64,000 nucleotides of DNA, taken from the NCBI GenBank assembly GCA_030765065.1, contig CM060990.1, forward strand, positions 413,735,198 to 413,799,197, read 5' to 3'. Position 1 is the stretch's first letter, and every line of letters begins with the position of its first letter. This DNA is from Deroplatys truncata (Eukaryota; Arthropoda; Insecta; Mantodea; Mantidae). The notes beneath the pieces were generated by a model. That model was not told the origin of the DNA and made no database searches. It saw only the letters and a list, made by a program, of their open reading frames with translations. Both the position numbers and the translations under genes were made by a program. Positions 1-64,000 of the stretch are shown here, one piece after another.

Positions 1-770
1 TCGCAGCGGCGTCGGCAGACTCATTACCGAAGATGCCCACATGACCTGGGATCCACATGAAAGAGACGCTGATGCCAGAGACACCAAGCGTGTGGAGCAG
101 GTCATGTATGCGCTGTACGAGTGGGTGATAATGGTACAGCGCATTAATACTCTGAAGGGCACTCAGAGAGTCCGTACAAGTAAAACAGTGCCGTAAGTCG
201 TGCCGCTGAATGTATAAAACAGATTGATAAATGCTAAAATGTTCGGCGGTAAAAATTGAACGTTGTTCAGGTAAACGAAACGTAAAACTATTTCCAACAC
301 AAAAAGGCACATCATACTCCAGCATTAGTCTTAGATCCATCAGTAAAGATAAAATCAAAGTCCTCAAATTGCAACTGAAGTTCTAAAAACGCTGATCTAA
401 AGACTGAAGAAGGGGTCTCACTCTTCCGCATCGACGATAACCCAAGGTGACAGAGGACCTCAGCGCGCAACCATGCAAGAAAACGCGTTTCCCCCCTTGA
501 AAGGGTCGGCGCTGGCGTAACGTCCAAATGCCGAAGAAGCTGACGAAATCGAACCCCTGGAGGGAGCAAAGCAGAGGAGCTAACTAAATATTGCCGGTCA
601 AGTGAATCCTCGTAAAATGCCGCGAAGGATGGGTGGTCAGGCAAGCTGGAGAGTCCACAGGCATAGATACACAGGAGCAGCTCACACCTGAAGGACTGCG
701 GAGGCTCTGCAGCCTCAACCTAAAGACTGGGCACGGGGCTAGTTGGAAAGGCCCCTGTAGCGACTCTAAT
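1..770 (-). pseudogene. ORF2 fragment: RT thumb and RNase H (copy 3)
   Basis: The minus strand codes for the end of the reverse transcriptase and the start of RNase H. The open stretch 312-644 ends at the first RNase H aspartate motif (FTDGSKTNAGV). The frame then breaks at a T-run near 290-312, and positions 1-290 continue with the middle of RNase H in another frame. The break is at the same place as in copies 1, 10 and 11 but is not identical, since copy 3 has lost one more base. The thumb and RNase H start resemble copy 10 (for example DFDFIFTDGSKTNAGV) more than copy 1. The protein cannot be made from this copy. Confidence 0.8.
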
Positions 771-783
771 ACCACGATGATGA
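771..783. repeat. Target-site duplication of copy 2, left side
   Basis: ACCACGATGATGA matches 12861-12873 on the far side of copy 2. The last bases cannot be told from the (GAT)n tail, so the true length is between 7 and 13. The unoccupied site is visible in other copies (for example near 4617). Confidence 0.8.
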
Positions 784-1170
784 TGATGATGATGATGAGA
801 TGCGGTTTAAGGGCGTAAACTACTAAGGTCATCAGCGCCCTTAAAATGTATAAAATATAAAGTCAAAAGGATAAAATAACCGCATAATTAAAAAACGGGA
901 CAGAAACCCGCGATGTCCAAAAAAGGCTAAAAATAACAATAATATAACAATAACAATAATAATAACAACAATAACAACAATAATAACAATAACAACAATA
1001 ATAACCATACAAATATCTGAAAAACCAACACACTAAAATCATGGTCACTAAAAGAATAAAACTTGTCAAGAACTGTAGAATGCAAGGAACATGAGCGCCT
1101 TATGACCGGGGAGAAGGGCCCCATTAAAACTAACAATATAAAATCATACAGCTAAAAGGCGCTCAGCGCA
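784..1170 (-). other. 3' UTR and tail of copy 2
   Basis: Holds the element tail (GAT repeats on +), a decayed version of the conserved hairpin (809-842, one stem base missing) and a TAACAA/TAATAACAA tract at about 933-1005. Open frames across the tract are low-complexity Tyr/Cys or Leu strings and are not genes. Confidence 0.85.
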
Positions 1171-2980
1171 TCAAATGCGACGGCTAAAACCAATGTCAGT
1201 GATAAAACGTAAAAGACATTCTACAGCATGCGCGTCGTCTGCCAACACGTTGGCTAGGCCAACAGGCAGACCCACGCGAACGCGCAGTGGAGCTATAACT
1301 TGACACTCGGTTAAAATGTGACGGACCGTTAATGGCATAGAACACTGAGCACACAGAGGTGCGGGATCACCACTAAGCAGGTATCGATGACTAAAAAGGC
1401 AATGTCCGATACGAAGGCGTGTTAAAAGTACTTCTTCCCGACGAGAAGCACGGGAAGAGGAAGCCCAGACTAGCGGAAGAGGCTTAACCTCCCGCAACTT
1501 GTTCCCCCGGAGGGCCGTCCACTCATCGCGCCAGCGCGAGAGGATGCGGCGACGTAAAATAACACACGAATCTGACGAGGGAACAACAGAAGTAAAAAAT
1601 CTGGGTAATAAAATCGCCGATTTCGCAGCGGCGTTGGCAGACTCATTACCTGAGATGCCCACATGACCTGGAATCCACATGAAGGACACGCTGATGCCAG
1701 AGACACCAAGCGAGTGGAGCAGGTCATGTATGCGCTGTACGAGTGGGTGGTAATGGTACAGCGCATGAATACTCTGAAGGGCACTCAGAGAGTCCGTACA
1801 AATAAAACAGTGCCGTAAGTCGTGCCGCTGGATGAATAAAACAGATTCATAAATGCTAAAACGTTCGGCGGTAAAAATTGAACATTGCCCAGGTAAACGA
1901 AAGGTAAAACTCTGTACACCAAAAAGCAAAGGCACATCCTACTCCAACATCCGTCTTAGACCCATCAGTATATATAAAATGACAGTCCGCGAACTGCGCC
2001 TGTAGTTCTAAAAAGGCGGATCTAAGAACAGAAGCAGGGGTCGCATTTTATGGCATCGATGTTAGCCCAAGGTGGATGTGGACCTCAGCGCTCGACCATG
2101 GAGGAAAACGCGTTTCCCCTCGGGTAAGGGCCGGCGCTGGCGGAACGTCCAAATGCCGAAGTAGCAGTCGAAATCGAACCCCTGGAGGGAGCAAAGCAGA
2201 GGAGCTAACTAAATATTGCCGGTCAAGTGAATCCTCGTAAAATGCCGCGAAGGACGGGTGGTCAGGCAAGGTGAAGAGTCGACAGGCATAGCTACACAAG
2301 AGCATCTCACGCCTGAAAGACTGCGGAGGCTCTGCAGCCTCAGCGTAAAGACTGGGCACGGGGCTAGTTGGAAAGGCCCCTGTAGCGACTCTAAAACCAC
2401 GATGATGAATAGGATTCAAACGATGTAACACAGATGTACGTGCCGACGAATAAACAATATACCCGTAATCAAGTTTGGATCGGACCAAAGAGCGATAAAG
2501 GCGAAGAAGGACGGTCCGATCAGCTCCCCAGGATGTGCCACTTAAAACACGTAATAGATTAAGAGAACGGAAACACTTTGCTTTTAAAAAGGAAACGTGC
2601 GAGGTCCAACACAACTTTCTATCAAAGATCAACCCCAAAAATTTCGCCTCGTCTGCAAACGGAAGTATCCCTGGCCCTAGATGGAGAGAGGGCGGAGGGA
2701 AATACTTCCGGCGCCAGAAGTTGATGCAGACGGATTTCTCGGCGGAGAAATTAAAGCCGTTGGCGTTACTTCAGGCGTAGAGACGGTCGATAAAGCTCTG
2801 GAGACGGCGTTCGAGTAGACAGGTCCGCCGTGAACTGCAATAAATAGCGAAATCGTCAACAAATGTGACAATAAAATGCCAGGTGGAATACAATCAACAA
2901 TGGGGTTGATAGCAATTGCAAAAAGTGTGACACTGAGTACAGAGCCCTGCGGTACTCCGTTCTCTTGAATAAAACGAAGA
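1171..2980 (-). pseudogene. ORF2 C-terminal half (copy 2): RT palm to RNase H
   Basis: The stretch 2048-2638 codes for the RT thumb (starting GLIFDRKLCWTSHVSFLKA) and 1171-1935 for RNase H plus the C-terminal CCHC. RNase H shows FTAERFSIYES, TDSLSALQ and WIPGHVGISGNES. Three breaks are visible: a stop (TAA) at 2048-2050, an extra base near 1930 in the run before FGVQSFTF, and a lost base in the RT active-site region near 2860, so that FVDD is out of frame. The upstream part continues at 9025. Confidence 0.85.
2969..2980. repeat. Target-site duplication of copy 1, left side
   Basis: ATAAAACGAAGA matches 9025-9036. The empty site can be seen in other copies as the continuous ORF2 text around 5190 (one base different). 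Confidence 0.93.
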
Positions 2981-3392
2981 TGATGATGATGATATGCGGC
3001 TTAAGGGCGCTAAACTGCTGAGGTCATCAGCGCCCTTACAAGGTATAAAATATAAAGTCAAAAAATAAAAGATAGGTAAAAAACCGCATAAATAAAAAAC
3101 GGGACACAAACCCGCGATGTCAAAAAGCTAAAACTAACAATATAACAATAACAAATATAACAATAACAATAATAACAATAACAACAATAACAATAAAAAC
3201 AATAATAACAATAACAGCAATAATAAGACAAAGATCTGAAAAACAACACACTAAAAGCATAGGCAGTAAAGGAGTAAAACGTGTCAGGAACTGTAGAATG
3301 CGAGGGACATGAGCGCCATATGTCCACTGGGGATAAGAGTTCCCATAAAAACCGACAGGATAAAAGTTCGAAACTAACAGACGCTCAACGCA
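2981..3392 (-). other. 3' UTR and (CAT)n tail of copy 1
   Basis: From the 3' end inward: a short (CAT)n tail (GAT on +), the perfect hairpin at 3003-3037, an A/T-rich stretch and a TAACAA-type tract at about 3134-3225. The remainder up to the ORF2 stop has no further signal that I can recognise. Confidence 0.88.
3003..3037 (-). promoter_or_regulatory. Conserved 3' hairpin (copy 1)
   Basis: A perfect 9-bp stem AAGGGCGCT / AGCGCCCTT closes a 17-nt loop, about 10 nt from the tail. It recurs in nearly every copy. It is a likely recognition structure for the element's own reverse transcriptase, by analogy with 3' stem-loops of other non-LTR elements; this role is inferred. Confidence 0.7.
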
Positions 3393-4106
3393 TTAAATGC
3401 GCAGATTAAAATCACTGTTATGCATAAAACGTAAAACACATTCCACAGCATGCGTGTCGTCTGCCAAAACGTTGGTTGGGCCAACAGGCAGACCCACACG
3501 AGCACGCAATGCAGCTAAAACCTGACACTCTGTTAAAATGTGACGCACCGTTAAGGGCACGTCACACTGCCCACAGAGTGGCGCAGGGTCACCACTCAGC
3601 AAATACTTATGACTAAAAATGCAATGTCCAATACGAAGGCGTGTTAAAATTACCTCTTCCCGACGAGAAGCACGGGAAGATGTAGCCCAGACTAACGGGA
3701 GAGGCTTAACCTCCCGCAACTTGTTCCCCCGGAGGGCCGTCCACTCATCGCTCCAAAGCGAGAGGATGCGGCGACGTAAAACAATAAACAAATCTGACGA
3801 GGGAACAACAGAGGTAAAACGTCTGGGTGATAAAATCGCCGACTTGGCAGCGACATCGGCAGACTCATTACCTGAGATGCCCACATGACCTGGAATCCAC
3901 AAGAAGGAGACGCTGATGCCAGAGACATCAAGCGAGTGGAGCAGGTCATGAATGCGCTGTACGAGCGGGTGGTAACTGTACAGCGAGCTAATACTTTGAA
4001 GAGCACTCAGGGAGTCGGAACAAATAAAACAGTGCCGTAAGTCGTGCCGCTGAATATATAAAAGAGACTGATAAATGCTAAAACGTTCGGCGTTAAAATC
4101 GAACAT
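3393..4106 (-). pseudogene. RNase H and C-terminal CCHC of ORF2, out of frame (copy 1)
   Basis: This 237-codon stretch continues ORF2 after two one-base losses, one in the A-run at 4144-4149 and one near 4095-4099. It holds the RNase H residues in AERFSIYQ, CSDSLSALQ and WIPGHVGISGNES, followed by a C-terminal CX2CX7HX4C motif (CGQCDVPLTVRHILTEC) that is usual for I-type ORF2. It is made only if the ribosome shifts frame, or not at all. The first loss is shared with copies 10 and 11, the second is not seen in copy 11. Confidence 0.85.
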
Positions 4107-7080
4107 TGCTCTGGTAAACGAAAGGTAAAACTATTTCCACCACAAAAAAGGCACATCCTACTCCAGCATCAGTCTTAGATCCATCAGTAAAGATAAAAGG
4201 CAAGTCCCCGAATTGCGACTGAAGTTCTAAAAACGCTGATCTAAAGACTGAAGAAGGGGTCTCATTCTTCGGCATTGACGATAACCCAAGGTGACAGTGG
4301 GCCTCAGCGCGCGACAGTGGAGGAAAACGCGTTTCCCCCCTTGGAAGGGCCGGCGCTGGCGTAACGTCCAAATGCCGAAGGAGCAGTCGAAATCGAACCC
4401 CTGGAGGGAGCAATGCAGAGGAGCTAACTAAATATTGCCGGTCAAGTGAATCCTCGAAAAATGCCGCGAAAGACGGGTGGTCAGGTAAGCTTGAGAGTCG
4501 ACAGGCATAGCTGCACAAGAGCATCTCACGCCTGGAAGACAGCGGAGGCTCTGCAGCTTCAGCATAAAGACTGGGCACGGGGCTAGTTGGAAAGGCCCCT
4601 GTAGCGACTCTAAGACCACGATGATGAATGGCATTCAAACGACGTAACACAGATGGACGTGCCGACGAATAAACAAAACACCCGTAATCAAGTTTGGATC
4701 GGACCAAAGAGCGATAAAGGCGAAGAAGGACGGTCCGATCAGCTCCCCAGGATGTGCCACTTAAAACACGTAAAAGATTAAGAGAACGGTCACACTTTGC
4801 TTTTAAAAAGGAAACGTGCGAGGTCCAACACAACTTCCTATCAAAAATCAACCCCAAAAATTTCGCCCCGTCTGCAAACGGAAGTATCCGTGGCTCAAGA
4901 CGGAGAGAGGGGGGAGGGAAATACTTCCGGCGCCAGAAGTTGATGCAGACGGATTTCTCGGCGGAGAATTTAAAGCCGTTGGCGTTACTCCAGGCGTAGA
5001 GACGGTCGATACAGCTCTGGAGACGGCGTTCGAGTAGACAGGTCCGCCGTGAACTGCAATAAATAGCGAAATCGTCAACAAAAAGGAACGATGAAATGCC
5101 AGGTGGAATACAATCAACAATGGGGTTGATAGCAATCGCAAAAAGTGTGACACTGAGTACAGAGCCCTGCGGTACTCCGTTCTCTTGAATAAAACGACGA
5201 GATAAAACCGAGCCCACACGTACACAAAAGACGCGGTCCGTCATAAACTCCCGAAGAAATATGGGAAGACGACCGCGGATATTCCAATCGTGAAGTGTAC
5301 GTAAAATGCCGCCCCTCCAACAAGTGTCATAAGCTTTCTCCAGGTCAAAAAATACAGCCACGGTTTGACACTTTCTCAGAAACCCATTCATAATATGCGT
5401 CGACAAGGACACCAGATGGTCGACGGTAGAGCGATAGCGACGAAACCCGCACTGAGCGTTCGCTAGAAGTTTCTGAGACTCAAGCCACCATGTCAACCGC
5501 CCGTTGATCATGCGCTCCATCACCTTGCAAATGCAACTGGTGAGGGAGATAGGGCGGTAGCTGGAAGGTATTTGGCGATCCTTCCCAGGCTTAAGTATAG
5601 GGACAATGGTGGCTTCGCGCCAAACGGAAGGGAAAATGCCGTCTTGCCAAATACGGTTATAGACCTGTAAGAGAAATAGTTTACTGTCGGCTGAAAGGTT
5701 CGTTAACATCAGGACATGAATGCCGTCCGGCCCGGGAGCGGAGTGCCGAGAGCAATGAAGAGCGTGCTCCAGCTCCCTCATTGTGAATAGTTCGTTATAG
5801 CATTCAGCATTAGCAGACCGAAAAGTATATGATGCGGAATCCTGCCGGTCTTTAATAGAAAGAAAGCCGGCGGAATAATGGTCTGAACTGGAAACCGCCT
5901 CAAAGGCAGAACCCAGAGTGTTAGCGATGGCAGCCGGATCCACTATGGTGGCATTAGAAACCTGAAGGCCAGAAACAGTACAATGTGACACTTTACCTGA
6001 GAAGCGACGAAGTTTATCCCAAACAACGGATGAAGGCGTAAAACGATTAAAAGACTCGACAAAACGAGCCCAAGATGCCTTCTTGCTATCCTGAATAATG
6101 CGACGAGCCCTGGCGCGCGATTGTTTAAAAGTCACCAAATTATCAAGTGTAGGGTGGCGCCGAAACACCCTAAGTGCAGTCCTACGGGCACGAACGGCGT
6201 CCCGACAATCCTCGTTCCACCACGGAACAGGTGGACGCCGAGGTTGAGAGGATGAATGGGGAATTGCGCGTTCGACGGCTGAGAAAATAATAGACGTAAG
6301 GTGCTGCACTAGTTGATTAATGTCGGAGAAGGGCTGGCCGTCAATATGCACGATGCTGGAATACAAGCTCCAGTCGGCTTTTGCGAATATCCAGGTAGGT
6401 GCTCTGGAATGCTGTACGTGGTGCGACAGAAGAGAAACGATGCAGGGGAAATGGTCGCTGGAGTAGGTGTCAGCGACGACGTTCCACTGAAGACGTCGTG
6501 CAAGCTGGATTGAGCATATGGCAAGGTCCAGGTGAGAGAATGTACCGGAAGAATCAGAAATAATAGTAGGTGCACCTGTATTGAGGATGGAAAGATTGAA
6601 CTGATAAAAAATGTCGGAAAGAAGAGTTCCCCTCGCGCAAGCCCTTGGCGAACCCCATAGTGGGTGATGGGCATTAAAATCTCCCAACAGAAGAAATGGT
6701 GTTGGGAGAGCGGACAGGAGAGATCGAATGTCCGCGGGAGCGAGGGGAGACGATGGAGGTGTATACACAGAACAAACAGAAAAGAAAAAACCGGGTAACT
6801 GCAGTCTAATGGCAACAGCTTGCAAGTCGGACGTAAGTGTGATAGGATGAAAATGAACGTCATTACGCACCAACAACATGACACCTCCATGAGCAGGAGC
6901 ACCCTCCTCCGGTTCAAGATCGTAGCGAACCGGAGTGTACCCTCGGAGATCGAAAGGGTCGTGAGGGCGAAGCTTGGTCTCCTGCAAACACACGACCATA
7001 GGTGAATGGGAACGCAATAAAAGTTGCAGTTCCGCCCTATGCGATCGTACACCACGTACATTCCAGCTCAGGATAGCCAT
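4093..7080 (-). CDS. ORF2 protein: endonuclease and reverse transcriptase (copy 1)
   Basis: This 995-codon frame starts with ATG (MAILSWNVRG), 20 nt after the ORF1 stop. Residues 1-225 are an APE-like endonuclease that nicks the target: N7, E34 (LQETKL), GDFNAHH at 133-139 and SSDH at 207-210 are present. Residues about 440-760 are the reverse transcriptase: SAPGPDG, FFDLEKAYD (577-585), GVPQGSVLS (635-643) and the active site FVDD (667-670), where the usual second residue is Ala. The frame runs on into RNase H as far as FTDGSKTDAGV, then is lost at a T-run. Endonuclease and RT look intact. It would act in the nucleus in target-primed reverse transcription, with the ORF1 protein on the same RNA. 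Confidence 0.92.
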   Translation of the reverse strand: MAILSWNVRGVRSHRAELQLLLRSHSPMVVCLQETKLRPHDPFDLRGYTPVRYDLEPEEGAPAHGGVMLLVRNDVHFHPITLTSDLQAVAIRLQLPGFFFSVCSVYTPPSSPLAPADIRSLLSALPTPFLLLGDFNAHHPLWGSPRACARGTLLSDIFYQFNLSILNTGAPTIISDSSGTFSHLDLAICSIQLARRLQWNVVADTYSSDHFPCIVSLLSHHVQHSRAPTWIFAKADWSLYSSIVHIDGQPFSDINQLVQHLTSIIFSAVERAIPHSSSQPRRPPVPWWNEDCRDAVRARRTALRVFRRHPTLDNLVTFKQSRARARRIIQDSKKASWARFVESFNRFTPSSVVWDKLRRFSGKVSHCTVSGLQVSNATIVDPAAIANTLGSAFEAVSSSDHYSAGFLSIKDRQDSASYTFRSANAECYNELFTMRELEHALHCSRHSAPGPDGIHVLMLTNLSADSKLFLLQVYNRIWQDGIFPSVWREATIVPILKPGKDRQIPSSYRPISLTSCICKVMERMINGRLTWWLESQKLLANAQCGFRRYRSTVDHLVSLSTHIMNGFLRKCQTVAVFFDLEKAYDTCWRGGILRTLHDWNIRGRLPIFLREFMTDRVFCVRVGSVLSRRFIQENGVPQGSVLSVTLFAIAINPIVDCIPPGISSFLFVDDFAIYCSSRRTCLLERRLQSCIDRLYAWSNANGFKFSAEKSVCINFWRRKYFPPPSLRLEPRILPFADGAKFLGLIFDRKLCWTSHVSFLKAKCDRSLNLLRVLSGTSWGADRTVLLRLYRSLVRSKLDYGCFVYSSARPSVLRRLNAIHHRGLRVATGAFPTSPVPSLYAEAAEPPLSSRREMLLCSYACRLSSLPDHPSFAAFFEDSLDRQYLVSSSALLPPGVRFRLLLRHLDVTPAPALPRGETRFPPLSRAEAHCHLGLSSMPKNETPSSVFRSAFLELQSQFGDLPFIFTDGSKTDAGVGCAFFVVEIVLPFVYQSNVRF

Positions 7081-7100
7081 GAATAAAAGGGATAAACTGT

Positions 7101-8390
7101 CTACTTAGAAGGGCGGCTTAAAATTACCTTTTGTTTAACCTTTGGGCTCGGGCTTTTTGTATGGAGTTGGTCAGACTCCATAGCTTCCTCGGAGGGAGGG
7201 CCCACGCGCTCAGTGCCAGAAACCGATTCAAGCGCCGTGAATCGGTTCTGGGTGGCGATGGGTGAGGGGTGCCGCTGAGCGCGGCTTGTCCCAGGACCTT
7301 CCTGGGACAGCGACCTCCAAGGAGGAGAAGGTGAACTTTTGCTACCGCGCGCACGCGGAGGGTCTTTCAAGAAATCTTCCCTACGTAGTTTCTGCTTGGG
7401 CTTCTTTTCAGCGGCTTGCGACTTCATTGACTTTGGACCAGGTTTATAAGGCTTGGTAACAGTAGCTTTAATAGACGGCCGGATGGTAGTGGCGGTTAAT
7501 CCAGTAAAGGTCCAGGTCTGAGTTTCGGCATCTACTCGTGGTACTGGCGAGGCAACAACAGAACTAAATGTGCCAGATCGCAGGAGTGAAGGTTGGCGCG
7601 CATGGTAACGCCTCCGGGCTTCAGCGAAGGAGAGTTTTTCCTTTACCCGGATCTCCTGGATCGCCTTCTCGTCCAAGTACCGCGGACAGTCGGCAAACGA
7701 AGCAGAATGAGACCCTTTGCAATTAACGCAGACGGGGGCTGTTGAACAGGTACCTTCGTGTGAGGGCTGGCTACATGTTGCACAGATGTTAACGGCACTC
7801 TTACATGAGACTTGCGTATGCCCAAAACGTTGGCATTTAAAACAACGCAGAGGTCTAGGAATATAAGGCCTCACAGAAATCCGTTCGTACCCTGCGGAAA
7901 TGCTCGTGGGCAGATCGACGCCATCAAATGTAATAAACAGGGAACGAGTGGGTACGAATACGCCGTCGCGTTTGGCCTGCACTCGATGGACCGCTGTCAC
8001 CTTCTGGTCTGCAAGATATTCTACCAGGTCCTCGTCCGATATACCATCGAGGCTATGGGTGGTAATAACGCCTCGACAGGAATTCAATGTGCGGTGCTTC
8101 TCGACACGGATAGGATAGCCGTGGAGAAGCGTAGCGCGCAACAAGGTCTTACTTTGCAGATCGGATTTCGTTTGGGCTAATAAGGAACCATTCCGTAGAC
8201 GAGTGCAGGACTGAACCGCACCAGCAATTGCATCAATGCCCTTTTGAATGATGAAAGGGTTCACCTTCTCAAAGCTTTGTCCTTCTTCGGTTCGTGAAAT
8301 GACCAAGTAACAACCAGTTGTCGGTGGTGTCACTTCTGTTACATAGACTTTTCGGCGCTTGTTAGTAGTAATGGAGGAAGGGTGCTCCAT
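7101..8390 (-). CDS. ORF1 gag-like RNA-binding protein (copy 1)
   Basis: This is 429 codons, uninterrupted, starting at the ATG of MEHPSSITTNK. The frame extends nine codons further up but without an ATG. Residues about 45-175 are probably an RRM-like fold (judged by position only). Three zinc knuckles follow: CFKCQRFGHTQVSC (CX2CX4HX4C, about 183-196), CATCSQPSHEGTC (203-215) and CVNCKGSHSASFADC (221-235). The C-terminal third is basic and Pro/Ser-rich. ORF1 proteins of this kind coat the element RNA and form the particle that carries ORF2. An upstream ATG at 8412 lies in another frame and overlaps the start, so it may weaken ORF1 translation. Confidence 0.92.
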   Translation of the reverse strand: MEHPSSITTNKRRKVYVTEVTPPTTGCYLVISRTEEGQSFEKVNPFIIQKGIDAIAGAVQSCTRLRNGSLLAQTKSDLQSKTLLRATLLHGYPIRVEKHRTLNSCRGVITTHSLDGISDEDLVEYLADQKVTAVHRVQAKRDGVFVPTRSLFITFDGVDLPTSISAGYERISVRPYIPRPLRCFKCQRFGHTQVSCKSAVNICATCSQPSHEGTCSTAPVCVNCKGSHSASFADCPRYLDEKAIQEIRVKEKLSFAEARRRYHARQPSLLRSGTFSSVVASPVPRVDAETQTWTFTGLTATTIRPSIKATVTKPYKPGPKSMKSQAAEKKPKQKLRREDFLKDPPRARGSKSSPSPPWRSLSQEGPGTSRAQRHPSPIATQNRFTALESVSGTERVGPPSEEAMESDQLHTKSPSPKVKQKVILSRPSK

Positions 8391-9024
8391 AGCGAAATAA
8401 ATCCTCCACCATTGCAACCGTCTCCGACCTCGGGCCCTGACTTCTCGGGCGTTACCCCGGCTTGGGTGAGTGGCCTATCTATACCAGACTCACCCAGGGT
8501 CACACCTCCCAGAACATAGACAGAGGGACCCAATCGCCGACAGAAGTCAGCAGCTCATGCAATGGCCCCCCCGCGGGACTGCAGTTGAACAGCGGATACG
8601 AACACATACCCTACATGACGACCCCGGGTGGTGGGGATGACGCCATTACCCACTCACCCAGCTGCGCACGCGGTGCGCGGGTATCCGTCAGGCTGTGTCC
8701 ACGGAGGATTTAAATAAAAAGATAAAAGAAACTAAAACAGTGTAGGCGTTTCGCACGCAAGGTAGGCCGGCGGGGAAGAAAAAGAGATATGCGAATGTCA
8801 TGGTGCGAAATGGCCGGAAAGTGATAAGGGAAGAAAGAAACGATGGTGAGGTGCGGTATGAATGGAATGTAAAGAACGCACGAGAGCCTACCTTGTGTCC
8901 ACCGGTCACTTGAAGAACCCACCTCGACCGGATGGGGGTGAGGGGATGAATGTGGCGATGAATGGCTCGGGAACCCCCGGGTGCGCCAAAAACCCGTACT
9001 CACATAAGGTGAGCCCCTGAGGGG
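8391..9024 (-). promoter_or_regulatory. 5' UTR / presumed internal promoter (copy 1)
   Basis: This 634-bp region has no supportable gene. Its 5' end begins CCCCTCAGGGG (4-bp stem, 3-nt loop), then CTCAC-cttat-GTGAG (5-bp stem). A third hairpin at 8664-8678 has stem GCGCAC / GTGCGC and loop GCG. A G-run (sense) lies near 8568. Non-LTR elements of this type carry their promoter inside the transcribed 5' end; I see no motif that proves it here. Confidence 0.6.
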
Positions 9025-9036
9025 ATAAAACGAAGA
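9025..9036. repeat. Target-site duplication of copy 1, right side
   Basis: ATAAAACGAAGA, identical to 2969-2980. It directly follows the element's first bases CCCC (GGGG on +). Confidence 0.93.
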
Positions 9037-10916
9037 GATAAAACCGAGCCCACACGTACACGAAAGACGCGGTCCGTCATGAACTCCCGAAGAAATATGG
9101 GAAGACGACCGCGGATATTCCATGCGTGAAGTGTACGTAAAATGCCGCCCCTCCAACAAGTGTCATAAGCTTTCTCCAGGTCAAAAAACACAGCCACGGT
9201 TTGACACTTTCTCAGAAATCCATTCATAACATGCGTCGACAGGGACACCAGATGGTCGACGGTAGAGCGATAGCGACGAAATCCGCACTGAGCGTTCGCT
9301 AAAAGTTTCTGAGACTCAAGCCACCATGTCAACCGCCCGTTGATCATGCGCTCCATCACCTTGCAAATGCAACTGGTGAGGGAGATAGGGCGGTAGCTGG
9401 AAGGTAGTTGGCGATCCTTCCCAGGCTTAAGAATAGGGACAATGGTGGCTTCGCGCCAAACGGAAGGAAAAATGCCGTCTTGCCAAATACGGTTATAGAC
9501 CTGTAAGAGAAATAGTTTACTGTCGGCTGATAGGTGCTTTAACATCAGGACATGAATGCCGTCCGGCCCAGGAGCGGAGTGCCGAGAGCAATGAAGAGCG
9601 TGCTCCAGCTCCCTCATTGTGAATAGTACTGTATAGAATTCATCATTAGCAGACCGAAAAGTATATGATGCGGAATCCAGCCGGTCTTTAATAGAGCGAA
9701 AGCCGGCGGAATAATGGTCTGAATTGGAAACCGCCTCAAAGGCAGCACCCAGAGTGTTAGCGATGGCAGCCGGATCCGCTATAGTGGCATTGGAAACCTG
9801 AAGGCCAGACACAGTACAATGCGACACTTTACCTGAGAAGCGACGAAGTTTATCCCAAACAACAGATGAAGGCGTAAAGCGATTAAAAGACTCGACAAAA
9901 CGAGTCCACGACGCCTTCTTGCTATCCTGAATAATGCGACGAGCTCTGGCGCGCGATTGTTTAAAAGTCACCAAATTATCAATTTTAGGTTGTCGGCGAA
10001 ACACCCTAAGCGCAGTTCTACGGGCACGAACGGCGTCCCGACAATCCTTGTTCCACCACGGAACAGATGGCCGCCGAGGTTGAGAGGATGAACGGGGTAT
10101 AGCGCGTTCGGCGGCAGCGAAAATAATAGACGTAAAGTGCTGCACTAGGTGGTTAATATCGGAGAAGGGCTGGTCGTCAAAATGCACGAGGCTGGAATAC
10201 AAGCTCCAGTCGGCTTTTGCGAATATCCAGGTAGGTACTCTGGAATGCTGTACGTGGTGCGACAAAAGAGAGACGATGCAGAGGTAATGGTCGCTGGAGT
10301 AGGTATCAGCGACGACGTTCCACTGAAGACGATGAGCAAGCTGGAGGGAACAAATGGCAAGGTCCAGGTGAGAGAATGTACCAGAAAAATCAGAAATAAA
10401 AGTAGGTGCACCGGTATTGAGGATGGAAAGATTGAACTGATAAAAAATGTCGGAAAGAAGAGTTCCCCTCGCACAAGCCCTCGGCGAACCCCATAGTGGG
10501 TGATGGGCATTAAAATCTCCCAACAGAAGAAAGGGTGTTGGGAGAGCGGACAGTAGAGCTCAAATGTCCGCGGGAGCGAGGGGAGACGATGGAGGTGAAT
10601 ACACAGAACAAACAGAAAAGAAGAAACCGAGTAACTGCAGTCTAATGGCAACAGCTTGCAAGTCGGACGTAAGTGTGATAGTTTTAAAATGAACGTCATT
10701 GCGCACCAAAATCATGACACCACCATGAGCAGGAGTACCCTCCTCCGGTTCAAGGTCGTAGCGAACCGGAGTATATCCTCGGAGATCAAAAGGATCGTGA
10801 GGGCGAAGCTTAGTCTCCTGCATACATACGACCATAGGCGAATGGGAACGCAATAAAAGTTGAATTTCCGCCCTATGCGATCGTACACCACGTACATTCC
10901 AGGTCAGGATAGCCAT
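9025..10916 (-). pseudogene. ORF2 N-terminal half (copy 2): endonuclease and RT
   Basis: ORF2 starts at MAILTWNVRG (ATG at 10916). The endonuclease is cut by a stop at 10560-10562, where CGA of the intact copies reads TGA. Downstream the same frame is open to the insertion of copy 1, with GDFNAHH, SSDH, SAPGPDG and FFDLEKAYD present. At the insertion the frame runs into the 5' end of copy 1 and ends after PSGAHLM. The rest of the gene is at 1171-2980. Confidence 0.87.
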
Positions 10917-10961
10917 TAAGAAAAAAGGGATAAACTGTCTACTTAGAAGGGCGGCTCAAAA

Positions 10962-12226
10962 TTACTTTTTGTTTAACCTTGGGGCTCTGGCTTTTGGTAT
11001 GGAGTTGGTCAGACTCCATAGCTTCCTCGGAGGGAGGGCCCACGCGCTCAGTGCCAGAAACCGATTCAAGCGCCGTGAATCGGTTCTGGCTGGCGTGGGT
11101 GAGGGGTGCCGCTGAGCGCGACTTGTCCCAGGACCTTCCTGGGACAGCGACCTCCGAGAAGGAGAAGGTGTACTTTTGTTACCGCGCGCACGCGGAGGGT
11201 CTTTCAAAAAATCTTCCCTACTAGGTTTCTGCTTGGGCTTCTTTTCAGCGGCTTGCGACTTCATGGACTTTGGACCAGGTTTATAGGGCTTGGAAACAGT
11301 AGCTTTAATGGACGGCCTGATGTTAGTGGCGGTTAATCCAGTCATGGTCCAGGTCTGAGTTTCGGCATCTACTCGTGGTACTGGCGAGGCAACAACAGAA
11401 CTAAATGTGCCAGATCGCAGGAGTGAAGGTTGGCGCGCATGGTAACGCCTCCGGGCTTCAGCGAAGGAGAGTTTTTCGTTTACCCGGATCTCCTGGATCG
11501 CCTTCTCGTCCAAGTACCGCGGACAGTCTGCAAACGAAGCAGAATGAGACCCTTTACAATTAACGCAGACGGGGGCTGTTGAACAGGTACCTTCGTGTGA
11601 GGGCTGGCTACATGTTGCACAGATGTTAACGGCACTCTTACATGAGACTTGCGTATGCCCAAAAGGTTGGCATTTAAAACAACGCAGAGGTCTAGGAATA
11701 TAAGGCCTCACAGAAATCCGTTCGTACCCTGCGGAAATGCTCGTGGGCAGATCGGCGCCATCAAATGTAATAAACAGATAACGAGTGGGTACCAACACGC
11801 CGTCGCGTTTGGCCTGCACTCGATGAACCGCTGTCACCCTCTGGTCTGCAAGATATTCGACCAGGTCTTCGTCAGAGATGCCATCGAGGCTATGCGTGGT
11901 GACAACGCCTCTACAAGAATTCAAGGTGTGGTGCTGCTCAACACGGATAGGATAACCGTGGAGAAGCGTGGCGCTCAACAAGGACTTACTTTGTGCCTCG
12001 GATTTGCTTTGAATTAACAACGAACCATTACGAAGCCGAGTGCAGGAAAGAACCGGACCAGCAATTGAGTCAATGCCCTTCTGGATGATAAAAGGGTTGT
12101 CTTCTCGAATGATTGTCCCTCCTCTGTACGGGTAATCACTAAGTAACAACCAGCTGTTGGCGGTGCTACTTCTGTTACTAAAATATTTCGGCGCTTGTTG
12201 TTTATAATGGAGAAAGGGTGCTCCAT
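10962..12226 (-). pseudogene. ORF1, frameshifted near the start (copy 2)
   Basis: The ATG at 12226 opens MEHPFSIINNKRRNILV, but a single-base loss near 12103 (GGGTTG where intact copies read GGGTTTA) throws the frame. The rest, from NPFIIQKG on, is open in another frame to 10962 and carries all three zinc knuckles. The first knuckle reads CFKCQPFGH, with Pro for the usual Arg. The last 40 codons read NRFLALSAW rather than the NRFTALESV of intact copies, so a second shift lies near the C-terminus. The first third of this gene is shared exactly with the chimera at 21347-22617. Confidence 0.85.
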
Positions 12227-12860
12227 AGCGAAAAAAATCCTCCACCATTGCAACCGTCTCCGACCTCGGGCTCTGACTTCCCGGGCGTTACCCCGGCTTG
12301 GGTGAGTGGCCTATCTATACCTAGCTCATCCCAGGGTCACACCTCCCAGAACATAAATAGAGGGAACCAATCGCCGTCTGAAGTCAGCAGCTCATGCAAT
12401 GGCCCCCCCGCGGGACTGCAGTTGAACAGCGGATACGAACACACACCCTACATGACGACCCCGGGTGGTGGGGATGACGCCATTACCCACTCACCCAGCT
12501 GCGCACCCAGTGCGCGGGTATACGTCAGGCTGTGTCCACGGAGGATTAAATTAAAAGGTTAAAAGAAACTAAAAGTGTGTGGGCGTTTCGCACTCAAGGT
12601 AGGCCGGCGAAGAAGTAAAAGAGACGTGTGAATGAATGGGTGTGGGGGAAATGTGCAGAAATAGAAGAGAAGAAAGAAACGATGGTGAGGTGCGGTATGA
12701 ATGTAATGCAAATAACGCACGAGAGCCTACCTTGTGTCCACCGGTCACGAGAAGAACCCACCTCGACCGGATGGGGATGAAAGGGTGAAAATGGCTATGG
12801 CTGGCTCGGGTACCCCGGGTGCGCCTAACCCGTACTCACAAAAGGTGAGCTCCTGGGGGG
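12227..12860 (-). promoter_or_regulatory. 5' UTR (copy 2)
   Basis: The layout is as in copy 1 but of the other subfamily. The hairpin corresponding to 8664-8678 keeps its stem GCGCAC / GTGCGC while the loop is CCA instead of GCG. The 5' end reads CCCCCCAGGAGCTCACC, a diverged form of the terminus in copies 1, 4 and 11. No gene. Confidence 0.6.
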
Positions 12861-15178
12861 ACCACGATGATGAATGGGATTCAAACGACGTAACACAGAT
12901 GGACGTGCCGATGAAAAGACAATACACACGTAATCAAGTTTGGATCGACCAAAGAGCGATAAAGACGCAGAAGGACGGTCTCATCAGCTCCCCAGTATGT
13001 GCCACTTAAAACACGTAAAAGATTAAGAGAACGGTGACACTTTGCTTTTAGAAAGGAAATGTGCGAAGTCCAGCTAAGCTTCCGGTCGAAGACCAACCCC
13101 AAGTTTTCCCCTCGTCTGCAAATGGAAGGACCTCTGACCCAAGATGAAGAGAAGGAGGAGGGAAAGCCTTCCGGCGCCAGAAGCTGATGCAGACGGATTT
13201 CTCGGCGAAGAAATTAAAGCCGTTGGCGTTACTCCAGGCGTAGAGACGGTCGATACAGCTCTGGAGACGGCGTTCGAGTAGACAAGTCCGCCGTGAACTG
13301 CAATAAATGGCGAAATCATCAACAAAAAGGGACGATGAAATGCCAGGTGGAATACAATCAACAATGGGGTTGACAGCAACTGCAAAAAAAGTGACACTAA
13401 GTACCGAGCACTGCGGTACTCCGTTCTCTTGAATAAAACGACTAGACAAAACCGAGCCCACACGTACACGAAACACGCGGTCCGTCATAAACTCCCGAAG
13501 AAATAAGGGAAGACGACCGCGGATATTCCATGCGTAAAGTGTACGTAAAATGCCGCCCCTTGTACAAGTGTCATAAGCATTCTCCAGGTCAAAAAACACA
13601 GCCACGGTTTGAGACTTCTCAGAAATCCATTCATAATATGCGTCGACATGGACACCAGATGGTCGACGGTAGAGCGATAGCGACGAAATCCGCACTGAGC
13701 GTTTGCTAGAAGTTTCTGAGACTCAAACCACCATGTCAACCGCCCGTTGATCATGCGCTCCATCACCTTGCAAATGCAACTGTTGAGGGAGGTAGGGCGG
13801 TAGCTGGAAGAAAGTTGGCGATCCTTTCCAGGCTTAAGTATAGGGACAATGTCGGTTTCGCGCCAGACGGAAGGAAAAAAGCCGTCTTGCCAAATTCGGT
13901 TATAGACCTGTAAGAGAAAGAGTTTGCTGTCGGCTGAAAGGTGCTTTAACATCAGGACATGAGTGCCATCCGGCCCAGGAGCGGAGTGCCTAGAGCAATG
14001 AAGAGCGTGCTCCAGCTCCCTCATTGTAAAAAGTTCGTTATAACATTCAGTGTTAGCAGACAGAAAAGTATATGGTGTGGAATCCAGCCGGTCCTTAATA
14101 CAGCGAAAACCGGCGGAATAATGGTCTGAACAGGAAACCGCCTCAAAGGCAGATCCTAGGGTGTTAGCGATGGCAGCCGGATCTACTATGGTGGCATTGG
14201 AAACCTCAAGGTCAGAAACAGTACAATGCGACCCTTTACCTGAGAAGTGACGAAGTTTATCCCAAACAACGGATGAAGGCGCAAAGCGATTAAAAAGGCT
14301 CGACAAAACGAGCCCACGACGCCTTCTTGCTATCCTGAATAATGCGACGAGCCCTAGCGCGCGATTGTTTAAAAGTCACCAAATTAGAAAGTGTGGGGTG
14401 TCGCCGAAACACCCTAAGTGCAGTCCTACGGGCACGAACGGCGTCCCGACAATCCTCGTTCCACCACGGAACAGGTGGACGCCGAGGTTGAGAGGATGAA
14501 TGGGGAATTGCGCGTTCGGCGGCAGAGAAAATAATAGACGTAAGGTGCTGCACTAGTTGGTTAATGTCGGCGAAAGGCTGATCGTAAAAATGCACGAGGC
14601 TGGAATACAAGCTCCAGTCGGCTTTTGTGAATATCCAGGTAGGTACTCTGGAATGCTGTACGTGGTGTGACAGAAGAGAAGCGACGCAGGGGTAATTGTC
14701 GCTGGAGTAATTGTCAGCGACGACGTTCCACTGAAGACGACTAGCAAGCTGGAGTGAGCAAACGGCAAGGTCCAGGTGAGAGAATGTACCAGAAGAATCA
14801 GAAATAAAAGTAGGTGCACCTGTATTGAGGATGGAAAGATTGAACTGGTAAGAAATGTCGGAAAGAAGAGTTCCCCTCGCACAAGCCCTTGACGAACCCC
14901 ACATTGGGTGATGGGCATAAAAATCTCCCAACAGAAGAAATGGTGCTGGGAGAGCGGACAGGAGAGCTCTAGTGTCCGCGGGAGGAAGGGGAGACGACGG
15001 AGGTGAATATACAGAGCAAACAGAGAAGAAAAAACCGGGTAACTGCAATCTAATGGCAACAGCTTGCAAGTCGGACGTAAGAGGGAGAGTTTGAAAATGA
15101 ACGTCGTTACGCACTAACAACATGACACCTCCATGAGCAGGAGCACCCTCCTCCGGTTCAATATCGTAGCGAACCGGA
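12861..15178 (-). mobile_element. Non-LTR copy 3, middle segment (unit 1)
   Basis: Continues copy 3 from 783 after removal of copy 2. It holds RT and part of the endonuclease and is cut at 15178 by copy 4. It begins with the right-hand copy of ACCACGATGATGA (12861-12873). Confidence 0.88.
12861..15178 (-). pseudogene. ORF2 RT and endonuclease segment (copy 3, unit 1)
   Basis: Four frames are used in turn. 14290-15123 is endonuclease (GDFYAHH, with Asn of GDFN changed to Tyr, and SSDN in place of SSDH). 13485-14306 is the RT start (SAPGPDG). 13048-13695 is the RT core with FFDLENAYDT and FVDDFAIY. 12881-13102 is the thumb. Breaks lie near 14297, 13612 and 13100. With two endonuclease catalytic residues changed and several shifts, this copy is dead. 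Confidence 0.87.
15167..15178. repeat. Target-site duplication of copy 4, left side
   Basis: TAGCGAACCGGA, matching 21152-21163; the site lies in the endonuclease coding part of copy 3. Confidence 0.93.
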
Positions 15179-15587
15179 TGATGATGATGATGATGATATG
15201 CGGCTTAAGGGCGCTAAACTGCTGAGGTCATCAGCGCCCTTACAAGGTATAAAATATAAAGTCAAACAATGAAAGACAGGTAAAAAACCGCATAATTAAA
15301 AAACGGGACACTAACCCGCGATGTCAAAAAAGTTAAAAATAACAATAGAATAACAATCACAATAACAATAACAATAAAAACAATAACAATAATAACAATA
15401 ACAACAATAGTAACAATAACAATAAATATGTCTCAAAAACCAACACACTACAAGCATAGCCAATAAAAGATTAAAACGTGTCAAGGACTGTAGAATGCGA
15501 GGGACATGAGCGCCATATGTCACTGGGGAGTAAGTCCCTATTAAAACATACAGAATAAAATAACAAAGCTAAAAGACGCTCAGCGCA
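15179..15587 (-). other. 3' UTR and tail of copy 4 (unit 1)
   Basis: Contains the tail, the hairpin at 15207-15241 and a TAACAA-type tract at about 15337-15426. Nothing else recognised. Confidence 0.87.
15207..15241 (-). promoter_or_regulatory. Conserved 3' hairpin (copy 4)
   Basis: Perfect 9-bp stem AAGGGCGCT / AGCGCCCTT with a 17-nt loop, identical in layout to copy 1. Confidence 0.7.
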
Positions 15588-18500
15588 TCAAATGCGACGA
15601 TTAAAACCAATGTCACTTATAAAACGTAAAAGACATTCTACAGCATGCGCGTCGTCTGCCAAAACGTTGGCTATGCCAACAGGCAGACCCAGGCGAACGC
15701 GCAGTGGAGCTAAAACTTGACACTCAGTTAAAATGTGACGCACCGTTAAGGGCACGTCACACTGCTGACATAGCGGAGCGGGATCACCACTGAGCAGGTA
15801 ACTATGACTAAAACGACAATGTCCAATTCGTAAACGGGCTAAAAGTACCTCTTCCCGACGTGAAGAACGAGAAGAGGTAGCCCAGATTAACGGGAGCGGC
15901 TTAACCTCCCGCAATTTGTTCCCCCGGAGGGCCGTCCACTCATCGCGCCAGGGCGAGAGGATGCGGCGACGTAAAATAACACACGAATCTGACGAGGGAA
16001 CAACAGAGGTAAAAAATCTGGGTAATAAAATCGCCGATTTCGCAGCGGCGTCGGCAGACTCATTACCTGAGATGCCCACATGACCTGGAATCCACATGAA
16101 GGACACGCTGATGCCAGTGACACCAAGCGAGTGGAGCAGGTCATGTATGCGCTGTACAAGCGGGTGGTAATGGTACAGCGCAGTAATAGTCTGAAGGGCA
16201 CTCAGAGAGTCCGTACAAATAAAACAGTGCTGTAAAGCGTGCCGCTGAATGTATAAAATAGATTGATAAATGCTAAAAAGTTCGGCAGTAAAAATTGAAC
16301 ATTGTCCAGGTAAACGAAACTTAAAACTACAGTGACCAGAAACAAAGGCACATGCAACTCCAGCTTCAGTCTTAGATCCATCGATGAAGATAAAATGGAA
16401 GTCTCCGAATTGAGCCCGTACTTCTAAAAAAGCCGATCTAAAGACTGAAGCAGGGGTCTCAGTCTTCGGCATCGACGTTAGCCCAAGGTGACAGTGGGCC
16501 TCAGCGCGAGACCATGGAGGAAAACGCGATTCCCCCCGTGGAAGCGCCGGCGCTTTCGGAACGTCTAAATGCCGAAGGAGCTGTCGAAATCGAACCCCTG
16601 GTGGGAGCAAAGCAGAGGAGCGAATAAAATAGTGACGATCAAGTGACTCCTCGAAAAATAACTCGAAGGACGGGTGGTTTAGATAAGCTTGAGAGTCGAC
16701 AAGCATAGCTGCACAAGAGCATCTCACGCCTGAAGGACAGCGGAGGCTCTGCAGCTTCAGCATACAGGCTAAAAACAGGGATGGTTGGAAAGGCCCCTGT
16801 AGCGACTCTTATGCCACGATGGTGAATGGCATTCAATCGACGTAACACAGATGGACGTGCCGACGAATAAACAAACCACCCGTAATCAAGCTTGGATCGG
16901 ACCAAAGAGCGATAAAGGCGAAGAAGGACGGTCCGATCAGCTCCCCAGGATGTGCCACTTAAAACACGTAAAAGATTAAGAGAACGGTCACACTTTGCTT
17001 TTAAAAAGGAAACGTGCGAGGTCCAACACAACTTCCTGTCAAAAATCAACCCCAAATTTTCGCCTCGTCTGCAAACGGAAGTAGCCCTGGCCCAAGATGG
17101 AGAGAGGGCGGAGGGAAATACTGCCGGCGCCAAAAGTTGATGCAGACGGATTTCTCGGCGGAGAAATTAAAGCCGTTGGCGTTACTCCAGGCGTAGAGAC
17201 GGTCGATACAGCTCTGGAGACGGCGTTCGAGTAGACAGGTCCGCCGTGAACTACAATAAATAGCGAAATCGTTAACAAAAAGGGACGATGAAATGCCAGG
17301 TGGAATAAATCAACAATGGGGTTGATAGCAATCGCAAAAAGTGTGGCACTGAGTACAGAGCCCTGCGGTACTCCGTTCTCTTGAATAAAACAACGAGATA
17401 AAACCGAGCCCACACGTACACGAAAGACGCGGTCCGTCATAAACTCCCGAAGAAATATGGAAAGACGACCGCGGATATTCCAATCGTGAAGTGTACGTAA
17501 AATGCCGCCCCTCCAACAAGTGTCATAAGCTTTCTCCATGTCAAAAAATACAGCCACGGTTTGACACTTTCTCAGAAATCCATTCATAATATGCGTCGAC
17601 AAGGACACCAGATGGTCGACGGTAGAGCGATAGCGACGAAACCCGCACTGAGCGTTCGCTAGAAGTTTCTGAGACTCAAGCCACCATGTCAACCGCCCGT
17701 TGATCATGCGCTCCATCACCTTGCAAATGCAACTGGTGAGGGAGATAGGGCGGTAGCTGGAAGGTAGTTGGCGATCCTTCCCAGGCTTAAGTATAGGGAC
17801 AATGGTGGCTTCGCGCCAAATGGAAGGAAAAATGCCGTCTTGCCAAATACGGTTATAGACCTGTAAGAGAAATAGTTTACCGTCGGCTGAAAGGTTCTTT
17901 AACATCAGGACATGAATGCCGTCCGGCCCGGGAGCGGAGTGCCGAGAGCAATGAAGAGCGTGCTCCAGCTCCCTCATTGTGAATAGTTCGTTATAGCATT
18001 CATCATTAGCAGACCGAAAAGTATATGATGCGGAATCCTGCCGGTCTTTAACAGAGCGAAAACCGGCGGAATAATGGTCTGAACTGGAAACCGCCTCAAA
18101 GGCAGAACTCAGAGTGTTAGCGATGGCAGCCGGATCCACTATGGTGGCATTAGAAACTTGAAGGCCAGAAACAGTACAATGTGACACTTTACCTGAGAAG
18201 CAACGAAGTTTATCCCAAAAAACGGATGAAGGCGTAAAACGATTAAAAGACTCGACAAAACGAGCCCAAGATGCCTTCTTGCTATCCTGAATAATGCGAC
18301 GAGCCCTGGCACGCGACTGTTTAAAAGTCACCAAATTATCAAGTGTAGGGTACCGCCGAAACACCCTAAGTGCAGTCCTACGGGCACGAACGGCGTCCCG
18401 ACAATCCTCGTTCCACCACGGAACAGGTGGCCGCCGAGGTTGGGAGGATGAACGGGGTATTGCACGTTCGGCGGCTGAGAAAATAATAGACGTAAGGTGC

Positions 18501-19203
18501 TGCACTAGTTGATTAATGACGGAGAAGGGCTGGTCGTCAAAATGCACGAGGCTGGAATACAAGCTCCAGTCGGCTTTTGCGAATATCCAGGTAGGTACTC
18601 TGGAATGCTGTACGTGGTGCGACAGAAGAGAAACGATGCAGGGGAAATGGTCGCTGGAGTAGGTGTCAGCGACGACGTTTCACTGAAGACGACGTGCAAC
18701 CTGGATTGAGGATGGAAAGATTGAACTGATAAAATTTCGGAAAGAAGAGTTCCCCTCGCACAAGCCCTTGGCGAACCCCAAAGTGGGTGATGGGCATTAA
18801 AATCTCCCAGCAGAAGAAATGGTGTTGGGAGAGCGGACAGGAGAGCTCTAATGTCCGCGGGAGCGAGGGGAGACGATGGAGGTGAATATACAGAGCAAAC
18901 AGAAAACAAAAAGCCGGGTAAGTGAAGGCAAACGGCAACAGCTTGCAAGTCGGATGTAAGTGTGACAGGTGTAAAATGAACGTCGTTACGCACTAAGAAC
19001 ATGACACCTCCATGAGCAGGAGTACCCTCCTCCGGTTTAAGGTCGTAGCGAACCGGAGTATATCCTCGGAGATCAAAAGGATCGTGAGGGCGAAGCTTAG
19101 TCTCCTGCAAACATACGACCATAGGCGAATGGGAACGCAATAAAAGTTGCAGTTCCGCCCTATGCGATCGTACACCACGTACATTCCAGGTCAGGATAGC
19201 CAT
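15588..19203 (-). pseudogene. ORF2 with frameshifts (copy 4, unit 1)
   Basis: The start is MAILTWNVRG at 19203. A 71-bp deletion at about 18705-18710, between two ATTGAG repeats that remain as one, removes endonuclease residues around 165-190 and shifts the frame. 17039-18562 is open for the rest of the endonuclease and RT up to NPIVD, where one base is lost near 17307, just before FVDD. Another shift lies near 16680. From there 15588-16763 is open through the thumb end, RNase H (FIDGSKTEAGVACAF, TDSLSALQ, WIPGHVGISGNESADA) and the C-terminal CCHC. Unlike copy 1, the RNase H junction is in frame here. Confidence 0.9.
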
Positions 19204-19225
19204 TAAGAATAAGGGGATAAACTGT

Positions 19226-20515
19226 CTATTTAGAAGGGCGGCTTAAAATTACCTTTTGTTTAACCTTTGGGCTCGGGCTTTTTGTATGGAGTTGGTCAGA
19301 CTCCACAGCTTCCTCGGAGGAAGGCCCCACGCGCTCAGTGCCAGAAACCGATTCAAGCGCCGTAAATCGGTTCTGGGTGGCGATGGGTGAAGGGTGCCGC
19401 TGAGCGCGGCTTGTCCCAGGACCATCCTGGGACAGCGACCTCCGAGGAGGAGAAGGTGAACTTTTATTACCGCGCGCACGCGGAGGGTCTTTCAAAAAAT
19501 CTTCCCTACGAAGTTTCTGCTTCGGCTTCTTTTCAACGGCTTGCGACTTCATTGAATTGGGACCAGGTTTATACGGCTTGGTAACTGTAGCCTTAATAGA
19601 CGGCCGGATGGTAGTGGCGGTTAATCCAGTCAAGGTCCAGGTCTGAGTTTCGGCATCTACTCGTGGTACTGGCGAGGCAACAACAGAACTAAATGTGCCA
19701 GATCGCAGGAGTGAAGGTTGGCGCGCATGGTAACGCCTCCGGGCTTCAGCGAAGGAGAGTTTCTCCTTTACCCGGATCTCCTGGATCGCCTTCTCGTCCA
19801 AGTACCGCGGACAGTCGGCAAACGAAGCAGAATGAGACCCTTTACAATTAACGCAGACGGGGGCTGTTGAACAGGTACGTTCGTGTGAGGGCTGGCTACA
19901 GGTTGCACAGATGTTAACGGCACTCTTACATGAGACTTGCGTATGCCCAAAACGTTGGCATTTAAAACAACGCAGAGGTCTAGGAATATAAGGCCTCACA
20001 GAAATCCGTTCGTACCCTGCGGAAATGCTCGTGGGCAGATCGACGCCATCAAATGTAATAAACAGGGTACGAGTGGGTACCAACACGCCGTCGCGTTTGG
20101 CCTGCACTCGATGAACCGCTGTCACCCTCTGGTCTGCAAGATATTCCACCAGGTCTTCGTCAGAGATACCATCGAGGCTATGCGTGGTGACAACGCCTCT
20201 ACAAGAATTCAAGGTGCGGTGCTTCTCAACACGGATAGGATAACCGTGGAGAAGCGTGGCGCTCAACAAGGACTTACTTTGTGCCTCGGATTTGCTTTGA
20301 ACCAATAACGAACCATTACGAAGCCGAGTGCAGGAAAGAACCGGACCAGCAATTGAGTCAATGCCCTTCTGGATGATAAAAGGGTTTACCTTCTCGAATG
20401 ATTGTCCTTCCTCTGTACGGGTAATCACTAAGTAACAACCAGCTGTTGGCGGTGCTACTTCTGTTACTAACGTTTTACGGCGCTTGCTGTTTATAATGGA
20501 GAAAGGGTGCTCCAT
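19226..20515 (-). CDS. ORF1 gag-like protein, open (copy 4, unit 1)
   Basis: 429 codons from the ATG of MEHPFSIINSKRRKT to a stop 22 nt before ORF2. The three zinc knuckles are complete (CFKCQRFGHTQVSC, CATCSQPSHERTC, CVNCKGSHSASFADC). Arg replaces Gly before the last Cys of knuckle 2, which need not disturb metal binding. ORF1 is fully open although ORF2 of the same copy is broken in at least three places; the smaller size of ORF1 may be the whole reason. Confidence 0.92.
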   Translation of the reverse strand: MEHPFSIINSKRRKTLVTEVAPPTAGCYLVITRTEEGQSFEKVNPFIIQKGIDSIAGPVLSCTRLRNGSLLVQSKSEAQSKSLLSATLLHGYPIRVEKHRTLNSCRGVVTTHSLDGISDEDLVEYLADQRVTAVHRVQAKRDGVLVPTRTLFITFDGVDLPTSISAGYERISVRPYIPRPLRCFKCQRFGHTQVSCKSAVNICATCSQPSHERTCSTAPVCVNCKGSHSASFADCPRYLDEKAIQEIRVKEKLSFAEARRRYHARQPSLLRSGTFSSVVASPVPRVDAETQTWTLTGLTATTIRPSIKATVTKPYKPGPNSMKSQAVEKKPKQKLRREDFLKDPPRARGNKSSPSPPRRSLSQDGPGTSRAQRHPSPIATQNRFTALESVSGTERVGPSSEEAVESDQLHTKSPSPKVKQKVILSRPSK

Positions 20516-21151
20516 AGCGAAAAAAATCCTCCACCATTGCAACCGTCTCCGACCTCGGGCTCTGACTTCTCGGGCGTTACCCCGGCTTGGGTGAGTGGCC
20601 TATCTATACCAGACTCACCCGAGGGTCACACCTCCCAGAACATAGACAGAGGGACCCAATCGCCGTCAGAAGTCAGCAGCTCATGCAATGGCCCCCCCCG
20701 CGGGACTGCAGTTGAACAGCGGATACGAACACAAACCCTACATGACGACCCGGGAGTTGGGGATGACGCCATTACCCACTCACCCAGCTGCGCACGCGGT
20801 GCGCGGGTATCCGTTAGGCTGTGTCCACGGAGGATTTAAATAAAAAGATAAAAGGAACTAAAACTGTGTGGGCGTTTCGCATGCAAGGTAGGCCGGCGGG
20901 GAAGAAAAGGGAGATATGCGAATGTCGTGGTGCGAAATGGCCGGAAAGTGATAAGGAAAGAAAGAAACGATGGTGAGGTGCGGTATGGATGGAATGAAAA
21001 GAACGCACGAGAGCCTACCTTGGGTCCACCGGTCACTTGAAGAACCCACCTCGACCGGATGGGGGTGAGGGAATGAATATGGCGATGATTGGCTCGGGAA
21101 CCCCCGGGTGCGCCAAAAACCCGTACTCACATAAGGTGAGCCCCTGAGGGG
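20516..21151 (-). promoter_or_regulatory. 5' UTR (copy 4, unit 1)
   Basis: Same subfamily as copies 1 and 11, with the two terminal hairpins and the GCGCAC / GTGCGC hairpin with loop GCG. The C-run at 20692-20699 is one base shorter than in the duplicate. No gene. Confidence 0.6.
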
Positions 21152-21163
21152 TAGCGAACCGGA
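21152..21163. repeat. Target-site duplication of copy 4, right side
   Basis: TAGCGAACCGGA, identical to 15167-15178. Confidence 0.93.
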
Positions 21164-21309
21164 GTGTACCCTCGGAGATCGAAAGGGTCGTGAGGGCGAA
21201 GCTTGGTCTTCTGCAAACACACGACCATAGGTGAATGGGAATGCAATAAAAGTTGAAGTTCCGCCCTATGTGATCGTACACCACGTAAATTCCGGGTCAG
21301 GATAGCCAT
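21164..21309 (-). pseudogene. ORF2 start, endonuclease N-terminus (copy 3, unit 1)
   Basis: Begins MAILTRNLRGVRSHRAE. The catalytic Glu of LQETKL is Lys here (LQKTKL) and the Trp before the metal-binding Asn is Arg, so the endonuclease was inactive. The reading continues at 15166 once copy 4 is removed. Confidence 0.85.
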
Positions 21310-21346
21310 GAATAAAAGGGATAAACTATCTACTTAGACGGGCGGC

Positions 21347-22617
21347 TTAAAAGAATCTTTTGCTTAACCTTTGGGCTCGGGCTTTTTGTATGGAGTTGGT
21401 TAGACTCCATAGCTTCCTCGGAGGGAGGGCCCACGCGCTCAGTGCCAGAAACCGATTCAAGCGCCGTGAATCGGTTCTGGGTGGCGATGGGTGAGGGGTG
21501 CCCTGAGCGCGGCTTGTCCCAGGACCTTCCTGGGACAGCGACCCCCGAGGAGGAAAAAGTGAAGTTTTGTTACCGCGTGCACGCGGAGGGTACTTCAGAA
21601 AATCTTCCCTACGAAGTTTCTGCTTGGGTTTCCTTTCAGCGTCTTGCGACTTCATTGAATTTGGACCAGGTTTATAGGGCTTGGTAACGGTAGTTTTAAT
21701 GGACGGCCGGATGGTAGTGGCGGTTAATCCAGTCATGGTCCAGGTCTGAGTTTCGGCATCTACTCGTGGTACTGGCGAGGCAACAACAGAACTAAATGTG
21801 CCAGATCGCAGGAGTGAAGGTTGGCGCGCATGGTAACGCCTCCGGGCTTCAGCGAAGGAGAGTTTTTCGTTTACCCGGATCTCCTGGATCGCCTTCTCGT
21901 CCAAGTACCGCGGACAGTCTGCAAACGAAGCAGAATGAGACCCTTTACAATTAACGCAGACGGGGGCTGTTGAACAGGTACCTTCGTGTGAGGGCTGGCT
22001 ACATGTTGCACAGATGTTAACGGCACTCTTACATGAGACTTGCGTATGCCCAAAAGGTTGGCATTTAAAACAACGCAGAGGTCTAGGAATATAAGGCCTC
22101 ACAGAAATCCGTTCGTACCCTGCGGAAATGCTCGTGGGCAGATCGGCGCCATCAAATGTAATAAACAGATAACGAGTGGGTACCAACACGCCGTCGCGTT
22201 TGGCCTGCACTCGATGAACCGCTGTCACCCTCTGGTCTGCAAGATATTCGACCAGGTCTTCGTCAGAGATGCCATCGAGGCTATGCGTGGTGACAACGCC
22301 TCTACAAGAATTCAAGGTGTGGTGCTGCTCAACACGGATAGGATAACCGTGGAGAAGCGTGGCGCTCAACAAGGACTTACTTTGTGCCTCGGATTTGCTT
22401 TGAATTAACAACGAACCATTACGAAGCCGAGTGCAGGAAAGAACCGGACCAGCAATTGAGTCAATGCCCTTCTGGATGATAAAAGGGTTGTCTTCTCGAA
22501 TGATTGTCCCTCCTCTGTACGGGTAATCACTAAGTAACAACCAGCTGTTGGCGGTGCTACTTCTGTTACTAAAATATTTCGGCGCTTGTTGTTTATAATG
22601 GAGAAAGGGTGCTCCAT
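21347..22617 (-). pseudogene. Chimeric ORF1 at the duplication junction
   Basis: The N-terminal two thirds (from 22617 down to about 21731) equal copy 2 at 11340-12226, including its one-base loss near the start and the CFKCQPFGH knuckle. The C-terminal third (21347 to about 21731) equals copy 3 at 31739-32123, with RPSIKTTVTKPYKPGPNSM and KYPPRARGNKTSLFPP. The switch lies between a copy-3-specific base at 21714 and a copy-2-specific base at 21749. The gene is not functional because of the inherited frameshift, but it records the recombination. Confidence 0.93.
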
Positions 22618-23251
22618 AGCGAAAAAAATCCTCCACCATTGCAACCGTCTCCGACCTCGGGCTCTGACTTCCCGGGCGTTACCCCGGCTTGGGTGAGTGG
22701 CCTATCTATACCTAGCTCATCCCAGGGTCACACCTCCCAGAACATAAATAGAGGGAACCAATCGCCGTCTGAAGTCAGCAGCTCATGCAATGGCCCCCCC
22801 GCGGGACTGCAGTTGAACAGCGGATACGAACACACACCCTACATGACGACCCCGGGTGGTGGGGATGACGCCATTACCCACTCACCCAGCTGCGCACCCA
22901 GTGCGCGGGTATACGTCAGGCTGTGTCCACGGAGGATTAAATTAAAAGGTTAAAAGAAACTAAAAGTGTGTGGGCGTTTCGCACTCAAGGTAGGCCGGCG
23001 AAGAAGTAAAAGAGACGTGTGAATGAATGGGTGTGGGGGAAATGTGCAGAAATAGAAGAGAAGAAAGAAACGATGGTGAGGTGCGGTATGAATGTAATGC
23101 AAATAACGCACGAGAGCCTACCTTGTGTCCACCGGTCACGAGAAGAACCCACCTCGACCGGATGGGGATGAAAGGGTGAAAATGGCTATGGCTGGCTCGG
23201 GTACCCCGGGTGCGCCTAACCCGTACTCACAAAAGGTGAGCTCCTGGGGGG
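22618..23251 (-). promoter_or_regulatory. 5' UTR of duplicated copy 2
   Basis: Duplicate of 12227-12860. It ends at the 5' terminus of copy 2, followed by ACCACGATGATGA at 23252. This unit has no matching 3' half of copy 2, so it is a solitary 5' piece made by the duplication rather than by insertion. Confidence 0.65.
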
Positions 23252-25569
23252 ACCACGATGATGAATGGGATTCAAACGACGTAACACAGATGGACGTGCC
23301 GATGAAAAGACAATACACACGTAATCAAGTTTGGATCGACCAAAGAGCGATAAAGACGCAGAAGGACGGTCTCATCAGCTCCCCAGTATGTGCCACTTAA
23401 AACACGTAAAAGATTAAGAGAACGGTGACACTTTGCTTTTAGAAAGGAAATGTGCGAAGTCCAGCTAAGCTTCCGGTCGAAGACCAACCCCAAGTTTTCC
23501 CCTCGTCTGCAAATGGAAGGACCTCTGACCCAAGATGAAGAGAAGGAGGAGGGAAAGCCTTCCGGCGCCAGAAGCTGATGCAGACGGATTTCTCGGCGAA
23601 GAAATTAAAGCCGTTGGCGTTACTCCAGGCGTAGAGACGGTCGATACAGCTCTGGAGACGGCGTTCGAGTAGACAAGTCCGCCGTGAACTGCAATAAATG
23701 GCGAAATCATCAACAAAAATGGACGATGAAATGCCAGGTGGAATACAATCAACAATGGGGTTGACAGCAACTGCAAAAAAAGTGACACTAAGTACCGAGC
23801 ACTGCGGTACTCCGTTCTCTTGAATAAAACGACTAGACAAAACCGAGCCCACACGTACACGAAACACGCGGTCCGTCATAAACTCCCGAAGAAATAAGGG
23901 AAGACGACCGCGGATATTCCATGCGTAAAGTGTACGTAAAATGCCGCCCCTTGTACAAGTGTCATAAGCATTCTCCAGGTCAAAAAACACAGCCACGGTT
24001 TGAGACTTCTCAGAAATCCATTCATAATATGCGTCGACATGGACACCAGATGGTCGACGGTAGAGCGATAGCGACGAAATCCGCACTGAGCGTTTGCTAG
24101 AAGTTTCTGAGACTCAAACCACCATGTCAACCGCCCGTTGATCATGCGCTCCATCACCTTGCAAATGCAACTGTTGAGGGAGGTAGGGCGGTAGCTGGAA
24201 GAAAGTTGGCGATCCTTTCCAGGCTTAAGTATAGGGACAATGTCGGTTTCGCGCCAGACGGAAGGAAAAAAGCCGTCTTGCCAAATACGGTTATAGACCT
24301 GTAAGAGAAAGAGTTTGCTGTCGGCTGAAAGGTGCTTTAACATCAGGACATGAGTGCCATCCGGCCCAGGAGCGGAGTGCCTAGAGCAATGAAGAGCGTG
24401 CTCCAGCTCCCTCATTGTAAAAAGTTCGTTATAACATTCAGTGTTAGCAGACAGAAAAGTATATGGTGTGGAATCCAGCCGGTCCTTAATACAGCGAAAA
24501 CCGGCGGAATAATGGTCTGAACAGGAAACCGCCTCAAAGGCAGATCCTAGGGTGTTAGCGATGGCAGCCGGATCTACTATGGTGGCATTGGAAACCTCAA
24601 GGTCAGAAACAGTACAATGCGACCCTTTACCTGAGAAGTGACGAAGTTTATCCCAAACAACGGATGAAGGCGCAAAGCGATTAAAAAGGCTCGACAAAAC
24701 GAGCCCACGACGCCTTCTTGCTATCCTGAATAATGCGACGAGCCCTAGCGCGCGATTGTTTAAAAGTCACCAAATTAGAAAGTGTGGGGTGTCGCCGAAA
24801 CACCCTAAGTGCAGTCCTACGGGCACGAACGGCGTCCCGACAATCCTCGTTCCACCACGGAACAGGTGGACGCCGAGGTTGAGAGGATGAATGGGGAATT
24901 GCGCGTTCGGCGGCAGAGAAAATAATAGACGTAAGGTGCTGCACTAGTTGGTTAATGTCGGCGAAAGGCTGATCGTAAAAATGCACGAGGCTGGAATACA
25001 AGCTCCAGTCGGCTTTTGTGAATATCCAGGTAGGTACTCTGGAATGCTGTACGTGGTGTGACAGAAGAGAAGCGACGCAGGGGTAATTGTCGCTGGAGTA
25101 ATTGTCAGCGACGACGTTCCACTGAAGACGACTAGCAAGCTGGAGTGAGCAAACGGCAAGGTCCAGGTGAGAGAATGTACCAGAAGAATCAGAAATAAAA
25201 GTAGGTGCACCTGTATTGAGGATGGAAAGATTGAACTGGTAAGAAATGTCGGAAAGAAGAGTTCCCCTCGCACAAGCCCTTGACGAACCCCACATTGGGT
25301 GATGGGCATAAAAATCTCCCAACAGAAGAAATGGTGCTGGGAGAGCGGACAGGAGAGCTCTAGTGTCCGCGGGAGGAAGGGGAGACGACGGAGGTGAATA
25401 TACAGAGCAAACAGAGAAGAAAAAACCGGGTAACTGCAATCTAATGGCAACAGCTTGCAAGTCGGACGTAAGAGGGAGAGTTTGAAAATGAACGTCGTTA
25501 CGCACTAACAACATGACACCTCCATGAGCAGGAGCACCCTCCTCCGGTTCAATATCGTAGCGAACCGGA
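23252..25569 (-). pseudogene. ORF2 RT and endonuclease segment (copy 3, unit 2)
   Basis: Duplicate of 12861-15178 with the same frameshifts (open pieces 24681-25514, 23876-24697, 23439-24086, 23272-23493). Two differences fall here: 23720 T, which changes Leu to Ile just before FVDD, and 24287 A. Confidence 0.88.
25558..25569. repeat. Target-site duplication of copy 4, left side (unit 2)
   Basis: TAGCGAACCGGA, duplicate of 15167-15178; partner at 31544-31555. Confidence 0.92.
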
Positions 25570-25978
25570 TGATGATGATGATGATGATATGCGGCTTAAG
25601 GGCGCTAAACTGCTGAGGTCATCAGCGCCCTTACAAGGTATAAAATATAAAGTCAAACAATGAAAGACAGGTAAAAAACCGCATAATTAAAAAACGGGAC
25701 ACTAACCCGCGATGTCAAAAAAGTTAAAAATAACAATAGAATAACAATCACAATAACAATAACAATAAAAACAATAACAATAATAACAATAACAACAATA
25801 GTAACAATAACAATAAATATGTCTCAAAAACCAACACACTACAAGCATAGCCAATAAAAGATTAAAACGTGTCAAGGACTGTAGAATGCGAGGGACATGA
25901 GCGCCATATGTCACTGGGGAGTAAGTCCCTATTAAAACATACAGAATAAAATAACAAAGCTAAAAGACGCTCAGCGCA
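25570..25978 (-). other. 3' UTR and tail of copy 4 (unit 2)
   Basis: Same content as 15179-15587: tail, hairpin at 25598-25632 and TAACAA-type tract at about 25728-25817. Confidence 0.87.
25598..25632 (-). promoter_or_regulatory. Conserved 3' hairpin (copy 4, unit 2)
   Basis: Duplicate of 15207-15241; stem and loop identical. Confidence 0.7.
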
Positions 25979-28900
25979 TCAAATGCGACGATTAAAACCA
26001 ATGTCACTTATAAAACGTAAAAGACATTCTACAGCATGCGCGTCGTCTGCCAAAACGTTGGCTATGCCAACAGGCAGACCCAGGCGAACGCGCAGTGGAG
26101 CTAAAACTTGACACTCAGTTAAAATGTGACGCACCGTTAAGGGCACGTCACACTGCTGACATAGCGGAGCGGGATCACCACTGAGCAGGTAACTATGACT
26201 AAAACGACAATGTCCAATTCGTAAACGGGCTAAAAGTACCTCTTCCCGACGTGAAGAACGAGAAGAGGTAGCCCAGATTAACGGGAGCGGCTTAACCTCC
26301 CGCAATTTGTTCCCCCGGAGGGCCGTCCACTCATCGCGCCAGGGCGAGAGGATGCGGCGACGTAAAATAACACACGAATCTGACGAGGGAACAACAGAGG
26401 TAAAAAATCTGGGTAATAAAATCGCCGATTTCGCAGCGGCGTCGGCAGACTCATTACCTGAGATGCCCACATGACCTGGAATCCACATGAAGGACACGCT
26501 GATGCCAGTGACACCAAGCGAGTGGAGCAGGTCATGTATGCGCTGTACAAGCGGGTGGTAATGGTACAGCGCAGTAATAGTCTGAAGGGCACTCAGAGAG
26601 TCCGTACAAATAAAACAGTGCTGTAAAGCGTGCCGCTGAATGTATAAAATAGATTGATAAATGCTAAAAAGTTCGGCAGTAAAAATTGAACATTGTCCAG
26701 GTAAACGAAACTTAAAACTACAGTGACCAGAAACAAAGGCACATGCAACTCCAGCTTCAGTCTTAGATCCATCGATGAAGATAAAATGGAAGTCTCCGAA
26801 TTGAGCCCGTACTTCTAAAAAAGCCGATCTAAAGACTGAAGCAGGGGTCTCAGTCTTCGGCATCGACGTTAGCCCAAGGTGACAGTGGGCCTCAGCGCGA
26901 GACCATGGAGGAAAACGCGATTCCCCCCGTGGAAGCGCCGGCGCTTTCGGAACGTCTAAATGCCGAAGGAGCTGTCGAAATCGAACCCCTGGTGGGAGCA
27001 AAGCAGAGGAGCGAATAAAATAGTGACGATCAAGTGACTCCTCGAAAAATAACTCGAAGGACGGGTGGTTTAGATAAGCTTGAGAGTCGACAAGCATAGC
27101 TGCACAAGAGCATCTCACGCCTGAAGGACAGCGGAGGCTCTGCAGCTTCAGCATACAGGCTAAAAACAGGGATGGTTGGAAAGGCCCCTGTAGCGACTCT
27201 TATGCCACGATGGTGAATGGCATTCAATCGACGTAACACAGATGGACGTGCCGACGAATAAACAAACCACCCGTAATCAAGCTTGGATCGGACCAAAGAG
27301 CGATAAAGGCGAAGAAGGACGGTCCGATCAGCTCCCCAGGATGTGCCACTTAAAACACGTAAAAGATTAAGAGAACGGTCACACTTTGCTTTTAAAAAGG
27401 AAACGTGCGAGGTCCAACACAACTTCCTGTCAAAAATCAACCCCAAATTTTCGCCTCGTCTGCAAACGGAAGTAGCCCTGGCCCAAGATGGAGAGAGGGC
27501 GGAGGGAAATACTGCCGGCGCCAAAAGTTGATGCAGACGGATTTCTCGGCGGAGAAATTAAAGCCGTTGGCGTTACTCCAGGCGTAGAGACGGTCGATAC
27601 AGCTCTGGAGACGGCGTTCGAGTAGACAGGTCCGCCGTGAACTACAATAAATAGCGAAATCGTTAACAAAAAGGGACGATGAAATGCCAGGTGGAATAAA
27701 TCAACAATGGGGTTGATAGCAATCGCAAAAAGTGTGGCACTGAGTACAGAGCCCTGCGGTACTCCGTTCTCTTGAATAAAACAACGAGATAAAACCGAGC
27801 CCACACGTACACGAAAGACGCGGTCCGTCATAAACTCCCGAAGAAATATGGAAAGACGACCGCGGATATTCCAATCGTGAAGTGTACGTAAAATGCCGCC
27901 CCTCCAACAAGTGTCATAAGCTTTCTCCATGTCAAAAAATACAGCCACGGTTTGACACTTTCTCAGAAATCCATTCATAATATGCGTCGACAAGGACACC
28001 AGATGGTCGACGGTAGAGCGATAGCGACGAAACCCGCACTGAGCGTTCGCTAGAAGTTTCTGAGACTCAAGCCACCATGTCAACCGCCCGTTGATCATGC
28101 GCTCCATCACCTTGCAAATGCAACTGGTGAGGGAGATAGGGCGGTAGCTGGAAGGTAGTTGGCGATCCTTCCCAGGCTTAAGTATAGGGACAATGGTGGC
28201 TTCGCGCCAAATGGAAGGAAAAATGCCGTCTTGCCAAATACGGTTATAGACCTGTAAGAGAAATAGTTTACCGTCGGCTGAAAGGTTCTTTAACATCAGG
28301 ACATGAATGCCGTCCGGCCCGGGAGCGGAGTGCCGAGAGCAATGAAGAGCGTGCTCCAGCTCCCTCATTGTGAATAGTTCGTTATAGCATTCATCATTAG
28401 CAGACCGAAAAGTATATGATGCGGAATCCTGCCGGTCTTTAACAGAGCGAAAACCGGCGGAATAATGGTCTGAACTGGAAACCGCCTCAAAGGCAGAACT
28501 CAGAGTGTTAGCGATGGCAGCCGGATCCACTATGGTGGCATTAGAAACTTGAAGGCCAGAAACAGTACAATGTGACACTTTACCTGAGAAGCAACGAAGT
28601 TTATCCCAAAAAACGGATGAAGGCGTAAAACGATTAAAAGACTCGACAAAACGAGCCCAAGATGCCTTCTTGCTATCCTGAATAATGCGACGAGCCCTGG
28701 CACGCGACTGTTTAAAAGTCACCAAATTATCAAGTGTAGGGTACCGCCGAAACACCCTAAGTGCAGTCCTACGGGCACGAACGGCGTCCCGACAATCCTC
28801 GTTCCACCACGGAACAGGTGGCCGCCGAGGTTGAGAGGATGAACGGGGTATTGCACGTTCGGCGGCTGAGAAAATAATAGACGTAAGGTGCTGCACTAGT

Positions 28901-29594
28901 TGATTAATGACGGAGAAGGGCTGGTCGTCAAAATGCACGAGGCTGGAATACAAGCTCCAGTCGGCTTTTGCGAATATCCAGGTAGGTACTCTGGAATGCT
29001 GTACGTGGTGCGACAGAAGAGAAACGATGCAGGGGAAATGGTCGCTGGAGTAGGTGTCAGCGACGACGTTTCACTGAAGACGACGTGCAACCTGGATTGA
29101 GGATGGAAAGATTGAACTGATAAAATTTCGGAAAGAAGAGTTCCCCTCGCACAAGCCCTTGGCGAACCCCAAAGTGGGTGATGGGCATTAAAATCTCCCA
29201 GCAGAAGAAATGGTGTTGGGAGAGCGGACAGGAGAGCTCTAATGTCCGCGGGAGCGAGGGGAGACGATGGAGGTGAATATACAGAGCAAACAGAAAACAA
29301 AAAGCCGGGTAAGTGAAGGCAAACGGCAACAGCTTGCAAGTCGGATGTAAGTGTGACAGGTGTAAAATGAACGTCGTTACGCACTAAGAACATGACACCT
29401 CCATGAGCAGGAGTACCCTCCTCCGGTTTAAGGTCGTAGCGAACCGGAGTATATCCTCGGAGATCAAAAGGATCGTGAGGGCGAAGCTTAGTCTCCTGCA
29501 AACATACGACCATAGGCGAATGGGAACGCAATAAAAGTTGCAGTTCCGCCCTATGCGATCGTACACCACGTACATTCCAGGTCAGGATAGCCAT
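25979..29594 (-). pseudogene. ORF2 with frameshifts (copy 4, unit 2)
   Basis: Duplicate of 15588-19203, with the same 71-bp endonuclease deletion and the same shifts. One substitution (28834 A) separates it from unit 1. Confidence 0.9.
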
Positions 29595-29616
29595 TAAGAA
29601 TAAGGGGATAAACTGT

Positions 29617-30906
29617 CTATTTAGAAGGGCGGCTTAAAATTACCTTTTGTTTAACCTTTGGGCTCGGGCTTTTTGTATGGAGTTGGTCAGACTCCACAGC
29701 TTCCTCGGAGGAAGGCCCCACGCGCTCAGTGCCAGAAACCGATTCAAGCGCCGTAAATCGGTTCTGGGTGGCGATGGGTGAAGGGTGCCGCTGAGCGCGG
29801 CTTGTCCCAGGACCATCCTGGGACAGCGACCTCCGAGGAGGAGAAGGTGAACTTTTATTACCGCGCGCACGCGGAGGGTCTTTCAAAAAATCTTCCCTAC
29901 GAAGTTTCTGCTTCGGCTTCTTTTCAACGGCTTGCGACTTCATTGAATTGGGACCAGGTTTATACGGCTTGGTAACTGTAGCCTTAATAGACGGCCGGAT
30001 GGTAGTGGCGGTTAATCCAGTCAAGGTCCAGGTCTGAGTTTCGGCATCTACTCGTGGTACTGGCGAGGCAACAACAGAACTAAATGTGCCAGATCGCAGG
30101 AGTGAAGGTTGGCGCGCATGGTAACGCCTCCGGGCTTCAGCGAAGGAGAGTTTCTCCTTTACCCGGATCTCCTGGATCGCCTTCTCGTCCAAGTACCGCG
30201 GACAGTCGGCAAACGAAGCAGAATGAGACCCTTTACAATTAACGCAGACGGGGGCTGTTGAACAGGTACGTTCGTGTGAGGGCTGGCTACAGGTTGCACA
30301 GATGTTAACGGCACTCTTACATGAGACTTGCGTATGCCCAAAACGTTGGCATTTAAAACAACGCAGAGGTCTAGGAATATAAGGCCTCACAGAAATCCGT
30401 TCGTACCCTGCGGAAATGCTCGTGGGCAGATCGACGCCATCAAATGTAATAAACAGGGTACGAGTGGGTACCAACACGCCGTCGCGTTTGGCCTGCACTC
30501 GATGAACCGCTGTCACCCTCTGGTCTGCAAGATATTCCACCAGGTCTTCGTCAGAGATACCATCGAGGCTATGCGTGGTGACAACGCCTCTACAAGAATT
30601 CAAGGTGCGGTGCTTCTCAACACGGATAGGATAACCGTGGAGAAGCGTGGCGCTCAACAAGGACTTACTTTGTGCCTCGGATTTGCTTTGAACCAATAAC
30701 GAACCATTACGAAGCCGAGTGCAGGAAAGAACCGGACCAGCAATTGAGTCAATGCCCTTCTGGATGATAAAAGGGTTTACCTTCTCGAATGATTGTCCTT
30801 CCTCTGTACGGGTAATCACTAAGTAACAACCAGCTGTTGGCGGTGCTACTTCTGTTACTAACGTTTTACGGCGCTTGCTGTTTATAATGGAGAAAGGGTG
30901 CTCCAT
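29617..30906 (-). CDS. ORF1 gag-like protein, open (copy 4, unit 2)
   Basis: 429 codons, with the same translation as 19226-20515. The identical protein sequence gives no sign of separate evolution since the duplication. Confidence 0.92.
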   Translation of the reverse strand: MEHPFSIINSKRRKTLVTEVAPPTAGCYLVITRTEEGQSFEKVNPFIIQKGIDSIAGPVLSCTRLRNGSLLVQSKSEAQSKSLLSATLLHGYPIRVEKHRTLNSCRGVVTTHSLDGISDEDLVEYLADQRVTAVHRVQAKRDGVLVPTRTLFITFDGVDLPTSISAGYERISVRPYIPRPLRCFKCQRFGHTQVSCKSAVNICATCSQPSHERTCSTAPVCVNCKGSHSASFADCPRYLDEKAIQEIRVKEKLSFAEARRRYHARQPSLLRSGTFSSVVASPVPRVDAETQTWTLTGLTATTIRPSIKATVTKPYKPGPNSMKSQAVEKKPKQKLRREDFLKDPPRARGNKSSPSPPRRSLSQDGPGTSRAQRHPSPIATQNRFTALESVSGTERVGPSSEEAVESDQLHTKSPSPKVKQKVILSRPSK

Positions 30907-31543
30907 AGCGAAAAAAATCCTCCACCATTGCAACCGTCTCCGACCTCGGGCTCTGACTTCTCGGGCGTTACCCCGGCTTGGGTGAGTGGCCTATCTATAC
31001 CAGACTCACCCGAGGGTCACACCTCCCAGAACATAGACAGAGGGACCCAATCGCCGTCAGAAGTCAGCAGCTCATGCAATGGCCCCCCCCCGCGGGACTG
31101 CAGTTGAACAGCGGATACGAACACAAACCCTACATGACGACCCGGGAGTTGGGGATGACGCCATTACCCACTCACCCAGCTGCGCACGCGGTGCGCGGGT
31201 ATCCGTTAGGCTGTGTCCACGGAGGATTTAAATAAAAAGATAAAAGGAACTAAAACTGTGTGGGCGTTTCGCATGCAAGGTAGGCCGGCGGGGAAGAAAA
31301 GGGAGATATGCGAATGTCGTGGTGCGAAATGGCCGGAAAGTGATAAGGAAAGAAAGAAACGATGGTGAGGTGCGGTATGGATGGAATGAAAAGAACGCAC
31401 GAGAGCCTACCTTGGGTCCACCGGTCACTTGAAGAACCCACCTCGACCGGATGGGGGTGAGGGAATGAATATGGCGATGATTGGCTCGGGAACCCCCGGG
31501 TGCGCCAAAAACCCGTACTCACATAAGGTGAGCCCCTGAGGGG
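30907..31543 (-). promoter_or_regulatory. 5' UTR (copy 4, unit 2)
   Basis: Duplicate of 20516-21151, with nine C at 31083-31091 instead of eight. Confidence 0.6.
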
Positions 31544-31555
31544 TAGCGAACCGGA
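31544..31555. repeat. Target-site duplication of copy 4, right side (unit 2)
   Basis: TAGCGAACCGGA, duplicate of 21152-21163; partner at 25558-25569. Confidence 0.92.
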
Positions 31556-31738
31556 GTGTACCCTCGGAGATCGAAAGGGTCGTGAGGGCGAAGCTTGGTC
31601 TTCTGCAAACACACGACCATAGGTGAATGGGAATGCAATAAAAGTTGAAGTTCCGCCCTATGTGATCGTACACCACGTAAATTCCGGGTCAGGATAGCCA
31701 TGAATAAAAGGGATAAACTATCTACTTAGACGGGCGGC

Positions 31739-33034
31739 TTAAAAGAATCTTTTGCTTAACCTTTGGGCTCGGGCTTTTTGTATGGAGTTGGTTAGACTCC
31801 ATAGCTTCCTCGGAGGGAGGGCCCACGCGCTCAGTGCCAGAAACCGATTCAAGCGCCGTGAATCGGTTCTGGGTGGCGATGGGTGAGGGGTGCCCTGAGC
31901 GCGGCTTGTCCCAGGACCTTCCTGGGACAGCGACCCCCGAGGAGGAAAAAGTGAAGTTTTGTTACCGCGTGCACGCGGAGGGTACTTCAGAAAATCTTCC
32001 CTACGAAGTTTCTGCTTGGGTTTCCTTTCAGCGTCTTGCGACTTCATTGAATTTGGACCAGGTTTATAGGGCTTGGTAACGGTAGTTTTAATGGACGGCC
32101 GGATGGTAGTGGCGGTTAATCCAGTCATGGTCCAGGTCTGGGTTTCGGCATCTACTCGTGGTACTGGCGAGGCAACAACAGAACTAAATGTGCCAGATCG
32201 CAGGAGTGAAGGTTGGCGCGCATGGTAACGCCTCCGGGCTTCAGCGAAGGAGAGTTTTTCCTTTACCCGGATCTCCTGGATCGTCTTCTCCTCCAAGTAC
32301 CGCGGACAGTCGGCAACTGACGCAGAATGAGACCCTTTGCAGTTAACGCAGACGGGGGCTGTGGAACAGGTACCTTCTTGTGACGGCTGGTTACATGAGG
32401 CACAGATGGTAATGGCACTCTTACAGGAGACTTGCGTATAACCAAAACGTTGGCATTTGATACAACGCAGAGGTCTAGGTATATACGGCCTCACAGAAAT
32501 CCCTTCGTACCCTGCGGAAATGCTCGTGGGCAGATCGACGCCATCAAATGTTAGAAACAGGGTTCGAGTGGGTACCAATACGCCGTCGCGTTTGGCCTGC
32601 ACTCGATGGACCGCTGTCACCTTCTGGACTGCAAGATATTCTACCAGGTCCTCGTCCGATATACCAACGAGGCTATGGGTGGTAACTACGCCCCGACAGG
32701 AATTCAATCTGCGGTGCTTCTCGACACGGATGGGATAACCGTGGAGAAGGGTGGCGCGCAAAAAGTTCTTACTTTGCTGATCGTACATAGTTTGAGCCAA
32801 TAAGGAACCATTCCGTAGAAGAGTGCAGGATTGATCCGCACCAGCAACAGCATCTATGCCCTTCTGAATTATAAAAGGATTCACTTTCTCAAAGTTTTGT
32901 CCTTCTTCTGTTCTTGAAATGACCAAGTAACAACCAGATGACGGCGGTGCTACTTCTGTTACAATAACTTTTCGGCGCTTGTTTGTATTAATGGAGGAAG
33001 GGTGCTCCATAGCGAAAAAAAAATCCTCCACCAT
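31739..33034 (-). CDS. ORF1 gag-like protein, open but C-terminally altered (copy 3)
   Basis: 431 codons. A longer A-run at 33014-33022 brings the upstream ATG into frame, so the protein can start MVEDFFFAMEHPSS, eight residues before the usual Met (33010). Knuckles: CIKCQRFGYTQVSC has Tyr in place of the His ligand, so knuckle 1 is probably broken; CASCNQPSQEGTC has Gln for the His of knuckle 2; CVNCKGSHSASVADC is complete. The last 40 codons are in a shifted frame (NRFLALSAW in place of NRFTALESV). Open, but probably not a working RNA-binding protein. Confidence 0.82.
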   Translation of the reverse strand: MVEDFFFAMEHPSSINTNKRRKVIVTEVAPPSSGCYLVISRTEEGQNFEKVNPFIIQKGIDAVAGADQSCTLLRNGSLLAQTMYDQQSKNFLRATLLHGYPIRVEKHRRLNSCRGVVTTHSLVGISDEDLVEYLAVQKVTAVHRVQAKRDGVLVPTRTLFLTFDGVDLPTSISAGYEGISVRPYIPRPLRCIKCQRFGYTQVSCKSAITICASCNQPSQEGTCSTAPVCVNCKGSHSASVADCPRYLEEKTIQEIRVKEKLSFAEARRRYHARQPSLLRSGTFSSVVASPVPRVDAETQTWTMTGLTATTIRPSIKTTVTKPYKPGPNSMKSQDAERKPKQKLRREDFLKYPPRARGNKTSLFPPRGSLSQEGPGTSRAQGTPHPSPPRTDSRRLNRFLALSAWALPPRKLWSLTNSIQKARAQRLSKRFF

Positions 33035-33648
33035 TGCAACCGTCTCCGACCTCGGGCTTTGACTTCCCGGCCGTTACCCTGGCTTGGGTGAGTGGCCTAT
33101 CTATACCTAGCTCACCCCAGGGTCACACCTCCCAGAACATAGACAGAGGGACCCAATCGCCGTCGGAAGTCAGCAGCTCATGCAATGGCCCCCCGCGGGA
33201 CTGCAGTTGAACAGCGGATACGAACACAAACCCTACATGACGACCCCGGGTGGTGGGGATGACGCCATTACCCACTCACCCAGCTGCGCACCCAGTGCGC
33301 GGGTATCCGTCAGGCGGTGTCCACGGAGGATTAAATTAAAAGGTTAAAAGAAACTAAAAGTGTGTGGGCGTTTCGCACTCAAGGTAGGCCGGCGAAGAAG
33401 TAAAAGAGACGTGCAAATGAATGGGCGTGGGGCGAAATGTGCATAAATAAAAGAGAAGACAGAAGCGATGGCGAGGGGCGAGATGTAATGATATGCACAG
33501 AACGCACGAGAGCCTACCTTGAGTCCCCCGGTCACGAGAACAAACCCACCTCGACCAGACGGGGATGAAAGGGTGAAAATGGCTATGGATGGCTCGGGTA
33601 CCCCGGGTGCGCCTAACCCGTACTCACAAAAGGTGAGCCCCTGAGGGG
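33035..33648 (-). promoter_or_regulatory. 5' UTR (copy 3)
   Basis: Same subfamily as copy 2: hairpin stem GCGCAC / GTGCGC with loop CCA, and 5' terminal hairpins CCCCTCAGGGG and CTCAC-ctttt-GTGAG. No gene. Confidence 0.6.
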
Positions 33649-34176
33649 AGCGTCAGAGATAAAAGTAGGTTCACCTGTATTAAGAACGTAGATGTTGAAC
33701 TGATCAAAAATGTCGGAAAGAAGAGTTCCCCTCGTACAAGCCCTTGGCGAACCCCACAGGGGTTGATGTGCATAAAAATCTCCTAACAGCAGAAATGCTG
33801 TTGGGAGAGCGGACAAGAGATCTCGAAGTTCCGCGTTAGCGAGGGAAGACGATGGAGTTGAATATACGGAGCAAACAGAAAAAAAAACCGGGTAAGTGAA
33901 GTCTAATGGCAACAACTTGCAAGTCGGAAGTAAGAGCGAGAGTTTGAAAAAAAACGTCGTTACGCACTAATAACATGACACCTCCACGAGCAGGAGAAAC
34001 CTCCTCCGGTTCAAGATCAAAGCGAACCGGATTATACCCTCGGAGATCAAAAGGATCTTGAGAGCGAAGCTTAGTCTCCTGCAAACACACGGCCAAGGGT
34101 GAACGGGAACGCAGTAAAAGCTTCAGTTCCGCGCTATGCGGTCGTACACCACGTAAATTTCAGGTCAGGATAGCTA
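33649..34176 (-). pseudogene. ORF2 endonuclease start (copy 5)
   Basis: Two open pieces (33836-34096 with LQETKL and 33661-33915 with GDFYAHQ, so Asn is lost) are in different frames. The start codon has become ATA at about 34175. The left end reads directly into the 5' end of copy 3. Confidence 0.8.
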
Positions 34177-34202
34177 TGAGTAAACTTCTTACTTAGAAGG
34201 GC

Positions 34203-35480
34203 GGCTCAAAATAACTTTGTGCTTAACCTTCGGGCTCGGGCTTTTTATATGGAGTTGGTCAGACTCCACAGGCTCCAAGAAGAGAGGGCCCACGCGCTCA
34301 ATGCCAGAAACCGATTCAAGCGGCCAGGATCGGTTCTAGGTGGCAACGGTTGAAAGGGGCCGTTGAGCGCGGCTTGCCCCAGGAGCATCCTGGGACAGTG
34401 AACTTCGATGAGGAAGAGAAGGTGAACTTTTCTTCCCCCGAGCACGCGGAGGGTCTTTTAAAAAATCTTCCCTACGAAATTTCTGCTTCGAATTCTTTTC
34501 TGGGGCTTGTGATTTCTGAACCATTGGACCAGCTTTAGATGGACTTATAAAAGTGGCTTGAATGGACGGCCGGATGGTAGTGGCGGTCAGTGTAGTCATG
34601 GACCAGGTTTGAGTCTCTGCTTTCTTTGTGTGTACTGGCGAGGCAACAACAGAACTAAATGTTCCTGATCGAAGGAGCGAAGGTTGGCGCACATGGTAAC
34701 GCCTCCGGGCTTTGGCGAAGGAGAGTTTCTCCTTTACCCGGATCTCCTGGATCGCCTTCTGGTCCAAATACCGCGGACAGTCGGCAAACAATGCAGAGTG
34801 TGACCCTTTGCAATTAGCGCAGACGGGGGCTGTTGAATAGGTACCTTCATGTGAGGGCAGGCTACATGTTGCACACACGTTTACGGCACCCTTACAGAAG
34901 ACTTGCGTATGCCGAAAACGTTGGCATTTGAAACAACACAGAGGTCTAGGAATATAGGGCCTTACCGCAATATGTTCGTACCCTGCTGTAATGCTCGTGG
35001 GCAGATCGACGCCATCAAATGTGATAAAAAGGGTACGAGTGGCTACCAATACTCCGTCGCGTTTTACCTGCACCCGATGCACTGCTGTCACCTTTTGAGC
35101 TGATAGATATTCGACTAGGTCTTGTCCGATATGCCGTCGAGGCTATGGGTGGTAACGACGCTTCGACAGGAATTCAAGCTGCGGTGCTTCTCATCACGGA
35201 TGGGATAACCGTAGAGAAGCGTAGCGCTCAGCAAGGTCTTATTTTGTTGATCGGACTTACTGTGTACTAATAATGACCCGTTTGGAAAGCGAGTGCAGGA
35301 CTGAACTGAACCAGCAATAGAGTCAATGCCCTTTTTTACCATAAAAGGGATCATCTTCTCAAACGATTGTCCTTCCTCTGTTCGTGTAATAACTAAGTAA
35401 CAACCAGATGTTGGCGGTGCTACTTCTGTTACAAATAGTTTTTGGCGTTTGTTAGTAATAATGGAGAAAGTGTGCTCCAT
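34203..35480 (-). pseudogene. ORF1, frameshifted (copy 5)
   Basis: 35115-35480 codes for the N-terminal 120 residues (MEHTFSIITNKRQKLF). A shift near 35118 leads to 34336-35091, which carries the knuckles, the first as CFKCQRFRHTQVFC with Arg for Gly. The C-terminus goes on in a third frame (34245-34445). This is one of the more diverged main-family copies, in line with its outer place in the nest. Confidence 0.82.
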
Positions 35481-36110
35481 AGCGAAATAAATCCTCCACC
35501 ATTGCAACCATCTCCGACCTCGGGCTCTGACTTCCCGGGCGTTACCCCGGCTTGGGTGAGTGGCCTATCTATACCTAGCTCACCTTAGGATTACACCTCC
35601 CAGAACATAGACAGAGGGACCCAATAGCCGTCGGAAGTCAGCAGCTCATGCAATGGCACCCCCCCCCGCGGGACTGCAGTTGAACAGCGGATACGAACAC
35701 ACACCCTACATGACGACCCCGGGTGGTGGGGATGACGCCATTACTGACTTACCCAGTGCGCGGATATCCGCCAGGCTGTGTCCACAGAGGATTAAAATAA
35801 AAAGATAAAAGAAACTAAAAGTCCGTGGGCGTTTCGCACGCAAAGTAGGCCGGCGAGGAAGAAAAAGAGAGGCGTAAATGAATGGACGTGGGACGAAATG
35901 TGTAGAAGTAGGAGAGAAGAAAGAAACCATGGCTAGGGGTGACATGGATTGAAATGCACAGAGCGCACGAGAGCCTACCTTGAGTCCCCGGTCACGAGAA
36001 CGAACCCAGTTCAACCGGATGAGGGTGGAAGGATGATAATGGCGATGATTGCCTCGGGAAGCCCCGGGTACGCTTAACACCCGTACTCACATAAGGTGAG
36101 TCCCTGGGGG
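35481..36110 (-). promoter_or_regulatory. 5' UTR (copy 5)
   Basis: Main-family 5' UTR that has lost the left arm of the GCGCAC / GTGCGC hairpin (near 35750) but keeps CTCAC-cttat-GTGAG at the 5' end. A run of nine C at 35659 corresponds to the sense G-run of the other copies. No gene. Confidence 0.55.
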
Positions 36111-38777
36111 ATCCCCCTGAGGGCGACCACTCATTGCGCCAAAGCGAGAGGATGCGTCGACGTAAAATAACACGGGAATCTGACGAGGGAACAACAGAGT
36201 TAAAAATGTGGGTAATAAAATCGCCGAGTTGCAGCGGCGTCGGCAGACTAGTTCCCTGAGATGCCAACATGACCTGGAAGCCACATGAAGGAGACGCGGA
36301 TGCCAGAGGCACCAAGCGAGTGGACCAGGTTATGTATGCGCTGTACGAGGGGGTGGTAATTGTACAGCGCGCAAATACTTTGAAGAGCACTCAGGGAGTC
36401 TGAGCAAATAAAACAGTGCCGTAAGTCGTAACGCTGAACGTATAAAAGTGACTGATATATACTAAAACGTTCGGCGTCAAAATCGAACATTGCCCGGGTA
36501 AACGAAATGTATAACTACTCCAATATCAGTCTTGGACGCATCAATATAAATAAAATGAAAGTCTCCGAACTGGGCCAGAAGTGCTAAAAAGCCGATCTAA
36601 GAACTAAAGAAGGGGTCGCATGCTTCGATATTGACGTCAACCCAAGGTGACAGTGGGCCTCAGCGCGCAACCATGGAGGAAAGCGCGTTTCCCCCTGGGA
36701 AGGGCCGGCGCTGGCGTAAAGTCAAAATACCGAAGGAGTTTCGAAATCGAACTCCTGGAGGGAGCAAGGCAGAGAAGCTAATTAAATATTGGCGATCCAG
36801 CGAACCTTCGTAAAATACCTCGAAAGACGGGTGGTCAGGCAAGGTGGAGAGTCGACAGGCATAGCTGCACAAAAGCATCTCACGCCTTTAGGACAGTGGA
36901 GGCTCTGCAGCTTCAGCATATAGACTGTGAACAGGGCTGGTTGGAAAGACCACCGTAGCGACTCATATGCCACGATGGTGAATGGCATTCAATCGACGTA
37001 ATACAGATGTACGCGCCGAAGAATAGACAATGCACACGTTATCAAGATTGGATCGGACCAAAGAGCGATAAAGATGTAGAAGGACGGTCCGATCAGCTCC
37101 CGAGGATGTGCCACTTAAAACACGTAAAAGATTACGAGAACGGTCACACTTCCCTTTTAGAAACGAAAGGTGCAAATTCCAGCTCAGCTTCCTATCAAAG
37201 ATCAACCCTAAGATTTTCGCCTCGTCTGCAAATCGAAGTATCCCTGGCCCAAGATTTAGAAAAGGTGGAGGGAAAGCCTTCCGTCGCCTGAAATTGATAC
37301 AGACGGATTTTTCGGCGGAGAAATTAAATCCGTTGGCGTTACTCCAGGCGTAGAGACTGTCGATACAGCTCTGGAGACGGCTTCGAGTAGACAGGTTCGC
37401 CGTGTACCACAATAGATGGCAAAATCGTCAACAAAAAAGACGATAAAATGCCAGGTGGAATACAATCAACATTGGGGTTGATAGCAATTGCAAAACGTGT
37501 GACACTGAGTACAGAGCCCTGCGGTACTCCGTTCTCTTGAGCAAAAATACTGGATAAAACCGAGCACACGCGTACACGAAAGACGCGGTCCGTCATAAAC
37601 TCCCGAAGAAATACGGGAAGGCGACCGTGGAGATTCCATACGTGCAGTGTACGTAAAATGCCGTCCCTCGAACAAGCGCCATAAGCTTTCTCCAGGTCAA
37701 AAACACAGCCACGGTTTGACACTTTCTCAGAAATCCATTCATAATATGCGTCGATAGAGACACCAGATGGTCGACGGTAGATCGATGGCGACGAAAGCCG
37801 CACTGAGCGTCCGCTAGCAGTTTCTGAGACTCAAGCCACCATGTCAACCACCCGTTCATCATGCGCTCCATCACCTTGCACAGGCTACTGGTGAGGGAAA
37901 TAGGGCGGTAGCTGGAAGGTTGTTGGCGATCCTGCCCAGGATTAAGTATAGGGACAATGGTGGCTTCGCTGTAAACGGAAGGAAAAAAGCCGTCTTGCCA
38001 AATACGGTATTGGACCTGTAAGAGAAGGAGTTTACTCTCGGTTGAAAGGTTCTTTAACATCAGGACATGAATTCCGTCCGGCCCTGGAGCGGAGTGCCTA
38101 GAGCAATGAAGCGCGTGCTCCAGCTCCCTCATTGTGAAAGGTTCATTATAACACACATTATTAGCAGACCGTAAATTAAAGCTGTCGGAATCCAGCCGGT
38201 CTTTGATACAGCGAAAGCTGGTGGAATAATGGTCTGAACTGGAAACCGCCTCAAAGGCAGCACCCAGAGTGTTAGCGATGAAAGCCGTATCTACTATGAT
38301 GGCATTGCGATCCTGAAGGCCAGAAGCAGTACAATGCGACACTTTATCAGAGAAGCGACGAAGATTATCCCAAACAACAGATGAAGGCGTAAAGCGATTA
38401 AAAGATTCTGCAAAACGAGTCCACGACGCCTTCTTGCTATCCTGAAGAATGCGACGAGCCCAGGTGCGCGATTTTTTAAAAGTAACCAAATTATCAAGTG
38501 TAGGGTATCGCAGAAATATCCTAAGAGCAGTTCTACGGGTACGAACGGCAACCCGACACTCCTCGTTCCGCTAAGGAACAGAAATCCGTCGAGGGTGTGA
38601 GGATGAACGGTGAATTGTGCGTTCGACGGCAGATAGAATCGTAGACGGAACGTGCTGCACCATTTGGTTAACGTCAGCGAAGGGCTGGTCCGCAAAAGAC
38701 ACGAGGCTGGAATACAATCTCCATTCGGCTTTTGTGAATATCCAGGCAGGTACACTGGAGTGTTGGACGTGGTGAGA
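36111..38777 (-). mobile_element. Non-LTR copy 6, ORF2 segment
   Basis: This is the oldest host element in the window. RNase H at the left edge is cut by copy 5. RT follows, and the segment ends in the endonuclease at 38777, where copy 7 is inserted. It continues at 46452. Confidence 0.87.
36111..38777 (-). pseudogene. ORF2 RNase H, RT and part of endonuclease (copy 6)
   Basis: At least six frames follow each other: RNase H 36248-36490, thumb 36660-36878, RT C-terminal 36963-37412 (GLIFDRKLSWNLH), RT core 37339-37803 (GVPQGSVLS), RT start 37593-38489 (SAPGPDG), then endonuclease end. A block of about 50 bp is missing near 36515, removing the RNase H residues after TDGS. Heavily decayed, as expected for the outermost copy. 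Confidence 0.83.
38764..38777. repeat. Target-site duplication of copy 7, left side
   Basis: TGGACGTGGTGAGA, matching 46452-46465 exactly. The pair lies 7.7 kb apart and encloses copy 7 with copy 8 inside it. Confidence 0.93.
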
Positions 38778-39040
38778 GAGAGAGCAATGAGGCGTAAGGG
38801 CGCACAACAGCCCAGGTTTAAGCGCCCTCACTAAGTTAAAAACGTCAACAGTTAAAATAAAAGCACGATAAAAGAGATTCTAAACGTTTCAGTTAAAACA
38901 TTGAAGTACAAGAGTAAAAACGAACAGCGCCACTTGCGGTAGAACATCATTTGAAAGTCCTAGAGCGTCAAAAGAGGAATAAAAATGGGTAAAACACGAG
39001 CGGCAGAAATCCCTGAGTCAGATAAGTCTCATAGGACAAT
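38778..39040 (-). other. 3' UTR of copy 7
   Basis: Short 3' UTR without a TAACAA tract. It has a hairpin at 38797-38828 and a tail next to the target duplication. Confidence 0.8.
38797..38828 (-). promoter_or_regulatory. 3' hairpin of the divergent family (copy 7)
   Basis: A 7-bp stem AGGGCGC / GCGCCCT closes an 18-nt loop. The stem is that of the main family; the loop differs but keeps a CCT..GC.GTT pattern (sense). Conservation across two families supports a function in RT recognition. Confidence 0.68.
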
Positions 39041-42000
39041 CTATATCCGGGCTGTAAAACCCCTCTGAGAGATAAAGTATAAAAGACGTTCCACAACATT
39101 AAAATCATCAGCAAGCAGAGCAGAAAGACAGTTCGGCAGAGACAGACGCCGGCGTAAAGTAGCTAAAAAGTGACACTGGAGTAAAACGTGACGGACCGTC
39201 AAAGGTACTCCACAGTGCACGCAAACTGGTGCGGGTTCACCACTTAATAAATTACTATGGCTAAAACGTCAATGTCCAATGCGCAGTCTGGTTAAAATAA
39301 CTTCCTCGCGACGAGAGCGGCGCGTAGAGGTAACCCAGTGGATAGGGATGGGCTTAACATCTCGGAGTTTGTTCATCTGGAGCAAGGACCATTCCGCTCC
39401 CCAACGCAAATAAATGTCGCGGCGTAAAAACAATAGCAAATCGCGCAAAGGAACAGAGGAGCTAAAACGCGTGGTAGATAAAATAGCAGCCTTAGCAGCA
39501 GTATCAGCGGACTCGTTCCCTGGCAGGCCGACATGACCAGGAACCCACACAAACGATACGTGTGTGCCGACACGTCCGAGAGTGTAAAGGCAATCCTGAA
39601 TACGCTGCACAATAGGATGGAAGGTGTACAACGGCTGGAGGCTCTGAAGGGCGCTCAGGGAATCCGAACAAATAAAACACCGCCGTATACCATGTCGCCG
39701 TACATAAAAAAGAGCCTGGAGTATACCAAAAAGCTCGGCTGTAAAAATAGAACACTGCCGTGAGAGTCGAAATTTAAAACTACGGGGACCCACAACAAAA
39801 GCACATCCTACAACCCGATCGTCCTTCGATCCATCAGTATAAATAAAAACCCCATCCCCCAGTGACTCTTGGAGCGATAAAAAGGCAGATCGAAAAATGA
39901 AGCCGGGGGTTATGGACTTAGGCACAGACGCTAGCCCCTGATAAAAAGAGGATTCTGGGCACAGCCACGGGGGAAAACTGCTTCCTCCCCGGGAAACTAC
40001 ACAAGGAAGTTCGACGTTTAATCCCCGGAGCAACCGCCGAAAACGCACTCCTGGGGGAAGAAGTGCCAGGGAGCGAGACTCATATAGACGATCCAGGGAA
40101 TCATTAAAAAATGGTCCATGTGTTGGGTGTTCCGGCATGCTGGAAAGGTGGCAAGCATAACTGCAAAGAAGATCGTCACGCCTATAAGACAGCGGAGGTT
40201 CGGCAGCTTCAGCACAAAGACTCACTACAGGGCTGGTGTGAAAGGCACCTGTGGATAGCCGAATACCAAGGTGGTGAGTGGCGTTTAGGCGACGTAAGAT
40301 GGAGGGTCGCGCAGAACCATACACAATACACCCGTAGTCCATTTTGGAGCGGATCAACAGCCGATAAAGACGTAAAAGAACGGTCCGATCAGCTCCCCAG
40401 GATGTGCCGCTTAAAACCCGTAAAAGAGAAAGAGAACGATGACACCGAGCTTTCAAGTATGCTATGTGGGAGGACCAACAGAATTTTTGGTCAAAGAGTA
40501 AACCCAGGAATTTCACTTGGTCTGCGAAAGGCAGAACTTCTGGACCGAGCCGGAGGATAGTCTGGGGAAACTCTATTCGGCGCCAGAAATTGACACACAC
40601 GGTCTTTTCGACAGAAAACCGGAACCCGTGTGTAATGCTCCAGGAGTACAGACTGACAAGGCAACGCTGGAGTAGTCGTTCCATGAGGATGGTCCGCCGA
40701 GAGGTAAGGTAAATAGCAAAATCATCAACAAAAAGCGACGCTGAAATTCCTGGTGGAACACAGTCTACAATAGAGTTAATAGCTGCAGCAAACAGTGTGA
40801 CGCTGAGCACAGGGCCCTGAGGTACACCGTTCTCCTGAGTAAAAAGCTGGGATAAAACCGAACCCACACGTACACGAAATACCCGGTCCTTCATAAACTC
40901 CCGAACGAAGGTAGGGAGACGACCACGAAAACCCCATCGATGCAGAATAGCAAGAACGCCCGTCCTCCAGCAGGTATCGTAAGCTTTCTCTAAGTCGAAA
41001 AATACGGCTACAGTATGACACCGATTCACAAATCCATTCATTATAGCTGTTGAAAGGTTTACTAGATGGTCTACAGTGGAGCGGTACCGGCGGAAACCGC
41101 ACTGCACGTTCGTTAAAAGTTCCCGAGATTCCATCCACCAAGTTAACCGCCCGTTGATCATGCGTTCCATAACGTTGCAAACGCAACTGGTTAGGGAAAT
41201 CGGGCGGTAACTGGAAGGTAGTTGACGGTCCTTCCCAGGTTTCAATATCGGAATAACGGTGGCTTCACGCCAAACTGAGGGAAACGTACCATCCTGCCAG
41301 ATACGGTTATACAGCTGGAGGAGAAAGCGCTTACCATCCGTAGACAGACGCTGGAGCAGTAACACGTGTACGCCATCGGGCCCAGGGGCAGAAGGCCGAG
41401 AGGTAGTTAGGGCATGTTCCAGCTCACGCAACGAAAACGGACGGTTATAATCCTCGCTGTTGCCCGAACGAAAAGAGATATCTTGAGCTTCCATCGCAAC
41501 CTTATGGGCAAGAAATCCAGAATGGTAATTGGTAGAACTGGATGAGGCTGCAAAAGTCGTGCCCACGGTGTCTGCTATAAGGGTAGGATCAACTAGGATG
41601 TTAGTACCCATTCTAAGACCGGGTATGGTAGTGAAGTTGGATTTACCAGCTACACGCTTAAGTTTGTCCCAAATAACGGACGTGGGAGCAAATCTATTAA
41701 AGCTTGCCACATAGCGGGACCAAGAGGCCTGTTTACTACTGCGAATAGTCCTTCGAGCCCTTGCACGCAGTTGTTTATAAATTATCAAGTTCTCCGTAGT
41801 AGGATGCCGCCTAAAGATTCTCAGCGCACCTCTTCTTTCCCGAATTGCTGTCCGACAATCTTCGTTCCACCAAGGAACCGGTAGACGTTTGGGGTGGGAA
41901 GACGAATGAGGAATGGAGCGTTCAGCGGCGGCCATTACTACTGAAGTCAGGTACGCTATCAGGTGGTCAATAGTTGGAAATTTGCAGCTAGAGAAGCAGG

Positions 42001-42725
42001 ACGTGAATAAAGTTCCCAGTCTGCCTTATTGAATTGGAACTTAGAAACACCAGTGGAAGATACAGTGGCAGTTAGTAAAGTGATGATGCACGGAAAATGA
42101 TCGCTAGAATGTGAATCGGAAATAATGTTCCATACCAAACGACAAGCAAGCTGTGCAGAACAAAAACTCAAATCCAAATATAAAAGAGTCCCATATGCGT
42201 CAGAGAGGAATGATGGTTCTCCAGTGTTCAGGACGCAAAGATTGAAGTGATGAATGAGGTCAGAAAGAAGGCCTCACCTCGCGCAGGTCCGAGGAGACCC
42301 CCAAAGCGGATGATGAGCATTGAAGTCCCCCAATAGTAAGTAAGGTGACGGTAGTTGCGACACGAGATGAAGGAGATCAGCCAATGCGAGGGGAGAGGAA
42401 GGCGGAACATAAATGTTGCAAATGGAAAAGTGGAAGCCAGAAACAGAAACATGCATAGCAACAGCTTGCAAGGGGGTGTTGAGCGGAAGAGGTTCATAAA
42501 ACACATAATCACGTGTCAAGGTAGAAACTCCACCATGAGCAGGACAACCTATCTCCGGGGCTAGATCGTAGCGCACCACTGAGGAACTGCGCAAAACAAA
42601 TGCGTCTTGAGGACGAAGTTTGGTCTCCTGCAAGCAAACGATAAGTGGTGAATGATGACGTAAGAGAACCTCTAATTCAGCTCGTGCCCGCACACCACGT
42701 ATATTCCACTGGAGGAGAGCTATTA
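39041..42725 (-). pseudogene. ORF2 of the divergent family (copy 7)
   Basis: 39269-41935 is an 888-codon open frame with RT (SAPGPDG, FFDLEKAYDT, GVPQGPVLS, FVDDFAIYL) and RNase H (YTDGSKDDRVVGCAF, FTAELFGI, CSDSLSALQ, WVPGHVGLPGNESADT). It stops at TGA (39269-39271), where related copies have Cys. The same frame then goes on to 39041 with the C-terminal CCHC (CVHCGVPLTVRHVLLQC). Upstream, the endonuclease (LQETKL, GDFNAHH) is at 42274-42693 and 41959-42177, with shifts near 42275 and 41990. The start codon reads ATA at about 42725. FVDD is also found here, so it is a feature of both families. Confidence 0.88.
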
Positions 42726-42777
42726 GATAGACGAAAGAGCAGAAGGGACTAAAAAGGCGTATGCGACAAGAAGATAC

Positions 42778-43944
42778 TTATGAAGTACCTTTGGCTACAC
42801 CGGCGCGGTTTAACTTGACCTTTTTCTTGCGCGCAGGACTACGGCTCGGTCGGGAACGACCGACAACCTGGAAGCTATCCGCGTCACCGTCGCTAGGACC
42901 GGTGTCAGAGCCTGTCGTCCGTGTACGAGAGCGGGAGCGACTCGTGAGACGACGTGTGGGAAATTTGCGGTAGAGGCGTTCAGAAACAGTGCCAGAGGTG
43001 GAAGCTGAAATGGTCTGTATGGAAGAAGTGGCCTGTGGATGTTTAGGCGGAGAAAGGACGGATTCAGAAGCGGTGTCGGTTTGAGTGCCAACAGAAACAC
43101 GTGAATGAGAGACGGGAGAGGTCTGCGTCACGGCATCCTGCTTCCGAACACCCCCGCGTACAGCAGCGGAGTACTTCAGGGAGGTAGTCGGGTGCAGTTC
43201 GTGGTAACGCTTTCGTGCTTCAGGAAACGTTAGACGATCCTTGATCCGTACTTCTTGGATAGCCCTTTCCGCTAGAAACCGTGGGCACTCTTTGGAGTTG
43301 GAAGGATGACCAGCACAACAGTTAACACAAGCGGGGTCCTGAGCACACATCGAACCGTCATGCGTGGCTCTACCACAACGCGGACAAACAGGTGAGCCGG
43401 AACAACGCTGCTGGGTGTGCCCGAACTTCTGGCAACGGAAACAGCGCATTGGATTTGGTATATAAGGTCGGACAGATGCTCTCTCATAACCGCAGAAGAT
43501 ATAGGTAGGTAACTCGGTCCGCTCAAACGTCAGAAACACCGTGCGGAGAGGAAGCGGCTTGTCATCCCTTTTTCCAATGAGTGGATATGACGCAGTAACT
43601 CCTTGATCTGACAGGCAATTCACAATGTCCTCATTGCAAAGGCCGTCCAAACTAGCGGTGGTTACCACACCGCGGCTGCTATTCAGGGTTTTGTGTTTTA
43701 CCACCGTAATGGGGTAAGAGCCCAGTAGAGTGGCGTTCAGTAACTTCGCCGGTTGGTCGTCATGGAACACTTCAATTAAAAGCGTGCCATCCCTACAACG
43801 CGTTGCGTTTTTCACTTTTCCACAGATGCGATCTATTTCCTTTTGTATATAAAACGGACTGACATCCTGCATCGTCTTGCCATCACAATTCAGCCGCATT
43901 ACAAAAAATCGAGGTGTTGAGGAGGTTAAGCGCAGGGAAGCCAT
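42778..43944 (-). CDS. ORF1 gag-like protein of the divergent family (copy 7)
   Basis: 388 codons, uninterrupted, starting at a real ATG (MASLRLTSSTPRFF). The middle aligns with main-family ORF1 (LNSSRGVVTTASLDGL, SVRPYIPNPMRCFRC). Three zinc knuckles: CFRCQKFGHTQQRC, CPRCGRATHDGSMC and CVNCCAGHPSNSKEC. It is followed by EVRIKDRLTFPEARKRY, also shared with the main family, and a Ser/Arg-rich basic C-terminus. It is shorter than the main-family protein (388 against about 429). It is the only open gene of this copy. Confidence 0.9.
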   Translation of the reverse strand: MASLRLTSSTPRFFVMRLNCDGKTMQDVSPFYIQKEIDRICGKVKNATRCRDGTLLIEVFHDDQPAKLLNATLLGSYPITVVKHKTLNSSRGVVTTASLDGLCNEDIVNCLSDQGVTASYPLIGKRDDKPLPLRTVFLTFERTELPTYIFCGYERASVRPYIPNPMRCFRCQKFGHTQQRCSGSPVCPRCGRATHDGSMCAQDPACVNCCAGHPSNSKECPRFLAERAIQEVRIKDRLTFPEARKRYHELHPTTSLKYSAAVRGGVRKQDAVTQTSPVSHSRVSVGTQTDTASESVLSPPKHPQATSSIQTISASTSGTVSERLYRKFPTRRLTSRSRSRTRTTGSDTGPSDGDADSFQVVGRSRPSRSPARKKKVKLNRAGVAKGTS

Positions 43945-44407
43945 AATGGAAATAGCCCCCTTCCGGAACCGTCGGCGTCAGCCTGCATCCGGGGGTTAAA
44001 AAGAAAGGACACCCAAATCTTCCGGTCTGTGCCGGCCTGGAACACCCGTTTCAGGCCCGATCTCTAAGAATACCTCAGAGGAGTTACCCTCCGACTCTCA
44101 CTACGTACCGGTATGCAACAGTTTCACCACAGGCAGGCCCGAATTTATGCCCCTACCACTGGAATAACCGCCAGTGGCCCCCCACTTTAGGCCACGCTGC
44201 CTCAACAGAGAAACCGCGGATTCAGGGGACTTGTGGTTGATTACGTCGGGCGCCAGACAGCGGTAACACGTCGAGTCCCCCCGGTCAACCCAGCCACGCG
44301 CGGCCACCGAACCGTTCGAGGGGACCCGGCCCCTATGGGGCTACGTGGGTGTACATGACAGTGGATCGGCTCCGCACCTAGTGTCGCATGAAAGGGGTAG
44401 TGAGGAG
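43945..44407 (-). promoter_or_regulatory. 5' UTR of copy 7, part next to ORF1
   Basis: About 460 bp of G/C-rich sequence unlike the main-family 5' UTR. It is cut by copy 8 (target duplication 44396-44407) and goes on at 46154-46354. I see no gene. Confidence 0.6.
44396..44407. repeat. Target-site duplication of copy 8, left side
   Basis: GGTAGTGAGGAG, matching 46142-46153. Confidence 0.92.
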
Positions 44408-44824
44408 TGATGATGATGATGATATGCGGTTTAAGGGCGCTAAACTGCTACGGTCATCAGCGCCCTTACAATGTATAAAAGATAAGGTCAAAATATAAAA
44501 CAGGTAAAAGAACCGCATAGTTAAAAACGGTACACAAACCCGCGATGTTCAAAAAGCTAAAACTAACAATAATAGAACAATAACAATAAAACAATAATAA
44601 CAATAACAACATTAATAACAACAATAATAACAATAACAATAACAACAATAACAACAATACAAAGTTCTGAAAAACCAACACACTAAAAGCATATGCAATA
44701 AAAGATTAAAACGTGTCAGGAAGTGTAGAATGCGAGGGACATGAGCGCCATATGTCCACTGGGGATAAGAGTGCCCATAAAAACAGACAGAATAAAAGTA
44801 CTAAGCTAACAGACGCCCAACGCA
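44408..44824 (-). other. 3' UTR and tail of copy 8
   Basis: Tail, hairpin at 44433-44467 and TAACAA-type tract at about 44563-44659. Confidence 0.87.
44433..44467 (-). promoter_or_regulatory. Conserved 3' hairpin (copy 8)
   Basis: Perfect 9-bp stem AAGGGCGCT / AGCGCCCTT with a 17-nt loop; one loop base differs from copy 1. Confidence 0.7.
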
Positions 44825-46141
44825 TTAAATGCGCAGATTAAAATCACTGTCATGAATAAAACGTAAAACACATTCTACAGCACGCGAGTCGTCTGCCAAA
44901 ACGTTGGCTAGGCCAACAGGCAGACCCACACGAGTACGCAATGCAGCTAAAACCTGACACTCCGTTAAAATGTGACGCACCGTTAAGGGCACGTCACACT
45001 GCCCACAGAGTGGTGCGGAGTCACCACTGAGCAAATACCTATGACTAAAAACACAATGTCCAATCCGTAAACGAGCTAAAATTACCTCTTCCCGACGACA
45101 AGAACGAGAAGAGGTACCCCAGAGCAACGGGAAAGGCTTATCCTCCCGCAACTTGTTCCCCCGGAGGGCCGTCCACTCATCGCGCCAGCGCGAGAGGATG
45201 CGGCGACGTACAATAACACACGAATCTGACGAGGGAACAACAAAAGTAAAAAATTTGGGTAATAAAATCGCCGATTTCGCAGCGGCGTCGGCAGACTCGT
45301 TACCTGAGATGCCCACATGACCTGGAATCCACATGAAGGACACGCTGATGCCAGAGACACCAAGCGAGTGGAGCAGGTCATGTATGCGTTATACGAGTGG
45401 GTGGTAATCGTACAGCGCATGAATAGTCTGAAGGGCACTCAGAGAGTCCGTACAAATAAAACAGTGCCGTAAGTCGTGCCGCTGAATGTATAAAACAGAT
45501 TGATAAATGCTAAAACGTTCGGCGGTAAAAATTGAACATTGTCGAGGTAAACGAAAAGTAAAACTCTGTACACCAAAAACAAAGGCACATCCTACTCCAA
45601 CATCAGTCTTAGACCCATCAGTATATATAAAATGACAGTCCCCGAACTGCGCCTGTAGTTCTAAAAAGGCGGATCTAAGAACAGAAGCAGGGGTCGCAGT
45701 TTTCGGCATCGACGCTAGCCCAAGGTGGATGTGGGCCTCATCGCGCGACCATGGAGGAAAGCGCGTTTCCCCTCGGGTAAGGGCCGGCGCTGGCGTAACG
45801 TCCAAATGCCGAAGTAGCAGTCGAAAGCGAACCCCTGGAGGGAGCAATGCAGAGGAGCTAACGAAATATTGGCGATCAAGCGAATCCTCGTAAAATACAT
45901 CGAAGGACGGGTGGTTAGGCAAGCTTGAGACCCGACAAGCATAGCTGCACAAAAGCATCTCACGCCGGAAGGACAGCGGAGGCTCTGCAGCTTCTGCGTA
46001 CAGACTGGGTACAGGGCTAGTTGGAAAGGCCCCTGTAGCGACTCTTATGCCACGATGGTGAATGGCATTCAATCGACGTAACACAGATGGACGTGCCGAC
46101 GAATAAACAATACACCCGTAATCAAGCTTGGATCGGACCAA
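44825..46141 (-). pseudogene. ORF2 fragment: RT thumb, RNase H, CCHC (copy 8)
   Basis: A single frame runs from the truncation point to the ORF2 stop, with one internal stop near 45386-45388 (TAA where others have CAG for Gln). RNase H motifs are all present: YTDGSKTDVGVGCAF, FTAERFSIYQ, CTDSLSALQ and WIPGHVGISGNESADA. The T-run region is in frame here (GCAFVFGVQSFTF), which shows that the frameshift in copies 1, 10 and 11 is not universal. Confidence 0.9.
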
Positions 46142-46153
46142 GGTAGTGAGGAG
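46142..46153. repeat. Target-site duplication of copy 8, right side
   Basis: GGTAGTGAGGAG, identical to 44396-44407. Confidence 0.92.
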
Positions 46154-46451
46154 GGTGCACTCGACCTTCACGCCTGAGACCTCCGGAGAGCACACAAGTT
46201 GGAAACTGCGCTGAAACCGTGGGACAGCAACCACGGAAATAGAAAAGATCCCTGTTGGTGAGACAGGAGTAAATAAACCTAAGAAGCTTAAACCTAGTTT
46301 AAGGAATAATTGTAGAAGAGGAAGAGTAAAGTAAAGGAACGTAACGGGGCTAGTCCAGATGGGGGTGAGGGGATGAATATGGCGATGATTGGCTCGGGAA
46401 CCCCCGGGTGCGCCAAAAACCCGTACTCACATAAGGTGAGCCCCTGAGGGG
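46142..46451 (-). mobile_element. Copy 7 5' end, with main-family terminus
   Basis: 46154-46354 is the remaining unique 5' UTR of copy 7. 46355-46451 is nearly identical to the outermost 97 bp of main-family copies such as copy 4 (21055-21151), ending in CCCCTCAGGGG. The right-hand target duplication of copy 7 follows at once, so the hybrid 5' end was inserted as one piece. Confidence 0.88.
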
Positions 46452-46465
46452 TGGACGTGGTGAGA
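46452..46465. repeat. Target-site duplication of copy 7, right side
   Basis: TGGACGTGGTGAGA, identical to 38764-38777. Confidence 0.93.
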
Positions 46466-47105
46466 CAGAAGAGAAACGATGCAAGGGTAATTGTCACTGG
46501 AGTAGGTGTCAGCAACGACGTGCCACTGCAGACGCCTAGCAAGCTGGAGTGAGCAAACGGCAAGGTCTAGGTGTGAGAATGTACCAGTAGAATCAGAAAT
46601 AAAAGTAGGTTCACCTGTATTGAGGATGAAGAGATTGAACAGGTAAAAAATATCCGAAAGAAGAGTACCTCTCGCACAAGCCCTTGGCGAACCCCACAGT
46701 GGGTGATGGGCATTAAAATCTGCCAACAGAAGAAATGGTGTTGGGAAAGCGGACAAGAGATCACGAATGTCTGCATTTGCGAGGGGGACGATAGAGGAGA
46801 ATATGCAGAGCATACAAAAAAGAAAACACCGGGTAAGTGAAGTCTAATGGTAACAGCCTGCAAGTCGGACGTAAGAGTGAGAGTTTAAAAATGGACGTCG
46901 TTACGCACTAATAACATGACACCTCCATGAGAAGGAGTACCCTCCTCCGGTTAAAGATCGAAGCGAACCGAAGTATACCCTCGGAGATTAAAAGGATCTT
47001 AACGGCGTAGCTTAGTCTCCTGCAAACACACGACCATTGGTGAATGGGAACGCAATAAAAGCCTATGCGATCGTACACCACGTAAATTCCAGGTCAGGTT
47101 AACCA
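46466..47105 (-). pseudogene. ORF2 endonuclease part (copy 6)
   Basis: 46452-46813 reads endonuclease with the metal-binding Asn kept but its Gly changed (ADFNAHH for GDFNAHH). The N-terminal part up to 47105 has shifts and a small deletion near 47062, where AGTTGCAGTTCCGCC of other copies is missing. Dead. Confidence 0.8.
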
Positions 47106-47149
47106 TGAATAAAAGGGATAAACTGTCTACTTAGAAGGGCGGCTGAAAA

Positions 47150-48403
47150 TTAATTTCTGCTTAACCTTTGAGCACGGGCTATTAGTATGCAGTTGCTCAG
47201 ACTCCATAGGCTCCTCAAAGGGAGGGCCCACGTGCTCAGTACCAGAAACCAATTCAAGCGCCGTGAATCGGTTCTGGATGGCAATGGGCGAAGGGTGCTG
47301 CTGAGCGCGGCTTGTCCCAGGAACATCCTGGGACTGCGACTTTCGAGGAGGAGGAGAAGGTTAACTTTTGTTTCCGCGCGCACGCGGAGGGTCTTTCAGA
47401 AAGCTTTCCCTGCGAAGTTTCTGCTTGGGCTTCTTTTCCGTGGCTTGGGATTTCAGAACCTTAGGACCAGCTTTGGATGACTTGGTAAGCGTGCTATAGA
47501 CGGATGGCCGGATGGTAGTGACGGTAAAGCCATTCATGGACCAGGCCTGTATTTCGGCATCTACTCGTGGTACTGGCGAGACAACAACAGAACTAAATAT
47601 ACCAGATCGCAGGAGCGAAGGTTGGCGCGCATGGTAACACCTCCGGGCTTCAGCGAAGGAGAGTTTTCCTTTACCCGGATCTCCTAGATCGCCTTCTCGT
47701 CCAAGTACCGCGGAGAGTCTGCAAATGACGCTTAATGAGACCTTTGCAATTGACACAGACGGGGGCTGTTGAACAGGTACCTTCGTGTGAGGGCTGGATC
47801 CATGTTGCACAGATGGTAACGGCACTCTTACATGAGACTTGCGTATGCCCAAAACGTTGGCATTTAAAACAACGCAGAGTTCTAGGAATATAAGGCCTCA
47901 CCGCAATCCGTTCTTACCCTGCGGAAATGCTCGTGGGCAGATCGACGCCATCAAATGTTAGAAACAGGGTACGAGTGGGTACCAATACACCTTCGCGTTT
48001 GGCTTGCACTCGATGAACCGCTGTCACCTTCTGGTCTTCCAGGTATTCTACCAGGTCCTCGTCCGATATGCCATCGAGGCTATGTGTGGTGACAACGCCT
48101 CGACAAGAATTTAAGGTGCGGTGCTTCTCAACACGGATAGGATAACCGTGGAGAAGCGTGGCGCGGAACAAAGCCTTACTCTGCTGCTCAGATTTGGTTT
48201 GAACCAACAGGGAACCAATCCAAAGACGAGTGCGGTACTGAACCGCACCTGAAATAGCGTCAATGCCGTTCTGGATAATAAAAGGGTTCACCTTCTCAAA
48301 CGTTTGACCTTCCTCAGTTCGCGAAATCACTAAGTAACTACCAGTTGTGCTACTTCTGTTGCAATCGTTTTCGGCGTTTGTTATATATAATGGAGAAAGT
48401 GTG
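47150..48403 (-). pseudogene. ORF1 in several frames (copy 6)
   Basis: 47914-48330 is the N-terminal part and 47671-47901 holds knuckles 1 and 2 (CFKCQRFGHTQVSC; CATWIQPSHEGTC, with Trp for the second Cys). 47361-47852 and 47150-47383 carry the basic C-terminus. The usual ATG has become CTG at 48401-48403. At least four breaks. Confidence 0.83.
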
Positions 48404-48655
48404 CTCCAGAGCGAAATAAATCCTCCACCATTGCAACCGTCTCCGACCGCGGGCTCTGACTTTCCGGGCGTTACCCCGGCTTGGGTGAGTGGGCTATCTA
48501 TACCTATCTCACCCCAGGGTCACCCCTTCCAAAACATAGACAAGGGGACCCAATCGCCATCAGAAGTCAGCAGCTCATGCAATGGCCCTCCCGTGGGACT
48601 GCAGTTGAACAGCAGATACGAACACAAACCCTACATGACGACCCCGGGTGGTGGG
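48404..48655 (-). promoter_or_regulatory. 5' UTR remnant (copy 6)
   Basis: The ORF1-proximal 250 bp of a main-family 5' UTR, cut where other copies read GGTGGTGGGGATGACGCC. No gene. Confidence 0.55.
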
Positions 48656-48965
48656 ATGGTATGGGATGGGGTGGGGTTTAAGAGCGCTCAACTGCTAGGG
48701 TTATTAGCGCCCTTTCTATGTGTAAAATATAAATGCAAAAGTCAAAAAATAAAAAAACCCACACAAAACACTTGGACAAGAACACCAAAAAATACAACAG
48801 ACCAAATACTAAGATCTACACACCAAAAGCTTGGTCAACAAGAGAATAAAACACCGTTTCAAGAAATGTAGAATGCAAGGGACAGGAGCGCCAGATGTCC
48901 ACTGGGGAGGAGTGCCCCCACTAAAAGATAATGTAAAATCTAACAGCTAAAAGGCGCTCAGCGCA
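48656..48965 (-). other. 3' UTR and variant tail of copy 9
   Basis: Tail reading ATGGTATGGGATGGGG on the + strand, a hairpin at 48681-48713, then A-rich sequence without the TAACAA tract. No gene. Confidence 0.82.
48681..48713 (-). promoter_or_regulatory. 3' hairpin with one wobble pair (copy 9)
   Basis: 8-bp stem (sense AGGGCGCT / AGCGCTCT) with one G-U pair and a 17-nt loop. Loop length and the CCT.GC.GTT pattern are kept although the flanks differ. Confidence 0.65.
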
Positions 48966-51900
48966 TCAAATGCGACGGCTAAAACCAATGTCACTTATAA
49001 AACATAAAAGACGTTCTACAGCATGCGCGTCGTCTGCCAAAACGTTGGCTATGCCAACAGGCAGACCCACGCGAACGCGCAGTGGAGCTAAATCTTGACA
49101 CTCAGTTAAAATGTGGCGCACCGTTAAGGGCTCACCACACTGCTGACACAGTGGAGCGGGGTCACCACTGAGCAAATATCTATGAATAAAAAGGCAATGT
49201 CCAATTCGTAAACGGGCTAAAAGTACCTCTTCCCGACGTGTAGAACGAGAAGCGGTGCCCCAGTCTAACGGGACAGGTTTAATTTCCCACAATTTGTTCC
49301 CCCGGAGGGCCGTCCACTCATCGCGCCAAAGCGGGAGGATGCGGCGACGTAAAATAACACACGAATTGGACGAGGGAACAACAGAGGTAAACAATCTGTG
49401 TAATAAAATCGCCGATTTCGCAGCGGCGTCGGCTGACTCGTTCCCTGAGTTGCCCACATGACCTGGAATCCACATAAAAGAGACGCTGATGCCAGAGGTA
49501 CCAAGCGAGGGGACCAGCTCATGGATGCGCTGTACGAGGGGGTGGTAATTGTACAGTGCGCGAATACTTTGAAGAGCACTCAGGGAGTCTGAACAACTAA
49601 AACAGAGACGTAGGTCGTACCGCTGGACGTATAAAAGTGACTGATAATACTAAAAATTTCGGCGGTAAAAATGGAACATTGCCCGAGTAAACGAAATGTA
49701 AAACTACGATTATCATCATCAAAGGCACACCCTACTCACACATCAGTCATAGACCCATCAGTATATATAAAACGAAAGTCCCCGAACTGCGTTCGAAGTT
49801 CTAAAAAGGCCGATCTAAGAACTGAAGAAGGGGTCTCATTCTTCGACATAGACCTCAACCCAAGGTGACACTGGGCTTCAGCGCGCAACCATGGAGGAAA
49901 GCACGTTCCCCCCCGTGGAAGGGCCGGCGATGGCGTAAAGTCCAAATGCCGAAGAAGCTGTCGAAATTGAACCCCTGGAGGTAGTAATGCAGAGGAGCTA
50001 AAGAAATATTATCGATCAAACGAATCCTCGTAAAATAAATCCAAGGACCGGTTGTTAGGCAAGCTCGAGAGCCGACAAGCATAGCGGCACAAAATCATCC
50101 CACGCCGGAAGGACAGCGGAGGCTCTGCAACTTCTGCGTACAGACTGGGTACCGGGCTAGTTGGAAAGGCCCCTGTAGCGACTCTTTTGCCACGATGGTG
50201 AATGGCATTTAATCGAAGTAACACAGATGGACGTGCCGACGAATAAACAATACACCCACAATCAAGCTTGGATCGGACCAAAGAGCGATAAAGGCGAAGA
50301 AGGACGGTCCGATCAGCTCCTCATGATGTGCCACTTAAAACACGTAAAATATTAAGAGAACGGTCACACTTTGCTTTTAAAAACGAAATGTGCGAAGTCA
50401 AACACAACTTTCTATCAAAGATCAACCCCAAAAATTTCGCCTCGTCTGCAAACGGAAGTATCCCTGGCCCTAGATGGAGAGAGGGTGGAGGGAAATACTT
50501 CCGGCGCCAGAAATTGATGCAGACGGATTTCTCGGCGGAGAAATTAAAGCCGTTGACGTTACTCCAGGCGTAGAGACGGTCAATACAGCTCTGAACACGG
50601 CGTACGAGCAGACAGGTCCGCCGTGAACTGCAATAAATGGCGAAATCGCCACAAAAAGGGACGATGACATGCCAGGTGGAATACAATCAACAATGGGGTT
50701 GATAGCAATCGCAAAAAGTGTGACACTGAGTAAAAAGTCCTGCGGTACTCCGTTCTCTTGAATAAAATCACGAGATAAAACCGAGCCCGCACGTAAACGA
50801 CAAACGCGGTCCGTCATGAACTCCCAAAGAAATATGGGAAGACGAACGGATATTCCATGCGTGAAGTGTACGTAAACTGCCGCCCATCCAACAAGTGTCA
50901 TAAGCTTTCTCCAGGTAAAAAAACACAGCCACGGTTTGACACTTTCTCAGAAATCCATTCATAACATGCGTCGACAGGGACACCGGGTGTTCGACGGTAG
51001 AGCGATAGCGACGAAATCCGCACTGAGCGTTCGCTAGAAGTTTCTGAGACTCAAGCCAGCATGTCAACCGCCCATTGATCATGCGCTCCATCACCTTGCA
51101 AATGCAACTGGTGAGGGAGATAGGGCGGTAGCTGGAAGGTAGTTGGCGATCCTTCCCAGGCTTAAGAATAAGGACAATGGTGGCTTCGCGCCAAACGGAA
51201 GAAAAAAGGCCGTCTTGCCAAATACGGTTATAGAACTGTAGGAGAAGGAGTTTACTGTCGGCTGAAAGGTTCTTTAACATCAGGACATAAATGCTGTCCG
51301 GCCCAGGAGCGGAGTGCCTAAAGCAATGAAGAACGTGCTCCAGCTCCCTCATTGCAAAAAGTTCATTATAACTTCAGTATTAGCAGACCTAAAATTATAT
51401 GTTGGGGAATCAAGCCGGTGTTTAATAGAGCGAAAGCCGGCGGAATAATGGTCTGAAATGGAAACCGGCTCAAAAGCAGCACCCAAAGTGTTAGCAATGG
51501 CAGCCGGATCTACCATGGTGGCATTGGAAACCTGAAGGCCAGAAACAGTACAATGCGACACTTTACCTGAGAAGCGACGAAGTTTATCCCAAACAATGGA
51601 TGAAGGCGCAGAGCGGTTAAAAGACTCTACAAAACGAGTCCACGACGCCTTCTTGCCATCCTGAATAATGCGACGAGCCCTGGCGCGCGATTGTTTAAAA
51701 GTCACCAAAATATCAAGCATAGGGTGTCGCCGAACACCCTAAGTGCAGTCCTAAGGGCACGAACGGCGTCCCGACAATCCTCGTTCCACCACGGAACAGG
51801 CGGTCGCCGACGTTGAGAGGATGAACGGGGAATTGCGCGTTCGGCGGCAGAGAAAATCGTAGACGTAAGGTGCTGCCCTAGTTGGTTAATGTCGGCGAAG

Positions 51901-52060
51901 GGCTGATCGTAAAAATGCACGAGGCTGGAATACAAGCTCCAGTCGGCTTTTGTGAATATCCAGGTAGGTACTCTGGAATGCTGTACGTGGTGTGACAGAA
52001 GAGAAACGATGCAGGGGTAATGGTCGCTGGAGTAGGTGTCAGCGACGACGTTCCACTGAA
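48966..52060 (-). pseudogene. ORF2 RNase H, RT and endonuclease (copy 9)
   Basis: Open pieces in changing frames: RNase H end 48966-49475 (WIPGHVGNSGNES), RNase H start 49736-49945, thumb 50009-50281, RT end 50321-50686, RT core 50470-50901 and 50768-51352 (SSYRPISLTS, CGFRRYRSTV), RT start 51349-51720, endonuclease 51702-52060. FVDD is damaged near 50650 by a lost base. Six or more shifts. Confidence 0.84.
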
Positions 52061-52396
52061 TAATGATGATGATTATGATGATCATGAGATGCGGTTTAAG
52101 GGCGCTAAACTGCTAAGGTCATCAGCGCCCTTACAATGTATAAAATAGAAAGTCAAAAATATAAAAGAACCGCATAATTAAAAAACGTGACACAAACCCG
52201 CGATGTCCAAAGATTTCAAACAACAATAATACAACCATGCCAAAAACTAACACACTAAAAGCGTAGGCAATAAAAGATTCAAACGTGTCAAGGACCGTAG
52301 AATGCGAGGGACATGAGCGCCTTTTGTCCTCTGGGGATTAGAGTCCCCATAAAAACAGACAGAATAAAAAGACTAAGCTAAAAGGCGCTCAACGCA
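52061..52396 (-). other. 3' UTR and tail of copy 10
   Basis: An imperfect (GAT)n tail on +, a hairpin at 52098-52132 and a TAACAA tract shrunk to a few units near 52220. Confidence 0.85.
52098..52132 (-). promoter_or_regulatory. Conserved 3' hairpin (copy 10)
   Basis: Perfect 9-bp stem AAGGGCGCT / AGCGCCCTT with a 17-nt loop. Confidence 0.7.
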
Positions 52397-52944
52397 TTAA
52401 ATGCGCAGATTAAAATCACTGTCATGAATAAAACGTAAAACACATTCTACAGCACGCGTGTCGTCTGCCAAAACGTTGGCTAGGCCAACAGGCAGACCCA
52501 CACGAGCACGCAATGCAGCTAAAACCTCACACCCTGTTAAAATGTGACGCACCGTTAAGGGCGCATCACACTGCCCACAGAGTGGTGCGAAGTCACCACT
52601 GAGCAAATACCTATGACTAAAAACACAATGTCCAATCCGTAAACGAGCTAAAATTACTTCTTCCCGACGACACGAACGAGAAGAGGTACCCCAGACCAAC
52701 GGAAAAGGCTTAACCTCCCGCAACTTGTTCCCCCGGAGGGTCGTCCACTCATCCCGCCAGCGCGAGAGGATGCGGCGACGTAAAATAGCAAACGAATCTG
52801 ACGGGGGAACAACGGAGGTAAAACATCTGGGTAATAAAATCGCCGATTTGGCAGTGGCGTCGGCAGGCTCATTACCTTAGATGACCACATGACCTGGGAT
52901 CCACATGAAGGAGATGCTGGTGCCAGAGACACCAAGCGAGTGGA
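52397..52944 (-). pseudogene. ORF2 C-terminal part: RNase H end and CCHC (copy 10)
   Basis: 52397-52723 is open for the end of ORF2, with the C-terminal motif CGQCDAPLTVRHILTGC. Upstream to 52944 is the RNase H His/Asp region, with a stop and a shift. The N-terminal side continues at 59258. Confidence 0.83.
52934..52944. repeat. Target-site duplication of copy 11, left side
   Basis: AAGCGAGTGGA, matching 59258-59268; the site lies in RNase H of copy 10. Confidence 0.92.
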
Positions 52945-53205
52945 TGATGATGATGATGATGATATGCGGCTTAAGGGCGCTAAACTGCTGAGGTCATCAG
53001 CGCCCTTACAAGGTATAAAATATAAAGTCAAAAAATAAAAGACAGGTAAAAAACCGCATAGTTAAGAACGGGACACAAACCCGCGATGATCAAAAAGCTA
53101 AAACTAACAATATAACAATAACAAATATATCAATAACAATAATAACAATAACAACAATAACAATAAAAACAACAATAACAATAGCAACAATACAAAGATC
53201 TGAAA
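52945..53205 (-). other. Extra 3' terminal fragment of copy 11
   Basis: A 261-bp 3' end with tail, hairpin (52973-53007) and TAACAA tract (about 53105-53191). It stops at GATCTGAAA, where the full 3' UTR goes on with AACAACACAC (53469 onward), and is joined there to the tail of the full-length element. Confidence 0.9.
52973..53007 (-). promoter_or_regulatory. Conserved 3' hairpin, outer (copy 11)
   Basis: Perfect 9-bp stem with a 17-nt loop; belongs to the extra 3' fragment. Confidence 0.7.
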
Positions 53206-53620
53206 TGATGATGATGATATGCGGCTTAAGGGCGCTAAACTGCTGAGGTCATCAGCGCCCTTACAAGGTATAAAATATAAAGTCAAAAAATAAAAGATAG
53301 GTAAAAAACCGCATAATTAAAAAACGGGACACAAACCCGCGATGTCAAAAAGCTAAAACTAACAATATAACAATAAGAAATATAACAATAACAATAATAA
53401 CAATAACAACAATAACAATAAAAACAATAATAACAATAACAGCAATAATCACAAGACAAAGATCTGAAAAACAACACACTAAAAGCATAGGCAGTAATGG
53501 ATTAAAACGTGTCAGGAACTGTAGAATGCGAGGGACATGAGCGCCATATGTCCACTGGGGATAAGAGTTCCCATAAAAACCGACAGGATAAAAGTACGAA
53601 GCTAACAGACGCTCAACGCA
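53206..53620 (-). other. 3' UTR and tail of copy 11 proper
   Basis: Tail, hairpin at 53228-53262 and TAACAA-type tract at about 53360-53449; otherwise like copy 1. Confidence 0.87.
53228..53262 (-). promoter_or_regulatory. Conserved 3' hairpin, inner (copy 11)
   Basis: Perfect 9-bp stem AAGGGCGCT / AGCGCCCTT with a 17-nt loop, identical to copy 1. Confidence 0.7.
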
Positions 53621-56600
53621 TTAAATGCGCAGATTAAAATCACTGTCATGAATAAAACGTAAAACACATTCCACAGCATGCGTGTCGTCTGCCAAAACGT
53701 TGGCTAGGCCAACAGGCAGACCCACACGAGCACGCAATGCAGCTAAAACCTGACACTCTGTTAAAATGTGACGCACCGTTAAGGGCACGTCACACTGCCC
53801 ACAGAGTGGCGCGGGGTCACCACTCAGCAAATACTTATGACTAAAAATGCAATGTCCGATACGAAGGCGTGTTAAAATTACCTCTTCCCGACGAGAAGCA
53901 CGGGAAGAGGTAGCCCAGACTAACGGGAGAGGCTTAACCTCCCGCAACTTGTTCCCCCGGAGGGCCGTCCACTCATCGCTCCAAAGCGAGAGGATGCGGC
54001 GACGTAAAACAATAAACAAATCTGACGAGGGAACAACAGAGGTAAAACGTCTGGGTGATAAAATCGCCGACTTGGCAGCGACATCGGCAGACTCATTACC
54101 TGAGATGCCCACATGACCTGGAATCCACAAGAAGGAGACGCTGATGCCAGAGACATCAAGCGAGTGGAGCAGGTCATGAATGCGCTGTACGAGCGGGCGG
54201 TAACTGTACAGCAAGCTAATACTTTGAAGAGCACTCAGGGAGTCGGAACAAATAAAACAGTGCCGTAAGTCGTGCCGCTGAATATATAAAAGAGACTGAT
54301 AAATGCTAAAAAGTTCGGCGGTAAAAATCGAACATTGCTCTGGTAAACGAAAGGTAAAGCTATTTCCACCACAAAAAAGGCACATCCTACTCCAGCATCA
54401 GTCTTAGATCCATCAGTAAAGATAAAAGGCAAGTCCCCGAATTGCGACTGAAGTTCTAAAAACGCTGATCTAAAGACTGAAGAAGGGGTCTCATTCTTCG
54501 GCATTGACGATAACCCAAGGTGACAGAGCGCCTCAGCGCGCGACCATGGAGGAAAACGCGTTTCCCCCCTTGGAAGGGCCGGCGCTGGCGTAACGTCCAA
54601 ATGCCGAAGGAGCAGTCGAAATCGAACCCCTGGAGGGAGCAATGCAGAGGAGCTAACTAAATATTGCCGGTCAAGTGAATCCTCGAAAAATGCCGCGAAA
54701 GACGGGTGGTCAGGTAAGCTTGAGAATCGACAGGCATAGCTGCACAAGAGCATCTCACGCCTGGAGGACAGCGGAGGCTCTGCAGCTTCAGCATAAAGAC
54801 TGGGCACGGGGCTAGTTGGAAAGGCCCCTGTAGCGACTCTAAGACCACGATGATGAATGGGATTCAAACGACGTAACACAGATGGACGTGCCGACGAATA
54901 CACAAAACACCCGTAATCAAGTTTGGATCGGACCAAAGAGCGATAAAGGCGAAGAAGGACGGTCCGATCAGCTCCCCAGGATGTGCCACTTAAAACACGT
55001 AAAAGATTAAGAGAACGGTCACACTTTGCTTTTAAAAAGGAAACGTGCGAGGTCCAACACAACTTCCTATCAAAAATCAACCCCAAAAATTTCGCCTCGT
55101 CTGCAAACGGAAGTATCCCTGGCCCAAGACGGAGAGAGGGGGGTGGGAAATACTTCCGGCGCCAGAAGTTGATGCAGACGGATTTCTCGGCGGAGAATTT
55201 AAAGCCGTTGGCGTTACTCCAGGCGTAGAGACGGTCGATACAGCTCTGGAGACGGCGTTCGAGTAGACAGGTCCGTCGTGAACTGCAATAAATAGCGAAA
55301 TCGTCAACAAAAAGGACCATGAAATGCCAGGTGGAATACAATCAACAATGGGGTTGATAGCAATCGCAAAAAGTGTGACACTGAGTACAGAGCCCTGCGG
55401 TACTCCGTTCTCTTGAATAAAACGATGAGATAAAACCGAGCCCACACGTACACGAAAGACGCGGTCCGTCATAAACTCCCGAAGAAATATGGGAAGACGA
55501 CCGCGGATATTCCAATCGTGAAGTGTACGTAAAATGCCGCCCCTCCAACAAGTGTCATAAGCTTTCTCCAGGTCAAAAAATACAGCCACGGTTTGACACT
55601 TTCTCAGAAACCCATTCATAATATGCGTCGACAAGGACACCAGATGGTCGACGGTAGAGCGATAGCGACGAAACCCGCACTGAGCGTTCGCTAGAAGTTT
55701 CTGAGACTCAAGCCACCATGTCAACCGCCCGTTGATCATGCGCTCCATCACCTTTCAAATGCAACTGGTGAGGGAGATAGGGCGGTAGCTGGAAGGTAGT
55801 TGGCGATCCTTCCCAGGTTTAAGTATAGGGACAATGGTGGCTTCGCGCCAAACGGAAGGGAAAATGCCGTCTTGCCAAATACGGTTATAGACCTGTAAGA
55901 GAAGTAGTTTACTGTCGGCTGAAAGGTTCTTTAACATCAGGACATGAATGCCGTCCGGCCCGGGAGCGGAGTGCCGAGAGCAATGAAGAGCGTGCTCCAG
56001 CTCCCTAATTGTGAATAGTTCGTTATAGCATTCAGCATTAGCAGACCGAAAAGTATATGATGCGGAATCCTGCCGGTCTTTAATAGAGCGAAAGCCGGCG
56101 GAATAATGGTCTGAACTGGAAACCGCCTCAAAGGCAGAACCCAGAGTGTTAGCGATGGCAGCCGGATCCACTATGGTGGCATTAGAAACCTGAAGGCCAG
56201 AAACAGTACAATGTGACACTTTACCTGAGAAGCGACGAAGTTTATCCCAAACAACGGATGAAGGCGTAAAACGATTAAAAGACTCGACAAAACGAGCCCA
56301 AGATGCCTTCTTTCTATCCTGAATAATGCGACGAGCCCTGGCGCGCGATTGTTTAAAAGTCACCAAATTATCAAGTGTAGGGTGGCGCCGAAACACCCTA
56401 AGTGCAGTCCTACGGGCACGAACGGCGTCCCGACAATCCTCGTTCCACCACGGAACAGGTGGCCGTCGAGGTTGGGAGGATGAACGGGGTATTGCACGTT
56501 CGGCGGCTGAGAAAATAATAGACGTAAGGTGCTGCACTAGTTGATTAATGTCGGAGAAGGGCTGGTCGTCAAAATGCACGAGGCTGGAATACAAGCTCCA

Positions 56601-57308
56601 GTCGGCTTTTGCGAATATCAAGGTAGGTACTCTGGAATGCTGTACGTGGTGCGACAGAAGAGAAACGATGCAGGGGAAATGGTCGCTGGAGTAGGTGTCA
56701 GCGACGACGTTCCACTGAAGACGACGTGCAAGCTGGATTGAGCATATGGCAAGGTCCAGGTGAGAGAATGTACCGGAAGAATCAGAAATAAAAGTAGGTC
56801 CACCTGTATTGAGGATGGAAAGATTGAACTGATAAAAAATTTCGGAAAGAAGAGTTCCCCTCGCACAAGCCCTTGGCGAACCCCATAGTGGGTGATGGGC
56901 ATTAAAATCTCCCAACAGAAGAAATGGTGTTGGGAGAGCGGACAGGAGAGATCGAATGTCCGCGAGAGCGAGGGGGGACGATGGAGGTGTATACACAGAG
57001 CAAACAGAAAACAAAAAGCCGGGTAAGTGAAGGCGAACGGCAACAGCTTGCAAGTCAGATGTAAGTGTGACAGGTGTAAAATGAACGTCATTACGCACCA
57101 AAATCATGACACCACCATGAGCAGGAGTACCCTCCTCCGGTTCAAGGTCGTAGCGAACCGGAGTATATCCTCGGAGATCAAAAGGATCGTGAGGGCGAAG
57201 CTTAGTCTCCTGCAAACATACGACCATAGGCGAATGGGAACGCAATAAAAGTTGCAGTTCCGCCCTATGCGATCGTACACCACGTACATTCCAGGTCAGG
57301 ATAGCCAT
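53621..57308 (-). pseudogene. ORF2 with one stop and two shifts (copy 11)
   Basis: Start MAILTWNVRG at 57308, 22 nt after ORF1. Endonuclease and RT start are open to 55755, where TGC of copy 1 (Cys in SCICKVMERM) reads TGA. The frame then goes on (55077-55751) to a one-base loss near 55316, just before FVDD. 54235-55341 carries FVDDFAIY, the thumb and the first RNase H Asp. At the T-run (54371-54376) the frame is lost as in copies 1 and 10, and 53621-54385 holds the rest of RNase H (FTAELFSIYQ, CSDSLSALQ, WIPGHVGISGNES) and CCHC. Only three breaks in 3.7 kb, so this is a young copy. Confidence 0.91.
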
Positions 57309-57330
57309 TAAGAATAAGGGGATAAACTGT

Positions 57331-58620
57331 CTATTTAGAAGGGCGGCTTAAAATTACCTTTTGTTTAACCTTTGGGCTCGGGCTTTTTGTATGGAGTTGG
57401 TCAGACTCCATAGCTTCCTCGGAGGGAGGGCCCACGCGCTCAGTGCCAGAAACCGATTCAAGCGCCGTGAATCGGTTCTGGGTGGCGATGGGTGAAGAGT
57501 GCCGCTGAGCGCGGCTTGTCCCAGGACCATCCTGGGACAGCGACCTCCGAGGAGGAGAAGGTGAACCTTTGTTACCGCGCGCACGCGGAGGGTCTTTTAA
57601 AAAATCTTCCCTACGAAGTTTCTGCTTGGGCTTCTTTTCAACGGCTTGCGACTTCATTGACTTGGGACCAGGTTTATACGGCTTGGTAACTGTAGCCTTA
57701 ATAGACGGCCGGATGGTAGTGGCGGTTAATCCAGTCAAGGTCCAGGTCTGAGTTTCGGCATCTACTCGTGGTACTGGCGAGGCAACAACAGAACTAAATG
57801 TGACAGATCGCAGGAGTGAAGGTTGGCGCGCATGGAAACGCCTCCGGGCTTCAGCGAAGGAGAGTTTTTCCTTTACCCGGATCTCCTGGATCGCCTTCTC
57901 GTCCAAATAGCGCGGACAGTCGGCAAACGAAGCAGAATGTGACCCTTTACAATTAACGCAGACGGGGGCTGTTGAACAGGTACCTTCGTGTGAGGGCTGG
58001 CTACATGTTGCACAGATGTTAACGGCACTCTTACAGGAGACTTGCGTATGCCCAAAACGTTGGCATTTAAAACAACGCAGAGGTCTAGGAATATAAGGCC
58101 TCACAGAAATCCGTTCGTACCCTGCGGAAATGCTCGTGGGCAGATCGACGCCATCAAATGTAAGAAACAGGGTACGAGTGGGTACCAATACGCCGTCGCG
58201 TTTGGCCTGCACTCGATGGACCGCTGTCACCTTCTGGTCTGCAAGATATTCTACCAGGTCCTCGTCCGATATACCATCGAGGCTATGGGTGGTAATAACG
58301 CCTCGACAGGAGTTCAATGTGCGGTGCTTCTCCACACGGATGGGATAGCCGTGGAGAAGCGTAGCGCGCAACAAGGTCTTACTTTGCTGATCGGATTTCG
58401 TTTGGGCTAATAAGGAACCATTCCGTAGACGAGTGCAGGACTGAACCGCACCAGCAATTGCATCAATGCCCTTTTGAATGATGACAGGGTTCACCTTCTC
58501 AAAGCTTTGTCCTTCTTCGGTTCGTGAAATGACCAAGTAACAACCAGTTGTCGGTGGTGTCACTTCTGTTACATAAACTTTTCGGCGCTTGTTAGTATTA
58601 ATGGAGGAAGGGTGCTCCAT
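57331..58620 (-). CDS. ORF1 gag-like protein, open (copy 11)
   Basis: 429 codons from MEHPSSINTNKRRKVYV to the stop 22 nt before ORF2. All three knuckles are complete (CFKCQRFGHTQVSC, CATCSQPSHEGTC, CVNCKGSHSASFADC), followed by EIRVKEKLSFAEARRR and the basic C-terminus. Very close to the ORF1 of copy 1. Confidence 0.92.
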   Translation of the reverse strand: MEHPSSINTNKRRKVYVTEVTPPTTGCYLVISRTEEGQSFEKVNPVIIQKGIDAIAGAVQSCTRLRNGSLLAQTKSDQQSKTLLRATLLHGYPIRVEKHRTLNSCRGVITTHSLDGISDEDLVEYLADQKVTAVHRVQAKRDGVLVPTRTLFLTFDGVDLPTSISAGYERISVRPYIPRPLRCFKCQRFGHTQVSCKSAVNICATCSQPSHEGTCSTAPVCVNCKGSHSASFADCPRYLDEKAIQEIRVKEKLSFAEARRRFHARQPSLLRSVTFSSVVASPVPRVDAETQTWTLTGLTATTIRPSIKATVTKPYKPGPKSMKSQAVEKKPKQKLRREDFLKDPPRARGNKGSPSPPRRSLSQDGPGTSRAQRHSSPIATQNRFTALESVSGTERVGPPSEEAMESDQLHTKSPSPKVKQKVILSRPSK

Positions 58621-59257
58621 AGCGAAATAAATCCTCCACCATTGCAACCGTCTCCGACCTCGGGCTCTGACTTCTCGGGCGTTACCCGGGCTTGGGTGAG
58701 TGGCCTATCTATACCAGACTCACCCCAGGGTCACACCTCCCAGAACATAGACAGAGGGACCCAATCGCCGTCAGAAGTCAGCAGCTCATGCAATGGCCCC
58801 CCCGCGGGACTGCAGTTGAACAGCGGATACGAACACAAACCCTACATGACGACCCCGGGTGGTGGGGATGACGCCATTACCCACTCACCCAGCTGCGCAC
58901 GCGGTGCGCGGGTATCCGTCAGGCTGTGTCCACGGAGGATTTAAATAAAAAGATAAAAGAAACTAAAACTGTGTGGGCGTTTCGCACGCAAGGTAGGCCG
59001 GCGGGGAAGAAAAAGAGAGATATGCGAATGTCGTGGTGCGAAATGGCCGGAAAGTGATAAGCGAAGAAAGAAACGATGGTGAGGTGCGGTATGGATGGAA
59101 TGAAAAGAACGCACGAGAGCCTACCTTGGGTCCACCGGTCACGAGAAGAACCCACGTCGACCGGATGGGGGTAAGGGGATGAATGTGGCGATGATTGGCT
59201 CGGGAACCCCCGGGTGCGCCAAAAACCCGTTCTCACATAAGGTGAGCCCCTGAGGGG
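58621..59257 (-). promoter_or_regulatory. 5' UTR (copy 11)
   Basis: Same subfamily as copies 1 and 4, with the GCGCAC-GCG-GTGCGC hairpin and both terminal hairpins. No gene. Confidence 0.6.
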
Positions 59258-59268
59258 AAGCGAGTGGA
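59258..59268. repeat. Target-site duplication of copy 11, right side
   Basis: AAGCGAGTGGA, identical to 52934-52944. Confidence 0.92.
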
Positions 59269-62200
59269 GCAGGTCATGAATGCGCTGTACGAGTGGGTGG
59301 TAATGGTACGGCGCAATTAATACTCTGAAGGGCACTCAGAGAGTCCGTACAAATAAAACAGTGCCGTAAGTCGTGCCACTGAATGTATAAACCAGATTGA
59401 TAAATGCTAAAACGTTCGGCGGTGAAAATTGAACATTGTCCAGGTAAACGAAACGTAAAACTATTTCCACCACAAAAAAGGCACATCCTACTCCAGCATT
59501 AGTCTTAGATCCATCAGTAAAGATAAAATCAAAGTCCCCAAATTGCGAATGAAGTTCTAAAAACGCTGATCTAAAGACTGAAGAAAGGGTCCCACTCTTC
59601 GGCATCGACGATAACCCAAGGTGACAGAGGGCCTCAGCGCGCAACCATGGAGGAAAACGTGTTTCCCCCCTTGAAAGGGTCGGCGCTGGCGTAACGTCCA
59701 AATGCCGAAGAAGCTGACGACATCGAACCCCTGGAGGGAGCAAAGCAGAGGAGCTAACTAAATATTGCCGGTCAAAAGAATCCTCGTAAAATGCCGCGAA
59801 GGACGGGTGGTCAGGCAAGCTGGAGATTCGACAGCCATAGCTACACAGGAGCAGCTCACTCCTAAAGGACAGCGTGGGCTCTGCAGCCTCAGCGTAAAGA
59901 CTGGGCACGGGGCTAGTTGGAAAGGCCCCTGTAGCGACTCTAATACCACGATGATGAATGGGATTCAAATGACGTAACACAGTTGGACGTGACGATGAAA
60001 AGATAATACACCCGTATTCAAGTTTGGATCGGAACAAAGAGCGATAAAGACGCAGAAAGACGGTCCGATCAGCTCCCCAGGATGTGCCACTTAAAACACG
60101 TAAAATATTAAGAGAACGGTCACACTTTACTTTTAAAAAGGATACGTGAGAAGTCCAGCTCAACTTTCCATCAAATATCAACCCCAAAAATTTCACCTCG
60201 TCTGCAAAAGGAAGCACCTCCGGCGCAAGGTGGAGATAGGGCGGAGGGAAATATTTCCGGCGCCAGAAGTTGTGCAGACGGATTTCTCGGCGGAGAAATT
60301 AAAGCCGTTGGCGTTACTCCAGGCGTAGAGACGGTCGATACAGCTCTGGAGACGGCGTTCGAGTAGACAAGTCCGCCGTGAACTGCAATAAATGGCAAAA
60401 TCATCAACAAAAAGGGACGATGAAATGCCAGGTGGAATACAATCAACAATGGGGTTGATAGCAACTGCAAAAAATGTGACACTAAGTACCGAGCCCTGCG
60501 GTACTCTGTTCTCTTGAATAAAACGACTAGATAAAACCGAGCCCACACGTACACGAAACACGCGGTCGTCATAAACTCCCGAAGAAATATGGGAAGACGA
60601 CCGCGGATATTCCATGCGTAAAGTGTACGTAAAATGCCGCCCCTCCAAGAAGTGTCATAAGCTTTCTCCAGGTCAAAAAACACAGCCACGGTTTGACACT
60701 TTCTCAGAAATTCATTCATAATATGGGTCGACAGGGATACCAGATGGTCGACGGTAGAGCGATAGCGACGAAATTCGCACTGAGCATTTGCTAGAGGTTT
60801 CTGAGACTCAAGGCACCCTGTCAACCGCCCGTTGATCATGCGCTCCATCACCTTGCAAATGCAACTGGTGAGGGAGATAGGGCGGTAGCTGGAAGGAAGT
60901 TGGCGATCCTTCCCAGGCTAAAGTATAGGGACAATGGTGGCTTCGCGCCAAACGGAAGGAAAAAAGCCGTCTTTGGGGATACGGTCATAGACCTGTAAGA
61001 GAAAGAGTTTACTGTCGGCTGAAAGGTGCTTTAACATCAAGACATCAATGCCATCCGGGCCAGGAGCGGAGTGCCTAGAGCAATGAAGAGCGTGCTCCAG
61101 CTCTCTCATTGTAAAAAGTTCGTTATAACATTCAGTGTTAGGAGACCGAAAATTATATGGTGCAGAATCCAGCCGGTCTTTAATAGAGCGAAAGCCGGCG
61201 GAATAATGGTCTGAACTGGAAACCGCCTCAAAGGCAGATCTCAGAGTTTTGGCGATGGCAGCCGGATCCACTATGGTGGCATTAGAAACCTGAAGGCCAG
61301 AAACAGTACAATGCGACACTTTACCTGAGAAGCGACGAAGTGTATCCCAAACAACGGATGAAGGCGTAAAGCGATTAAAAGTCTCGACAAAACGAGCCCA
61401 CGACGCCTTCTTGCTATCCTGAATAATGCGACAAGCCCTGGCGCGCAATTGTTTAAAAGTCACGAAATTATCAAGTGTAGGGTGTCGCCGAAACACCCTA
61501 GGTGCAGTCCTACGGGCACGAACGGCGTTCCGACAATCCTCGTTCAACCAAGGAACAGGTGGTCGCCGAGGTTGAGAGGATGAACGGGGAATTGTGCGTT
61601 CGGCGGCAGAGAAAATCGTAGACGTAAGGTGCTGCACTAATTGGTTAAATTCGGCGAAGCGCTGATCGTCAAAACGCATGAGGCTGGAATACAAGCTCCA
61701 GTCGGCTTTTGTGAATATCCAGGTAGGTACTGTGGAATGCCGTACGTGGTGTGACAGAAGAGAAAAGATGCAAGGGGTAATGGTCGCTGGAGTAGTTGTC
61801 AGCGACGACGTTCCACTGAAGACGACTAGCAAGTTGGAGTGAGCAAATGGCAAGGTCCAGGTGAGAGAATGTACCAGAAGAATCAGAAATAATAGTAGGT
61901 GCACCTGTATTGAGGATGGAAAGATTGAACTGGTAAAAATGTCGGAAAGAAGAGTTCCCCTCGCACAAGCCCTTGGCGAACCCCACAATGGGAGATGGGC
62001 ATTAAAATCTCCCAACAGAAGAAATGGTGTTGGCAGAGCGAACAGGAGAGCTCGAATGTCCGCGGGAGCGAGGGGAGACGATGGAGGTGAATACACAGAC
62101 GAAAGAGAAAACAAAAAGCCCGGTAAGTGAAGGCCAACGGCAACAGCTTGCAAGTCGGATGTAAGTGTGATATTTTGAAATGAACGTCGTTACGCACCTA

Positions 62201-62407
62201 AATCATGACACCACCATGAGCAGCAGTACCCTCCTCCGGTTCAAGGTCGTAGCGAACCGGAGTATATCCTCGGAGATGAAAAAGATCATGAGGGCGAAGC
62301 TTGGTCTCCTGCAAACACACGACCATAGGTGAATTGGAACGCAATAAAAATTGCAGTTCCGCCCTATGCGATCGTACACCACGTACATTCGAGGTCAGGA
62401 TAGCCAT
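59258..62407 (-). pseudogene. ORF2 RNase H start, RT and endonuclease (copy 10)
   Basis: Start MAILTSNVRG at 62407, with Trp of WNVRG changed to Ser. The endonuclease has two shifts that cancel (about 61940 and 61780). The RT is open to 60918, where the Lys of VPILKPG is TAG. 60171-60851 and 60193-60648 carry FFDLEKAYDT and FVDDFAIY in shifted frames. 59336-60217 carries the thumb and FTDGSKTNAGVGCAFF, ending at the same six-T run as copies 1 and 11. 59274-59486 continues RNase H to the insertion point. Confidence 0.85.
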
Positions 62408-62427
62408 GAACAAAAGAAATAAACTTT

Positions 62428-63563
62428 CTACTTAGAAGATCGGCTTAAAATTACCTTTGGTTTAACCTTTGGGCTCGGGCATTTGGTATGGAGTTGGTCA
62501 GACTCCATAGCCTCCTCGAAGGGAGGGCCCACGCGCTCAGAGCCAGAAACCGATTCAAGCGCCATGAATCGGTTCTTGGTGGCGATGGGTGAGGGGGGCC
62601 GCTGAGCGCGGCTTGTCCCAGGAGCTTCCTGGGAATGCGACCTCCGAGGAGGTGAAGGTGAACTTTTCTTACCGCGCGCACGCGGAGGGTCCTTCAGAAA
62701 ATCTTCCCTACGAAGTTTCTGCTTGGGTTTCTTTTCAGTGGCTTGCGACTTCATTGACTTTGAACCAGGTTTATAGGGCTTGGTAACAGTAGCTTTAATG
62801 GACGGCCGGATGGTAGTGGCGGTTAATGAAGCCATGGTCCAGGTCTGAGTTTCGGCATATACTCGTGGTACTGGCGAGGCAACAACAGAACTAAATGTGC
62901 CACATCGCAGGAGCGAAGGTTGGCGCGCATGATAACGCCTCCGGGCTTCAGCAAAAGAGAGTTTTTCCTTCACCCGGATCTCCTGGATCACCTTCTCGTC
63001 CAAGCACCGCGGACAGTCGGCAAACGACGATGAATATAAGGTCTCACAGAAATCCATTCGTACCCTGCGGAAATGCTCGTGGGCAGATCGACGCCATCAA
63101 ATGTTAGAAACAGGGTACGAGTGGGTACCAATACGCCATCGCGTTTTGTCTGCACTCGATGAACTGCCGTTACCTTTTGTTCGGAAGGATATTCCACTAG
63201 ATCTTTGTCTGACATACCATCGAAGCTATGGGTGGTGATGACGCCTCGACAGGAATTCAAGGTACGGTGCTTCTCAACACGGATAGGATAACCGTGGAGA
63301 AGCGTGGCGCTCAACAAGGACTTACTTTGTGCCTCGGACTTGCTTTGCACTAACAGCGAACCATTACGAAGACGAGTGCAGGAAAGAACCGGAACAGCAA
63401 TTGAGTCAATTCCCTTCTGGATGATAAAAGGGTTCACCTTCTCGAATGATTGTCCTTCCTCTGTACGGGTAATCACTAAGTAACAACCAGCTGTTGGCGG
63501 TGCTACTTCTGTTACTAGAACTTTTCGGCGCTTGTTGTTAATAATGAGGAAAGGGTGCTCCAT
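62428..63563 (-). pseudogene. ORF1 lacking all zinc knuckles (copy 10)
   Basis: 62988-63563 gives a normal N-terminus (MEHPFLIINNKRRKVLV) up to SVRPYI. About 160 bp are then missing near 63030, the stretch that codes for all three knuckles in other copies, and the frame changes. 62428-63057 continues with SSFADCPRCLDE and the basic C-terminus. The product could not bind RNA through knuckles. The deletion is in one copy only as far as seen here. Confidence 0.87.
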
Positions 63564-64000
63564 AGCGAAAAAAAATCCTCCACCATTGCAACCGTCTCCG
63601 ACCTCGGGCTCTGACTTCCCGGGCGTTACCCCGGCTTGGGTGAGTGGCCTATCTATACCTAGCTCACCCCAGGGTCACACCTCCCAGAATATAGACAGAG
63701 GGACCCAATGGCCGTCAGCAGCTCATGCAATGGCCCCCCCCCCGCGGGACTGCAGTTGAACAGCGGATACGAACACAAACCCTACATGACGTCCCCGGGT
63801 GGTGGGGATGACGCCATTACCCACTCACACAGCTGCGCACCTCGTACGCGGGTATCCGTCAGGCTGTGTCCACGGAGGATTAAAAGAAAACGTTAAAAGT
63901 AACTAAAAATGTGTGGGCGTTTCGCACTCAAGGTAGGCCGGCGAAGAAGTAAAAGAGAGACGTGTAAATGAATGGACGTGGGGTGAAATGTGCGGAAATT
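63564..64000 (-). promoter_or_regulatory. 5' UTR (copy 10, incomplete)
   Basis: Main-family 5' UTR of the copy 2/3 type, with a long C-run (sense G-run) near 63736. The GCGCAC hairpin has a changed right arm (GTACGC) and loop CTC. The window ends before the 5' terminus. No gene. Confidence 0.55.

Follow-up and report, generated by a model that had tools for sequence, protein, structure and literature searches.

The change of promoters by LINE families seems to be best studied in mammals. The locus analysed here, a 64-kb stretch of DNA referred to as the window, raises the question of how a LINE of one family (copy 7) came to end in the 5′ terminus of another, the main family of the locus. Judged from its sequence, copy 7 is a recent chimera, and the 97-bp front was most likely joined before or during the insertion of this copy. 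Chimeric elements are known elsewhere; copy 7 adds a clear example of this type of event, from a locus in which the 5′ ends appear to have been shuffled.

Organization of the nested locus

Self-comparison and a search with a full-length copy revealed non-LTR retrotransposons nested within one another in the window and sharing one orientation. Using the full-length copy 11 (53204–59257, 6054 bp) as the reference of the main family, 26 segments were matched, the reference itself included, and all 26 lay on the minus strand. We read these segments as 10 nested insertions in a single orientation, four of which have only one junction within the window. Two of the 10 fall in a 5′ UTR: W follows base 298 of copy 7, and T is situated near base 392 of the main-family copy Z. 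The same orientation of ten nested insertions, with four of them taken from one junction, would arise about once in 1000 under random orientation; such a bias could be caused by a preferred target, by selection, or by a locus that traps insertions in the manner of a piRNA cluster.

Exact target duplications of 11–14 bp were found at the six insertions having both ends in view, the repeated insertion of copy 4 (also designated Y) at 31543 being excluded from this count. When read in element orientation, five of these duplications (at 771, 2969, 15167, 38764, 44396, and 52934) start with TC and the sixth starts with CTC, and in the main family they adjoin a (TCA)n tail; a nick preference is possible.

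The self-comparison, which covered repeats of at least 80 bp, detected none at the two ends of any one copy, that is, no long terminal repeats. Both families are non-LTR retrotransposons (LINEs), with a reverse transcriptase, an APE-type endonuclease, target duplications of variable length, and no LTRs. In the Pfam analysis, ORF2 of copy 1 matched endonuclease families and RVT_1, together with RNase_H in a broken piece at 1e-4, which is under the cut-off of Pfam. In copy 7, an RNase H domain follows the reverse transcriptase (RNase_H, 3.5e-9), as is characteristic of the clade that we take to be the I-like, RNase H-bearing LINEs. The PDB sequence search returned LINE-1 and R2 proteins among its matches, as expected of a reverse transcriptase; a search of NCBIfam yielded nothing further.

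Layout of copy 7

Copy 7 occupies 38778–44407 and 46154–46451, split by the later insert W, and was inserted in copy Z (36112–38763 and 46452–48655), which resumes on the far side (Table 1). The initial annotation covered 46154–46465; its location of the 97 bp at 46355–46451 holds, but its start, 46154, is the edge of W and no edge of copy 7. As that annotation had also described, an exact 14-bp target duplication directly adjoins the 97 bp and encloses the whole hybrid, although a fit of 18 bp with one mismatch is an alternative.

Table 1. Coordinates of the parts of copy 7 and of the related features in the window.
Feature	Coordinates	Strand	Evidence
Target duplication, 3′ side, 14 bp	38764–38777	.	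exact repeat of 46452–46465
Copy 7 3′ UTR and end	38778–39043	-	3′ end adjoins duplication
Copy 7 ORF2, C terminus, past a stop	39044–39268	-	tblastn, one stop
Copy 7 ORF2, main open piece with the reverse transcriptase and RNase H domains	39269–42025	-	Pfam RVT_1 1.2e-28, RNase_H 3.5e-9; 67% aa identity to main ORF2 (copy 1), 730 positions
Copy 7 ORF2, endonuclease part, internal stop, frame shift at low edge	42026–42725	-	tblastn frames with copy 1, open frames
Copy 7 ORF1, 399-aa open frame	42778–43977	-	aa identity 49% at 266 positions compared with main ORF1
Copy 7 5′ UTR, remainder up to ORF1 frame	43978–44407	-	joins 46154 once insert W is removed; 12-bp duplication flanks W
Insert W, later 5′-truncated main-family copy in copy 7 5′ UTR	44408–46141	-	88.7% to reference positions 6053–4322; 12-bp duplication 44396–44407 / 46142–46153
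Copy 7 own 5′ UTR, first stretch past junction	46154–46354	-	main 5′ UTR similarity no better than shuffles
Copy 7 5′ terminus, 97 bp, main-family A type	46355–46451	-	identity to A-type 5′ ends; starts where main 5′ ends start
Target duplication, 5′ side, 14 bp	46452–46465	.	exact repeat of 38764–38777
A-type 5′ end, copy 1	8928–9024	-	96.9% to copy 7's 97 bp
A-type 5′ end, copy 4 (Y)	21055–21151	-	97.9% to copy 7's 97 bp, closest; duplicated at 31447–31543
A-type 5′ end, copy 11	59161–59257	-	95.9% to copy 7's 97 bp
Additional 3′ end of copy 11, about 254 bp	52945–53203	-	95.9% identity (244 columns) with the 3′ end proper of copy 11

The earlier claim that copy 7 is a distinct family by both ORFs and most of its 5′ UTR was borne out by the amino acid identities to the main family in ORF2 (67%) and ORF1 (49%) and by a 5′ UTR with no similarity past base 97. 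The ORF1 product, for which no Pfam family was found, presumably contains CCHC-like knuckles, and for the 3′ UTR the DNA comparison detected no resemblance to the main family. Over 730 codons of ORF2, copies 7 and 1 differ with a dS of about 1.9, which is near saturation, and a dN of 0.24. We read these values as those of two old families, in both of which selection has kept the proteins. Only one element of the copy 7 family is present within the window. In the viral and prokaryotic contig collections, where an animal-type element is hardly expected, no second copy 7 relative was found, the viral collection being searched with copy 7 ORF2, main ORF2, and a 5′-end pattern; nine viral stretches came up in the main ORF2 search and 55 stretches in the prokaryote collection, and none was a relative.

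The 97-bp front and its junction

The terminal block of copy 7 corresponds, on the minus strand, to bases 97 to 1 of the full-length main element. Copies 1, 4, and 11 of the initial annotation were taken as the elements with 5′ ends at 9024, 21151, and 59257, and the near-identity of the block to these three termini, designated A type, was confirmed at 95.9–97.9%. A block as divergent as the ORFs, the outcome that had been set against a hybrid, was not seen: ORF2 of copy 7 and that of the main family have a DNA identity of 67.6%, and 97 bp diverged likewise would give about 66 matches. Against the non-A 5′ ends, the identity was 85.1% for X (12860), 87.2% for e0 (33648), and 84.4% for V (36110) at ungapped sites, and 82.5–84.5% for the same three with gaps counted. 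The main-family types are only 80.6–86.2% alike in this block, so that the match between the two families cannot be put down to conservation. Seven independent 5′ ends share their start point, V being one C short in the opening run, and 66 of the 100 alignment columns are invariant. The duplicated 5′ ends at 23251 and 31543 are not independent and were left out of this alignment and of the 97-bp identities.

Beyond the block, the relationship ceases abruptly. When the 5′ UTR of copy 7 from base 98 was aligned locally with bases 1–640 of the main element, the score of 242 was equalled by 98 of 200 simple shuffles, and copies 7 and 11 share just GG immediately before the 97/98 junction and nothing immediately after it. 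Chance similarity was set aside in view of a 97-bp match running from the terminus. Left-over target sequence was set aside as well, since the duplication is outside the 97 bp and the host copy resumes beyond it, and so were two separate insertions, the sole duplication found inside copy 7 being the 12 bp of W.

Six sites vary among copies 1, 4, 7, and 11, and copy 7 has the inferred A-type ancestral state at five of them. Its one change from this ancestor is a CpG C-to-T at base 95, which is also present in e0, while the private changes number one in copy 1, one in copy 4, and two in copy 11, and copies 1 and 11 have one further change in common. Since the front of copy 7 is one change from the A-type ancestor, against one or two private changes in each of the other A-type copies, we take the join to be recent. 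The number of ORF2 frame breaks detected by tblastn was three in copy 7 and three in copy 11, suggesting that the two are of roughly similar age.

Structure and function of the 97 bp

None of the 23 predicted pairs in the 97-bp block had changes on both sides, and the four sequences chosen for folding did no better than shuffles (z −0.32 to 1.13). An HDV-like fold with a perfect first helix was found in none of the five sequences tried; with one first-helix mismatch allowed, a loose setting run without a shuffle control, folds were obtained in three of the five. There was no ribozyme match in Rfam, which gave chance-level matches only, all far under gathering scores: Retro_dr1 (46340–46408, plus strand, E 5.1), CrcZ (44618–44669, E 0.44), and OrzO-P in 46154–46354 (E 8.9). 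A ribozyme or structured RNA in the 97 bp was set aside given the lack of covarying pairs, the shuffle-like folding, and the lack of a perfect-helix HDV-like fold. A tRNA or snRNA piece in 46154–46354 was likewise set aside, as Rfam yields only OrzO-P there. A DNA promoter would be a more natural guess for the 97 bp than a structured RNA.

Mosaics and joining events in the locus

Grouping by identity in successive regions indicated that the 5′ parts of the main copies are patchwork. Copies 1, 11, 4, and 7 group in bases 1–97, where X groups with e0; X then groups with copies 1, 11, and 4 in 98–195 and again with e0 in 196–391. In 592–1070, copy 4 groups with X (96.9%), apart from copy 1 (85.4%). 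Seven mosaic triples, which share sequences and are not independent, were evaluated by permutation: six show an excursion reached by none of 2000 permutations, and in the seventh (copy 1, Y, e0) the excursion was reached in 316 of 2000. These mosaics may owe more to recombination than to switching. The A-type front was found on three bodies, those of copies 1 and 11, of copy 4, and of copy 7. X changes from B-type sequence, which runs to base 87, to A-like sequence, which starts at base 92, and the nearness of this edge to the 97/98 junction of copy 7 may be due to chance. Copy 4 itself joins an A-type 5′ UTR to an X-type ORF1 start near reference 542–592 (18600–21151 compared with 6500–9024 and 10330–12860).

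Two further events were noted in the locus. Copy 11 has two successive 3′ ends (52934–53460), about 4% different, inside one 11-bp duplication (52934–52944 / 59258–59268). Separate insertions should leave a duplication between the two 3′ ends, and none was seen; therefore, copy 11 can be regarded as a two-template insertion, which likely arose by an end-to-end template jump early in reverse transcription. In addition, 10758–33649 contains a tandem duplication with a 10.4-kb period, in which about 11,400–21,800 recurs, with 499–500 matches in every 500 positions compared in its core. Its edges are less alike and lie within X and e0, which are homologous copies; a recent unequal crossing-over between nested elements is therefore indicated. 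Through this duplication, the 5′ end at 12860 was repeated at 23251. Template jumping, DNA recombination, and co-oriented nesting could each help to make a chimera like copy 7.

Origin of the chimera

What is directly observed in copy 7 is sequence from two sources, a sharp change from one to the other at base 97/98, and one duplication around the whole. A template switch or a captured module had been proposed for this hybrid. The distinct family with a main-family 5′ terminus in one duplication was upheld, but these are not the sole options: the data also fit a co-oriented nested insertion followed by read-through, a gene conversion by a neighbouring copy, or a non-homologous recombination of DNA. 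We prefer template switching by the reverse transcriptase, to which we assign roughly an even chance. The enzyme, while copying an RNA of the copy 7 family, would have switched to an A-type main-family RNA at 97 nt from the 5′ end of this acceptor. The join would have been made at the RNA/cDNA stage, either during the present insertion or earlier, in a recent source element of which copy 7 would be a plain copy; whichever the timing, the age of the join seems to be about that of the A-type copies. A foreign 5′ segment in the same orientation and inside a single target duplication, as expected of a template switch, is present: the nearly identical block adjoins an unrelated 5′ UTR and an ORF2 at 67% DNA identity, and the exact 14-bp duplication surrounds the composite. 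The joining of templates also seems to occur in the same locus, as indicated by copy 11 with its two 3′ ends in one duplication, and the main-family copies X, Y, and e0 are mosaics; however, the mosaics may stem from the DNA recombination evident in the locus, and one of the seven triples is not significant. Precedents are R2 copies whose 5′ end bears U12 snRNA or tRNA (PMC3414825, in its account of in vivo jumps), L1 chimeras (PMC13174262, in its description of such insertions), and the exchange of 5′ UTRs in mouse L1 (PMC3600994), although for the R2/R1 hybrids the authors of PMC3414825, in the part concerned with them, deem a non-homologous event likelier than a template jump. Against switching, the landing point is internal to the acceptor RNA and microhomology beyond GG is not evident, whereas the jump in copy 11 is end-to-end, unless the acceptor of copy 7 was a short 5′ fragment; moreover, the copy 7 family is known from one element only.

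Given the co-oriented nesting, capture by nesting is a serious rival, which we regard as possible but less probable than template switching. Here, an element of the copy 7 family would have inserted co-oriented 97 bp into an A-type element, and a read-through RNA, consisting of 97 nt of A type and the copy 7 element, would have been retrotransposed and may have founded a lineage, copy 7 being one of its copies. Such a course needs no internal template switch and accords with the single strand of all 26 matching segments, read as 10 co-oriented nested insertions, two of which (W and T) sit in a 5′ UTR; however, no A element interrupted at +97 is present within the window, and the 97 bp, a putative promoter, would have to suffice for transcription. 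The 14 bp before the junction start with TC in copies 1, 4, and 7, like five of the six two-ended duplications, but this fit is weak, as 31% of 620 positions in the 5′ part of copy 11 pass at 11–14 bp and 8.4% pass at 14 bp alone, and copy 11 is without TC at the corresponding place. Gene conversion, in which a neighbouring A-type copy overwrote a native, diverged but homologous 5′ terminus of the copy 7 family, seems improbable to us: the tandem duplication, with its edges in homologous copies, and the mosaic main copies speak for DNA recombination between neighbours, but there is no homology past base 97 to hold a tract, the tract would need to end at the terminus of the element, and the diverged native version was not seen. 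We give still less credence to a non-homologous DNA recombination that fused an A-type 5′ end to a copy 7-family element elsewhere, the fusion then being transcribed and retrotransposed here. This is the type of event favoured in the relevant part of PMC3414825 for R2/R1 hybrids and agrees with a junction without homology beyond GG; nevertheless, no sign of it turned up in this locus, and the discussion of mechanisms in PMC3600994 reports that DNA-level recombination between elements has been discounted for L1 because most copies are dead. Finally, we consider it very improbable that the 97 bp are a vertically inherited, functional terminus of both families, like Pr77 in trypanosomatids. The start shared by seven independent 5′ ends (one C short in V) and the invariant columns would suit such a terminus, but as the main types are only 80.6–86.2% alike in the block, selection does not hold it at 97%, and neither the pair changes, the folding, the Rfam matches, nor the HDV-like search with a perfect helix indicated a retained structure.

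Relation to known systems

Several systems resemble copy 7 in part. In mouse L1 families, 5′ UTRs with their promoters have been recruited, and template switching is one of three mechanisms in the discussion given by PMC3600994. As in that account, a 5′ terminus moves between families, there mostly simultaneously active ones; in contrast, the segment here is only 97 bp, the families are at 49% amino acid identity in ORF1, and one recipient copy is known. The R2/R1 hybrid SIDEs of Drosophila, described in PMC3414825 together with R2 copies having U12 snRNA or tRNA at the 5′ end that represent in vivo template jumps, similarly have one non-LTR 5′ end joined to another element in one duplication (14 bp in the hybrids). 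According to the same description, the SIDEs are short, non-autonomous, and provided with the R2 ribozyme, and a non-homologous event is favoured for them, whereas copy 7 possesses two ORFs, of which ORF2 is now broken, and the searches of its 97 bp yielded no ribozyme. The L1 chimeras with U6 and other RNAs covered in PMC13174262 are comparable in that the extra 5′ sequence entered together with the element; unlike those described there, copy 7 has gained a piece that corresponds exactly to the 5′ end of a different element family. Pr77 of the trypanosomatid L1Tc/ingi elements combines a promoter and an HDV-like ribozyme and is described in the relevant sections of PMC4748587 and PMC4035085 as inherited from a common ancestor. 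It is likewise a short 5′ terminus common to elements of otherwise different make-up, but the 97 bp of copy 7 gave no evidence of a ribozyme, and their sharing has the appearance of a recent, lateral transfer.

The locus context makes a recurrently exchanged front cassette thinkable. That the first 90–100 bp form a self-contained cassette, probably a promoter, passing repeatedly between LINE families is, however, an idea that we hold only tentatively and consider rather unlikely. A locus having one front on several bodies, together with a readable two-template insertion, would allow switching, nested read-through capture, and recombination to be separated via junction counts across one genome. 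Copy 4 is also without about 70 bp of ORF2, and its two matching segments overlap by 15 bp (18699–18713); this gap looks like a repeat-mediated deletion.
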